Assembly: GCA_036898135.1 (NCBI GenBank) | Contig: CM072523.1 | Span: 32,343,811-32,407,810 of the forward strand | Reading direction: 5' to 3' | Source of the DNA: Oncomelania hupensis | Lineage: Eukaryota > Mollusca > Gastropoda > Littorinimorpha > Pomatiopsidae | DNA length: 64,000 bases | Part shown: positions 1 to 64,000 of the stretch, in pieces | Layout: each line of letters begins with the position of its first letter | Position numbering within the stretch: the stretch's first letter is position 1 | Position numbers and translations under genes: made by a program | Notes under the pieces: generated by a model | Database searches by the model: none | Told to the model about the DNA's origin: nothing | Seen by the model: the letters and a program-made list of their open reading frames with translations, nothing else

Positions 1-244
1 TGATGTGTCGGATAGTAAGTGTCAAAATAGTTGTTATGAGCAATTCTTCCGCAATTGAATTCTATAGATTTTGATGTATGAAGTCAAATTTTTGGAGATC
101 TGATGATCTTAACATGTGCAATCTTTGCTTTGATCTTGTATTCTAATTTTGTGTGATCTGTCTCCTAGCAAATATCAATATTTGCATGAGGCTAGGGAAA
201 GATTATTGATTTCAATCTTATGCAGTAGAAGCACAATAGTACTA

Positions 245-331
<87 letters not shown>

Positions 332-1654
332 ATATTACACATTTTAGAGAGTCGCTCAGTGCTACCTAATTTAATTTAATTTAATCTATTTTATGATCGC
401 ACCTTCGATTCTTGACAAAACAGGTTATGGGTTTGGCTGAACCGGCAACATCTGTTAACAATTATTCATTTATTTATTATAGGCAATTTGATTACATACG
501 CTGAGTTTGAGTGCTCATTCGTTGTCTTTAGGGCTGTATTTGCGCGCGCGTGTGTGTGTGTGTGAGCGCACGCGCGCACGCGAGTCCTGAATGTGTTTAT
601 GCGCGAACGTGTGTATATTATGTGGAGGAATGGGAGGTGACTGATCACGCTTGTGAGAGATTGTCTTCCTTGAGTCTGCCTTTTGTTGAGTTAGTCTGGC
701 CTCGGGTTGTGACTCTGCTGTGCAGAACCCTTCGGTGAGGACCTTGGTTTATGCAGAACAAGGCGACAGGACCTATTGTCGGTTGACATTGTATGCAGGT
801 TGGTTGCAGTGACTTGCAGAGAGTGTCGTGGTACTAGTTACCGGCAATCCGGTTTACTATTTACACGCTTCGCCGCCTTGCAAGTCAAATATTTCGTTAA
901 CCTCCCTCTTCCAAGGGATACAAAAAAAACCAAACAATTCAGGTTTGGCCGTGTTCTCAAGGGCGTGGCCGAGAGATGGGAGTGAAATACTCCGCTCGGG
1001 TAGAATTTAAAAAAATTTAAAACTTTAGTTTGAATCATGTGTATGTATAAATGTGAGTTCCATGCAAAACAGATCTAAAAATAACTTTGTACTAACGATA
1101 TTTATTGTCACATGTTTACAAAAACCAAATGTGTACATTTATTTTGAATTTGCTAAATTAAATTTATTTTCCTAAATATGAATAAAATTGCATTGAATTG
1201 AATTGAAATCGGTTCAAAACAGGTTTTGGTTGTTTTCATTGAATAATAGATCTACACGTTTACGAGGGAAAAAAATCCACCTTGTTTTTAAATTGTGTAT
1301 CTGTGCAGTTTGCATGTTTGATTTAAATATTCTTTTCAGAACTAGTTTCAATCGGCATACGTCTAAGGATGTTTGAACTTTTACACACCCGGCGCTATAG
1401 TTAAAGTATGAAACGTCTGTCTGAAGTGCCAGTATATTTTATGTTCCAAGTTGCTTCCTCTTTTCAAGATTTAATTCAAAGTTATTTAATGGTGCTCAAT
1501 CACACAATGGAATATTATATATAACTCTTCTCAATATTTACTGTGCGACACGATTTTGGTTCAAATCTTAAAAGGGCTTGATTGGTCAGCTGGAGTGGCG
1601 TAGTGATCCATGAACCTTTGTATGTTTGTCTGCCTGTTTGTCTGACTGTGTGAT
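1..1654. other. Non-coding stretch, no gene seen
   Basis: Apart from the AGT microsatellite, no open frame here has exon character. A short CG/TG alternating run lies near 541-578. A pentamer run of ATTGA type near 1190-1210, preceded by AATAAA-like sequence, resembles the 3' tail of an RTE-type LINE, but no coding remnant is attached. Confidence 0.6.
249..331. repeat. (AGT)n microsatellite
   Basis: Uninterrupted trinucleotide repeat of about 27 units. Confidence 0.97.
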
Positions 1655-1658
1655 GTGA

Positions 1659-1660
<2 letters not shown>

Positions 1661-1740
<80 letters not shown>
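1661..1740. repeat. (CT)n microsatellite
   Basis: Nearly perfect CT dinucleotide tract, followed to about 1880 by pyrimidine-rich TCTG/CTCT sequence. Long Ser-Leu and Arg-Glu frames over it are artefacts of the repeat. Confidence 0.97.
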
Positions 1741-2335
1741 GCATGTCTGTCTGTTTCAGTCGGTCTGTTTGTCTCTGTCTCTTTTTGTCTGTATGTCTCT
1801 CTTCCTCTTTCTTTCTTACTTTCTTGCATTGAATCTCTGTCTCTCTGCCTCTCTCTCTCATTCTGTCTCTGTATCTCTCTCTCACACATACACGCGCACA
1901 CACGAACGCACACACGTACGCACACACGTTCTTTACTTTGCCACACTGCACAATTAAAACCTCCCAACAATCACGTACCTATACTACCAAGCTGCCCTCC
2001 TCGTGATTCCTCTATCCAAGAATCCCACAGCTTTATAACACCCTGTAGGCTAGTTCCTAATAATAACGTTGCCATCTCATTGTTTTGAGGCCTAACAGTT
2101 GCGTAAAGAAGTTAGAAATTATTACTCACGCAGATGTTGAACCAAACAGGCTAACACCCTACCAAGGTTAGCCATACACTGTCTATAATAATATGCTACA
2201 AAAAACATTCAACTGTGCGAAAGAGGGCACAACACATTGACATCTAATTAGTTTGAGCGATAACACTCGCGCAAGTTAGACATTATTTTTAATAGATAGA
2301 TAGAAGCAAACATAACAACGTGTCCAAATTAACCA

Positions 2336-3375
2336 TAACTTTATGATAATACGATATGAAAACAAGGAGGCATTAAAATCTACAGTTTTGCACTTAGGTA
2401 TACAATACATTAGATAGGCGCCAAATATACGCAAATATGACTATGGATAAACAATGAGTGTGTTACACTCAGTTCGATGATGGTGTTTTTCTTTATCAGT
2501 ATTTGATTCAGCCCCGATGCTGAAGTCCTGATAAGGTGTAACTCAGATTCGTTTATTCACACAGCCCGTCCAAACAGCATACAAGTCACAAAGTCGACGT
2601 ATGAAGTTTTCCACTTTTATTCAGCACACATCAACAACTGCATACAATTCTCAATTCAACTCAACAACTTTCACAGCAACTTTCCAAATCACTATCAACA
2701 ACTTTACTATCAACAACAATCTCGGCTCACGATTAAATAACCTCTCTCTCTTCCGGAAGAATTTCGAACAATGTAGAAATGACGCACTGCCACCAATCGA
2801 ATAAAAGATCGTCATCACTGACTTACGTCATACATTATTATTTCTCCTTCTGGAACGACCTCTTGCTTCGACATGTATCGGGAAGTTTCTATAGAAAGTA
2901 AACACTCAGATCCAGAAACTTCTACAGTAATATCGACCAAAGCAAATTATCAACGTTATACAAAGCCTCTCCTAACAACAATGCAAACTCAAATCAAAGG
3001 TAAATAAACTCCATTATTGAATACTTTGCAAATCGAAACGATTAGATCTATCGTACACGCTTCCGACATACTTTCGTTCGCGTTTCAACGTAACAGAGTG
3101 CCTAAAATTTGCCGTACACTTTTAAACAATAATAAGATATGAAAACATTCATGCAGCATGCATTTAACACCAAACTTTCCCCACTCAGCTATACATTAGA
3201 TAGACGCCAAATATAAGCACATATTTAATACGGAGAAACAGAGAGTTCAAAAACTTGTCATAAACTATTAATCATAACACGACATCAAAACATTCTCAGT
3301 ATCCATTAAATGCTAAAACTGTCATTTCCATTCAGCTATATAGATCTATTAGGTGTCCAATATTACACATAACTT
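2336..3375. repeat. Degenerate tandem repeat array, interrupted by a solo LTR
   Basis: Three diverged units of about 100 bp are visible at about 2336-2445, 3128-3225 and 3268-3375. Each carries a GATATGAAAAC-like block, a CATTAAA-like block and, at its end, a block resembling ACATTAGATAGGCGCCAAATA. The solo LTR lies between the first and second units. No coding content is seen. Confidence 0.5.
2461..3095 (-). mobile_element. Solo LTR of the gypsy-type family found at 27-33 kb
   Basis: The reverse complement starts TGTTACGTTGAAACGCGAA and ends GAGTGTAACA, the same termini as the LTRs at 27166-27788 and 32165-32786, and homology is visible along the whole 635 bp. It is flanked by the perfect 5-bp duplication GAGTG (2456-2460 and 3096-3100). 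No internal region is attached, so this is a solo LTR left by LTR-LTR recombination. It is visibly more diverged than the two LTRs of the full element are from each other, so it is an older insertion. Confidence 0.92.
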
Positions 3376-3486
3376 AATGCACAGATACTTTCCTGAAGAC
3401 CTCATCGCGTTAATTGTAATTAATTTTATTTGTGCCAAAAAAGCTTAAGTGATATTGGAATTTTAAATGTCTTCAAAAAGGTAAAT

Positions 3487-4210
3487 GGAAGTTTCGACGA
3501 ATTGCATGTTCGACGGATCCGAATATTCCAATTTCGGGTTCGTTGAAACTTCCAAATTGGTCCGTCGAATATTCCACACACACAAAATGAAAAAAAAAAT
3601 TACCGAAAAGTATGTAGGGCCTAGGCCCTCCCAAACTAAATTGGAGACTCAAAGCGAGATAACTCTTTTGTCTTTGTTTTCTCCACCTTGATGCTCTCCC
3701 CTTACTACTCGCTCAGACAATAACAATCGGATGGGGTGTATTGTATTGCTTGTTTTACAATCATATGTAACGTCTTGGAGAGGACAGATTTAAATTTTAA
3801 TCAGACTACTAACTTTTATGCTTGTAAATATATGAGAAAAAGAAAGAGACTTAAATAACGTTTTTGCCACAAAGTTAATTATTTGAAATTGTCACTCAAT
3901 TCATAGAAAGTTTACCCACAAAAACAAAAACACACAAAAAAAATAAAACCGGGAAAAATATTTTTTTAAAAATTATTTAAAAAACGAAAATCGAGTCAAG
4001 GGAGACAACCTTTACGGAGAAAATTCAGGTGTAATAATTTATCACGTATTCGGCAATATTTATTTCAAAGACTTAAAGTCAGATGGCAACATTTTGTTTT
4101 CAACCTTCGTCGAAATTTCCAAAAAGCTAAACCCCCGTCGAAACTTCCAAAAGACCTCGACGACCTTTAGATTTGTGTCGAAACTTCCAATTTCCTCAGT
4201 CGAAACTTCC
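3487..4210. mobile_element. Candidate MITE with 12-bp terminal inverted repeats
   Basis: The stretch begins GGAAGTTTCGAC and ends with its exact complement GTCGAAACTTCC. Variants of the same 12-mer recur inside both ends: 3542-3553, 3564-3575, 4109-4120, 4137-4148 and 4177-4188. The interior is A/T-rich without coding potential. Subterminal motif arrays of this kind are common in non-autonomous DNA transposons. No convincing target-site duplication is visible, so the superfamily is not assigned and the boundaries are provisional. Confidence 0.4.
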
Positions 4211-4510
4211 TGTATCCTTCAAAAAGCTTTAAATATCTTTAAAATCTCAATGCAAACCGTATTTGCGAGATATAGTCTCCATCAATCTTAAATACCTTTA
4301 AGTCTTGAAGTATCCCTAAAAGATCGAAGTAAAAGATTTTGCGCAAGATAACTAATTGTCTTTGCATTATTCGGTCTCGCTCGTGTTTATCTAGCTTAGC
4401 GCTAGTTCTTCCCTTACATTTCAAATTTGATTTGGAGTGTTTTTGCATTAGGATAGACAAAGCTGACGCTTTGAAAGCTGACAGGCCGTTATTTAAAAAA
4501 GTCGTGTGAG

Positions 4511-4625
4511 CAGAGAGAGGGAGAGAGAGAGGGAGAGAGACAGACAGACAGACAGAGACAGACATGGTGTGTGTGTGTGTGTGTATGTGTGTGTGTGTGG
4601 TTGTGTATTTGTATTTGTATTTGTA
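4511..4625. repeat. Compound (GA)n / (CAGA)n / (GT)n / (TATTTG)n microsatellite
   Basis: Imperfect GA tract, then CAGACAGA units, a GT tract from about 4567, and four TATTTG-type units. Confidence 0.9.
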
Positions 4626-4785
4626 TTTCTGGCAGTAATTGTAGGCAACCTGTTGTCGCTCTCCTCTACAGTTTAATCTTTTCCTTTATTTGTTTAGTAG
4701 TCTACCGTAGTTCTGTAAATAAACAGACCAGTGTGCAAGTTCTTCTTGCATGCTTGAATGGAGGAACAAGTTTATTGCCTATTTC

Positions 4786-4818
4786 TGGACCTAAAGCAAT
4801 AATCCTGTAATGTTATGT
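4786..4818 (+). mobile_element. 33-bp 3'-end fragment of R family (TAATG tail)
   Basis: It matches the last bases of R (CTGGACCTAAAGCAATAATC) followed by a short TAATG-like tail. The flanks TTATTGCCTATTT (4773-4785) and TTACTGCCCATTT (4819-4831) look like a 13-bp target-site duplication with two mismatches, which would make this an extreme 5'-truncated insertion. Confidence 0.55.
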
Positions 4819-5140
4819 TACTGCCCATTTATCGCTGTTGAAAATTTTCCGTCCTTTTCTTCCTGTAACCCTAGCGACAAAAAGAATGCTTACTGCGCCT
4901 AGCTTGAAGATAGGTTTTGAGCTCTTCCACAAGGGGCTCATACATGTCACATGGAATCGTGCTCCTCCCTCCACCCCCCCCCCCCCATTTCCCTCCCAAT
5001 AAAAAAAAAACCCATTGAACTAGGCTATAACAAATGTTCCAATTCAAGACGTTTTGTAGGCGATGTTTTATTGCTTCTTCAAGACATGTTTTGAGCTCTT
5101 TACAATGGTTTGATGCATTGATCTGATTTACACATAACAA

Positions 5141-5142
5141 AG

Positions 5143-5184
<42 letters not shown>

Positions 5185-5260
5185 GGGGGAGAGAGAGAGG
5201 GAGAGAGAGAGAGGGAGAGAGAGAGGGAGAGAGAGGGGTGGGTGGGTGGGAGAGAGAGAA
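5141..5260. repeat. (GA)n / (GGGA)n purine microsatellite
   Basis: Long GA-rich purine strand with GGGA interruptions and a GGGTGGGT block near its end. Confidence 0.95.
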
Positions 5261-5382
5261 ATGGATGCAGAATTACACAAAAATTCTGATTAACTCAGAA
5301 TCACATTTTCAAATAAAATGCAGTACGACTAGAAGCTCAGCACTGACACATGAAAGTCCTATGCACTAGAGGAATCTTGCTC

Positions 5383-6110
5383 TTAGCGGTTCATTGCTGA
5401 CTGCTTAGCTGCCTGCTGGACGACCATACCTTCTGTGGTCTTTGATGAACTGCACTCCTGGCAGATGTGCATGGCATGGTCCTCGCACATCCAGTTGTGA
5501 CAGGATACGCAGGACAATGTGGTTTTTCTGTCTAGCTTTAAGTGACAGAAACAAAAGCACCTTTGCCTTGCATGTGGTTTTGGCTGATTTGCAGTGGCAG
5601 ACTTCTTTGCTGTGGATATGGATTGAGTGCTGGATGGAGCTGATGTCTTCTTTCTTCTTGAAATCAAATCCTGAAATCAATCTCCCAGCTGCACTGTTGT
5701 TCTGGGCAGATTGTGTCTGAGTGTGCCTGACAAAGACCTCAGTCAGTCCGTTCAGTGGCTTGACGAGTAGCTTGATGGAAAGTCGTCTTTGCTTTTGTTC
5801 CAGGCAAAGCTCTCCTGCAATGCTGATGATGAACTGCTGTCTCAAGTCCCGTTTACTAAAAGTGTTTTGAGGAAAATTCAGCCACATAACCCCAGGTGTA
5901 ATGGTTCTGAGGTCAAGTGCATTACAGAACATGTCCTTTGGCCACCTCTTTGTCAACCTCTTTGTTGTGTAGGCATAGGCTTTTGAAGTGCGTCCACGGC
6001 ACCTTTGGTTGCTTTGTAGAATCTGACGATGTCTTGTTTCTGTTTGGGAGCAGTTGGACTGATTGAAGTCTTTGTCAGACATATCGACAGTCTGCCTAGT
6101 GTAAGATCCT
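5383..6110 (-). pseudogene. piggyBac-type transposase relic, C-terminal part
   Basis: Read on the minus strand, about 240 residues of a piggyBac-superfamily transposase are recoverable. First comes the motif FYKATKGAVDALQK (family pattern: Y-N-x-T-K-G-G-V-D, in the DDD catalytic core), then a stretch with KRWPKDMFCNALD, then a C-terminal cysteine-rich domain with CFCFCH, CVSCHNWMCEDH and CQEC, the Zn-binding signature that ends piggyBac transposases. The frame changes near 5970 and again near 5650, so no intact product is possible. Sequence upstream of about 6110 is not recognisable and runs into an ATG microsatellite. No terminal inverted repeats or TTAA sites were found. Family assignment is firm; the exact limits are not. 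Confidence 0.8.
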
Positions 6111-6226
6111 GATCCTGATCCTTATGTCCATGTCCTAGACGGGTTGGACTTTGCAATGTTTGGAGAGCAGTGAAGATAGGGGGAAAAGGTAATAGAGAGG
6201 GAGGAGAGTAAAATGAAAAATGGAGA

Positions 6227-6320
<94 letters not shown>

Positions 6321-6321
6321 G
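6227..6321. repeat. (ATG)n microsatellite
   Basis: About 31 perfect trinucleotide units. Poly-Ser and poly-Ile frames over it are artefacts. Confidence 0.97.
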
Positions 6322-6378
6322 TAATGAACATCGAGGTTTAAAGTCTACACCCACCATTGGCGATTTGGCAGATGGGAT

Positions 6379-6411
6379 GAGAGAGAGAGAGAGAGAGAGA
6401 GAGCGCGCGAG

Positions 6412-6468
<57 letters not shown>

Positions 6469-6469
6469 C
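6379..6469. repeat. (GA)n-(GT)n-(GA)n compound microsatellite
   Basis: GA tract, short CGCG step, GT tract, then GA again. Confidence 0.96.
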
Positions 6470-6738
6470 TTTTTGAAACTTTTTGAAACTTTTTTTTTTA
6501 TTAGGGATAAAGATTTTAGACTAATAAGAAGTCTAATCTTCCAATCTGTCCCTTAACAAATGAACATAGTAAATAACCTTTAACATTACCTTGGAAATCA
6601 TAGAAATCACACACACATGCACACACAATCACACCAACATCTTAATCATTATCTTTAAATAATGTTAGGCAACCACCCCCCTTCCTATCCCTCACCCTCA
6701 TAATAATAATAAAAATAACACTGATCATAACAACAATG

Positions 6739-6857
<119 letters not shown>

Positions 6858-6945
6858 CATCACTAATATTACCATTATTATTTTTCTCATAATTTTTTTC
6901 CCCATTATTAACACTACTACCACCATCATCACCATTATTATTAGC

Positions 6946-6948
<3 letters not shown>

Positions 6949-7035
<87 letters not shown>

Positions 7036-7039
7036 GAGA
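6949..7039. repeat. (GA)n microsatellite
   Basis: Nearly perfect 90-bp GA tract. Confidence 0.97.
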
Positions 7040-7256
7040 ACTTCCAAACATAACGGACTTTGAATACAGCACTAGCAGTTTTCAAACAAAAGCAGACTTC
7101 AATGTATGTATCCTATATTCGTTGTAGTCATATTATTATCATAATAATTATGGAATGCTAAGGGAGGGAACTTCCAAACCATAACAGACTTTGATTGTAG
7201 CACTAGCATTTTTGAAACAAAAGCAGAATGGAATACACGTATCAAATGTTCGTGTG
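7040..7256. repeat. Direct duplication, two units of about 90 bp
   Basis: A block beginning AACTTCCAAAC, running through ACTTTGA, CACTAGCA and AACAAAAGCAGA, occurs at about 7039-7130 and again at about 7168-7256, with an AT-rich spacer between. Confidence 0.8.
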
Positions 7257-7488
7257 TATTTAAATATTGTTATCATAATATTGTTATCATAGTAAAGCTG
7301 TTCAAACATTCATTTATAGGTCATGTAGAGCGACGATCATGCACTATGTAAAAATGCATGCAGGTGTTAATGTGCATGTAATGATTGAGAACTAATGCGG
7401 TTGATCAAATATTGGGTGGTCGATGACTACAAACTACAAACCAGGGATAGCCGTAATCTTGGGTGGGCGGCCAGTGGCTGAGTGGTTA

Positions 7489-8195
7489 TTGATTGATTGA
7501 TTGATTGATTTTTGCTTTAGGTCCAGCGGACTCTTCCGAGCCAAATCAGGACCGGACAACCCCCGATCCGCATAAAAGATCTGCTGAAACAACCCTAGTG
7601 GGAAAATTGAATGCCCTCCACCGGCCAGTCACTTTACAAAAAAGACAACCCACGCAGGGGACGGCTGAGGCTTTACCCCAACTACTCGAACCCCCGGTTA
7701 CAAAAACAAAATAGAATACAAACATCATTATAAATTATCAACAAAACATATACATATAAAATTCCTATATTGCTAAGTAATAACATCATAGGAAGCCCTA
7801 GTGATCACCCGGAAGAAAGCGTCCAACACTCCCAAGCTGATCCAACAGACCTCATACACAAACAAGGAGTCTTGTCCAGGAAGAGTTTTCAAGAAAAAAG
7901 GTAGGTCATTGATCTAGCGAAGAAGAAGATAGTATAGCAGAGTGATAGAACAGAGCAGGAATGGGAAAGAGTAAATGAGGAAGACAGCGACAGTGGGAAT
8001 TTAAAGCACTACATTTCCAGAAAGTGGGGATACTATTTATACTGAAACCTCCGGCACCCCAACGGGGGTACTGTTGCCGCAGTGAATTGGTCATGACTAC
8101 AAAGTCAAGACAGGTTTTCAACTGGGGCTTTCACTTTTCCCTTTATAGGTTAGAACAATCTAGAGTGGCAAGATTGCTCATGACCCCAAGGGGTA
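7489..8195 (-). mobile_element. R family, long subtype, full length (707 bp)
   Basis: Minus-strand copy of an unnamed retroposon seen repeatedly in this window. It is flanked by a perfect 13-bp duplication GGCTGAGTGGTTA (7476-7488 and 8196-8208). The 5' end (right side) carries the CCCCTTGGGGTCATGAGC start of the long subtype; the 3' end carries the GTCCGCTGGACCTAAAGCA block and an (AATC)n tail. No protein is encoded: short conserved frames are shadows of copy-to-copy identity. The target itself (GTGGCTGAGTGGTTAGAG) resembles a tRNA box A, so this copy may sit inside an older SINE. Confidence 0.9.
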
Positions 8196-8208
8196 GGCTG
8201 AGTGGTTA

Positions 8209-9107
8209 GAGGGCAATTTCTAGAAGGTAAGCAGCCTTTTAGTACTGTTATGATAGAGGAAGGGTGGGGGTTGGGATGGAAGTTGAAGGAAGTCCTTTCT
8301 CTCCACCAAACAGTTGTAGGTAAAATCAATTGCCCTCCCCCACCCTCCGCCCCGCTCTCTCCATTAAACAAAAGTGTTAAATATTTTGTGTGTCTTTCTA
8401 AAAACTATGTTCATTGACAAAAACGTTAAAACACGTGACTCTCAACAAAAAATGGATAATTATCATTCGTGTCAATCTATGCACGGTACTAAAATGCAGT
8501 TCTTCAAACATCTAGTTCATAAAAGACCAGACGTATTCATGCTTTCTTATGACTGTTAATCACGAACGCGACCTTGAGCTTGAATCCCACTGCACAGGCG
8601 TCACTCACACTCACCCACTCCCTCAAGAATTAATAAATAAAATATAGTGTCGATATAGGCATGACAAGATAATTATTATTAATGCTGTTCTTATTCATGT
8701 TATACATTGAGCATGTTCATACATTTAAAAAAGCCGACTATGTCTTTGCAGTAAAACGTAGGACTCTTAATAGAAATATTATGAGGTGTTAGTATCTATA
8801 TATATATATAAATATATAATATATGCTTAGCCGGAAGTCCTTCTTCGCCTCTACTATAAAGTTTGTCCGGTATGGACGCTGATCTGGGCAGGTGCTGGGG
8901 CTACGGATCGGTCTGCTGTGTGCTCAAAACCAGCGAAATCGTTATAGCCGACATTTCCTTACCGAACGTTTAACCGTTTCTGAGATAAATAAATAAACAA
9001 AATGTCCACAAACTGCAATAGCCTCATTCCGCGCGCTTCCATTAAAAATCAAATTGAGGTTTCAGCATGTTTTCCCATATAGACCAAAAAATTGATGATC
9101 TATCTAG
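8209..9107. other. Non-coding stretch, no gene seen
   Basis: AT-rich sequence with a short (AT)n near 8800-8820. No repeat family or exon recognised. Confidence 0.5.
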
Positions 9108-9190
9108 GAAGCCTTGGTAGCTTACTGCGTAAAACATTCACCTACCGTCCAGAGCGACCCAAGTTCAAATCTCACGCGTGACATTTTTTT
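9108..9190 (+). mobile_element. tRNA-derived SINE head, diverged
   Basis: A box-A-like TGGTAGCTTACTGCG and, about 40 bp on, a box-B-like AGTTCAAATCTC have tRNA-like spacing, followed by CACGCGTGACA and an A/T-rich body. The cloverleaf stems are not intact, so this is not called a tRNA gene. It differs from the SINE at 13.5, 21.5 and 50.3 kb. Confidence 0.5.
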
Positions 9191-9242
9191 TACACTACAT
9201 AATATGGATATTTTTCTTTTTAATTTAGGCTTTTTACCTTTA

Positions 9243-9591
<349 letters not shown>

Positions 9592-10082
9592 AAACAGCAT
9601 CATGTGTACCCTGGCTCGCCAGGGTACAAAAACCACTAGTAGTATATATAAAGATAACCAAATAGTTCTTCTACATTTCGAGTTAACGTTAAACTAAAAA
9701 AAAACACGTTCGTGGAGACAGCGATCATGTCTTAACAATTTAAACACTGGGTCCTTAACAGATTAATTTAAAAAAAAAACACCTAAAACTCGATTTTCAT
9801 GTTAACATAACTTATAGGACCATAACATGGATTATTCCAAATCAATGAAAGTTCTTCAAAATGTCGATTTATCGATAATTACAGAACATGCTGATGCATA
9901 GCACGATCACGTCTTGACGGTAAAACATGGCAATTCGTGTTATCAAGGATTGCTTTTTAAGTAGGGGTGCGTGTTGGACAACTACACCGTGTTTTGGGTA
10001 GTTTGGACACTTATCAAACAGCATGTTAAAAACTCATACTGAGTGTCAAAGCTATATAGCCAGGATAGGATTTAAATATATA
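9592..10082. other. Non-coding stretch, no gene seen
   Basis: AT-rich sequence with a small CCTGGCTCGCCAGG palindrome near 9608. No exon or known repeat seen. Confidence 0.5.
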
Positions 10083-10323
10083 TTGTCTGAGATCTCACAG
10101 ACCTATACGCTTAACTATTTCGGTGACGAGAAGAAGAAGAAGAAGAAGAAGAAGAAGAAGAAGAAGATGAAGAAGAAGAAGAAGAAGAAGAAAAGAAAAG
10201 TAGAAGAAGAAGAAGGAGAAGAAGGTAAAAGAAGAAAAAGAAGAAGATGATGATGATGAAGAAGAAGATGAAGAAGAAGAAGAAGAAGAAGAAGAAGAAG
10301 AAGAAGAAGAAGAAGAAGAAGAA

Positions 10324-10377
<54 letters not shown>

Positions 10378-10722
10378 AAACATACTTAATGTCCGACATC
10401 TCAAAGGCCTACGCTTAACCCTTTCGGTGACGAGAAGAAGATGAAGTAGAAGAAGAAGAAGAAGAAGGAGAAGAAGAAGAAGAAGAAGAAGAAGAAGAAG
10501 AAGAAGAAGAAGAAGAAGAAGAAGAAGAAGAGAGGAGAAATACATACTTAATGTCCAAGATCTCAAAGGCGTACGCTTAATCATTTCGGTGACGAGAAGA
10601 AGAAGAAGAAGAAGAAGAAGAAGAAGAAGAAGAAGAAGAAGAAGAAGAAGAAAACAACAACAATAACAAAAACAACAACAACAACAACAACAACAAGACG
10701 AAGAAGAAGGAGGAGGAGGATA
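10083..10722. repeat. Array of three non-repetitive blocks, each followed by expanded (GAA)n
   Basis: A block of about 50 bp ending TTTCGGTGACGAG occurs three times (about 10083-10130, 10388-10435 and 10550-10597). Each is followed by a long GAA/GAT or GAA/AAC tract. Apart from these blocks almost 600 bp is homopurine on the plus strand. The long poly-Leu, poly-Lys and poly-Ser frames across it are artefacts. Confidence 0.9.
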
Positions 10723-10969
10723 CAAATGAGGAGGAGAGCGTACGCGTGCCACCCAACACGGGTACAGCGAAAGATAGCACATCACACAAATTGCTGCATT
10801 AAAATAATGTGCCACAAAGTATGTAGAGGGTGTCCATTTATCGCGGTGAATGATACAGCGACAAGTCGGTACCTCGGATTCCAACTTGATATGGTCTCTA
10901 ACATGCATCAGACAAGTCTTGGTTGCCGAACAGTCTCTGGCACCGGTACAGTTAAGACAACAAGCTCTA

Positions 10970-11081
<112 letters not shown>

Positions 11082-11329
11082 GTGCTCGATCGACAGGGGT
11101 TGCACTGCTCTGCAGCTGTCGTGGGTTACCTGAGAAAGCAGACCCGAATATACCGCCAATATCCACATGTCTGAAAAATGGAGGCCGCTCGCTGTATGTC
11201 AATGTGTGTGTATGTGGGTCTGTGAATGCTTGTGCGCGCTTATCGTTGTATGTAGGCATGTGTAAGCATGCATGCATGCGTGTGTGCGTGTGTGTGTGTG
11301 TGTGTGTTAACAGTTGTTGTTATATCAGT

Positions 11330-11388
11330 TTATAGTCCCCTCTCTTCCCGATAAGGATTTTCAGAGAGGAGACTATGTTTGCTGTGTT
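11330..11388 (+). repeat. Dispersed repeat D, copy 1
   Basis: A segment reading AGTCCCCTCTCTTCCCG, then AAGGATT, then CAGAGAGGAGACT is found in the opposite orientation at 37737-37795. Family unknown; it may be the end of a retroposon. Confidence 0.6.
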
Positions 11389-11763
11389 AACAGGCGGTAC
11401 TCCAGTTTAATATAGCACCTGGCGCTTATCAGTGTGTGATTGTCAAACTCACTCAAAAGCTTCAACCTACCTTTCAAACGTTATTTAAGACTGTCCGGAA
11501 GGTTTTAAAACCCATGGTTTTTGGTTAAACGGACTTGACGATCGTCCTCAGTCAAAAGAATTTGCTTTTTAGATTTTTTTTTTTGCACTTTGCATTTTGT
11601 AGTTTGGATTTTTCTACTTTGCAATTGTAATTTTCTTGTTTTAACTTGGATTTTTAAATCCTGCTTGTCACTCATAGGAGTAAACATCGATTTTAAAGTC
11701 ATCGTCGTCGACCTTCCTTTGTTTTGTTCTTATTCTTCAAAGCAGGATTCGGGGGAGGTAAAG
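11389..11763. other. Non-coding stretch, no gene seen
   Basis: No exon or repeat recognised between dispersed repeat D and the RTE-like LINE fragment. Confidence 0.5.
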
Positions 11764-12945
11764 TACCACTGAACAGATTTTCAACCTCGGAATAATCTGC
11801 GAGAAATACTTGCACCACCACCAACATCTATATGATGTGTTTGTAGACTTCAAGAAAGCGTTTGACCGAGTCTGGCATGCAGCTCTGTGGGCAACCTTGA
11901 GAGTGTACAACATCAGCCCTAAAATTATTGGACATCAAAACCTGTATGACAAGGCTACGAGTGCAGTCCTCCACAACAGCGCAATCGGGAACAGGTTCAG
12001 AACAACAAACGGTGTTCGTCAAGGATGCCTACTCTCTCCAACACTCTTCAACATCTCCCTAGAGCGCATCGTGTCAGATACCCTTGCTGATCATGAAGGC
12101 ACATTCAGCATAAGGGGTAGAACAATCTCCAACCACCGTTATGCGGATGGCATTGATGGATTGGCTGGAGAGGAACAAGAACTTGAACAGCTGGTACAGA
12201 GGCTTGACACCATCTCCAGAGCCTTTGGAATGGAAATTAGTGCAGAGAAGATCAAAATGGTGACAAACAACACCAATGGTATCAATACGGAAATTAAAGT
12301 CCCAGGCGAATCCCTCAATTCATTGCATAGCTTCAAATATTTAGGAGTTATTGTATCAGACAGGACAGGATAGGATCGCACAAACAACTGCTGCCCTGAC
12401 AAAATTGAAGCCCATTTGGAAAGACAGGACCATCAGTCTACATTCCAAGGTAAGGCTGCTGCGCTCCTTTATCATCTCCATATTCCTATATGCTTGCGAA
12501 ACATGGACCCTCACAGCAGATCTACGATGAAGAATACAAAGCATGGAGATGAGGTGCTACACAAGACTTCTGGGCATTTCCTATACCCAGCACATCACCA
12601 GCGACGAAGTCCGACAGACAATCACACAAGCCATTGGACAACATGATGACATGCTCACAGTGGTAAAGAAACGGAAACTCCGATGGTATGGCCATATCAC
12701 CAGATCATCAGGCCTTGCAACGACCATTCTACTAGGCACGGTGCAAGGAGGCAGAAAAAGAGGTAGACAGAGAAAGAGGTTGGAGGACAACATTCGAGAA
12801 TGGACTGGCTTGACACTGAGCGAAGCCATGAGGGTTGCTGAGGATAGAGAAAGATGGAGTACGCTGGTTACACGATCACCTGTGGTGCCACAACGAGCTT
12901 TGAGTTACGGGACACGATATGATAGGATCTGAAAATGTCTTCTAG
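11764..12945 (+). pseudogene. RTE-like LINE fragment (RT palm to C-terminus), decayed
   Basis: It encodes part of a non-LTR reverse transcriptase: an STTEQIFNL start, FVDFKKAFDRVWH (palm motif A), GVRQGCLLSPTLFN, and a YADG where the catalytic YADD is expected. The second frame (12543-12932) holds the C-terminal part with RCYTRLLGISYTQHI, KKRKLRWYGHITRSSG and REWTGLTLSEA, typical of RTE-type elements. The element is 5'-truncated in the RT fingers, has a stop near 12370 with a small deletion relative to the copy at 35 kb, frame changes between 12373 and 12543, and a mutated active site. It cannot make a working enzyme. Four related copies lie in this window. Confidence 0.88.
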
Positions 12946-13032
12946 GTAATACAAAAGTAGATGGACAGGTTCCCTAATCAAAGTTTGCCCGAACAAAACT
13001 CGGACTTGAAGATAAAGATAAAGGGGGGGAGG

Positions 13033-13035
<3 letters not shown>

Positions 13036-13098
<63 letters not shown>
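13036..13098. repeat. (GA)n microsatellite
   Basis: GA tract followed by GGGG/GGGA-rich sequence. A TG-rich stretch follows at about 13150-13240. Confidence 0.95.
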
Positions 13099-13100
<2 letters not shown>

Positions 13101-13485
13101 GGGGTGAGAGAGGGAGGGAGGTCGGAAGGGATAGAAAAAGAGAGAAAGGCGTGTGTTGGTGTGTGTTGTGCGTGTGTGAGTCGTGTGCGTACGTATGCTT
13201 ATGTGTTTGTGTGTGTGTGAGGGCGCGCGCGCGTGTGTGTGCGCCTAGGTTCCATAGCCTAAGTTCGCGAGATGAAAATTCGATCCCGAAGAACTTCGCG
13301 CCACCCTTATCTATGAGAGCGTACTTGCCTAGTGTACGGTGAATGAGTGATGAGTGTAGATTTTCATTATGAGTTTCATGACCACTTTCTAAGAGCAGTG
13401 ATAGACTGCATATTTTCATGATGAGTTCTTTCATGATCGGTCATTTTCTAAGTATTTAAGAACAGCTAGTGACAGACCCAAGAAG

Positions 13486-13683
13486 GAGGGGTCGGGTAGC
13501 TCAGTTGGTAAGAGCGTCTTGCTAGTAACCGAAAGGTCGCTGGTTCGAATCCCGGATTGGTCAACGTGTGATCATATTATTTTCCCCTTTACCAACAACT
13601 GGCCCGCTGGTGTCAGTATAAATCGGTCCAATAGTCACCTATATGCGAAAGTGTCGTGTGACTATAATCTACAAACAACAACA
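13486..13683 (+). mobile_element. tRNA-derived SINE, tandem copy 1
   Basis: The head has a box A (GGTAGCTCAGTTGGTAAGAG) and box B (GGTTCGAATCC) with tRNA spacing and an anticodon-position AGT (Thr-like). The anticodon, T and acceptor stems are degenerate. The roughly 120-bp body contains ATTATTTTCCCC and ends TATAATCTACAAACAACAA, so the tail is of AAC type. It is flanked by GACCCAAGA on both sides (13475-13483 and 13685-13693). Confidence 0.9.
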
Positions 13684-13697
13684 AGACCCAAGATTTG

Positions 13698-13892
13698 AGG
13701 GGCCGGGTAGCTCAGTTGGTAAGAGCGTCTTGCTAGTAACCGAAAGGTCGCTGGTTCGAATCCCGGATTGGTCAACGTGTGATCATATTATTTTCCCCTT
13801 TACCAACAACTGGCCCGCTGGTGTCAGTATAAATCGGTCCAGTAGTCACCTATATGCGAAAGTGTCGTGTGACTATAATCTACAAACAACAA
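13698..13892 (+). mobile_element. tRNA-derived SINE, tandem copy 2
   Basis: Almost identical to copy 1. The flanks CCCAAGATTT before and CCCAAGATTT after show a second, independent insertion within a few bases of the first target, rather than a duplication of the first SINE. Confidence 0.9.
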
Positions 13893-14104
13893 CCCAAGAT
13901 TTTCATTATGCGTTGCGTTCGTATAGAAGAAGGGCAAAATGACATAGGTACATTTTCTGATAACTCTTGGTAGTCTCTACATTTTGAGTGTGCGATTGTA
14001 AATGACCACTTTCAACGAAAGAGCAGTAGCTATATATTTCCACTATTAGTATTGTACTTGTTCCAACTTCTTACTTATTGAGCTTTACCAGCTCAAGAGC
14101 TGCT

Positions 14105-14330
14105 CAAGGCACTGGCCGAAACAGGATATAATTCATGCCATCGAAGCCGCGAACTTGCTGCTTTATGCGCATTGTCTAACTCCCCAGACCAATGAGCAAT
14201 CCTGGACGATGGAAGGGGGAGAGGGGATGGGACCTAGAACTTGCTGGGTGCGTATATGTTCATGGTAACCGTCTAGGACATGAGCGTCAGGGTCTTTAAA
14301 GTCCGTGCGATAGAATGCTTAAGCGCTTGG
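14105..14330 (+). repeat. Dispersed repeat C, copy 1
   Basis: A segment starting near GCACTGGCCGAAACAGGAT and ending near GACATGAGCGTCAGG and CTTTAAAGTCCG is found in the opposite orientation at about 52322-52545. The ends are conserved and the middle is diverged. Family not recognised. Confidence 0.65.
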
Positions 14331-15308
14331 GTACACAAGATCAAACTGCGGAAATGTTTCTGTTATTTTCTATAGGTCTATAAGTTTGTTTTCATTACAT
14401 TTTACTCCTACTCCAACTCCCACCCGATCCACCTCTCTTTCTCCACTCCACCTCTCCCACTCTTAAAGAGCAATAAATCAAAGGCAGAAATGCAATACTT
14501 CGAGGAAAGGTAGTCACGGGGATGTCATAGTAATTTTGTATTCTAGGATTTCTAGTCTCATACATCCACCATTGTAGTCTCCTAAGCCATGGCTCATTTC
14601 TATAAAGAGCTAGCTCGCTCACATCTGAAGCTTCAGTGACGCATTTGATCGCATTTCATCGTCATCGTTGATCATCCACATGTTAACATTGACGCACGTA
14701 AGCTGTCGGTTCGACAGAAGAACGATTTAATTATACAGTAGTTCTCTGGCACACTCGTTTCCACAGCTGTGTATCGTTGATCACAAATAAGGTCATAACA
14801 CATTCAAAGTTTTCCCTGCAGGATCGTTTATGCGCATGTGCACGCCATTAGGCATAGTGCTTTATGACAGCTTTGCATTATATTTTGTATTTATTTCAAT
14901 ATTTAGACTGCCAGGGCCCTACACAAAGTAGAATGGCCATTTAGGCAGTGAAATGGCCACAAGGCTCACATTGTAAAACAATTTTAAAAAGATAAATAAA
15001 ATTTAACACCCTCTCACACACTAATAGACCCACACCCACACAATATACATACTACCCAAAGAATCAAGAATAATTAAAGTATGGCGAGAAATTACATTTA
15101 AAAACCCATCGTTGAGCAGTCGCTCAAGAGAAAGGAAAATATTAAGAAGCAATAAGAATTTAAAGTAAACATAATGAATAAAATAATATAGCATAATTAT
15201 ATAATACATTTATATACAGAAAAAACATCTAAAAACATATTTACAAATGTATACATACAAATACATACATTTACATACGAATATAGCCCTAATATAACAA
15301 CAATAATT
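14331..15308. other. Non-coding stretch, no gene seen
   Basis: No open frame with exon borders and no repeat family identified. Confidence 0.5.
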
Positions 15309-15435
15309 TAATAATAACAATAATAATAATAATAATAATAATAACAATAATAATAATAACAATAACAATAATAATAATAATAATAACAATAATAATAACA
15401 ATAACAATAACAATAACAACAACAATAACAATAAC

Positions 15436-15471
<36 letters not shown>

Positions 15472-15502
15472 TTATAATAATAATAATAATAATGATAATA
15501 AC

Positions 15503-15560
<58 letters not shown>
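15309..15560. repeat. (AAT)n / (AAC)n interrupted microsatellite
   Basis: About 250 bp of AAT units with interspersed AAC units and a short TTTATAAT interruption near 15471. Confidence 0.96.
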
Positions 15561-15748
15561 GCAACAACGTTATAAAACAAATAGTGACGAGACAGAGCAA
15601 GACATAAATCACCACAGTACAAAACCAAATGGAGGAGTAAATTATACCAATACAATGCAATAAAAATCCACAATGTCGTAAACATAAGCTACAAACTGTA
15701 CACTACAAACTACAAACTGTACACTCTACGACAACAAAGGGTACGACT

Positions 15749-15833
15749 AAACACACACACACACACATACACCCGCACACACACCACCCAACCCACGCAC
15801 ACACACACACACACATACACACACACACACACA
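15749..15833. repeat. (CA)n microsatellite, interrupted
   Basis: CA tract with CCCG and CCACCCAACC interruptions. Confidence 0.93.
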
Positions 15834-16706
15834 CTACCCGAGCACATTGATACATACAAAAACTTCATTTTTTTTTAATATAAGAGATAAGCTAGATTAG
15901 TTCATTTATTGTAGCGGCGAGCAATAGTACTACTTGTATGTCAACCATGAACATCAACCGTCATCGGAGTGGAAGCGCCGCCGCAACATCAATCCCACAG
16001 CACGGATAGCGCGGAAAAGACAGGACAACGTCGCCCACAAACATAATACTGGACTGTACAATAATAATAAATAATCTTTTTTCAACTTAGTCAGGTCTAA
16101 AGAAAAATAAATGTACTGGTTACCCCCCACCCCCCACCCCCACCCCTTCCAAAGATGAACTTTACGACACAAATACAGTGATAAGACTGTTATTTCTAAT
16201 TACTCATTTCTCTGGACACACATTTTAGGTTAAATAATGTACGTGTATAAGCAAATTATTTTATTTATTTATATTAAAACTCCAAGCAAGGGAAAAGAAC
16301 TTATTTAGAAAGGGCAGTATAACTTGCTTAAGACCTCATAACAATATACATTTATAAAAAAGATAAACATAAAAAGAAAAGTAGATACTTCAATAAAATA
16401 GCAATGACAATTTAAAAATTAAAAGTCTCGAGTCTTGTGCGACTGCACGCTGATGTTTCATCTTCACACACACCCGACTACCTCACGTTCCTGGCTCCGT
16501 CATCAACCTCTCTCCTCATCCCCCCTCTCCCCCACTCCACCCACCCTTTCTCCTTCCCCTCGTGGCACCGAACTGTTTTCACTGAAAGGAGGCCAATGTT
16601 TTCTTTGCTGATCCGAAGAAAATGGATGTATAATTTAACATGGCAAGAGAGTGTATCACTGAATATCCCAACCCTCTTCCACACACTTGTCCCTCCGCCA
16701 ACAGCC

Positions 16707-19700
16707 CTACACTAAAACACCAATGCTGCTCTCGAAAACCTCCCTCAAGAAGGCGACGACCAATCTCCAGCCCAGCCTTGGATGCCTCACAATGAGAGAA
16801 CGTCTATTTATTTCTATATCATGGTTTCGGGCCAGCCTATACACTGACGTCCTTGGCCCAACTAGAGCGTCACATTTCATGATGTGGGAATAGTCCAATG
16901 GTTGACTGCATGTACATGTATGTCGGATAAAACGTGTCTTGTAGGTTTTTGCTCTGAGACGATAAAACAGTGGTAGTAGTTCCCGTGGGAGGTTGGGAAA
17001 GGTTCCTTTGCTGCTGATGTCCGGTTCAATCCAGTCCCTCGCCGCAGCCAGCTTTCTGTATTGTTCACCCCATAGTTCCATGGCTGCTCTCTTCAACCTT
17101 GCTGTGGCTTCACTGACTGTGAGACCAATGTTTGTGGTAACCGAAGGTAAGCTGGCTCCCTGCTTGGCCGCCTCGTCTGCCTTGTCGTTTCCACCAATGT
17201 TGGCGTGACTCGGGATCCACTGCATATGGACCCTACAGCCCCTGAGGAACAGCTGATGGATTAACGTGTGTATGTCGATTGTAATGTTTTTCCTGTTTGA
17301 CGTCGGCCTCTGCAGGGCTTGGAGGGCAGACTTAGAATCTGACAGAATTACAACATTTGGTATGCTATGAGGTAGATCCGTAACGTAAGTTATTGCCATA
17401 AGGATGGCGTACAGTTCTGCAGAGTATATTGATATACTATCATTTAGACGGTACTGTTTTGTCACGTTTAGCACGGGTATATAGAAACCACACCCAACAT
17501 GGCCGTTATCAAGTTTAGACCCATCCGTATATATCTGGAGGGCGGAGCCAAATTCAGAGTTTATTCTTGTTTTTGCTATATTACTTAACAATAACTGATG
17601 CTGATGTTTGGACAATCCACAGGGCTCTAGGTCGCAGCTGATGCTGGCACGTTCCATCAGCCAAGGCGGAAAAGGATATGTGGGTACTTGAACAATTTGG
17701 TTTCTGCTTACATTCGCCTTTTTACAGATTTCATCTGTGTAATTGGCTATAGATTCTGTCCTTGCGTCGATTCTAGGAGTCCGTTTTCTCTTGGCATTTA
17801 CAGGGTCAAGCCTGTTGTCAAAACTGATGTCAAGCTCTTCAGAAGTGGAGTTTAAGACCGTGTTTGCCCTTATAACGTACTGACTGACCATGAGTTTTCT
17901 ATTTATTTCCAGAGGTAACCAGCCGACTTCTCTATAAATAACTTCCTGTGGGGTGTTATTTGGAACGTCTAAGGCATATCTCAAGAATTTACATTCTTTT
18001 ATTTGCAGTTTGGCCAGAGTAGAAACACTGGCGGAGAAGAAAGCCTCCTGACCATACGACAATCGACTCCGCACCAAAGCGCCAATGATATGTACAATGT
18101 TCTGTTTGTGGTTTGCACCTTCTGTGTTTTTCAGGATTTTCAACAAATTCCACACTGCATTTGTTTTTGTGACAAGGTGTTTGATGTGATTGTTCCATGT
18201 CAGCTTTTCATCAATAACAACCCCCAAGAACTTCACCTGTACTGACGGGAAAATCGTACAATTGTTAATGTTAATGAAAAGATCGCGCCTGTCGAATCTG
18301 CTTCTGTTGAACACCATGAAGACCGTTTTGTCGGCTGCTAGTTCAAAGCCATTCTTTCGCATGTAGCTTTCAATCATATCTACATTCTCTTGAAAGCGAT
18401 ATCTGATAATTCTGGTCACATACTGGGACTTCAAGTTTCTGAACTTTTCGTTTGTCCACAAGGTCAGATCATCTGCGTACAATAATGACTTAGCGTTTTT
18501 GAGTGGTATCGTCTCAATATCATGCAGCATGATGGCGAACATTGTCGGCGCCACTACGCTGCCTTGCGGAATCCCCATGTCTGTTCTCTTTGAGCCTGAC
18601 ACAGCAGAACCCACTCGGACCTTGAAAGAACGGTCCCCAAGGAACGCTTTGCAAAAATTATACAGTCTTCCGCTGATTCCTATATTGGCCATTTTGTGTA
18701 GCAGCCTAGCGTGCCAAACTGCGTCGTACGCTCGACGTACGTCGTAAAATGCCGCCATGGTGGTTTTGTTCTTGGCAAGGGATCGCTTTACGTGTGACGT
18801 CAGTTTGACTATGTGATCCACACAACCACGACCTCGCCTGAAGCCCGCTTGAGTGGAGGGAATAATATTATTTTTCTCCAAATAGAATTCCAGACGTGAT
18901 TTGATGAGTCGTTCATATATTTTGCCCAAGTGAGGTGTGAGTGATATAGGGCGATAGCTCCGCGGATCAGAAAGCGGTTTTCCCTGCTTTAGGACTGCGA
19001 TCACTGTAGCCTGTTTCCAAGCTGAAGGTAGAGTACCGCTATCCCAGCATCGGCTGTACAACCCCAGCAGTGCTTGGCGCATTTTAGGTGGAAAGTGAAC
19101 GATCATTCTATATGATATTGGGTCCAGTCCTGTGGCCTTATTTACATTCTTCACGTACTGAATGCTTTGTTCAAGCTCCAGCATGGTGAAATCTCGGTTG
19201 AAAGGCAAGTCGTCGGCAGGAGCCGGGTCGACGTATTTAATTTCTTCAGTCTTACGATAATTCTGTAGCTCTGGGGCCAAGGAATCAGTCTGGCTAGCCT
19301 GGGCGAACACGCAGGCCATAACTTCTGCCTTTTCTGCGTCAGATTTGGTTTTAGTGCCGTCAACACACAGAGGCCTTTCAGCTGGGCAGTATCGCTGTTT
19401 AATGTTTTTAACTTTCTGCCACAGGGTTTTGCAGTCTGTGTAGTGGTTAATGTTCTCACTGATATAACTTTTCCAGTGTCTACGCTTTGCTTCAGCTATG
19501 ATTTTCTTACAGTTTATTCTGCTTGCTTTGACTTCCTTGTAATGTTCTTCCGTTTGATTTCTCTTGTATTTATTAAAGGCTCTGCGCTTACTCCGAACGG
19601 CAGCGTTGCACTCCTCGTCCCACCAAGGGTTGGGTGGGTGCTTAGTCTTTGTGGAGGTTCTTGATTTTGGGATAGAAAGATCGGCTGCTTTTATGATTGT

Positions 19701-20633
19701 ACTTCTTAATCTTTCATAATGCTCGTCTATTGTGTCAGCCTCTCCAACGATGTATTCAGCATTCTCCAATAGCTTTTCAAAGCTATACCAGTCTGCCTTT
19801 TCATATTTGTACTTGTTACCACTGCTTGTGTGATTCTGATACGACATATCGTTTATTGTCAATACTATAGGACAGTGGTCAGAACCCAGGAGATCGTCGT
19901 GAACATACCAGTTTACATTTGTGCATAGGTCTGCACTGGCCAGGGCTATGTCAATTGCTGTAGGCTTCTGTCCACTGTGGTCTGGAAATCTGGTGGGTGA
20001 GCCATCGTTCAGAACGCACAGATCACTTTGCATGATGTGGTCCGCCAAAAGAGTGCCAGCGCTTGTGACACTTGAGTCTGGGCCTTCCCACAGTGTGTGA
20101 TGGGCATTGAAATCGCCAAGCACTAACCAATGTGATTTGTCTAGCGTGGTCAGCCACTCTGTGTCCCCTGGCTTGCATCCTGTAGGGAAGTAGACATTGG
20201 CGATCTTCAGTGTGTCGCTGTTCGTTAGGATGATCTCACACGCATCTGCAAAACTGTTTACTGGAGGACGAAGTGGGGAGGCCTGCATTGTTTTTATGAC
20301 ATACGTCGCAGTTTTAACTTTGTCACCCCCGACACTATAGAAGGGTGGATAGTAATATCCATCGATGACCGGCAGATCCACTCTGCTCACACTAAGGGAC
20401 TGAAGGCACAAAACAGAGGGTGTGCACGCAAAACTATGTAGGTACTGCTTAAATTGGTCCAGGTTTGTGCGGATGTTCCTGCAGTTCCACTGTAGTACAG
20501 TCACTGTACGGTGGTGATTTGTGGTATTGATTGGTGAGTTAGGGTCACTGCAAGGCATATTCCAGACTGATGTAGCTGCAATTGCGTTGAGAGAAAAGAG
20601 CAGCACCAACAGAGCAACGCTAAATTCAACCAT
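16707..20633 (-). CDS. LINE ORF2: endonuclease, reverse transcriptase, RNase H
   Basis: About 1308 residues, read from the ATG at 20633, which overlaps the ORF1 stop; an upstream in-frame ATG at 20657 exists but lies inside ORF1. Domain order: a hydrophobic, signal-peptide-like N-terminus; an apurinic-type endonuclease (VLQWNCR, GDFNAHHTLW, GSDHCPI); reverse transcriptase (RPISLTPHLGKIYERL, AGFRRGRGCVDH, FYDVRRAYDAVWH, MGIPQGSVVAPTMFA, and catalytic YADD near residue 720); RNase H (IYTDGS near residue 1034, SAELYAI, SDSKSALQAL, QWIPSHANIGGNDKADEAA); and a short Cys-containing tail. RT and RNase H catalytic residues look intact. The endonuclease has LQSL where most families have QET, so the usual metal-binding Glu is absent. 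It would nick target DNA and copy the LINE RNA by target-primed reverse transcription. Confidence 0.93.
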   Translation of the reverse strand: MVEFSVALLVLLFSLNAIAATSVWNMPCSDPNSPINTTNHHRTVTVLQWNCRNIRTNLDQFKQYLHSFACTPSVLCLQSLSVSRVDLPVIDGYYYPPFYSVGGDKVKTATYVIKTMQASPLRPPVNSFADACEIILTNSDTLKIANVYFPTGCKPGDTEWLTTLDKSHWLVLGDFNAHHTLWEGPDSSVTSAGTLLADHIMQSDLCVLNDGSPTRFPDHSGQKPTAIDIALASADLCTNVNWYVHDDLLGSDHCPIVLTINDMSYQNHTSSGNKYKYEKADWYSFEKLLENAEYIVGEADTIDEHYERLRSTIIKAADLSIPKSRTSTKTKHPPNPWWDEECNAAVRSKRRAFNKYKRNQTEEHYKEVKASRINCKKIIAEAKRRHWKSYISENINHYTDCKTLWQKVKNIKQRYCPAERPLCVDGTKTKSDAEKAEVMACVFAQASQTDSLAPELQNYRKTEEIKYVDPAPADDLPFNRDFTMLELEQSIQYVKNVNKATGLDPISYRMIVHFPPKMRQALLGLYSRCWDSGTLPSAWKQATVIAVLKQGKPLSDPRSYRPISLTPHLGKIYERLIKSRLEFYLEKNNIIPSTQAGFRRGRGCVDHIVKLTSHVKRSLAKNKTTMAAFYDVRRAYDAVWHARLLHKMANIGISGRLYNFCKAFLGDRSFKVRVGSAVSGSKRTDMGIPQGSVVAPTMFAIMLHDIETIPLKNAKSLLYADDLTLWTNEKFRNLKSQYVTRIIRYRFQENVDMIESYMRKNGFELAADKTVFMVFNRSRFDRRDLFININNCTIFPSVQVKFLGVVIDEKLTWNNHIKHLVTKTNAVWNLLKILKNTEGANHKQNIVHIIGALVRSRLSYGQEAFFSASVSTLAKLQIKECKFLRYALDVPNNTPQEVIYREVGWLPLEINRKLMVSQYVIRANTVLNSTSEELDISFDNRLDPVNAKRKRTPRIDARTESIANYTDEICKKANVSRNQIVQVPTYPFPPWLMERASISCDLEPCGLSKHQHQLLLSNIAKTRINSEFGSALQIYTDGSKLDNGHVGCGFYIPVLNVTKQYRLNDSISIYSAELYAILMAITYVTDLPHSIPNVVILSDSKSALQALQRPTSNRKNITIDIHTLIHQLFLRGCRVHMQWIPSHANIGGNDKADEAAKQGASLPSVTTNIGLTVSEATARLKRAAMELWGEQYRKLAAARDWIEPDISSKGTFPNLPRELLPLFYRLRAKTYKTRFIRHTCTCSQPLDYSHIMKCDALVGPRTSVYRLARNHDIEINRRSLIVRHPRLGWRLVVAFLREVFESSIGVLV

Positions 20634-21403
20634 CTTGTTCTTCGGGCGTCGGTCCAATAACGTTTCTGACTGCTATTTGTAAATCCTCTGTCATCTGTGG
20701 AGGGCATTGAAAGTTCTGTGTCACTTCTTTTGGCGCCATTTGGAACAGAACCTCCATGAACGCCCTGGTGTCGCCAAGTGCTGTTTTCCTGAGTGCCTCC
20801 ACTACCCGGAATCCAATTGTCGTGATGCCGTCGTGTGCTTTGTTTTTATTTTGTTCAACAACTTCTTTCACTATTTTCAATTGAGCACGCCTCTCTTCTT
20901 GCATCTCTTGGACACGAACCGTAAGAGCAGAAACTTTGGCTTGTGTTTCTTCGTTCTGTGATCGCAAGATTTTCTCCATCATTTCTAGTCTGGCGTTAAA
21001 CGTGTGGACTATCTGGTCCAGTTTAGACATCATTTCAGTCATACCAGTCTTCTCCAGTGCTTGAAGTGTAACTGATTGTTTTTCCCCACTCTTTTGCTGT
21101 GTGGCGTCCCCATGTCTGATTGCCGCAGACATTGGGACTGCTGCTGTGACGCCAGCGGTCGCCTGACCTTCACTCCCATATGACGATCTTGATTCCATGT
21201 GTTCACCTTCTCCGGCGGTTGTCTGGGATAATTCTTTGCCTGATGTCACCGCTGTATTTGCCACTGACCCGCTGGTCACTTCAGCGAATGACTTTATGGT
21301 TCGTGTCCTTGGCACAGGACGTGATAGTTGCGTCCATCTCGCAGGGACAACCTGTGGAGCCTCTCTGTAACAAAACGTCTGGTCTTTGGGTATATTTGGG
21401 TCT
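20626..21403 (-). pseudogene. LINE ORF1, 3' part downstream of the SINE
   Basis: The frame continues ORF1 after the SINE, beginning in the retained target-site copy and ending in a TGA at 20626-20628. It is low-complexity Ser/Thr/Gly sequence followed by a predicted coiled coil of about 80 residues (from LEKTGMTEMMSKLDQIVHTF to VKEVVEQNKNKAH) and a short tail. The coiled coil is the usual trimerisation element of LINE ORF1 proteins. It has no start codon of its own in this copy, and is separated from its N-terminal half only by the SINE. Confidence 0.8.
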
Positions 21404-21597
21404 TTGTTGTTTGTAGATTATAGTCACACGACACTTTCGCATATAGGTGACTACTGGACCGATTTATACTGACACCAGCGGGCCAGTTGTTGGTAAAGGG
21501 GAAAATAATATGATCACACGTTGACCAATCCGGGATTCGAACCAGCGACCTTTCGGTTACTAGCAAGACGCTCTTACCAACTGAGCTACCCGGCCCC
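21404..21597 (-). mobile_element. tRNA-derived SINE inserted in LINE ORF1
   Basis: Same family as 13.5-13.9 kb, about 194 bp, head at the right end. The flanks are TATATTTGGGTCT on the left (21391-21403) and the same sequence on the right (21598-21617), with its T run grown from 3 to 10. This is a target-site duplication with a slipped homopolymer. Read from the ORF1 side, the tRNA head is translated as GRVAQLVRASC before a stop, which ends the interrupted ORF1. Confidence 0.95.
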
Positions 21598-22939
21598 TAT
21601 ATTTTTTTTTTGGGTCTGTTGATTCTTTTGGTACAGACGTGGCCGTTGCCAGTCTGTGTAATGCCAGTCCTACGGGGACTCCGTGTCGCGAAGATTCTAT
21701 ATGCGCTTTCTGATGCAGCTTCAGTGACGGACAGCCCTTCCAGGCCGAAGAGTGACCAGATGACTTGCAGTTTACACAGAACATATCACTGTTTGCTACG
21801 GGACACATTGTTTTGTTTCGATCGTGGTTCTTTGGGTCATGAGCCTCCTTTCCACAGCGTGGACAGATTGCTCTTTTCGACGTACATGTTGTCTTTTTAT
21901 GGCCGTAACGTTGACATTTGGTGCAGCGCAGGACGGGTTCAACGTACGGTGTCACGCACATCAACTCGTTGCCAATCCGTACCTCCTCAGGTAAAGTTTT
22001 CGTGTTGAACACCACCTTGACGGCTCTGCTATCACCACCATCACTCAGCTTAAGTCGCGTCGCTTGTATTATGCGGGAGGGGTCATCTTTCTGAATCATG
22101 TCCATGGTTACTGACAGGGGTACAGGTCTGATGACTCCAATCGTCCTGTGGATGGGGATGAAACATTTCACTTTAACGCCACCCAGATTTTGTGTTTTAG
22201 CCAGCTTGGCTTGAGATTCTTTTGTCTGGCAGTGTATAATCCATTTCCCAGAAGCCAGCCGCCTCTGACGCCGTATCGGGGCAATCCCCGCTATCTGAAA
22301 AAGTTTCATAGTGAACTGACCGTAGTTGATAAAGCGGGGGTCACTGTTACTGCCCACATCTTCCAAGATGACAGGGAACTCAGCCAACTCCGGCTCTGGT
22401 TGTTTAGGGACATGTCTTTGCTTACTGCGTTGCTTGTTGCGATTTGGCACCATCTCCCACTCTTCCTCGCCCGCACCGCTGATGTCGTTCGCCAAAGCTT
22501 CTTGTGCGTCTGTGCCGTAATGACTGGAATTTTTCATCACCACAAGTTTTGGTCTCTTCACTGAGCGCGATGCATAGGCAGCTCGCACAACATCACTCCC
22601 TACTGCATCTTCTTCCGCTATAGTCACGTCATTCACATCACCATTGTCGTCTGTATCTCTCTCATCCAACGTGTCCCACACAGATAAACAGTGAGACTGA
22701 GTATTTAGGCATACAGTGTTCGTCTCTGATTGACTGACTGACTGAGAGAATGGACTATCCGACTCCACCCTCTGCTGTTTGCATTTGCCTTCGTCGACAA
22801 TATCCTCGTCTTGTTCACCATCTGGAAGTTTTCTTTTCAATTTATTCCTTTCATCTGCCTCAACCACTGAACCATCGAAATGGTCGATGACGACGCTTAC
22901 GTTTATAGGTTGAAATTCGGTAATGCGGGAGTCGGCCAT
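21598..22939 (-). pseudogene. LINE ORF1, 5' part with CCHC zinc knuckles, truncated by SINE
   Basis: It starts at the ATG at 22937-22939 (MADSRITEFQPINVSVVID) and stays open to the SINE, about 447 LINE-derived residues. The N-terminal 180 residues are acidic and Ser-rich. A central region (about 185-330) has PRRQRRLASGKWIIHCQT and PVPLSVTMDMIQ, consistent with the nucleic-acid-binding fold found before the knuckles in many I/Jockey ORF1 proteins. Three CCHC-type knuckles follow from about residue 336: CTKCQRYGHKKTTC, CPRCGKEAHDPKNH and CVNCKSSGHSSAWKGC. In this copy translation runs into the SINE and stops, so the coiled-coil half is lost. Confidence 0.88.
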
Positions 22940-22990
22940 GACGGCCGAGAGACAACAAAGTAAATCCTCGTTTTCCCACTACTATAAAAA

Positions 22991-23876
22991 CCTATGATAA
23001 AACAACTGAATAAAACAACTATATAGCACAAAAGATGTAGCTGTAGATGTAGATATAGCTGTATATCGCAAAGGTAGCACGTTTAGTCGTGAACACTGAA
23101 TACGAGCTTTGCATTGAAATTGTTTCTTTTCAAGGGTTTTCCCAGTAGTTACCTCAGTAGTACCATACAACAAAATGAGGCACTAGAGGCAGTTTTATAA
23201 AATACAGTCGCTGTACTAATATTTCGAAACTACGTTTTTGTTTTTGAATAATAACATAATAATAACGCGAATTTGTATGGCTCGGTTTCATAAACTACGC
23301 TCAGGTTCACTGCGCTTTACAATTAAAACATACTTTAAGAACATGTGAAAATCTAACTTTAAAATGAAAGTTTTACTGAAAGTTCTAATCTCAACAAAGG
23401 AATATATCTGCCTCATGCAATTGAAATCGTCTATAACACAGTGTCTCTATAAATTTAAGATTTAAAAAAATTGTTTAATGCCATTTACTGTTATAGTGGA
23501 AACATAATAGAAGCCTTCTCAGTATTTGTCAGGGAAAACTCGTCCATGGGGACAGCTTGTTATGGACACGTATAAAAAATAACCACAAAAAACTGGTAAA
23601 TAATGTTGCTACCCCAGAAATTCAGTAAAAAACAAAATAAGTTTGAAAGAAAATGTGGGACACTACCTCATGAAATATTCGGTATTTTTATAATTTGATG
23701 GCTTAAGGCTTTGGATACATTCTTACAAAAAATATTGGCCTTCATTATCAATAAATAGGCCTACTCAAAAGCAAAAAGGTATTAGAATTTTATGGCATTT
23801 GCGCGACACAAATTTTATTATGAAACAGTGGCTGTGACCATTCTATACGAGCCCTCTATGTTAACAGTGTAATAAA

Positions 23877-23877
<1 letters not shown>
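22991..23877. other. Non-coding AT-rich stretch, no gene seen
   Basis: Possible remainder of the LINE 5' UTR at its left edge, otherwise unique AT-rich sequence without exon features. Confidence 0.5.
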
Positions 23878-23969
<92 letters not shown>

Positions 23970-24040
23970 CGCTTTATATGTAGCGCACATATCTCTCTCA
24001 CACACAGTTCAAGGCGCATTTCCTTCAAGAGCTGTACATT
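23878..24040 (-). mobile_element. (TAA)n tail with short LINE 3'-end remnant
   Basis: About 88 bp of TAA units abut a sequence which, on the minus strand, reads through GCGCCTTGAACTGTGTG and TGTGCGCTACATATAAAGCG. That is the layout of a CR1-like 3' end with a trinucleotide tail, as also seen at 52.6 kb. Confidence 0.5.
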
Positions 24041-24084
24041 AAAAAATGCACCAGAATTTGAGATGGCCTAACAAAAACAGTTTA

Positions 24085-24116
24085 GTGAGGAGAGCACACA
24101 CACACAAACATACCTA

Positions 24117-24169
<53 letters not shown>

Positions 24170-24178
24170 ACGCACACA
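24085..24178. repeat. (CA)n microsatellite
   Basis: CA tract with TACCTACACC and CACGCACG variants at its ends. Confidence 0.95.
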
Positions 24179-24946
24179 AGTTTTTTAGAGCACTGTTCAT
24201 CTTACTGGACTGCTTGAGTAAGTCGATAAGTGCACCGAACAAGGATTCTAGAGGTAGAGCGTTAAATCCGAAACAATTTAAATCGCTTCTTTACGTTTCC
24301 AGCTTACTGCTGACTGTTAATGTCAGTGTATAATGGTCATTGGCGGGATAACAACAGGTTAAAATTTGGAAGCTTAGTGAGGATTGATTGCATTTTCGGA
24401 TTTGCAATAGCGTTGGATTGTTGCTTCAAATTTAAATGCTCTTTATTCAATAGTTAACAGATTTTTCTTACACAAAAAAACCACTGTTCAATATCTAATC
24501 CTTTTTTATGGCTCTTTATTCAAAAGTACAGAACAGATTTTTCATTACACAAAAGCCAGTATTCATCATCTAATCCATTTTTAATTGCTGTTTATTGAAA
24601 AGGTTAAGAGACCTTTCTTAAATATGCAAAAGCCGCTATTCATAGTCTAATCCTTTTAATGCATATCAACGTGTCAGGGGTTGAATGCAACCGCGTAACC
24701 CATATAATTGTGCCTGTCGTTATAGTTTACTTTGGGTTAGCAGACAGGAACATAGCAATATTTTATTGCTCAGCTTGAATGGCGAGGTGTGAAGGGTATG
24801 ACTAAATCATATTGTAAACAGTAAAGCAGTAAAGTAGTTGAGCGTGTGTACGTGTGGGGTGGGTGGTAATGGTGGTGGTAGGAGAGAGTGTGAGTGTGTG
24901 TGTATTTGTGTGTGTTTGTTTTTTTCTCCCTCCCTCCGTCCATCCC

Positions 24947-24949
<3 letters not shown>
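24179..24949. other. Non-coding stretch, no gene seen
   Basis: Three loosely similar blocks of about 80 bp (near 24430, 24510 and 24585) share CTTTATTCA and TCTAATCC-type words, suggesting a very degenerate tandem repeat. Confidence 0.45.

Positions 24950-25007
<58 letters not shown>
24950..25007. repeat. (CT)n microsatellite
   Basis: CT tract preceded by TTTTTCTCCCTCCCTCCGTCC. Confidence 0.95.
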
Positions 25008-25012
<5 letters not shown>

Positions 25013-25132
25013 GTGGAGTGTTTGTGCGTTTTTTTCAGTTCCGTTAATTTTTTTGTAATAGTACGTTTGTTCGCTCAGCATGGGTGTGGTATTAGACAAA
25101 GTCTGTGTATATGAATGTATGTGTGGGTTTTT

Positions 25133-25605
25133 GAGAATGCGTGCACAAGGGTTTATGTGTGTGCGTGTGTGTGTTTGTGAGCTTGTGTGAGTATGTGTAT
25201 GTGTGAGTGTGTACGCATGTGTGTGTTTCAGAGAGTGAGTTTCTAAGTCAGTACATGTTTATTTGGGTGAAAAAAACTTCCAGTTTTCTTTTGAAGTGAC
25301 TTTGAAAGGATGTTGTATGTGGGGTTGGAGTGGGGGGCGGTGGTGGGTTGCGGGGATGGAGGGGGAGGGGACACAACTTTGTCTGAGAATGCGTGCACAA
25401 GGGTTTATGTGTGTGCGTGTGTGTGTTTGTGAGTGGGTGTGGGTGTGCGTGTGTGTGTGTGTGTGTGTGTGTTTCAGAGAGTGTGTTTCTGAGTCAATAT
25501 GTATGGGTAAAAAAATTTTTTTTCTAGTTTTCTTTTGAAGTGGCTTTGAAAGCATGTTGTATGTGGGATTGGGGTGGAGGGCCGGGGGTAGGGGGGGGGG
25601 GAGCA
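25133..25605. repeat. Tandem duplication, two units of about 220-250 bp
   Basis: Both units start GAGAATGCGTGCACAAGGGT, continue with a TG-rich stretch and GTTTCAGAGAGTG, then AGTTTTCTTTTGAAGTG and a G-rich end. Units lie at about 25133-25384 and 25385-25605 and have diverged mainly in the TG and G runs. Confidence 0.85.
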
Positions 25606-26330
25606 ACACTTACGATTCGATCACAATCGCACAATAAACCCATTCAGACCTTATGCATCATATCCTTGATGATTATGTCTGGAGAAATATTATTGGACGT
25701 TGGATTCTGACGAGCCAATCGGATCGCATAGCACAAATGGGGGGAAAAAAAAGTCTTATGGCGAAACCCAAATCGTTTCACAATGGTGGAATTGTGCGTA
25801 CGGATTAACAATAGTATTTTATGACCCAGTCCGTTGCATGTTTTAGAAATTCTTCTAAAAATTGTTTTTTTTTTTTAAAATTCCACAATAATTTATTGCC
25901 CAAATCAATACAGATCGAATAATCTCTATTTGATATATGGCATTTTCAAGAGCGCTTAGGAAAGAAAAAAAATCTAGAAAGGTGCATATATATCTCCATG
26001 CGGGAACAATGGCCATGCTCAGAAAATGACGTCTTTATTCTGTTGATGCATGGAATATTGCATATGTTAGGAAAATGAGGGGAAGTATGTATCACTTTAA
26101 AAAACAAAACAACACTGAGAAAGTAGGGCAGCCCTAAAGCAGCGCCTAACAGGACTAGAGAGAATGGGAAATCAGAAACGATCCCATTATAGTCCCTGAG
26201 CTCTATGTTCAAGCAGCTCTGTACTCTAAAACAGTTGTGAGAACATATAGCCATGGGATCAAGAGCTTGTGGAATATAGCGCTGTGGGAACATGCCCTTG
26301 GGAACAAATGACTGGGAACATAGAGCTGTG

Positions 26331-26391
<61 letters not shown>

Positions 26392-27058
26392 AGAACCTGC
26401 AGCAATTTCCAGTTCAGTTGTGTTCCCCTTGAAGCTGCTTATACCCCTGCTCTTCGTAAAGGGGAGGAAAATGGGAAAGAGAAAGCGAGGTGGAGGGAAG
26501 GGGGAGTGGGGAAGGAGAGAGTATTCAATCAACCAGTCATTCGATAACTCTAGATCCCTCAATCCGTCAGTCAGTCTTGCCATCAATCAACAAATCAATT
26601 ACTTTATTCATCCAATTGATCAATCAGTCCTGCAGGTAAAAATCTATTGCATGACAGAATAAGTATCGTGTCGGGTCGTACTTTGTACACGGTAATACAA
26701 AATCTTCAGTGGCGTAGCCGCGGAAGAAAGAACACATACTACTACTGGTAATTCTCAAGTTAGCAGTTGCATAGCAAGAAAGATATAACTTAAATATATA
26801 CTACAGAAGTTTGTAACGATTAAGTCAACAGTTGCATAGCAACAAAGAAAGAACTTAATATATACTACATTTAGTTGGTGAAACTTGTGAGCTGTTGCAT
26901 AGCAAGAAAGCTAGAACTTAAATATATGCTGGTATAAAGTTTTACGCCACCACCACCCCCACCACCACCCTCTGGGCATATAGCCTTTTGCTTATATGTA
27001 TAATGTGATATTATATGTTCAGAAATTAAAGGATCAAGTTTCAAAGTTCGAAAAGTCA
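25606..27058. other. Non-coding stretch with a (CA)n tract at 26335-26388
   Basis: No exon seen. Three imperfect repeats of about 65 bp, with CAGTTGCATAGCAA and AGAACTTAA-type words, lie at about 26757-26935. Confidence 0.5.
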
Positions 27059-27165
27059 ACTCTCTTTTGCTCCATTTGTCCAGCCTATCCTATCCTGTCC
27101 CGTAACCCGGAGGTCGTAGGGGCACCACAGATGATCGTTTAACCAGCATACTCCATCTTTCTCTG
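27059..27165 (-). pseudogene. RTE-like LINE, 3' end, left of the gypsy insertion
   Basis: On the minus strand this matches the end of the RTE copy at 35.6-35.7 kb, down to the GTTACGGGACAGGATAGGAT end. It is the continuation of the fragment at 32787-33311; the LTR element split the two. Confidence 0.85.
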
Positions 27166-27788
27166 TGTTACGTTGAAACGCGAATGGTAGTACGTCGGAA
27201 GCGCGCACGATAGATCTAATCGTTTCGTTTTGCAAAGTATTCAATAATGGAGTTTATTTACCTTTGATTTGAGTTTGCATTGTTGTTAGGAGAGGCTTTG
27301 TATAACGTTGATAATTTGCGAAGTTTCTGGATCTGCGTGTTTACTCTCGATAGAAATTTCCCGATACATGTCGAAGCAAGAGAAGGTTCCGGGTATGTTT
27401 AGAACAATGTATGACGTAAGTAAGCGATGACGATCTTTAATTCTGATTGGTTGTAATGCGTCATTTTCTAGAACAAACTGAGGTCATCTCGAGTTGAGAG
27501 AAAAAAATTATATATTCGATGCTCCGTGTGTTGTTGTGGATAATTGTTGAAGTTGTTGTTAGTTAAAAAGTAAATTTGAGAGTGGAAAGACGATTGAGCG
27601 ATTGTATGCAGTTGTTGATGTGTGCTGAATAAAAGTGGAAAACTTCATACGTCGACTTTGTGACTTGTATGCTGCTTGAGCGGGCTGCGTGGATAAACGA
27701 ATCTGAGTTACACCTTATCAGGAATTCAGCATTGGGGCTGAATCAGATACTGATAAAGAAAAACACCATCATCGATTCGAGTGTAACA
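27166..27788 (+). repeat. 5' LTR (623 bp)
   Basis: Runs from TGTTACGTTG to GAGTGTAACA. Visible promoter-type signals are an inverted CCAAT (ATTGG near 27447), TTCTAGAA (27466-27473), a TATATA core near 27509-27515 and AATAAA at 27628-27633. U3 would therefore end shortly after the TATA box, with R-U5 spanning roughly the last 240 bp. These assignments are inferred from position only. Confidence 0.93.
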
Positions 27789-28351
27789 TTTTGGGGGTCA
27801 AGCCGCGATTCACGCCATAGCCAAGGGTTCAACTGCTACAACAAGCGAGTCAACGTTACGAGAGGCAGTCATCGAAAGTAGCCGCCAACGAGTTGCGTCG
27901 AGAGGGGCCAACATACTGGGACTACATCACCGATAGGTTCGGGTTGACTGCAAGGGCGTGTAGTCGCTGAAGAGTTGCTTCGTGAGCGAACAACAGATCG
28001 GGACTACGTGGCTGCCGTAAGACTACGTCGAGGGACAGTCTCGGAGCTACATCGCCAGTGTTACAGAGAGCGGCGAGCGGACGTCGCGTCTACTTCAGCA
28101 CAGGAGCGTATACATCAACACCAGCGTGGTGCAGCGTCGCATACGACGAGGACAGCGGGGCCTGCGTCAGCGAAGGCGACTAGTGACAAGCATCAGCGCT
28201 ACTGCAGAAAGCGTGCTGTTCTAGAACAGTCTAGAAAGGTACAGCACAGTCAAGAACTTTCCAGAAAAAGAACTCTACAGTCAAGAACTTTCTAGAAAAA
28301 GAAATTTCCAGAAAAGAACCTTCTAGAAAAGAACTTTCCAGAAGCATCAAG
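27789..28351 (+). other. Untranslated leader between 5' LTR and gag
   Basis: It begins TTTTGGGGGTCAAGCCGCG; the TGG-starting part from about 27792 is in the right place for a tRNA primer-binding site, but the tRNA was not identified. The middle is GC-richer with no obvious frame. The last 130 bp carry the heat-shock-element array. Confidence 0.6.
28254..28343 (+). promoter_or_regulatory. Array of five perfect heat-shock elements
   Basis: The HSF-binding pattern GAAnnTTCnnGAA occurs five times without mismatch: 28254-28266, 28285-28297, 28301-28313, 28316-28328 and 28331-28343. The last three are spaced 15 bp apart, and a two-unit TTCTAGAA lies at 28219-28226. The array ends 8 bp before the gag ATG. 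It could also be read as a short tandem repeat of about 15 bp that happens to fit the pattern, but the variable positions differ between copies while the GAA/TTC positions do not. Confidence 0.6.
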
Positions 28352-31300
28352 ATGGCTGACTTCTGGCAGAAAGGGGTTGAACTAAATCTAAAAGGCAAAC
28401 AGCTGACGGAGTACGTCAAATGCCAGGAGAGAATATTGCGTGAAAAAAGAGAAGAACAGCGACGGCGTGAAGAACGAGAATTAGAAGAGCAGCGTCGCCG
28501 TGAAGAACGAGAATTAGAAGAGCAGCGTCGCCGTGAAGAAAGAGAATTAGAATTGAAGCGTCTGGAAATTGAACAGCAACGGCAAGAAAGAGAAGAGCAG
28601 CGTAAAGAAAGAGAAGATGAGCGCAGGCGTGAGGAAAGAGAAGCTGATCGGCAGTTCCAACTAGAGTTGGCGCGCATCCAGCAACAGCAGCATGCGCCAC
28701 AAGTTATCAGTGACAACACGGCTCCAAAATTGCCAGCTTTCGTCGACGGGAAGGGCCAGATTGACAGTTATCTGGCGAGATTCGAAAGGTTCGCTGAAAG
28801 CTCTAACTGGCAACCTCAAGACTGGGCAATTCGACTGAGTGCACTTCTGACGGGGCAAGCTCTCGAAGTTTACACCAGACTGTCGAACGATGACGCCAAA
28901 AACTACGACGTCTTGAAAGAGGCCCTGTTGCAGTGCTACAACTTTACAGAGAAGGGCTACCGTAAACGCTTCCGTGAATGCCGGCCTAAGTCAGACGAGA
29001 CGCCAAAGCAGTTTGTGGAGCGCCTGTCGTCATATCTACACAAGTGGGTGGAGTTATCAGGCGAAAGGAAGTCTTACGACAGTCTCCATGACCTGATCGT
29101 GAAGGAACAATTTCTCAATGCCTGTCACAAGGACCTAGCGACCCACTTAGAAGAACAAAAGCTGCAGACGCTTAAAGATGTGACTGAGGCTGCTGAAAGA
29201 TATCTCATCGCTCATGGGAAGACCCTGGGGCCACCCAGCGCGACGAAACATTTTCAGAAGACTGCAAACCATGGGAACCAGATCCAAGGGAGCCAGACGA
29301 GCCAGAGACAGACGGACTCCACGCCTCCTCCCAGGGAAGGGCATTCAAGAGGCTGTTTCACCTGCAACGCTACAGACCACAGGGCGGCTAATTGTCCTCA
29401 AAACAAAAGTAGCGGACAGCGGAGGAGTACGGACAACGCAGCGGCGGGCAACCGGCAGAGGCGGTTCTCCAATCAACGGCAAACCAGTAGATCTGACCAT
29501 CAAGTGTGCGGCGGGAGCGTCATTCTTCCGAGTGAGACCAAGCGCACAGCTACTCCTGCGGACGTGCAAGAGTGCATGACCGATGGCCAACTCCTCCTTG
29601 CCAACGGAAAATCCATCCCCGTCGTCGCCAGCGCAGCTGTGACCGTCCAGAACATGCCTGTTTCAAAGGGACGCGTCGGAAATCATGAAGTGACTGTTTT
29701 AAGAGACTCTGGCTGCAGTGGGGTCATCGTCAGAGAAGACCTAATCGCTAAAGAACAGTTCACTGGCAATTTTAAATGGACACTCATGGCCGACAGCAAA
29801 TGTGTGAGAGCGCCAGTTGCGAAGATTCAAGTCAGCACCCCTTTCTACACAGGCGAAGTAGAAGCGGTTTGCCTGAAAAAGCCGCTATACGATTTGATGA
29901 TCGGGAATATCGACGGCGCGAGACGACCCGACGACCCCGATCCAGAGTGGAGTCCTGCCTCAACCCAACGCGTCGAAGTTGTGGAGGAGGATCCATTGCC
30001 ATTTCCCGATGGAGACCTTACAGAGCTGCTACGGGACAATGTGGTTACTCCGGCTCAGCCCTGCCGACCAGAGATCGTCGGTGCTGTTACTACCAGGGCC
30101 CAGGCCAAGAGAGACAAGACGTCTACGCCACTGAAGGTCGCCGACAACTCTAAAGCTGCCATCGTGGACAGAGATAAGCTTATCCAGCTCCAGGAAGCTG
30201 ATAGCACTTTAAACAAGTACAGGAACCGCCAAGACCACGTGACCAAAGGCAGTGGTACGGTCTATTTTGAGGTGAAGGCCAAGATCCTGTACCGAATCTT
30301 CCAGCACCCGAGGGTCAACGGAGGGAAACCACTACGTCAAGTCTTGGTACCGTTACCCCTAAGGCGCCAGGTGATGGAAGTAGCGCATGACTCAATCATG
30401 GGAGGTCACCTGGGTATCAAGAAGACGTCGGATAGAATCCAGGCGGTGTTCTACTGGCCAGGACTTCATGCGGACGTCAGCCGTTTCTGCCGATCATGTG
30501 ACATTTGCCAGAAGACCATACCTCGAGGAAGGGTCCCGAAAGTGCCTATGCAGAGGATGCCTCTGATCGACCGACCTTTCAAGAGGGTGGCCTTAGACTT
30601 AATCGGCGAAATAAGACCTCCGAGTGAAGAAGGTCATCGATGGGTACTGACTTTAGTGGACTATGCGACTCGGTACCCAGAAGCAGTGCCTCTGAAGAAG
30701 ATTGACACTGAAACTGTAGCAGAGGCACTGGTGGACATGTTCAGTAGACTTGGAGTGCCTGAAGAAATTCTGACAGACCTCGGGACGCAGTTCGTCTTTG
30801 ACTGCATGAAGGAGGTCAACAGACTGCTGAGCATCCGGCATTTAACTACGACACCCTACCATCCAATGTGCAACGGGCTCGTCGAAAAGTTCAATGCTAC
30901 GCTGAAGTCCACCCTGAAGAAACTGTGCAGCGAGCAGCCCAGACAATGGCATCGCTATATCAACGCCTTACTTTTCGCCTACAGAGAAGTACCGCAGGAG
31001 TCCACCGGCTTTTCTCCGTTCGAGCTGCTGTACGGAAGAACCATCAGAGGGCCGATGCACATCCTGAAAGAACTATGGACGAAAGAAGTAGAGACCCCAG
31101 AGGTGAAGAACAGCTACCAGTACGTGTTTGAGCTACGGGAGAAGCTGGAGCAGACTCTCGAGATAGCCAGAGAAAACCTGAAGAAGTCCCAAGACTGTGG
31201 AAAGCACTACTATGATCGTAGGGCTGTGAACAGGAAGTTTAAACCTGGCAACAAAGTGCTGGTGCTGCTACCTACCGACCACAATAAGTTGCCGATGCAG

Positions 31301-31903
31301 TGGAAAGGCCCGTACGAAGTGGAGACCGTGGTGGGGATCAACGACTACAAGGTGAAGGTCGGTCAGCATTCCAAGATATACCACGCCAACCTCCTTAAGC
31401 TGTACGTGGAAAGGCCATCAGAGACTGTGCACGCAGCCACAGCAGCTGTGACCGACAACAGCTTTGACAGCGAAGAACTGTTGGAACTGGGAGACTTCCA
31501 CAGCAAAGAAGGCATCGATGATGTTAAGCTAGGACCAAGCTTGACGGAAGGTCAAAAGATGGAGCTCAAGGACCTTATGGGCGAATTTCCCCATAGCTTC
31601 AGTGATGTCCCAGGCTCTACGACTTTGGTCGAACATGAAATCCACACCCAGACCTGGAAGGAGCATCTGCAGACCTTGAGGGAGCTGTTCCACCGTCCCG
31701 CAGAAGCCAACCTGACCGTGAGACCCAGCGAATGCATTCTGGGAGCTGACAACGTCGACTGCGTCGGACATCCGACGGAAGAAGGAGACAACGGAGGATG
31801 CACTGACTCCAGGAAAGCCCACGTGATCATCGTCTTTGACCCTGGGCCGATGACAACCGCAACTGACGAGGGCGTCGTTTCCTTGCGGATGAAAAATCAT
31901 TGA
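28352..31903 (+). CDS. gag-protease-integrase polyprotein with RT remnant
   Basis: 1183 codons from the ATG at 28352. In order: a charged Arg/Glu coiled coil (about 25-115) containing three near-identical 14-residue repeats; a gag capsid-like region (about 125-290); a CCHC knuckle CFTCNATDHRAANC (about 335); an aspartic protease with active-site DSG (about 452); an integrase HHCC zinc domain (about 680-715); a DDE core with D near 750 and 809 and E near 845 (35 residues between the last two); and a GPY/F module (MQWKGPYEV). Only then come the first about 30 residues of an RT domain (LTEGQKMELKDLMGEFPHSF), joined in frame to a piece from beyond the RT active site (TWKEHLQTLRELFHRPAEAN). The RT fingers and palm with YxDD, the thumb and RNase H are absent. 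The integrase has TDLGTQF where TDQGTQF is usual. Confidence 0.93.
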   Translation: MADFWQKGVELNLKGKQLTEYVKCQERILREKREEQRRREERELEEQRRREERELEEQRRREERELELKRLEIEQQRQEREEQRKEREDERRREEREADRQFQLELARIQQQQHAPQVISDNTAPKLPAFVDGKGQIDSYLARFERFAESSNWQPQDWAIRLSALLTGQALEVYTRLSNDDAKNYDVLKEALLQCYNFTEKGYRKRFRECRPKSDETPKQFVERLSSYLHKWVELSGERKSYDSLHDLIVKEQFLNACHKDLATHLEEQKLQTLKDVTEAAERYLIAHGKTLGPPSATKHFQKTANHGNQIQGSQTSQRQTDSTPPPREGHSRGCFTCNATDHRAANCPQNKSSGQRRSTDNAAAGNRQRRFSNQRQTSRSDHQVCGGSVILPSETKRTATPADVQECMTDGQLLLANGKSIPVVASAAVTVQNMPVSKGRVGNHEVTVLRDSGCSGVIVREDLIAKEQFTGNFKWTLMADSKCVRAPVAKIQVSTPFYTGEVEAVCLKKPLYDLMIGNIDGARRPDDPDPEWSPASTQRVEVVEEDPLPFPDGDLTELLRDNVVTPAQPCRPEIVGAVTTRAQAKRDKTSTPLKVADNSKAAIVDRDKLIQLQEADSTLNKYRNRQDHVTKGSGTVYFEVKAKILYRIFQHPRVNGGKPLRQVLVPLPLRRQVMEVAHDSIMGGHLGIKKTSDRIQAVFYWPGLHADVSRFCRSCDICQKTIPRGRVPKVPMQRMPLIDRPFKRVALDLIGEIRPPSEEGHRWVLTLVDYATRYPEAVPLKKIDTETVAEALVDMFSRLGVPEEILTDLGTQFVFDCMKEVNRLLSIRHLTTTPYHPMCNGLVEKFNATLKSTLKKLCSEQPRQWHRYINALLFAYREVPQESTGFSPFELLYGRTIRGPMHILKELWTKEVETPEVKNSYQYVFELREKLEQTLEIARENLKKSQDCGKHYYDRRAVNRKFKPGNKVLVLLPTDHNKLPMQWKGPYEVETVVGINDYKVKVGQHSKIYHANLLKLYVERPSETVHAATAAVTDNSFDSEELLELGDFHSKEGIDDVKLGPSLTEGQKMELKDLMGEFPHSFSDVPGSTTLVEHEIHTQTWKEHLQTLRELFHRPAEANLTVRPSECILGADNVDCVGHPTEEGDNGGCTDSRKAHVIIVFDPGPMTTATDEGVVSLRMKNH

Positions 31904-32164
31904 CTGTGTAGATAAATGTGAACATTGACAGTATCCAGAAAGACTTGCAGATGAGAAACATTGATTCTGTGTGAATGAACTGTGAACGTTGACAATATCC
32001 AGACAGATTTGAAGTGGAAGATCATTGACTCTGTGTGAATGAACTGAGCATAATGACAATATTCAGACAGTCTGAAATAAGTCTTAATTCTGTACTTTGT
32101 TTGTGCATTACGTTTCAACGTTGTTGAAAGAAATTGGGTAAATTTCTTCTTGAGTGGGGGGTTA
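31904..32164 (+). other. Region between pol stop and 3' LTR: short direct repeats and polypurine tract
   Basis: Three diverged units of about 60-70 bp share CATTGA(C/T)TCTGTGTGAATGAACTG and GACAATATCCAGACAG-type words (about 31890-32075). The purine-rich GAGTGGGGGGTTA (about 32152-32164) abuts the LTR and is the likely plus-strand primer. Confidence 0.75.
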
Positions 32165-32786
32165 TGTTACGTTGAAACGCGAATGGTAGTACGTCGGAAG
32201 CGCGCACGATAGATCTAATCGTTTCGTTTTGCAAAGTATTCAATAATGGAGTTTATTTACCTTTGATTTGAGTTTGCATTGTTGTTAGGAGAGGCTTTGT
32301 ATAACGTTGATAATTTGCGAAGTTTCTGGATCTGCGTGTTTACTCTCGATAGAAATTTCCCGATACATGTCGAAGCAAGAGAAGGTTCCGGGTATGTTTA
32401 GAACAATGTATGACGTAAGTAAGCGATGACGATCTTTAATTCTGATTGGTTGTAATGCGTCATTTTCTAGAACAAACTGAGGTCATCTCGAGTTGAGAGA
32501 AAAAATTATATATTCGATGCTCCGTGTGTTGTTGTGGATAATTGTTGAAGTTGTTGTTAGTTGGAAAGTAAATTTGAGAGTGGAAAGACGATTGAGCGAT
32601 TGTATGCAGTTGTTGATGTGTGCTGAATAAAAGTGGAAAACTTCATACGTCGACTTTGTGACTTGTATGCTGCTTGAGCGGGCTGCGTGGATAAACGAAT
32701 CTGAGTTACACCTTATCAGGAATTCAGCATTGGGGCTGAATCAGATACTGATAAAGAAAAACACCATCATCGAACTGAGTGTAACA
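32165..32786 (+). repeat. 3' LTR (622 bp)
   Basis: Nearly identical to the 5' LTR. The visible differences are one A in an A run, GG for AA near 32562, and a few bases just before the terminal GAGTGTAACA. Confidence 0.93.
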
Positions 32787-33311
32787 CTCTGTCATCAGCA
32801 GCCCTGATGGTTTCGCTCAGTGTCAAACCCGTCCATTCTCGAATGTTGTCCTCCCACCTCTTTTTCGGTCTCCCTCTTCTTCTACCTCCTTGCACTGTGC
32901 CTTGCAGAATAGTCTTTGCAAGGCCTGATGATCTGGTGACGTGGACATACCATCGAAGTTTCCGTTTCTTCACCACTGTGAGCAGGTCATCGTGTTGTCC
33001 AATGGCTTGTGTGATGGTCTGTCGGACTTCGTCGTTGGTGATGTGTTGGGTGTAGGAAATGCCCAGAAGTCTTCTGTAGCACCTCGTCTCCATGCTTTGT
33101 ATTCTTCGTTGGAGATCTGCTGTGAGGGTCCATGTTTCGCAAGCATATAGGAAGATGGAGATGACAAGGGAGCGCAGCAGTCTTACTTTGGAATGTAGAC
33201 TGGTGGTCCTGTCTTTCCAAATGGGCTTCAACCTTGTCAGGGCAGCAGTTGTTTGTGCGATCCTGGAGAGGACTTCCTGTCGGGACCCATTGTCTGATAC
33301 AATGGCTCCTA
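32787..33311 (-). pseudogene. RTE-like LINE fragment, right of the gypsy insertion
   Basis: On the minus strand it carries IWKDRTTSLHSKVRLLRSL, RCYRRLLGISYTQHITNDEV, KKRKLRWYVHVTRSSG and REWTGLTLSETIRAA, the C-terminal region of an RTE-type ORF. It is 5'-truncated at about 33311 compared with the copy at 35 kb. Together with 27059-27165 it was one element before the LTR retrotransposon entered its 3' part. Confidence 0.88.
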
Positions 33312-33616
33312 ATTTGTCCAGCAGTTGTCCAGATTTATCGCTGTAACGGACTGCTGTACGACAGTCCTAAAAGAGCGTGATAGTGTGAATGAGTGAGTAC
33401 AGTTGTTTTAGCAAATGCTGGAGAGTTTAAGTCTAGCATTATAGATTGCCTTTGCAACTAGTACAAACAGGGCACAGTACTAGTATATGATCTAGAGACT
33501 GATCTTTGCAAGTGGAAGTACTTTAAAGCCTTGTATACATTCATTGAATTCAATTCAATCATTTTATTTAACATCTTTTCACAGATGAAACTATTTCACA
33601 CACACACACACACACA

Positions 33617-33654
<38 letters not shown>

Positions 33655-33908
33655 CATAAATACACACACATAAATACAAAAATAATGCTAAAATTCTTAA
33701 ATAGATGATACATCAAGTACACTATTGCGATACTTTAGGAACCAGCGATGACAACAAGAATTCTAGAACTAAACCACTACAAACCGTTTTGAACAGTCCA
33801 TTGTTGTTGTTGTTGTTGTTGTTGTTACTATTCATTTATTTGTTTATTTTTAAATTAATTAATGTATTTATTTATTTATTATTCTAGTAGTAATAGTAGT
33901 AATAGTAA

Positions 33909-33990
<82 letters not shown>

Positions 33991-34066
33991 CCAATCAATC
34001 CAATTTGAGTACAGTTCTGTTTCAATTCACGTCAGTCTTACTTACCGGTCTTCTTCCTGTTTCCAG
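33312..34066. other. Non-coding: LINE-tail-like segment, CA and AGT microsatellites
   Basis: A minus-strand AATAAAATGATTGAATTGAATT segment at about 33540-33575 resembles an RTE tail. (CA)n lies at 33597-33657, (TTG)n at about 33800-33827 and (TAG)n at about 33900-33990. The sequence from 33990 to 34066 is the polypyrimidine approach to the first visible exon. Confidence 0.7.
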
Positions 34067-34272
34067 GTAGCAAGAAGCATCCTTTGGGCATCTACTCTTT
34101 CGATAAGGGTCGGGAGTACCAGAAACAACTTAGGGAGGACCTAGACCGCCTGCTGGAGAGCGACGTTCTGGAAATCCACGGCTCTCCTACCTGGGCCCTG
34201 GAAGTCCACAAACAACATACACACTCCGGTGAATCACCCCTTCTGCACAACAAATTCATGTCCCCTTCGAGG
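34067..34272 (+). CDS. Unrecognised gene, first visible exon
   Basis: Acceptor TTTCCAG before 34067, donor GTAAGC after 34272; enters with two bases, leaves in phase 0. Encodes SKKHPLGIYSFDKGREYQKQ and onward. Confidence 0.75.
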
Positions 34273-37200
34273 GTAAGCACCCCCATCTTGCTCCTTGCAC
34301 TTACCCCCGCTAGGCCACTTATTCTTTTCAGATAGAGCAAATGCAATGACATGGAAGACCTATAGTAATATTTTTTATGAAATCTGGACAAAAAACATTT
34401 TCAAGAGTTCTTGAAATATGGCGTGCAACGGACCGACCGACCGACCGACCTACCGCTCTCGTTCTGATTCCCAACTACAAAGTGTTCTCAGATAAGTCTG
34501 ATGGATACAAAGCGATATTTTTAGGCGCACCCAAACAGGGGAAGGGTTTGAGTGGAGAGAAGAAATACTTATTGCGGCTTAGACCCATATTCCCAAAACA
34601 TGACGTAAATGTAGATACCCAGTTGACTATTTTATCGACTTTGTTGTACTTTGCAGCATGAATCAGCCAACGGGTCAGCCAAGTATAGCAAGGATTCGAA
34701 CCCTGGCCGACGCTCTGCTCCTCCATCCAACAACGGTGTGATGTACTACCGGCCCAACCGCATGCACCAGTACCTGACGGCCACTGAGCTCAAGGATGCT
34801 GCAGAAGCCGAAGACGTTGTCAAATATGGCAGACCAACTCGAACCACGTGAGTTTTTAATGTTTCGCTCCACCAGAAATGTGCCTTCTCGGAGAAATATG
34901 CCGTTTCTGTTGTCGAAGGCTGTGTCTACCTGTTCAGCCCAGAACCCTCTTTTCAGATCAGATAAATTTATTAATTGTCGGAGCAGCACATAGATAGGTT
35001 ATGCATTTAAAATTAAGTGCTACGATTCAATTTCGAGAGATCTTTTGTTTTTGCAGTTAATGTCATGTTTACAATCCCTCAACACGGTGCATAGCTTCAA
35101 ATATTTAGGAGCCATTATATCAGACAATGGGTCCCGACAGGAAGGCCTCTCCAGGATCGCACAAACAACTGCTGCCCTGACAAGGTTGAAGCCCATTTGG
35201 AAAGACAGGACCATCAGTCTACATTCCAAAGTAAGACTGCTGCGTCCCTTGTCATCTCCATCTTCCTATATGCTTGCGAAGCATGGACCATCACAGCAGA
35301 TCTAAACGAAGAATACAAAGCATGGAGATGAGGTGCTACAGAAGACTTCTGGGCATTTCCTACACCCAACACATCACCAACGACGAAGTCCGACAGACCA
35401 TCACACAAGCCATTGGACAACATGATGACCTGCTCACAGTGGTGAAGAAACGGAAACTCCAATGGTATGGCCACGTCACCAGATCATCAGGCCTTGCAAA
35501 GACCATTCTGCAAGGCACAGTGCAAGGAGGTAGAAGAAGAGGGAGACCGAAAAAGAGGTGGGAGGACAACATTCGAGAATAGACTGGTTTGACACTGAGC
35601 GAAGCCATCAGGGCTGCTGAGAACAGAGAAAGATGGAGTATGCTGGTTAAACGATCATCTGTGGTGCCCCTACGGCCTCCGGGTTACGGGACAGGATAGG
35701 ATAGGATAGGTCATGTTTACTCATTCGGGACTGAAGGACGTTTTAAGAAATTGTTACAAAAAGTTTGTTTATTTTTAAATCAAAATGTCTGCTGTCCGAG
35801 GTTTATTAATAGGGAAGAACTCACAGTCTTTAAGATGTATGCATATATTTAAAAACGAAACGAAGCAAAATATTATGACTAAAGAACGCAAAGGCTTAGT
35901 GGTACCCATGGAATTGGGTGGTACCCATAGCTACTACATTGTTTCTGTGAAATCCATTCGCTAGTTGTGACTCTGTGTGAACATATTATATGCTGAATAG
36001 TATATTGAAGAAACAAAGTTTGTTTCAGCTTATTACGGGCCCGACTTAGGGAATCACCTTCTTCCAACGCTTACGAAGTTCGACGACAGTTAGAGCAACG
36101 TAAGTTCGTTGTTGGTCTGGTTGTTTGATTTGTTGGCTTGTTTGTTTGTGTGCGTGCTTGGCTCGTGGGCGTTTTGATACTGATGTGTGTGTGTGTTTGT
36201 GTGTGTGAGTGTAGGAGCGCGCGCGTGTGTGTGTGTGTTTGTGTGTCTGTCGATGTGTGTCTGTCTGTGTCAGTGTTTGTGTTATCTGTGTTTTGTGTTC
36301 AATGCCAGCATTGTTTATGGTTGTGTTATCAGGATAGGATTATGGTCGTGCTCGTCGAGTTTATGGTGGAATTCACTTGTATTGGTGGTGCCATTGGTGT
36401 GAAGGAGGTGGAGGGGGTCTGATTGTGATGATAATGATGACGATGGTAATGGTATTTTTGCTGCCTCTGATGTTGCTTCCTCTGCTACTGCTGCTGCTGC
36501 TGATGATGATGATGATGATTTCCGTTTTCAAAATATTGCAATACTTTATTTACTTGTTTTTACAGGCCTGGATGAAATAAAAACTGGAAGTATATTCAGA
36601 AATCCCAAAGAGTAAGTTTGTGCAAACTATTTCTTTCCAATACTTATCATTACTGAAATTGATGTATACTGTACAAGTCTTAGCAATGGATTGGAGTTGA
36701 CCCTGATTTGGCTCGGAAGAGTCCGCTGGACCTAAAGCAATAACCATGTAATGTAATGTAGCAATGGATTCTCGGTCATTTAAGATTCCTTTTATGTATT
36801 CTGAATCTTGTCTTCGCTCAGCAACAAACAGAACGTGGGCTATTAAAAAAACGTATTCTGTTAATTACTTTACTTTAATGGTAGTTTAATTTATTGTAGT
36901 TTAAATTAATTTGATTGTGTTGTGTTTTATTTTATCTAATTTAACTTAATGGTAGTTTAGTTTAATGTAATTTTAAATTATATAATTGTGTGGTATTTTA
37001 TCTATTTTAATTTAATTTAATTTTTATTTCAGGTTTGTTCACCAACAGCAGGACGTAGAGGGCGAATCGATTTATTCTTTTATTACTGGTGCTCGGTATA
37101 ACAGGTAGGCACGCAGTTTTCCCGACTGTTCGTCCGTGTGTCTCTTTGTTTGCCCCCCTCCCCCCACCTTCTCCTCTTCTCCCCCACTCCTTGCCTCTCT

Positions 37201-39749
37201 CTCTCTCTCAATCAATCGATTGACCAACTGCCTTATTTGTTTCAGGGCTCACTGCCTTGATTCTAAGAGTTTGTCACAGTACGGGGTCTACATGCCGCGT
37301 AACAACCCTCTCGGCTGCTTCGTCGTACCCCAGAAGATGGACGGTCTGGAAACCACCTCAGCGCCGCCAGGTAGGCTACGTCATCATGACGTCAAACCTC
37401 GTGTGACGTATCTGCTTAGTTTGTCAGACATAAGAGAAACAGGCAGTCGGAAGTTTACAAAGTTATCACTGTTTAAGAAGAACATGCAGAAGAAAACGGC
37501 CCGATATATTGCTATTCCTGCTGTAATGTTGGATGGATGGAATACAAAAAGAACTGCTAGCATTCGATAGTTCCATTGTTGTTGTTGTTGTTGATGACCC
37601 TGACGACGACTAAGACGAACATTACATTGCCATGTAGCACGTATAGTGCTCTGTTTGAGAAAGGACTGGTTTATTAACATTGTCGCTGTGGCTAATGCAA
37701 GTATACAACATTGTCGCTGTGGCTAATGCAAGTATATAGTCAGAGTCTCCTCTCTGAGAATCCTTGCCGGGAAGAGAGGGGACTGTAAACTGATTAAATA
37801 AAAAAATAAAAATAAAAAAATAAAATAAAATAAAATGCAAGTATACTACAAAAATGTTAATGATATCCGCTCTTTTTTATGAAAATTATAAACCACACTG
37901 AAATTTCATCAGTATCGCCTAAACCCTTCAAACACTGCATTAGTCTATATGAATTTATAGCGTTTGTCTATCTCTGGAATTGATAGAAGAAATGCAAGTG
38001 ATTTTTATACGAGACGGAAGCGATATTTCTACACACCCAACTCAACACAATTATGTTATGTTATGTTATGTTATGTTATGTTATGTTATGTTATGTTATG
38101 TTATGTTATGTTATGTTATTTATTTATTCATTTATCCATTAAAAAAATTCTATTAAAAAACGCAGACTCACCCCGGTCAGACATAGGCGACAAATCACCG
38201 CCCACCCCGACCACCAAGCGTCGCCGGCCGACAACTGCCCCTGGGTATGGGCACAGGAGAAAGCAACCTTCTCCCCGCATCACCCCCAGACCTGCTTGGG
38301 GAGATGCTGCTTCCTCCCTTCACATCACCAACAGCTTGAACAAGGGAGCGCCCAAGGAGAACGGCGCCCCAGTGATTGAGGAGACGAAAGCGTGGTCACC
38401 TAAGGTTAATTTGAAAGGTAAAGGGAGAGCATTTGATTAAGAATTGGTGGATTATTTCCCCTTAAATGCGAAGCCGTCTTCCTTTTTTGTTTCTTAGAAT
38501 CTTTATTTTTGGTATTTAGCTTATTACAAAAAATAAACTCGGCTCTCCTAGTGTCTTTCTTTCTATTTTTTTTCTTTCTCTATTATGTTTAATAATTAAG
38601 TTTTGTGGGTTTTCAAAAAATGTAAAAACACGTAAAACAAAGTAAATTTATTTTACTGTAGGCTAACATTTATTTTTGCATTTTATTGGCATCTGCAGGC
38701 AAGCCCATGCCACTGAATTTCACAAGGGAAGGCCCACTGAGGTTGGAGTCCCGTTTGCCCAGTGTGCATGGTACATCTCTCTCCAAACTGAGACGGGTGA
38801 GTACACACAAGCAAACAGACACACGCACACACAGAGATACACACATTCGCAACACACACAGCCACCCACAAACACACACACATACCCACACACAAACACA
38901 CGCTCTCATACGCACACACACAAAAACACAAACACACACACACAATCACATATAACCACACACAGCCACCCACAAACACACACACATACCCACACACAAA
39001 CACACGCTCTCATACGCACACACACAAAAACACAAACACACACACACAATCACATATAACCACACACACAAAGCATTGCCAGTAGACCCACACATGATTG
39101 TCACTTTTCCAGTAGTATTACAACTCGACGTAAGTTACTGATGAACCAATTTCGTTCATTTGTTCATGTTTGAACACTGTTGATAAACCTATTCTTGCTG
39201 TCTATCACAGATGAGAGATCCAGTGGAAGAGAACGGGTCTGAGGCAAACCAACCCCCACCATCACCAGTCCCTACCTCCCACCAAGAAACCGTCAACGGC
39301 CATCCTCAGCTGTTGCCAGCTGTCAAACAGGAAGCGGAAACGGCAGATCGGAAGTCCGAAGGCAAACCGGAAGCAGAATCTGCTCCGAAGCCGGCTCCGA
39401 AAGACCTGTCCGTCAACGTGCTTTCCGTGACGCCCCCGGCTTCTGCTGCAGCAGCAGCAGCAGCAAAGGAAAGCGAAATACAGAATGAGGAAGAAGAAAA
39501 GAAAGATGAGGCCGTTGAGGACGAGAAGAAGAAAGAGGAAAAAGACGGAGAAATGGCGCAAGATGTGGAGGAAAACCCTGTGGGGGAAGACGGCGAGCAG
39601 AAGCTGGAAGAAAGAGGAAAAGATAACGCAGAGAAGGAGAAACCTGACATCACTGGTGATGAAACAGCTGCGTCACCAGAACCGAAGACAGATTCGGAAG
39701 CTGTAAGTAGATGCTTGACGACTTCGACGTCGCCGATGATGATGATGAC

Positions 39750-39781
<32 letters not shown>

Positions 39782-39862
39782 CGATGATGATCACGAAGAC
39801 AATATTTGTGATTAAATGCATCTACCTTGACGACTAATTACCACATAGCCGCCTCCGCCATC

Positions 39863-39894
<32 letters not shown>

Positions 39895-40754
39895 CGACGA
39901 CGACGATGACGTCAACGACGATTCCGACTTTAATAAGTAACAAATTGTAATTATATTCTCATCTTGTGTTGAAGGTGGTTGCGGAGGCGACTGTCGAGGC
40001 TGAAGCTGCTGTCGAGGCTGAAGCTGCTGTCGACATCGCTGATGACGTGGCAGACAACAACGCCAATGACAAGGACAGCACAGCTGCTGATGATCACGAT
40101 TACACGCCAGCAACCCAAGCCTATCCCACTGGAGATAACGTCACCTTCTTCTTGACTGAAGAAGGAGGAGAGAAGCACAAACTGAAGGGTGGCGATGACG
40201 TCACAAATGACGCAGAGGCCGACGACGCCACAAATGAGGAGGGAGAACGTGAAACAAAAGACGGTTCCGTTGATGAAATCCTTGACGCTAATGATGACTT
40301 CGCAAAAACCAACGATGACGTCATGGAAGAAGGTGAAGAAAGTGGCAATGATAATGTTGAGGCAAACTCCGCTTCTCCTCCTCCTCGGCGGGAAGACGGA
40401 GTCTCTAGCGCATGTTCCAAGAAATCCAAGGGCAAAAAGAGCGTCACTTTCAGCGAACCTGACGCAGGCGACGTGGCTGCCGTAGATGACGAAGAAGCCG
40501 ATGAAGATGGAATCAATGCAGAGAAAAGTAATCCAACAAATAACACTAAAGACAATCCTACTTCCGACTCCTCCGAACATACCAACGTAGCAGGTTCGGC
40601 AAGTAGAGGTCAAGTTCAAGGTCAAGACAGCGTCGGCCCTGAACCCGATGTCATTGAACAAGGGCACGGCCACAGAGAACCGCTCAAGGTCGTCGTGACC
40701 CATATAGAAAGGAGAATGGGAGCGCCCGCGCCTAAAGTAGAGCCTGAAAAATGA
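34067..40754 (+). CDS. Host gene of unrecognised function, ten coding exons, 5' end not seen
   Basis: Ten exons join in one frame with matching phases and GT-AG borders: 34067-34272, 34657-34847, 36029-36099, 36566-36611, 37033-37104, 37246-37370, 38166-38417, 38699-38796, 39211-39702 and 39975-40754, about 777 codons. The first visible exon enters in phase 1, so at least one upstream exon is missing. The N-terminal half is compact and looks conserved (IYSFDKGREYQKQLREDL, GVMYYRPNRMHQYLTATEL, YGVYMPRNNPLGCFVVPQ). The middle is basic (TTKRRRPTTAPGYGHRRK). The C-terminal 420 residues are low-complexity, rich in Glu, Asp and Ala, with KKSKGKKSVTFSEPDAGD near the end. I do not recognise the family and assign no function. 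No signal peptide or membrane segment is seen in the visible part. Confidence 0.8.
34657..34847 (+). CDS. Unrecognised gene, second visible exon
   Basis: Acceptor TTTGCAG, donor GTGAGT; phase 0 in, phase 2 out. Encodes the NNGVMYYRPNRMHQYLTATE segment. Confidence 0.8.
35045..35711 (+). pseudogene. RTE-like LINE fragment in an intron of the unrecognised gene
   Basis: C-terminal part of an RTE-type ORF: LNTVHSFKYLGAIISDNGSR, LKPIWKDRTISLHSKVRLLR, then in another frame RCYRRLLGISYTQHITNDEV and KKRKLQWYGHVTRSSG. A stop replaces the W of the EWTGL motif near 35581, and a frame change lies near 35250-35310. The 3' end is a short GGATAGGATA repeat, typical of this family here. Inserted in the sense orientation of the host gene. 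Confidence 0.88.
36029..36099 (+). CDS. Unrecognised gene, third visible exon
   Basis: 71 bp; acceptor TTTGTTTCAG, donor GTAAGT. Encodes RARLRESPSSNAYEVRRQ in frame with its neighbours. Confidence 0.78.
36182..36520. repeat. TG-rich and GAT/CTG-rich intronic low-complexity sequence
   Basis: A GT-rich tract at about 36182-36300 and short GATGAT and CTGCTG runs at about 36425-36520, within an intron. Confidence 0.8.
36566..36611 (+). CDS. Unrecognised gene, fourth visible exon (46 bp)
   Basis: Acceptor GTTTTTACAG, donor GTAAGT; encodes LDEIKTGSIFRNPK. Small, but phases fit on both sides. Confidence 0.75.
36693..36758 (+). mobile_element. 66-bp 3'-end fragment of R family (TAATG tail)
   Basis: It holds CCCTGATTTGGCTCGGAAGA, GTCCGCTGGACCTAAAGCAA and a TAATG tail. 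The perfect duplication TAGCAATGGATT (36681-36692 and 36759-36770) shows it is an insertion of this short length, not a decayed longer copy. Confidence 0.88.
37033..37104 (+). CDS. Unrecognised gene, fifth visible exon
   Basis: Acceptor TTTATTTCAG, donor GTAGGC; encodes FVHQQQDVEGESIYSFITGA. Confidence 0.78.
37246..37370 (+). CDS. Unrecognised gene, sixth visible exon
   Basis: Acceptor TTGTTTCAG, donor GTAGGC; encodes HCLDSKSLSQYGVYMPRNNP and GCFVVPQKMDGLETTSAPP. Confidence 0.82.
37737..37795 (-). repeat. Dispersed repeat D, copy 2
   Basis: Inverted match to 11330-11388, followed on the plus strand by an A-rich AAATAAAAT run, which could be its tail read from the other side. Confidence 0.55.
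38051..38119. repeat. (TTATG)n pentanucleotide microsatellite
   Basis: About 13 perfect units, 47 bp before the acceptor of the next exon. Confidence 0.97.
38166..38417 (+). CDS. Unrecognised gene, seventh visible exon
   Basis: Acceptor AAAAAACGCAG with a weak pyrimidine tract, donor GTAAAG. Encodes the basic SPPTPTTKRRRPTTAPGYGH region and ends KAWSPKVNLK. Confidence 0.8.
38699..38796 (+). CDS. Unrecognised gene, eighth visible exon
   Basis: Acceptor GGCATCTGCAG, donor GTGAGT; encodes KPMPLNFTREGPLRLESRLP. Confidence 0.8.
38808..39068. repeat. (CA)n-rich intronic tract with an internal direct duplication of about 105 bp
   Basis: A CACACAGCCACCCACAAACA block with CACGCTCTCATACGC occurs twice (about 38855-38960 and 38960-39065), nearly identical. 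Confidence 0.9.
39211..39702 (+). CDS. Unrecognised gene, ninth visible exon (acidic)
   Basis: Acceptor CTATCACAG, donor GTAAGT, 164 codons in phase 0. Pro/Glu-rich start, then a run of seven Ala and long Glu/Lys stretches. Confidence 0.8.
39736..39905. repeat. Intronic (GAT)n tracts
   Basis: GAT/GAC repeats at 39736-39791 and 39864-39912, separated by about 70 bp. Confidence 0.93.
39975..40754 (+). CDS. Unrecognised gene, last visible exon
   Basis: 260 codons including the TGA at 40752-40754. The acceptor (TGTGTTGAAG) has a weak pyrimidine tract, so the start could shift by a few codons. Asp/Glu/Ala-rich with three tandem EATVEAEAAVEAEAAV-type steps at the start and KKSKGKKSVTFSEP, a possible phosphoserine site context, in the second half. 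Confidence 0.75.
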   Translation: MVAEATVEAEAAVEAEAAVDIADDVADNNANDKDSTAADDHDYTPATQAYPTGDNVTFFLTEEGGEKHKLKGGDDVTNDAEADDATNEEGERETKDGSVDEILDANDDFAKTNDDVMEEGEESGNDNVEANSASPPPRREDGVSSACSKKSKGKKSVTFSEPDAGDVAAVDDEEADEDGINAEKSNPTNNTKDNPTSDSSEHTNVAGSASRGQVQGQDSVGPEPDVIEQGHGHREPLKVVVTHIERRMGAPAPKVEPEK

Positions 40755-41675
40755 GTGACGAGATATGAATTTAATTGATGAGAAATGAATCCAGCAATAA
40801 TTGTTGTGCATCGTGTTTGAAGAATCAGTCGAACTTTTCAGCACCTCGCCTTGAGCATCTCTTTGAATTGATAAGTGCGCTATATTAAAATAATATTTTT
40901 GTACAATGTATTTTGCCTGGAAAGACCTAAAACGTGCTCAAATGATTTGTTGTTGTTGTTACGTCCATTTCACTCTTGACCCATCACTGGGCTAAGCGAG
41001 GGAGTCTGTGTATACTATAAAGCAAAACGGAATACCTTTTTAGGATGTAAAGGGTTAAACTTCAATTATGTTTTGCTTTGTTCTGTGACATAGATAATTA
41101 TATGTTATTAAAATAGACACTTTGTTGTGCAAAGAAATTGTAGTCGTTTTAAATAATTTCAAAATAAAAAAGGGTAAACACAAATTTATACTTTATACTT
41201 TCCTTTGGTTTTGTGTGTGTGTGTGTGTTGAATTGTATTTTTAAGCAAGCATTTTGTTTAATTTCGCATAATAGGAATTTGTGTGAAGGCAAGAAAAATT
41301 ATATGAATGATGCTTTGCTGCTGTTTTGACGTACAGACTGATAACTTTGTTTGTAATATCATTTTTCCAACTTTGTATAATTTTTCCCCCATTTTCCCCT
41401 GTATTATTATTATTGTTTGTTTTTGTGTACGTAAATAATTATTGTATTATGTTTTAATAATTATTGCGCATGTGAGTGTGCCTGTCAAATGGGCGCCAAA
41501 AAATTAAATGTTGCAAGTGCCAAACTTAATTATTGACTGTTTTGAAAATAATATATCCGTTCATCTCCATGAGTTAATGTCTTGGCGGTAACCTAACACT
41601 GTGCTTATATCAAGGGTCCTCGTTCATTTGAGCGCATGCTATTATATATAAACTACCTGTTGTTTGATGTAATAT
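40755..41675 (+). other. Probable 3' untranslated region and downstream intergenic DNA
   Basis: AT-rich. AATAAA occurs near 41163 (within CAAAATAAAAAAGG) as a candidate polyadenylation signal. No further frame. Confidence 0.5.
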
Positions 41676-42253
41676 ACCCCCGCTGGGGTGCCGGGGGTTT
41701 CAGTATAAATAGTATCCCCACTTTCTGGAAATTTAGTGCTTTAAATTCCCACTGTCGCTGTCTTTCTCATTTGTTCTTTCTCATTCCTGCTCTGTTCTAT
41801 CAATCTGCTATACTATCTTCTTCTTCGCTAGACCAGTCACCTATCATTTTTCTTGAAAACTCTTCCGGGACAAGACTCCTTATTTGTGTGTGAGGTCTGT
41901 TGGATCAGCTTGGGAATATTGGACGCTTTCTGCCAGGTGGTCACTAGGGCTTCCTATGATGTTATTATTTAGCAATGTAGGCATTTTATATGTATGTGTT
42001 TGGTTGATAATTTATAATGATGTTTGTATTCTATTTTGTTTTTGTAAACGGGGGCTCGATAAATAAGAGTATAGCCTCAGCGTCCCCTGCATGGGATGTC
42101 TTTATTGTAAAGTGACTGGTTGGTGGAGAGCGTTCAGTTTTACCACTAGGGTTGTTTCAGCAGATCTTTAATGCGGATCGGGGGTTGTCCGGTCCTGATT
42201 TGGCTCGGAAGAGTCCGCTGGACCTAAAGCAATAATCACGTAATGTAATGTAA
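41676..42253 (+). mobile_element. R family, short subtype, full length (578 bp)
   Basis: Starts ACCCCCGCTGGGGTGCCGGG, whose ends can pair as a hairpin, then has TATAAATAG about 30 bp in. Ends AGCAATAATCACG plus (TAATG)n. The duplication TGTTTGATGTAATAT / TGTTTGACGTAATAT (41661-41675 and 42254-42268, one mismatch) fixes both ends. It lacks the roughly 120-bp 5' block of the long subtype. Confidence 0.9.
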
Positions 42254-43040
42254 TGTTTGACGTAATATGGCCGGATTCTTTAAAGTGCCGCAAAAAACAT
42301 GTGCTGCTCTTGTATAATCATGGCACGAACCGTTTAGTACATACGCACTGAAGATCACTCGCTGTGTGCATGTCATCTTGTTCTTCTTCTTGTTCTTGTC
42401 TTCTTGTTCATCATCATCATCGTCATCATCATCATCATCATCATCATGATGATCATCATCATCATCATCATCATTATCATCATCTTCGTCTTCTTCTTTT
42501 TCTTCCTCAGCGGACAGCAATTATCTGACGTGTTCTGTTGTCTTTTTCAGAAGTGTTGGTTTTGCAAGAACATGAAACAGGCCATATTATTAAATATTGG
42601 CCGTGCTTGAACCTTCTATAGATATCTGCCGTATCGTGCGCATGAATTTTATATAATTTATAATTGTGTGCTTAATTCGTTGTATGATGTAAACTAGTGG
42701 TTTTGAGTTTTGTTATTGTCATCTGCATGTTTTTGTTTGTTTGTTTGTTTATTTCTTTGTTCTTTTTTGTTTGCATATCATGGGATCTTAGGGACAGATG
42801 TTCCATCGTCTAAAATGTTTTCATGACACTGATTTTTTTTGTACTTTGAAAAAAAAAGAGTAAAGATTGTGTCAATTTTCATGAATATGTTTCATTATTA
42901 TTTTCTGGTATATGAGCTGGTTATGGTTTGTGACTTTAAGAAAATCTTTGTCTTCTATTTGCAAATATTTTGTTGTCATTTATTGATCTCACATTCATAT
43001 TAAATGCCCTTGTCGTTATTTAAAATTATGTCTAGTTAGG
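42254..43040. other. Non-coding stretch with a (CAT)n tract at 42409-42486
   Basis: CATCAT/GATGAT compound repeat with an ATCATGATGATC palindrome at its centre. No gene seen. Confidence 0.6.
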
Positions 43041-43067
43041 CGATGATGATGATGATGGTGATGATGG

Positions 43068-43147
<80 letters not shown>
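43041..43147. repeat. (GAT)n microsatellite
   Basis: Nearly perfect 107-bp trinucleotide tract. Confidence 0.97.
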
Positions 43148-43151
<4 letters not shown>

Positions 43152-43610
43152 CTTATATAATGCCATTCGAAGCAGTCTAACTAACATTACATGCTCGATC
43201 AGCATTTTTTTTAGCAGTATTGTCACATGATATATTATATTTTTAATGCCGGGTTTTATTAACATTAGTGAAGATGATTCAAGCAATATTTTTTTATTTT
43301 AATTACTGTCTGCGTTTTGTTTCATTGGGCGCAGTTACGTATTCTACGTAGGCTATTTTCAACTTTATTTATTTATTTATTTAATATTATGTATTTATTG
43401 ATTATTTACACAACTTTTAAAACAGTTTTACACAAGCGCTTAGGTATGTGTTCGTACTATATTTGAAGAAACTATATCGTACAATTGTTCATCTTGCGTT
43501 GTTATTGTGAAGTGTTTGAATGGTGATTTTAAGAAAAACGTACGTTGCTGCTATGGCATTGTAATAATAATGCTCGCTGTGATACAAGTTGTATTTATTG
43601 TATTCAGTTG
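43148..43610. other. Non-coding stretch, no gene seen
   Basis: AT-rich, no repeat family identified. Confidence 0.5.
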
Positions 43611-43618
43611 TTCTATAT

Positions 43619-43952
43619 CAGGGGTGTCAAACTCACGTATAAGGTCGAGGGCGGAACAGGATAAACAGTCAATAAGCAAAATTCAATAACATTCAATAAT
43701 AATAGCTGAACGTGGCTAGGTTATTGTAACGACGAACATCCACTCCCTACACAACTTTTATTTTCACTTATTCTGATCGAAGCTTGCACTGAGGAAGCCT
43801 ATTGTTCAGCAAGGCTGCTAATTAGGGAATTTGATTTGCACTTTATATCGCAGGGCCATTGAAAATATGTTTTCCTAAAATTCGCTCTCGGGCCTTATAT
43901 AATTGTACGCCGGGCCTGATGTGACAGGCGGGCCTTGAGTTTGGAACATGTC
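43619..43952 (+). mobile_element. hAT-like MITE (334 bp)
   Basis: Starts CAGGGGTGTCAAACTC and ends near GGGCCTTGAGTTTGGAACATG, an imperfect inverted match, with internal GGGCCTTAT and CGGGCC blocks. Non-autonomous hAT elements with this CAGGGGTGTCAAACTC end are known in animals. The flanks TTCTATAT (43611-43618) and TTCTACAT (43953-43960) give an 8-bp duplication with one mismatch, the length expected for hAT. Confidence 0.75.
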
Positions 43953-43960
43953 TTCTACAT

Positions 43961-45189
43961 TATACTATAATATTATATAATGAAATATAAATCGGTGCAT
44001 CGCCCCCCTTGGGTCGTCTGCTGCAAAAGTGTATTACTTCCCTTGCGTAAAACGCGGTTTGCTTCCGAGATCAAATACAAATATAAAAAGCACTTTTTTT
44101 GTTGTTGGTTGATGGGTGGGGTGGGGAGGATGCGGGGTGAGGGTGGGGGTAACAAGTGGACAGTTTAATTTTATTGTATTGTGTTGTTAAGAGTTAGGCT
44201 GTGTAATAAATAACATGAGTAACTTATGCTGTGGTTACTCTTCTTGTTGTTATTGTAAAGTTGTAATGACGAATTGTTATGTTTTCGTCATCAGTATTAA
44301 AAATCCCCAAAAGCGCAATTGTGATATTTGGTGATGTCCTGTAAGTAAATAATTCAAAATATATATATTTGTGATATATGTCACCATACTGCTTAAATAA
44401 AATTGTTGTTAGTGAGTAATTCGCTTTCTGCTTTTTAAAATATAATTTCAAGTGATGTGAAGAATGTTTTGAGTGTATTATTCGCTTAATGTTTTCCAAC
44501 CCCACCCCCCGTCCCTTTTCACCTTTTGGTTAATAATATAATTTTAACTGAAATCTGTTGAAGCCTTTGCTAGAATATGAGGGCTTTGACGTTGGTTTGG
44601 TTGCATGCAAGCATGGTGGTCTGGAGAAGTCTTATTTGTTTATAATGTATTCACATTTCAGCATTTTGTTTTAAATTCAATCTCTTTTTCTTTGTTTGCA
44701 GAGTTATCCCACATTTTATTCTCTCCCCTCCCCCCTCTCCACGTCCACCTCCTTACCCCACATCTAATGTAGTGTTGATTTGGTTAATGCTAATTGTGTT
44801 TCTCTTCACTTCAGCGTCAACGGTTCGTTTTCTTACACAGCTGAATGGATAGATAATAAACACAAGAACGTGATAAAGTGCTATGTCCTGTTTCGTGGAA
44901 CTATTTTTCTTCAGTGAGCTGTGCGTTCCCTTATTCACCGAGAGAGTGACAGAGTGATTGAGTGAGCATGTATCACAGGCGCGCGCGCTCTCACACACAC
45001 GCATACAAAAAACACAGAGATATAATATGATGTTGTTTAATGGTTATAAGGACTTTTTTTGGTGAAAATTACTTTAAATATATTATTTTTATTCACTTTT
45101 ATTTTTATAAAATTGTGTTTTTTTTAAAAATATTATTTCAAAAATCTAATATCATTTAATTTGTAAACAGACTATAAATAAATCGATTG
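43961..45189. other. Non-coding stretch, no gene seen
   Basis: AT-rich. The last 30 bp (AATAAATCGATTGAATTGAA) resemble an RTE tail and were the target of the next R insertion. Confidence 0.55.
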
Positions 45190-45202
45190 AATTGAACTCA
45201 GA

Positions 45203-45893
45203 CCCATTGGGGTCATGAGCAATCTTGCCACTGTAGATTGTTCTAACCTATAAAGGGAAAAGGGAAAGCCCCAGTTGAAAACCTGTCTTTCCTTTATAGG
45301 TATTGCCGATTCACTGCGGCAACAGTACCCCCGTTGGAGTGCCGGGGGTTTCAGTATAAATAGTAACCCCACTTTCTGGAAATTTAGTGCTTTAAATTCC
45401 CACTGTCGCTGTCTTCCTCATTTGCTCTTTCCCATTCCTGCTCTGTCCTATCACTCTGCTATACTATCTTCTTCTTCGCTAGATCAATGACCTACCTTTT
45501 TTCTTGAAAACACTTCCGGGACAAGACTCCTTGTTTGTGTATGAGGTCTGTTGGATCAGCTTGGGAGTATTGGACGCTTTCTGCCGGGTGGTCACTAGGG
45601 CTTCCTATGATGTTATTATTTAGCAATATAGGCATTTTATATGTATGTGTTTTGTTGGTAATTTATAATGATGTTTGTATTCTGTTTTGTTTTTGTAACC
45701 GGGGGTTCGATTAGTTGGGGTAAAGCCTCAGCCGTCCCCTGCGTGGGATGTCTTTATTGTAAAGTGACTGGCCGGTGGAGGGCATTCAGTTTTCCCACTA
45801 GGGTTGTTTCGGCAGATCTTTTATGCGGATCGGGGGTTGTCCGGTCCTGATTTGGCTCGGAAGAGTCCGCTGGACCTAAAGCAACAATCAATC
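45203..45893 (+). mobile_element. R family, long subtype, full length (691 bp)
   Basis: Starts CCCATTGGGGTCATGAGC and ends AGCAACAATC(AATC)n. Perfect 13-bp duplication AATTGAACTCAGA (45190-45202 and 45894-45906). Contains the 10-bp inverted pair CCTATAAAGG / CCTTTATAGG in its 5' block and the ACCCCCG...CGGGGGT hairpin at the point where the short subtype would start. Confidence 0.92.
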
Positions 45894-45906
45894 AATTGAA
45901 CTCAGA

Positions 45907-46575
45907 GGCACGCACGCTCCCCCTCCGCTTCTCCCACCCCCCACACAAACACAATTACTCACGCAAATATTTAAATTAACGTACATGTCGTACTTAGATA
46001 AGTGAAATTGATGTAAGGGAAATTATGTTCCTGTGTGCAATAACAATTTCTTTATCATAGATATAGGCCTATTTGTCTTGCTTTTTGTCATTTGGGATTA
46101 GCACCACACTGCAATGCAATTTCTCAGTGAGATAATAAAGTGTTTGTAATCGTAGTAGTTTATTCCACAATACAGATGGCCAAACACAAGCGCGTTTAGC
46201 TTCTTGCTTTTCACACAGCTTTTGTGCAAAACAAGACGCTCTCTAAATATAAGCTACAGTTCTGCCGCGTAATGAGCAAGTCCATCTTTATCAAAGTATT
46301 TTTATATTCTCCTAGTGGAACATATTCAGTGTAAGTTTTATAGTCGAGTGTAATTAAACTGCGAAATGTAGACGCATAGGTCATCAAAACACAAAATGTA
46401 AATCATAGAGACTCATTATAAGTCGATTCCTCAAACTTGTGTCGCTGTTGAACTTGCCTTGTTTTGCTATCACACCACGGCAGTGCTCTGTACAACAGCT
46501 AGTGTTTGGTGTTTCCCATAATGACACAGTGTACACTGTAGGCTAAGTGAACTGTTTTTTTTCTGCGTCATTCAG
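45907..46575. other. Non-coding stretch, no gene seen
   Basis: No repeat family or frame recognised, apart from the pyrimidine tract at 46553-46563 before the candidate exon. Confidence 0.5.
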
Positions 46576-46693
46576 TCAGAGCCAGGAGTCAGTGCCAGGC
46601 CAGCAGTCAACACGAAGGGACGACGATACCAAGAAGGACAGCGGTGACGACGACAACCGCGCAGGACTTCAGTGGAGGAAAATGTTGGTGTAG
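46576..46693 (+). CDS. Candidate terminal exon, acidic
   Basis: After TTTTTTTTCTGCGTCATTCAG an open frame encodes SQESVPGQQSTRRDDDTKKD and SGDDDNRAGLQWRKMLV before a TAG at 46691. The composition resembles the acidic tail of the gene at 34-41 kb, so an alternative last exon of that gene is possible. There is no homology evidence. Confidence 0.3.
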
Positions 46694-46877
46694 TATTTTA
46701 CTTTCTTAGTATCTTAGGAGATTGGTGTGGTACTGGTAAATGGTATAGTAGCGCTTGCTGATGGTTTCTCCCTGTAAGGGTTGACATCTAAGTTCATTTA
46801 GGACTTCTGATGTTAGTTCTTACGAAGACACGAGTATGCCCTACAGGCGTCTTTGCCTCCACGAGTCGCTAATTCAG

Positions 46878-47024
46878 CCTTTAAAATATTTTGTCGGTCC
46901 CGAGGACGACAGCACCGCAGAAGGAGGACTGCCAACCCAGGACGGACCGCCGCGGCCAGGAAAGAACGGGACGGAAAAGGAAAACGGAAGGGAAAAGGAT
47001 GGGGTGCGTGAGAGCGAGCCATGA
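46878..47024 (+). CDS. Candidate terminal exon, charged
   Basis: After GCTAATTCAG the frame reads PLKYFVGPEDDSTAEGGLPT and continues with GKNGTEKENGREKDGVRESE to a TGA at 47022. Codon and amino-acid composition differ from the surrounding AT-rich DNA. Its relation to 46576-46693 and to the gene at 34-41 kb is unclear. Confidence 0.3.
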   Translation, partial: PLKYFVGPEDDSTAEGGLPTQDGPPRPGKNGTEKENGREKDGVRESEP

Positions 47025-47134
47025 ATGTTTTGATTTTGTGGAAAGTAGATGCACCTACTTTGAGATCTCTACAGTCATGTGGCAATGAATAAGGGTGTTA
47101 ATAATTTGTTATGCTGTATGCACCAACCAATATT

Positions 47135-47756
47135 CTTTCCTAGTTCCATCAGGAACTGGTTCAGAACAACCATCGGCGTTCGTCAAGGATGCCTACTCGC
47201 TCCAACGTTCTTCAACATCTTTCTAGAGCGCATCATGTCAGATGCCCTTGCAGATCATGAAGGCAGAGTCAGCATAGAGAGTAGAGCAATCCCCAACCTC
47301 AGTTTTGCGGATGACATTGATGGATTGGCTGGAGAGAAACAATAACTTGAACAGCTAATACAGAGGCTTGACACCATCTCCAGAGCCTTTGGAATGGAAA
47401 TAAGCAAAGATTAGACGATGATAAATAAATCCAATGGCATCAACACGGACATCAAAGTCCAAGGTCAATCCCTCAACACGGTACACAGCTTTAAAATTTA
47501 GGAGCCATTGTATCAGACAATGGGTCTCGACAGGAAGTCCTCTTCAGGATAGCACAAAATTGCTGCCCTGCGCTCCTTTGTCATCTCAATCTTCCTATAC
47601 TTTTGCGAAACATGGACCCTCGCCGCAGACCTACAACGAAGTATAAAAAGCGTTTAGATGAGGTGTTACAGAAGACTTCTTTGCATTTCCTATGCCCAGT
47701 ACATCAGCAAATCACCAAAGACGAAGTCCGAAAGACCATCACACAAGCCATTAGTT
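47135..47756 (+). pseudogene. RTE-like LINE fragment with intact FADD motif, broken frame
   Basis: Encodes IRNWFRTTIGVRQGCLLAPT, LSFADDIDGLAGEKQ, then stop and frame changes (near 47344 and beyond) through VNPSTRYTALKF and later RTE C-terminal debris with several small deletions. It ends abruptly where an R copy begins. Confidence 0.85.
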
Positions 47757-48313
47757 AGTTAGTTAGTTATCATTGCTTACAGGGTCCAGTGGACTGCAAA
47801 GAGCCGAATCAGGACCACATAATCAAGACCACAACTTGGCTGAAAGAGGACTCATCCATGATCCGCATAAGAGATCTGCCGAAACAGCCCTAGTGGAAAC
47901 ACTGAAGGCACTTCACCAGCCAGTCACTTTACAATAATATGCCACGCTGGGAACGCTGATGCTATACTTTAATTTATCGAACCTCCATTTACAAAAACAA
48001 AATAGAATACAAACATCATTATAAAATATCAACAAAATATATACATATAAAATTCCTACATTGCCAAATAATAATATCATAGGAAGCCCCATTGACCATT
48101 TGGCAGAAAGCGTCCAATATTCCCAAGCTGATCCAACAGACCTCACACACAAATAAGGAATTTTGTCCCGGAAGAATTTTCAAGAAAAAGGATAGGGGAC
48201 TGGTCTAGCGAAGAAGATTTTATAGCAGATTGATAGAACATAATAGGAATGAGACAGAACAAAAGAGAAAGACAGCGACAGTGGGAATTTAAAGCACTAA
48301 ATTTCCAGAAGCA
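47757..48313 (-). mobile_element. R family, 5'-truncated copy with a different tail
   Basis: Minus-strand R copy. Its tail reads (CTAA)n instead of (AATC)n or (TAATG)n. Homology ends at TTTCCAGAA near 48313, before the TATAAATAG block, and there are extra bases (for example AAGACCACAACTTGGCTGAAAG) not seen in other copies. It is more diverged than the rest. No duplication was found, and the RTE copy does not resume on its far side. Confidence 0.85.
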
Positions 48314-48866
48314 TGTTCTTTTTCTGGTGCGACGGATATAAAGAAACGTACTACATGCAGCGGATTGAAATGGGCATGTCCGGATCTTGTGCCTAAGAGT
48401 CGTGAAGGTGTAATGCTTATACGTTAGACTGATTAGTTTACGTTATAACGCGACACTGTACCTTAAAGTAACGAATTATTTTCATACCATCCTTTGATTT
48501 ATGAGAGGTAGGGAGTTAATGTCATACATTCCATTGATTTAATGAGTTAACGTGATACGATACGGTTGACCGCGCTGCAAACAATACATGGGGAACGATG
48601 CCCCAAGTGTGTGTGAGAGAGAGATCGACGAGCGCGCGTGCCTATGTGTGCGTCCTACAGGGCTGAGCTTTAACGTTCGCCAACTCGCCAATGGCCCCTA
48701 AAAATAGTGTGTGGCGAGCTCGATTTGGGGTACCATTCGCCCGGCTGGCGACTTGAAAATACCGCCAGTGGTAGAGATTATGTACCTGTACACGGACTTT
48801 TGACTTGCAATGTAAAACAAAACACGCGCCAACCGCTTCTGCAGTCAGCACCGGAGACCCGTTCCG
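48314..48866. other. Non-coding stretch, no gene seen
   Basis: Unique sequence with a few GC-richer blocks near 48620-48860. Confidence 0.5.
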
Positions 48867-48879
48867 ATGCATGCTAGGA

Positions 48880-49559
48880 CCCCTTGGGGTCATGAGCAAT
48901 CTTGCCACTGTAGATTGTTCTAACCTATAAAGGGAAAAGGGAAAGCCCTAGTTGAAAACCTGTCTTTCCTTTATAGGCATTACCGATTCACTGCGGCAAC
49001 AATACCCCCGTTGGAGTGCCGGGGGTTTCAGTATAAATAGTATCCCCACTTTCTGGAAATTTAGTGCTTTAAATTCCCACTGTCGCTGTCTTCCTCATTT
49101 GCTCTTTCCCATTCCTGCTCTGTCCTATCACTCTGCTATACTATCTTCTTCTTCGCTAGATCAATGACCTACCTTTTTTCTTGAAAACTCTTCCTGGACA
49201 AGACTCCTTGTCTGTGTATGAGGTCTGTTGGATCAGCTTGGGAGTATAGGACGCTTTCTGCCAGGTGGTCACTAGGGCTTCCTATGATGTTATTATTTAG
49301 CAATATAGGCATTTTATATGTATGTGTTTTGTTGATAATTTATAATGATGTTTGTATTCTATTTTGTTTTTGTAACCGGGGGTTTGATTAGTTGGGGTAA
49401 AGCCTCAGCCGTCCCCTGCGTGGGATGTCTTTATTGTAAAGTGACTGGCCGGTGGAGGGCATTCAGTTTTCCCACTAGGGTTGTTTCAGCAGATCTTTTA
49501 TGCGGAGCGGGGGTTGTCCGGTCCTGATTTGGCTCGGTAGAGTCCGCTGGACCTAAAGC

Positions 49560-49590
<31 letters not shown>
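48880..49590 (+). mobile_element. R family, long subtype, full length (711 bp)
   Basis: Starts CCCCTTGGGGTCATGAGC and ends (AATC)n. Perfect 13-bp duplication ATGCATGCTAGGA (48867-48879 and 49591-49603). Very similar to the copy at 45.2 kb, so probably among the youngest. Confidence 0.93.
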
Positions 49591-49592
<2 letters not shown>

Positions 49593-49827
49593 GCATGCTA
49601 GGAAGTTAGGTAACGCTAGCAAAGCGAGGGATTTGCGAAGTAAAAATAGCCTTTTCTCGCGAGACTTTCTTCTTTCCCTCGCCGCGAAACGCTACTGCCC
49701 TGCGAGATCCTAGCCTTCTTGCTTCCTTGCGTGTATCGGAACGAGTCTCTGACTTCCTTGATGAGTCACGCGAGACTTGCCGTACTTTCGATATTCCCCA
49801 TTCTCAGTCTTTTGTCAATCTCGAACG

Positions 49828-49971
49828 ATGTGGCGCTTTTTAAGCGGTGTCTCGGAGCCTCCAGCAAAAAAAAAAAAAAGTCCGAAGAAGAAAAAAAAAC
49901 AGCTGAAGAAGGCACACCCAAGCTCCTTCAAGTTTTGGAACATTGAGGAGGAGGATGTCGATGATGAATAA
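49828..49971 (+). CDS. Small ORF of 47 residues, basic then acidic
   Basis: ATG at 49828, TAA at 49969-49971. It encodes MWRFLSGVSEPPAKKKK, a Lys-rich stretch, SSFKFW, and an acidic EEEDVDDE end. The upstream 230 bp is GC- and CpG-richer than its surroundings. The start resembles the N-terminus of some domesticated-transposase or zinc-finger proteins, but 47 residues are too few to assign. It may be a truncated gene or retroposed fragment. Confidence 0.3.
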   Translation: MWRFLSGVSEPPAKKKKSPKKKKKQLKKAHPSSFKFWNIEEEDVDDE

Positions 49972-50267
49972 ATTATACAGTGCTTGTTTTAAAAAATGAA
50001 ACAGTGTTGTTGTTGAAATTTATCTTGTTTATTAGCTGCAATAGTTATACAGTTTAAAAAAATGACCGTGATTTCAATCAAGGGGTCTGGCAACCTGAGA
50101 AATATTTTGGCAACTTCAACTTCCCAGGTTAGGAGCCCGGCTGGCTCCTTAGCCTGGCTTGCTAAATCTCAGCCCTGGTCCTATGTGTGTTTATTCGTGC
50201 GTGTATGGGCGCTCGCGTGTATGGAAGGGAGTGGGATAAAAACAAAAGATCGCAATGCATATCGTCA

Positions 50268-50450
50268 GAGGGGCCGGGTAGCTCAGTTGGTAGAGCGTCT
50301 TACTAGTGACCGAAAGGTACCTGGTTCGAATCCCGGATTGGCCAATGTGTGACCATATTATTTTCCCCTTACCATCAACTGGTTCGCTGGTGTCAGAATA
50401 ATGTGACCAGTAGTCGCCTATACGCTTCGGTGTCGTGTGACTATAATCTA
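50268..50450 (+). mobile_element. tRNA-derived SINE, fourth copy
   Basis: Same family as 13.5 kb. Box A reads GTAGCTCAGTTGGTAGAGCG without the extra A, and box B GGTTCGAATCC. The body is more diverged, with a deletion before the TATAATCTACAG end. The AAC tail is nearly absent and no duplication was identified, so this is an older copy. Confidence 0.85.
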
Positions 50451-51414
50451 CAGTTACACTTTACACTTGCATATAGTCTATGTTAAAAATGGCAAATTGC
50501 AGAAGTAGAAGATTCTGCATGTAATGCTACATGTACTGTACGCTCCCGGCACATATAAACTTCCCCACAAGCAATTTTGGAGAAGGTCGAAAATTTGACA
50601 GGCGGCAGTTCTCGTTAAGTGATCGCACGGAAAACTTGTCATATATTATATATCTGGACATCGAACTGAACCCACATTAACAAACTTTTTTAAAAAGCAT
50701 TTTAAATTTTCAGATCGGTACAAAAAATTATAAATGTATTTTCCTGGACTCCATGAGTTGTAAACTAGCGAGTCTGACCCCTGCCTTAAAGAACCGTCGA
50801 TCTCTTTATTTACAAAAAAGTCATATCCTGACAATGTTTGTACTGGCGACATAGAGATAACATTTTTTTTAATATCAGGATCTGAAATCCGTTTTCCGTT
50901 TAATTTTGTTTTGAGCGTTTGGCGCTACTTTTAAATTCACCAAATTTTCGACCTCCCAAATCGCTTTTGTGGGTAAGTTTTTAGTTTCCGGTCGTGTAGT
51001 ATTGCTTTAAAGTACGCTAACAGCAGGTCATACAACCGTGCTTCAGCGTGACCCAGTGAGAAACTTGCCCTACTCGTACCCGTGACCCGAGACAAGTGCA
51101 TGCAGACCACAGGCGTCCCTCTATCTCTGATAACTAGAAAACTACTACTAAATTACTAGAGTGACGATATGCAGAGAAATACGGACTCCTGTTATGTAGA
51201 CCAAGAGAAGTGTTCAGGTTCAGGTTCACGTTTTTAGAGAGGGGAGTTGACACAGGTGAGGACACTGTGACATTCTCATCATGCAAAATGTCACGCCTTA
51301 CGAATTATTTTGTGAATGCAATGAATGAGATAGGATTTCATTTGAAAATAATATCTTTGCACCTCACAGTGACATAACATTTGGCTGCATTACAGATTTT
51401 CTCTATGAAGTATG
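50451..51414. other. Non-coding stretch, no gene seen
   Basis: Unique AT-rich DNA. Confidence 0.5.
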
Positions 51415-51480
51415 TCTTCTTCTTCTTCTTCTTCTTCTTCTTCTTCTTCTTCTTCTTCTTCTTCTTCTTCTTCTTCTTCT
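51415..51480. repeat. (CTT)n microsatellite
   Basis: 22 perfect units. Poly-Lys and poly-Arg frames on the minus strand are artefacts. Confidence 0.97.
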
Positions 51481-52321
51481 CCTCCCTCTTCTGTATGGAC
51501 TGGGTCTCACTGGTTGTTTTAAAGTCCAAGACATATATTGGCGAGTGAACTCTGTCAGAATGTCAGTAGAAATCTGTCGCTGTCTAGAAAAAGAAGATGC
51601 CAAAGTGTTGAATTTGTAAAAAAAAAACAATTCCATTGTTCAGGATCCTTGTCAAGACGTCTGTTAAATTTTGCTGTGTAGAAAAAAAAGCTGTAAAATG
51701 GTGTTAAATCTTTTAATTTTGTTAAAAATATTTTCATTGTTTAAACATTTTGTGTATTGTATAAGGTTTAAAAAAATCTCACAATATTTCATGTGAAATT
51801 ACTTAACTTTTTTTTTTAAAAGATTACTGTCCCACACAAAAATATGTTGCAAATATATTTAAATTTCACCGTTGCAAATATATTTAAATTTCACCATTGC
51901 AACATTTTGATCACTGTGTAGATTCATTAGACCATTTTTGCTATCTTGTCCACAAACAAATACCTATTTTACAGGCAGAGACTATACATTATGGACATAC
52001 GATGTGGTAAATAGTGGTGCGACTTTTATTCAAGGTTACCAAACGCTTGAGCATACCTACGTTGCTTGGATACGTTAAGTAGTAGACATTATTCTTCGTG
52101 ATAAACGGAGTACCCACTATAATCCAGGTGAAGAAGAAGATGATAAATACGAAGAAGTGAATTGTAAACCAACAAACAAAAATATATCTCTGAACTACAA
52201 AACAAACCAAACACACACAAAATAAAATAAATAAAAAGGGGAGGGAGAGGGGGAGAGGTTAACATCCTTCGGATGAGAGTATAAACCAAGGTCTAGTCTG
52301 TGTCTCGCATACATTCCATTC
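51481..52321. other. Non-coding stretch, no gene seen
   Basis: AT-rich. A 27-bp word with GTTGCAAATATATTTAAATT occurs twice in tandem near 51846-51897. Confidence 0.5.
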
Positions 52322-52545
52322 TAACGGACTTTAAAGGTCCTGACGCTCATGTCCTAGACGGGTGAGTGACGGTAACAAGAACACACCCAGCATGCACTTG
52401 GTCCTTCACCCCCATCCCTGGCTGGCCAGGATAGTGCTCAGTTGTCCGGGCGTCAGACCATGCGCCCAAAGGCTGCGGGTGGGCGTCTCGGGCAGTTTGA
52501 GTTAGATCCTGTTTCGGCCAGCGCCTAGAGTCTGGTCAAGTACGG
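52322..52545 (-). repeat. Dispersed repeat C, copy 2
   Basis: Inverted match to 14105-14330, sharing GGCCGAAACAGGAT, TGCTGGGTG and GACATGAGCGTCAGG-type blocks. It lies directly beyond the AAT tail of the CR1-like fragment. Confidence 0.65.
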
Positions 52546-52553
52546 CGAGATAA

Positions 52554-52637
<84 letters not shown>

Positions 52638-53400
52638 GGCAATTTATACAGCGCTTTCCAAAATCACAAAGCGCTTTACACAAACAAATGTAAACACAAC
52701 ATGCGTACATTGGTCAATAACACGCAACCACATACACATCCCAACACCAAAAATAAATAACAACACTCACTCATGGCGCCTAAGAAAAGGCCTCTCTAAA
52801 AAGATGCGTCTTCAAGTTCATTTTAAAAGACGCTAGTGAAGGCCGGTGACGGACGGACCGAGGTAGCGAGTTCCAGGTCTGAACGGAGAAGAAACTGAAA
52901 GCTCTACCACCGTGTCTCACCCTGTGGTATTTTGGTACACGAACATCCTTTCATCTGCAGACGAGCGGAGAGACCGAGAAGGAATATAGACAGTCAAAAC
53001 TTCGGGAAAATAGCTAGGAGCAGTTCCAGAGATGATGTGGTAGCAAAGACATGAGGTTTTATATTTAATTCGTTGTTCAACCGGGGGCCAGTGTAGCTCT
53101 TGAAAGAGAGGCGTGCAATGCTGTGATTTCCGTGCTTTGAAGATGAGTTTAGCTGCAGAGCTTTGGACTTGCTGAAGAGGACTTTCTGTGTGCAACCTAC
53201 AAGGAGTGAATTCCAATAATCCAATCTAGACAGAATGCATGCGCTAACTAGTGTTTTTGTTGCTTCTTGTATGAGATGCTGTCGAATGGAGCTTATGCGT
53301 CTAAGTTCAATGTATGCAATCTGACAAGTTTTTGCAATGTGTTGCTGCATGGAGAGATCCTGATCGAGAAAAAAGCCAAGGTCGCGAACAGTGTCAGAAA
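52554..53400 (-). pseudogene. CR1-like LINE 3' fragment with (TTA)n tail
   Basis: On the minus strand: SDTVRDLGFFLDQDLSMQQH, IAKTCQIAYIELRRISSIRQ, SRLDYWNSLLVGCTQ, then in another frame KLIFKARKSQHCTPLFQELH, WPPVEQRIKYK and SGTAPSYFPEVLTVYIPSRS, the post-RT C-terminal region typical of CR1-like LINEs. The 3' UTR with AAAGCGCTGTATAAATTGCC leads into a TTA tail (52554-52637 on the plus strand as AAT). A frameshift near 53170 and loss of everything upstream make it a dead fragment. Confidence 0.85.
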
Positions 53401-53622
53401 AAAAAAGTGCGCTATAAAAATCCTCAATAATAATAAAAAAAAATAACTGTATTACATTTTCACGACAAACGTTGTCGCACATTGCAATAACATTTCACGA
53501 ACGGGTGTATCTTATACAACACCTCTTCTGTCATCAAGGCATTGTAAAAAGGTTGAAGAGGAGGGTATCAAAAAGGATATACAGCCTGAGCGAAAAGTGC
53601 GTCTTGTTTTTTTTCCCTACAG

Positions 53623-53670
53623 TCCACAGTAGTGACAGTGCAGAAATTGCGATCTGGTCCGATGGAATAG
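53623..53670 (+). CDS. Candidate 48-bp internal exon
   Basis: TTTTTTTTCCCTACAG before and GTAAGTG after are both strong splice sites. In the phase that avoids a stop it encodes HSSDSAEIAIWSDGI. No neighbouring exon was recognised, so this may be chance. Confidence 0.2.
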   Translation, partial: STVVTVQKLRSGPME

Positions 53671-54037
53671 GTAAGTGTACGAATAGTTATACTAAGTTAT
53701 TGCAGTTGAATAAGAACAAAGGATTCGTATGCCATATCGACAATAGTGGGTGTGAAAGTTAAACGTCAATGTTCATTCATTCTCAAGAACAAAGAATTTA
53801 CCATCCATATTTATTTTCTCGTTCCTAATTGGCGCTTTTCTAGGTTCAAAATCTGTTCAAGGCACTGTCCGATATACGATCTAACTTCAGCCGCCAGCGA
53901 CTCTCACTTGCACTTCGGGCGCATAGTCCCTGAAAAACTGTGCCCAGTTAAACATTAATTTTCTTGAATTTAACCGCCTGCGATTATCTGTGTGATGTAG
54001 TGTGATGCCTAAAATCATTGTAAAGAAACAGAAAGAC

Positions 54038-54098
54038 TCGGTCCTGATTTGGCTCAGAAGAGTCCGCTGGACCTAAAGCAACAATAAATCAATCAATC
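54038..54098 (+). mobile_element. 61-bp 3'-end fragment of R family (AATC tail)
   Basis: Holds GGTCCTGATTTGGCTCAGAA, GTCCGCTGGACCTAAAGCAA and an AATC tail, between perfect 11-bp duplications AACAGAAAGAC (54027-54037 and 54099-54109). Confidence 0.88.
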
Positions 54099-54497
54099 AA
54101 CAGAAAGACGAATATATCGCAATGTATCTCTGTGACGTTTCTGTCTGCTGAGTATACTCAAGCTTACGAAATATAGTTACAATTAATTGTGAACAGCGCT
54201 GTACGTATATGTTGTTTCAGTATTCTACTGTACATTTATTATAATATGCTGTATATATCGTTCAATTACTATTTTACGTGGTGCGTATTTGGTGTGATGA
54301 AGACAGTAAATGGTTCATAGTTGTAGTAGGTGTATTTTCGGAGTCTGATTGCTAGCATAATATTTAGTGTGCAGATTGGGTTTACAAATATCAACCAATT
54401 TTAAGGCGACATGCAACGTTAACAAGTGGGTGTATGTTTTTTTTCGTGTCTTAGTGTGCTTTTGTGTGCGCGCTTTTGTATGAGTGTATGTGTCTCA

Positions 54498-54924
<427 letters not shown>

Positions 54925-55011
54925 ATAGCCCTTAGGCCTAGAAGTGGATGAAAAAAATAATATGAGGATAAAAGGACACGTATTTAATTATTAAAGAAGT
55001 ATAAATTATCT

Positions 55012-55013
<2 letters not shown>

Positions 55014-55088
<75 letters not shown>
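55014..55088. repeat. (GA)n microsatellite
   Basis: 75-bp GA tract. Confidence 0.96.
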
Positions 55089-55089
<1 letters not shown>

Positions 55090-55278
55090 AAATACAGTTT
55101 GTTTGGCTAAAGGGTGGGCCATGGGGGGAAGTATATTTGAGCTAAGTAAAAAAAAAAAAAACATGTTTATATTAAAACCAAGAATTTCTTTGTTGTAAAA
55201 TGCTAAGTTCATGTTTTTCAGTTGTAATGGGAGTGCAAAAAAGGACAGTGTGTGCATTAATCAGCCAAAACGCGGGTG

Positions 55279-58200
55279 TGTTCAGTTCAGTTTGTTTATT
55301 GTCTTTTCCAGCAAGCTGATAAGACATTTAAAAAAATTAGATTAGATTACCAACAGGAGAGTCCAGCAATACTTTGGACAGTTTGATTCCGAGTTGAAAA
55401 TCTACATCACTGAAACTGACCTTCCCTTGCAATTCATATGGCAGTAAGGGCTTAATTTGATCATATTCAAATAAAACATGCTGTAATGAGATGGATGCAT
55501 CACAAACACACTTTACATCTTTACAGTGCTTAGTTTTAATGGCACTGAGCAAAATTCTGTTAGTCATCGTAAGCACAGCTCTTGAGTAACCATTTAATGG
55601 ATTGTCTTGTTTCTTAAAGTCAAGAGTACTTTTCATTATACTTTCAATTTCATTTTGAATTTCTTTTGAAGATTTCATAACTTCAATGTATCGAGAATTT
55701 AATTGTAAAGCACCTTGTTTAGCCCCTTTATCTGCTAATTAATTATAGAAAAAAAAACACTGTGATGGTAACCAGCAGAAAGAGATGTTTGTGCCATTAA
55801 TGATTAAGCTGTGAATAATATGTCTAATTTCTATTATTAAATCTCTTCTATTTTTATTATTTTGAGATTGTAACGCTTCTAGCACTGACATTGAATCAAC
55901 ACATATAACTATTTGAAAAATACTGATCTGAAGACTGGATATGTTTCTTAGTGCCATTAAGATTGCTATCAGTTCGGCTGTAAATATAGATAGATTCTTG
56001 CCCAAGTAAAATGATTCGTTCATTTTTAAATCAGGAATAACATATGCTGCACCTGTTTCACCTGATGATAAAACAGAACCGTCAGTGTACACTTTTAAAT
56101 GTTGAGAATAAACAGAATCTATGTGTTCACGAGCCTCAGTTGTAACTAAGTTACTATTAACACTTTTGAATGTGTTACAATAATGAATATCAAACTTACC
56201 CTTCATCATCTCCCAAGGAGGCATTGGTGAAGAAATATCTGTCTTAAGTCTTTTTATGTCCTCTACCGTAGAATCAATTAAGTCTTTAGTATATGTAGAA
56301 ATCGTTTCTAAGAATCTAACATTTTGTGCTCGTTTTGGGTATTCTAAATCAGACCTAAACAACAACTCTTCATTAGTACTATTGCAAATATTAGGTGCTC
56401 TTACGATATAATTATTTAACACAAGCCAACTTTCTCTGTTCATCCAGGGGCATAATTCCTGCTAACATATAAGATTTAGTTGTATTTGTATGCACGGGAA
56501 CACCTAGGGCTAATTTTATAGCCTTGCTATCTAGACTTTTCAACTTATTTAAATAACTCTTCGGAGCTGAAAAATATGCTTCCTGCCCGTACATTAATTT
56601 AGATCTGACAAGTGAAGTTGCTAAATGAACGAGTGTCTTTATATCTTGACCCCATGATTTTATACTAATGATCTTTAATAAATAATAACTTTTTAAAGCA
56701 TTCTGAATTAAATACTCAATATGTCTTGTCCATTTTAACTTCCTTGTTAGATACACACCTAAAAATTTAATCTCAGCAGTATATTCAATTTCTTCATTTT
56801 CTATCAATATTTTAGGCAGTTTTCTTGGTACTTGACAGTTACTAAAAAGCATCATTTTAGTTTTTTCCTTAGATAATTCTAGGCCATTAGATATCATGTA
56901 CTTGTTTAAACTATTTATTTCTGTTTGATAAACTAAAGTAATGTGTTTTATTTCATACAAAGAAGTTTTCTTTTTTAGATTAACATTCATCCATATAGCA
57001 ATGTCATCAGCATATTGAACAAGAGTAACCCTGTTACTGAAAACTTTTGGCAAATCGTAGATTAAAATGTTGAACAAAATTGGAGATATTATTGCCCCTT
57101 GAGGAATACCCATATTCGTCAAATGACTTGATAAATAACAATTTCCAACTTTAACTTTTATAGATCTATTTTGTAAGAAAGTTTTTATAAAATTATACAT
57201 GTGTCCAGATAATCCAATTTGCTTTATTTTGAAAAGTAAACGTGCATGCCAAACTCTGTCGTATGCTCTTGTAATATCAAAAACTGTTGCTAAAACTCCT
57301 TTACGCTTTGCAAATTGTCTTTTAATATGCGTTGTTAGCTTAACTAAATGATCAACAGTCGAACGGCCTTTTTGAAACCCAGCTTGATTGATAGGAATTA
57401 TTTTTTGTTTGACGCAATAATGTGATAACCGTTCCAATACAACTTTCTCCATTGTTTTACAGGCATGTGACGTCAACGCGATAGGCCTATAACTTGAAAC
57501 AACACTGCGAGATTTGCCAGATTTTGGTAATAAGATAATTAGAGATGTTTTCCAGAATTCGGGCAAGGTACCTTTTGCCCAACTATTTGCTATAATTTCA
57601 TGTAAAATGTGGAGCCAATTGTCAGGAATATTAGATAAAAGTTTGTATGAGATTCCGTCTAATCCTACCGCTGAATTCTTTCGTCCAAATTGTAATACTA
57701 CATTTTTAACTTCTTCAAACGTTATGTCGGCATTATAATATAAACTATTATTGGGTAGAGGAGGCTCAAATGTAGGACTACTTTCTTCATTTTCTCTTTG
57801 CTGTTGTATGTGACTAGGCAAACTAGACGACTGACTTACATTAGCAAATACTTTTACAAATTCATCAGCCTTCTCTAATGATGTTGGAACTGTATTATTT
57901 GTTAGCTTTATGGGACATTTAGGGAGACTGTATCCATTTTTCATTTCTGACAACTTTTTCCAAATTTTAGCAGAGTCCTGATAACTATTGATTTCAGAAT
58001 TACAATAATTTGACCAAAATGCTTGTTTTTCGCTAGCAATGGTTTTGTTACAATTTATTTTTGTCTTCTTCATTTCAATAAATGATTGTTCTGTTCTATT
58101 TTTCAACCATGTTTTATATGCTACCTTTTTCTCTTTTACTGCATTTTTACACTGTTCGTTGCACCAAGTATTTCCGGTTCGGGATTTTTTCGTATATGTT

Positions 58201-59085
58201 TTTTTCTTGGGAATAGACCTAGAAGCTGCGTCATGAATACTCTTAACAAAAGTATTATACACTTCATTAATATCCTTCTTCTTAGTAAAAGAAGTATCAG
58301 TATGTAATAAAATTTCTTTAAAGATATCCCAATTAGCCCGAGCATAGTGATATTTTGCCACAGGATCTTGCTCAATGCCCACTTCAACACAATCATTGCA
58401 AGTGATTACGATGGGGAGGTGATCACTGCCTAAAGTATCCGTCTCAACCTCCCATATACAGTCTGCATAAAGATCAGGAGTAGTAAAAGATAGATCAATG
58501 GCAGATGGTTGATGTGTAGATACATCTGGCACGCGAGTGATTCTTCCATCGTTAAGTAATAAAAGGTCAGAGTTAACAATATTTTCACTTAGACGGTTTC
58601 TGGAAAAGTAACAGTTATCATCCCAAAGAGACGAGTGGGTATTAAAATCTCCACAAAAAATACTGGATTCTGACACATTAAAAGATTGCATCCAGTTAAG
58701 GTTTGCATGATCTGTTCCCTTAGGATAATAAACAGAGAAAATGTTTACACACAACTGACTATTTATCTTGATTTTCGCACATGCGCAATAGCTATCACAA
58801 TCGTTTATACTGGTAGGACTCAATAAAACATAATCCAAGTCATGACGAATGTAAAAGCCTGGACTTTATCACTGTTTGTGTTGATTATGGGGGGGATAAT
58901 AATACCCCTTCAGTTTTGGTAGCTTGCGTTTGTTAACATTTAATGACTGTAAGGGTAGAACATGGTGGTCTGTTTCAGACAAATATTGTTCCAAATAATG
59001 TAAGTTAGTAACTAGCGAGCGACAGTTCCACTGAAATACTGAAAGTTTTTCACTTTTCATACTACAAAAACTAAAAACATATGGA
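55279..59085 (-). mobile_element. Second I/Nimb-like LINE, ORF2 only, decayed
   Basis: Related to the LINE at 16-23 kb with the same ORF2 domain order. The minus-strand 3' end reads AATAAACAAACTGAACTGAA, a pentamer tail at about 55279-55300. No ORF1 is found upstream of 59060, so the copy is 5'-truncated near the start of ORF2 or has lost ORF1. Confidence 0.85.
55337..59060 (-). pseudogene. ORF2 pseudogene: endonuclease, RT, RNase H
   Basis: Recovered in pieces: 59060-58869 (FQWNCRSLVTNLHYLEQYLS, LPLQSLNV, GYYYPP); 58838-56412 (GDFNTHSSLWDD, GSDHLPIVI; RT with RPIALTSHACKTMEKV, FDITRAYDRVWH, MGIPQGAIISPILFN, QYADDIAIW); 56443-55739 (KVYTDGSVLSSGE, FTAELIAILMAL, VDSMSVLEALQSQ, CWLPSQ); and 55678-55337 (C-terminal tail with a CKDVKCVC motif). 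Lesions: two consecutive stops near 58865-58870 by a C7 run, a frameshift near 56420-56440, and a stop at 55739-55741 inside RNase H, where a Glu codon of the usual N-E-L-A-D stretch has become TAA. RT motifs are otherwise preserved. Like its relative it has LQSL in place of QET. Confidence 0.9.
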
Positions 59086-60858
59086 AAATCAACTATAACT
59101 ATAACTTGGATCTAGAAAAAGAGTAATCAAACTTTTAGCTCTTTTTGTTAGTGCTACGCTACGCGGGTGTGTGTGTGTCCTTTTGTTGTCCATCTGGACA
59201 AAACAGTGAACATTTACATAACTTGTATTGACATGCCTACTGTGACGTGGGGTTTTATGTTGCTGGGCTCTGCACAATGGAATGCTATTACCCACTGTCT
59301 TCAGTCTATGGGGATCGCTAGTGAATCTCCCTTTGACTTCCCTTAAAACATTTATTTGTTTAGCTCGGTCTGTGTTAAGGCTGGGGTACAGAGATAGATA
59401 GAAAAATGGTTTGTTCTTGAATCAAATTTTATTTATCAGATTAACATAAGTTGTACTGATAGAAAAATGGTAAACGATCACTGTCACACATGCTTTCACA
59501 CGGCTATGAAACATATGTAGTCCAGCCACTTGATAACAGTAAAAATCACACATTTATTTCCTCTACTCTATACACGAACTTCGATGTACAAAACTAACTT
59601 TAAATTTTAAATGTCAATGCGAATGGTTCGCTCTTGAGAGTTCCAGGCAGCTACTTTATCTTCATCGGGCACTGGATACTTTCTGCCCTACTGGTCAGAG
59701 TTCTTGAAGAGTGGACTACTGTGGTCCTGTTTATACAGAGTTTGGTGCACTGAAGGCTGTGTACTTAGCTCAGTGTCCGAAGAGCTGTGTTGCGGTTGAT
59801 TCTGTGACCTGCTGTGTTGTCGTGGAGTCTTCTCCCTGTGGTTAGACTGGAGGGCTATCTTCGCGCAATGCTGGAGATGCCTCGGCAGCCAACTTACAGC
59901 GACGACGTGTTTTTGTTGTTCGCCGAGTTGGGATCACGATATAACGCCTGCTCGTCTGTAACATATGAGACGAAATTCTGCACAACCCTGAATAACAGGT
60001 GTGTGCAGAGCGTCTCAATGAAGGTCGAAGTAGCATCCAGTGATTAGCTCCACATCTCTATATATAAGTGACGAACATTCTGCTAAGTCCGTGGTCCACT
60101 GGAATCTCCACTCTAATTTCCTAAACATATATAAATATAAAACATGGCTAACTATACACATAGAGAAATAATTAATATTATAAACATTCTCAGGTACAGC
60201 CACTGGTCTGCAGACATACATATAGGTTAAACAACAGTACATAATACAACATGGCGTTGGCCGGCCGTGCTCGCATCGTGGTCGGATTCTCCATGTGGTC
60301 GGATTCTCCACGTGGTCACGCAAAGTCAGACTAACAATTCAATTCTATGCATAGCAAATTTCACACACATAATTCAACAATAATATAAATACATCACGAT
60401 GAAACAGAAGTATGTTCATTTACCTTTTTGACAATGTCAGGCTGTGGCTAACTTGATTGAATTCGAATATTCAACAAGTACTGCTTCCCTGGTCTATCAG
60501 TGGAGAGATTTCTGCAAGAGTCTAACTGTGTACTCTAGGCAGTTCAAATGTAGACTAACTCTCTACCTCTCTCCTTGAATCAGCCAGAACTGGTTCTATC
60601 TACTCTAGCTGTGTTCTGATTGACTGAAGAAATCTGAGTGGCTGTAAAATCGAAGATCTCTAACGTCAGCTGCGATGATGTCACTATCTGTGCGGGCGTC
60701 AAGATACAACTGTTACGCATGATCACTTCTGTCGTCTGCTAGAGACTATCAGGAACCTTCTAAGTCTACACTGACTAAACAAGCAAAAGCTCAAAATGTG
60801 TTGAGTAAAACTATGCTCTTGTTACACCTACTTGTTTTGACGTCAGAACCATGATCCG
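59086..60858. other. Non-coding stretch, no gene seen
   Basis: No frame with exon character. An LTR was considered because of TGTAACA-like ends, but no matching 5-bp duplication was found. Confidence 0.5.
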
Positions 60859-60913
60859 TTAGGGTTAGGGCTGGGTTAGGGTTAGAGTTAGGGTTTGGGT
60901 TTGGGTTAGGGTT
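60859..60913 (+). repeat. Interstitial telomere-like repeat, (TTAGGG) with variants
   Basis: Five exact TTAGGG words and several one-base variants (TTTGGG, TTAGAG, CTGGG) in 55 bp. TTAGGG is the common animal telomere unit. Confidence 0.85.
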
Positions 60914-61009
60914 CGAACACTGCAAAGTACTTAAAAATGGGGACGAAATATGACCCATTGTCAACACAACGTAGGTGGCGTTTCGGGAAAGTCATGATAA
61001 TACTGTGTA

Positions 61010-61345
61010 ACCTCGTCTGTGCGTGTTTGTGTGTGTAGGTTTGTCTGTATGTGCTTTTGAATACATGCAGACTCTATTTTTGTGTATGTGTGTGTTGTGT
61101 GTATTTGTATGTTTGTGCATGCGCGTTGTGTGTGTACGTGCGTGTGTGCGTGTGTTCCTGTATGTGTTTTCTTGGGTGCGCGCGTGCATTGTGTGTGTGT
61201 GTATGCTCGTTGTGTGTGTGTATCTGTGTGTGTGCGCGTTGAGTGAGTGTATGTGTGTGTGAGGTTTGTGTGTGCATGCGCGTTGTGTGTGTGAGTGTTG
61301 ATGTGAGTGTGTGTGTCTGTGTGTAAGAGTGTGTTGTAATGTAGT
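61010..61345. repeat. TG-rich low-complexity tract
   Basis: TGTGTG mixed with GCGTG, TATG and TTTG words. Cys/Val-rich frames on it are artefacts. Confidence 0.92.
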
Positions 61346-61391
61346 GTGCCGTGGTATGTTGTTTTGTGTTGTCAGGTTTTATTGAAGTATA

Positions 61392-61978
61392 TTACCCCCG
61401 TTGGGATGCCGGGGTTTCAGTATAAATAGTATCCCCACTTTCTGGAAATTTAGTGCTTTAAATTCCCACTGTCGCTGTCTTTCTTTTTTGCTCTTTCTCA
61501 TTCTTGCTCTGTTCTATCAATCTGCTATACTATCTTCTTCTTCTCTAGACCAGTCACCTACCTTTTTTCTTGAAACTCTTCCGGGACAAGACTCCTTATT
61601 TGTGTATGAGGTTGTGTATGAGGTCTGTTGGATCAGCTTGGGAATATTGGACGCTTTCTGCCAAATGGTCAATGGGGCTTCCTATGATGTTATTATTTAG
61701 CAATGTAGGCATTTTATATGTATGTGTTTTGTTGATAATTTATAATGATGTTTGTATTCTATTTTGTTTTTGTAAACGGGTGTTCGATAAATTAGAGTAC
61801 AGCCTCAGCGTCCCCTGCGTGGGATGTCTTTATTGTAAAGTGGCTGGCTGGTGGAGAGCTTTCAGTTTTACCACTAGGGTTGTTTCAGCAGATCCTTTAT
61901 GCGGATCCGGGGTTGTCCGGTCCTGATTTGGCTCGGAAGAGTCCGCTGGACCTAAAGCAATAATGATGTAATGTAAAG
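61392..61978 (+). mobile_element. R family, short subtype, full length (about 587 bp)
   Basis: Starts TTACCCCCGTTGGGATGCCG and ends AGCAATAATGATG plus TAATG. Perfect 13-bp duplication TTATTGAAGTATA (61379-61391 and 61979-61991). An extra GAGGTTGTGTAT duplication near 61608 is private to this copy. Same 5' end and tail class as 41676-42253. Confidence 0.9.
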
Positions 61979-61991
61979 TTATTGAAGTATA

Positions 61992-62630
61992 ACGCCATGA
62001 TATCATCTGTCCCCCGTCTCCAACTTAAAAAGAAGGATAGACTGTAGGCCCTGTTACGTAACGTCACCCGGCATAATAGGTAGACTGTACGATGAATTTG
62101 TTTCTATAAGGTCCTAGTAAATTCTACTTAAAGATATAGGTTACCTTGCAATTTGTAAAGATCTTAAAGAGTTCAGCTTGTTTTTCAAATGAGTTGAATA
62201 ATGAATGTGTCTTGCAGGGCCGATGCCATCACTGCCAACACTAAAGAGTAAAACCACCACCACTAGAAACCACTATCTACAGCACCACCACCACTTCCAT
62301 CCCCATCACAACCCCATACTCTTTTCTAGGGTGATAAAATAAATATTACCTTTCAAACTCAAAATCAAAACAGAACCTACATACACACACACACACACAC
62401 ACACGCGCACACACACACACCCACACACACCAACACCACTACCACTACCACCACAGCCTCCATCATCTTCGACTCCACCACTACCACCTCCAGCATCACC
62501 ACAAAACAACTACTACTTTTCACCTTCATTACCCCAAAATTCCACCACCGCAACACCTTAACATCACTGACATCACCCCCAACACCACCACAACCTATCT
62601 CAAAACTAATCCCCACCACTTCCAACAACA
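61992..62630 (+). other. Upstream region of the transporter exon
   Basis: CA/CCA-rich from 62240, including (CA)n at 62381-62420. TGTCTTGCAG at 62209-62218 could be an acceptor for a 5' UTR exon running into the ATG at 62631. No promoter motif is visible. Confidence 0.4.
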
Positions 62631-62853
62631 ATGACGGGCACAACCAAATCGACCGCATCTTCAGCATCGCCTAATGGTCCGGAAAAGGTGACCATTGAGA
62701 CGGACAAGCGGATCGGGAGACGAGCATCCTGCACAACCCTGTTGAAGGAAAATGCAATCCTATTTCTCACGCTCATCGGAGTGGTAGTGGGCTTTGCTAT
62801 TGGCTTCGGCGTCCGGGAGGCCAAACCTTCTGCTGATGCTCTCTTGTGGATAG
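62631..62853 (+). CDS. SLC1-family (glutamate/neutral amino acid) transporter, first coding exon
   Basis: Starts ATG at 62631 in an ACAACA context and ends at a GTCAGT donor after 62853, in phase 1. The cytosolic N-terminus (about 40 residues, Ser/Thr-rich) is followed by LLKENAILFLTLIGVVVGFA and IGFGVRE, matching the first membrane helix of sodium-coupled excitatory amino acid transporters, and by ADALLWIG, which in the family leads directly to the FPGE motif of the next segment. Only this exon is visible; the rest lies beyond the right edge. The product would move glutamate or neutral amino acids across the plasma membrane. The subtype cannot be told from one exon. Confidence 0.75.
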
Positions 62854-62861
62854 GTCAGTTC

Positions 62862-62897
62862 ATGATGATGGTGATGATAATGATGATGATGATGATA

Positions 62898-62942
<45 letters not shown>

Positions 62943-63050
62943 GTGGTGGTGAAGATGATGGTGATGATGCTGCTGCTTCTGATGATGATGATAATGTTGG
63001 TGGGGGTTGTCATTGTGATGATGGTGGTGGTGATGATGGTGATGGTGGTT
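62862..63050. repeat. (GAT)n / (GGT)n microsatellite at the start of the intron
   Basis: Degenerate GAT tract starting 8 bp after the donor. Long Met- or Asp-rich frames over it are artefacts. Confidence 0.95.
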
Positions 63051-64000
63051 GTATCCCATCAGACGTTGCCTAATATAGTTTGCATGGTTGTTCGTGAGCT
63101 TCTTTAAACTGGTCTTTGCGCTCCTTCCGCTTAACGGATTGTAACGGAATTAAGATATGTTTGAATCAGGCAAAGGCACATCCCGCTTGCGAACTAAACT
63201 TTCATTATTATTGGAATCCACATGCTTTTTTTTTCTTCTCGTAGTACACTTCTTTCTTTGGGGTAGGTACACGCATAGTACACTCAATAGTACACACTTT
63301 AAAGGGATCTGTATGTGCTACACATGTGAAAATCGAGATACAAAAACCCTTGCAAGAAATACTATTTAATCTTATTTAATTTACTCTTCAAATTGGGTAG
63401 CACTGCTTGGCGGCTGCTGGCTTTTCGCTGACTCACAGCATGCAAATCGAATTTCTCCGCGCCCGTGGCTGACGAATATATATATATTTTTTTTATCCAA
63501 ATCCAAACTAAAGACCCTAATATTATACAGACAACGTTTTGAAAAAAGAGGAACATATAACTCGAAGAGCTCCCATTAAGAAGATTTTTTTCCTATATGA
63601 TCATCCAGCGTTCGGAAAAACAAATCTCAAAAAGATTTAAAACAAACAAAAAGAAAACGTTCGGTATTTACAACTTCAACAATAAAGCCTTGACGCGGCT
63701 TTCCCGTGTACATGTACGGTACAAGCCTTGGCAAATTCTAAGCTACCCATACAAACTCAATACAAAGGGGTGGACATGTAAACAATGACATGGCGTTTCT
63801 GTAGTGTGACAGTAAATGCTCCTCTTGCACACTTATAATGCTATAAATCTGTTTCTAAATATTTCGTCTAATCACTAGGCGGCACTGATAGTCCAGTACA
63901 AGAAGCTGTTGTAAAGTGCGATTCATCACAGTTTTAAACCACCTCAATGGGCATACCACTAACGCATGGATATTTAAGCGGAATATTAGATCTCAGTATT
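63051..64000 (+). other. Intron of the transporter gene, no further exon seen
   Basis: AT-rich with no frame matching the second transporter segment. A short (AT)n lies near 63476-63490. Confidence 0.5.

Follow-up and report, generated by a model that had tools for sequence, protein, structure and literature searches.

What kind of element is R, a repeat family present in nine copies in a 64-kb stretch of the Oncomelania hupensis genome (the window), and why do its start and its tail change together? A blastn search of the window with one long and one short query returned three long copies (L), two short copies (S), one diverged copy (M) and three tail-only copies. This agrees with the initial annotation, which had counted nine and had assigned an additional 5′ block and an (AATC)n tail to the long copies and a (TAATG)n tail to the short ones. 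Because the element proper opens with A (ACCCCTTGGGG in L, ACCCATTGGGG at 45202 and ACCCCCG in S), copy starts are shifted here by 1–2 bases. The copies are given below; the 60-kb stretch to the right of the window contained no R match.

45202..45893, plus strand: L copy, (AATC)n tail; duplications 45190-45202 and 45894-45906, first A shared
48879..49590, plus strand: L copy, (AATC)n tail; duplications 48867-48879 and 49591-49603
7489..8194, minus strand: L copy, (AATC)n tail; duplications 7476-7488 and 8196-8208
41676..42253, plus strand: S copy, (TAATG)n tail; duplications 41661-41675 and 42254-42268, one mismatch
61394..61978, plus strand: S copy, (TAATG)n tail; duplications 61379-61391 and 61979-61991; two additional T ahead of the start
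about 47761..48310, minus strand: diverged, 5′-truncated M copy, (AACT)n tail; about 32 additional bases ahead of the hairpin; no clear duplication
54038..54098, plus strand: hairpin-only copy, L type; duplications 54027-54037 and 54099-54109
36693..36758, plus strand: tail-only copy, S type, starting near the hairpin base; duplications 36681-36692 and 36759-36770
about 4785..4817, plus strand: tail-only copy, S type, starting within the hairpin; imperfect duplication TTATTGCCTATTT / TTACTGCCCATTT, by eye

Precise starts, repeat tails and target-site duplications are directly observed in R, as is a 3′ hairpin sequence in all lineages. Checked letter by letter, the five full copies are flanked by duplications of 13, 13 and 13 bp (L) and of 15 bp with one mismatch and 13 bp (S), within the 13–15 bp first reported. 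R carries no reverse transcriptase ORF of the kind that marks an autonomous element: the longest open forward frames span 78 codons in L and 72 in S, which bears out the earlier statement that R has no ORF. Its variable-length duplications, repeat tail and lack of genes are those of a LINE-dependent, non-autonomous retroposon. We consider it probable that R is such a family, that a stringent LINE, perhaps L2-like, mobilizes it by way of its 3′ hairpin, and that R comprises at least three successive lineages.

We examined the association of start and tail in samples from the 1.45-Gb O. hupensis genome. All 31 copies with the L start ended in (AATC)n, all 18 S copies joined the S start to (TAATG)n (6/6 in one sample and 12/12 in another), and 3/3 copies with an M body combined the S start with (AACT)n. 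The L sample is biased, because 27 of the 31 were among the best matches of a full-length L query: 40 of 3,168 candidates were scored, and 28 of these 40 were read, together with window copy 48880 (48879..49590 above), itself in the list. L001, which is the window copy at 45202, was dropped, and L003 and L044 (no 3′ end) and L059 (cut at the locus edge) were excluded from the counts. L008, L009 and L027 share a flank and are probably a single insertion; flanks are also shared by L057 with L058 and by the two copies within L077. The same A opened 29 of the 31 L-start copies, and the duplication score was at least 9 in 29 of 31 rows, a figure that has no mismatched-pair control and in which one row is the window copy again and three lie in one CT repeat. 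Among unselected copies alone (4 L versus 9 S or M, classes assigned by hand), the linkage of start and tail remained (Fisher, 0.0014). Free mixing of starts and tails, which would have spoken against distinct subfamilies, was absent from these copies, drawn for L mostly with an L query; one copy with an L body carried (AATA)n, being nested in and splitting L092, with its own start not seen.

In the window, identities were 95–97% within L, 95% between the two S copies and 90–92% between L and S, and the M copy was 83–84% identical to L and 88% identical to S. Twenty fixed columns separate the L from the S window copies, two of them in the tail; at these 20, M matches S at 16, L at 1 and neither at 3. 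M is a third type, with its (AACT)n tail, about 32 additional bases before the hairpin and a different hairpin loop. A tree of 41 bodies was nested in the order M, S, L, with all 32 (AATC)n copies in one clade (support 0.81) that reached a support of 1.0 when joined by one S copy, L033. Because of this nesting, the S start looks ancestral and the 5′ block of L looks like a late gain. Divergence of L from its own consensus averaged 0.96% in 28 copies chosen as best hits, and on that sample, with its roughly 1% divergence, the L lineage looks young. The initial annotation had read the linked ends as a sign of two master elements. The linkage and separate founders stand, as no exchange of start and tail occurred in the copies read; two parallel masters find no support in the nested tree and the at least three tail types. 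Since L appears to have arisen within S and to have kept its hairpin, a single L founder, not a pair of LINE partners, probably accounts for the linked ends.

45843..45876, plus strand: 34-nt 3′ hairpin, GGTCC..GGACC, identical at 42191-42224 in the copy at 41676

This 34-nt hairpin is common to the S and L window copies. The predicted fold of the R 3′ end, a bulged hairpin followed by short repeats, is that expected of a stringent L2/CR1-type partner, with the caveat that its stability exceeds that of shuffled sequences only slightly (z −1.7 in L, −2.0 in S) and that M is no more stable than its shuffles (z −0.05; 90/200 equally stable). The role of the hairpin therefore rests on analogy, and both that role and an enzyme of the L2/CR1 kind are best described as probable. 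According to PMC4176376, recognition by ZfL2 LINEs is controlled by the loop of the hairpin, and LINE proteins bind such hairpins. The initial annotation's suggestion that S and L use different LINE partners was prompted by different tail units tied to different starts; we judge it unlikely, because the two share the 34-nt hairpin, identical in the window copies and including the loop, to which PMC4176376 assigns recognition in ZfL2 LINEs. In addition, tails vary already among S-type hairpin-only copies (TAATG in 32 and TATTG in 10 of the 50 fetched) and (AATA)n follows an L body in L092, so the tail unit seems to drift alone. A partner change would fit the step from M to S better than that from S to L. 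Different promoters, the alternative offered in the initial annotation, are a candidate explanation.

A probable second, and frequent, outcome of R copying, which we report as a new observation, is a class of copies of about 60 bp that consist of the hairpin plus tail and begin at the hairpin base. A pattern search of the O. hupensis genome gave 489 exact matches against 0 for the control, the pattern itself setting the hairpin start and barring C at −1. Duplications flanked 36 of the 50 fetched, compared with 10 of 2,450 control pairs. Truncations clustered at the hairpin in 7 of 11 unselected copies (1.5e-10), sorted by hand and with one of the seven, L026, at a locus edge. Truncation also occurs away from the hairpin: among 20 copies picked by their extended 3′ end, 12 begin within 14 bases of the S start, and 6 begin elsewhere (L085, L087, L090, L093, L094 and L104). 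This set also includes L092, interrupted by the nested L-body copy described above, and L100, an M copy with an (AACT)n tail that contains a truncated S copy. The sharp 5′ end of the hairpin-only class, its 489 matches and its (TATTG)n tails, a unit not seen on full-length R copies, would suit an independent element of about 60 bp with its own transcript rather than failed R or LINE copies. We regard this as improbable, because the base before GGTCC tracks the lineage: older S copies carry T, as do 49 of 50 hairpin-only copies with an S tail (C being barred by the query), and L carries C, as do both hairpin-only examples with an L tail; 60 bp, moreover, leaves no space for an ordinary internal promoter. 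As products of R, these copies may mark a point at which LINE reverse transcription breaks down, in that an enzyme anchored on its recognition hairpin would have to clear that anchor to become processive and would often fail there, much as RNA polymerase has to clear its promoter; we offer this tentatively.

The LINE-like tail, 5′ truncation and hairpin would also be expected if R derived from a LINE, as its terminal portion or through an internal deletion, with breaks favoured at two points. This is quite unlikely, given that 29 of 31 L copies start at a single base, that R has no long frame and that all 20 copies chosen by their extended 3′ end run upstream into R. For this last reason the fetched copies lend no support to R being the 3′ UTR of a known LINE, an identification that would have overturned the initial annotation. 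Neither LINE coding sequence nor both LINE ends were attached to R in the 31 L-start copies or the 20 extended-3′-end copies. The four LINE 3′ ends read within the window do not match R, and no partner LINE was found there or through the extended 3′ end TTGTGGTCC. A search with that end gave 119 exact matches (control, 0); among the 100 listed, about two thirds, by eye, run on into the 15-bp tandem of R type, and the others into unrelated flank. As an exact pattern, the hairpin had 0 matches in IMG/VR (26 bases) and 0 in GTDB contigs (23 bases). In a literature search for hairpin and tail letter strings, the 10-letter string alone occurred among the matches listed, and neither of the two longer ones did; literature searches on such a family and on truncation at hairpins showed no matching description among the matches listed.

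45202..45326, plus strand: 5′ block exclusive to L, consecutive predicted hairpins; fold z −3.79, 0/200 shuffles as stable
41704..41712, plus strand: TATAAATAG, 28 bp downstream of the S start

At its beginning, the L 5′ block of about 125 nt nearly repeats the S 5′ end. TATAAATAG, described earlier as lying about 30 bp from the short start, does begin 28 bp away, but on the downstream side, and is also contained in L. A TATA box acts about 30 bp upstream of its start; TATAAATAG is downstream of both starts, so it does not explain the RNA behind these copies and was rejected as their promoter. In agreement with the initial annotation, no clear Pol III box pair was found in L or S; a weak B-box-like GGTTCGATTAG with two mismatches lies at L 503, distant from the start, and S has none. 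R thus shows no internal Pol III promoter (a tRNA-, 7SL- or 5S-derived head), the mark of a SINE in the strict sense. That R is a classical, Pol III-transcribed SINE, as its size, tails and absence of genes might suggest, is very unlikely given the lack of a box A with at most one mismatch in the first 150 bases, internal runs of at least four T (seven in L, five in S), no tRNA in the window by ARAGORN and no Rfam match to a known RNA family or ribozyme, up to E 5, in 45190-45910 around the copy at 45202. The missing box pair and the T runs disfavour Pol III, and R RNA is more likely to be made by Pol II.

The closest parallels to R are stringent L2/CR1 LINEs, namely UnaL2 of eel, with its UnaSINE1, and ZfL2-1 and ZfL2-2 of zebrafish, which likewise end in a 3′ hairpin with a bulged stem and then short repeats. 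The S tail unit, TAATG, is a rotation of the UnaL2 tail [TGTAA]n given in PMC5135761. The hairpin sequences differ, with a GGAA loop in R and a loop quoted as GGAUA in UnaL2, and UnaL2 and ZfL2 are themselves LINEs, whereas for R none was found. SIDEs such as Persaeus of Lepidoptera (PMC6740152) are, like R, short and gene-less, and they depend on a CR1-type LINE, as R probably does, but a SIDE is a shrunken LINE, and R has no demonstrated LINE-derived body. The gastropod and bivalve SINEs of Matetovici et al. 2016 possibly come from the same host group.

We propose that R inserts through target-primed reverse transcription of its RNA at target sites, with a stringent LINE of the L2/CR1 kind probably recognizing the 34-nt hairpin ahead of the tail. 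M, with its (AACT)n tail and S start, would be the oldest lineage; S, with (TAATG)n, has a different hairpin loop and may mark a change of LINE partner; and L would have arisen inside S, gaining the structured 5′ block of about 125 nt and acquiring (AATC)n while keeping the hairpin. Hairpin-only copies would form when the enzyme quits the template right after copying its anchor hairpin or, alternatively, when the template has been trimmed beforehand to the hairpin base. Across M, S and L, tail and start change stepwise and the hairpin is kept or changed separately, so that hairpin, tail unit and 5′ end can be distinguished by the parts they play. The sharp hairpin-only class points to one particular step at which LINE reverse transcription fails, and this is testable in known UnaL2 or ZfL2 assays. 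If anchor clearance is indeed that step, hairpin-only copies would gauge it wherever a genome carries a stringent LINE, and about 60 bp would be the size of the smallest mobile unit.

All nine copies of the gene-less retroposon family R proposed in the initial annotation were borne out in the window (C13:32343811–32407810), where coordinates and target-site duplications were checked against the sequence. The three long (L) copies there, which carry a 125-bp 5′ block and an (AATC)n tail, are 95–97% identical to each other, and the two short (S) copies, which end in (TAATG)n, are 95% identical. Identity between L and S window copies is 90–92%, with 20 fixed columns distinguishing them. The ninth, diverged copy (M; 83–88% identity to the L and S copies) has the S state at 16 of these columns, the L state at 1 and neither at 3, and shows an (AACT)n tail and about 32 additional bases ahead of its 3′ hairpin.

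Searching the genome (1.45 Gb, 428 contigs) with an L copy gave 3,168 first-look candidates; the 40 that were scored have 97–100% identity, each spanning query base 1 or 2 to at least 693, and 28 of these 40 loci were read. The fetched loci and the window (326.8 kb) contain 103 R pieces, and duplications scored at least 9 in 29 of 31 rows (exceptions, loci L002 and L014). All 31 copies with the L start end in (AATC)n, 29 of them with the same initial A, and all six S copies with the S start in this DNA (one of them interrupted by an L insertion) end in (TAATG)n. Among 20 more copies picked solely by an extended 3′ end, 12 begin no more than 14 bases from the S start, all 12 with (TAATG)n; six have other starts, one is interrupted by a nested copy, one belongs to the M type and none has the L start. 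M bodies combine the S start with (AACT)n in three of three cases (two at locus L042, one at L050). Start and tail change together in the copies read, as had been proposed, and the linkage is seen in unselected copies alone (4 versus 9; Fisher, 0.0014). Departures are an (AATA)n tail on an L body at locus L092, its start not seen, and (TATTG)n tails on hairpin-only copies, insertions of about 60 bp comprising the 3′ hairpin and tail.

A FastTree tree of 41 bodies, rooted on the two L042 copies, nests the lineages as M, S and L. All 32 copies with (AATC)n tails group in a single clade (support 0.81); adding the S copy at locus L033 gives a clade with support 1.0. Given this nesting, the S start appears to be ancestral and the L 5′ block to have been acquired once. 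The block opens ACCCC-TTGGGGT, resembling the S start ACCCCCGTTGGGGT, which comes about 125 bases later in L. Its fold is more stable than 200 of 200 shuffles (z = −3.79); that of the S 5′ end is unremarkable against shuffles (z = −0.42).

Ahead of the tail lies a predicted hairpin with a GGTCC/GGACC outer stem, a GGCUC/GAG(U)CC inner stem and a GGAA loop. It is common to the S and L window copies, and the M loop differs; its predicted stability exceeds that of shuffles only slightly in S and L, and not in M. For ZfL2 LINEs, a hairpin of this kind is bound by the LINE protein, and its loop matters (PMC4176376). The eel LINE UnaL2 has the tail [TGTAA]n (PMC5135761), of which the S tail TAATG is a rotation. 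We infer that R was probably moved by a stringent L2/CR1-type LINE, one and the same for S and L. No partner LINE was found, and four LINE 3′ ends in the window do not match R. The window's other elements include:

16707–22978, minus strand: LINE with endonuclease, reverse transcriptase and RNase H domains in a single 1,320-aa open frame; its upstream frame has no Pfam match
55337–58865, minus strand: second LINE of similar layout, with endonuclease and reverse transcriptase in 56412–58865
28235–31903, plus strand: LTR-retroelement-like open frame with integrase domains, a zinc knuckle and a SCAN match
50272–50344, plus strand: single Rfam tRNA match (31.3 bits), not called by ARAGORN; perhaps a tRNA-derived SINE

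Since R has internal T runs and no Pol III box pair was found in it, we favour transcription by Pol II; its TATA sequence lies downstream of both starts.

Hairpin-only copies were sought with a pattern joining the hairpin to seven upstream bases that all differ from R, so that the hairpin start was fixed by design; it gave 489 exact matches (251 and 238), against 0 for the control. Duplications scoring at least 9 flank 36 of 50 fetched copies versus 10 of 2,450 mismatched pairs, with a median of 60 bases from hairpin start to second duplication; tails are TAATG in 32, TATTG in 10 and short or other in 8. The base preceding GGTCC is T in 49 of the 50, although the pattern also permitted A and G, because the older S copies that would have served as templates mostly read GTGGTCC at the hairpin start. 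A second pattern with GT ahead of the hairpin had 383 exact matches. Both examples with L tails (locus L069 and window 54038) read C-GGTCC, matching L. In two lineages, then, real insertions begin at the base of the hairpin. We read them as failed copying, in which synthesis would stop once the anchor hairpin is released. Counting against this reading, truncation also occurs away from the hairpin and the start was fixed by the pattern; alternatively, the template may have been trimmed beforehand, or the copies may be a small element in their own right.

Two L copies are inserted into older R copies at almost identical points in R (about 267–284), suggesting a target preference; C12:15774345 in G000 (locus L006) was fetched and C6:13337657 is known from the genome search only. 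Three L copies on two contigs (L008, L009 and L027) have a common CT-repeat flank and downstream sequence, and are probably one insertion duplicated later. A truncated S copy is nested in an M copy at L100, and the L-body copy at L092 in an older S copy. At L050 a hairpin-only copy is nested in an M copy, and at L097 an older S copy is nested in an inverted hairpin-only copy; both are of use for dating.

The observation is real, but its explanation differs in part from what the initial annotation had proposed. Of its two master elements, the separate founders stand; they were successive, however, with S and L having one hairpin, and it is this succession that the linked ends reflect.
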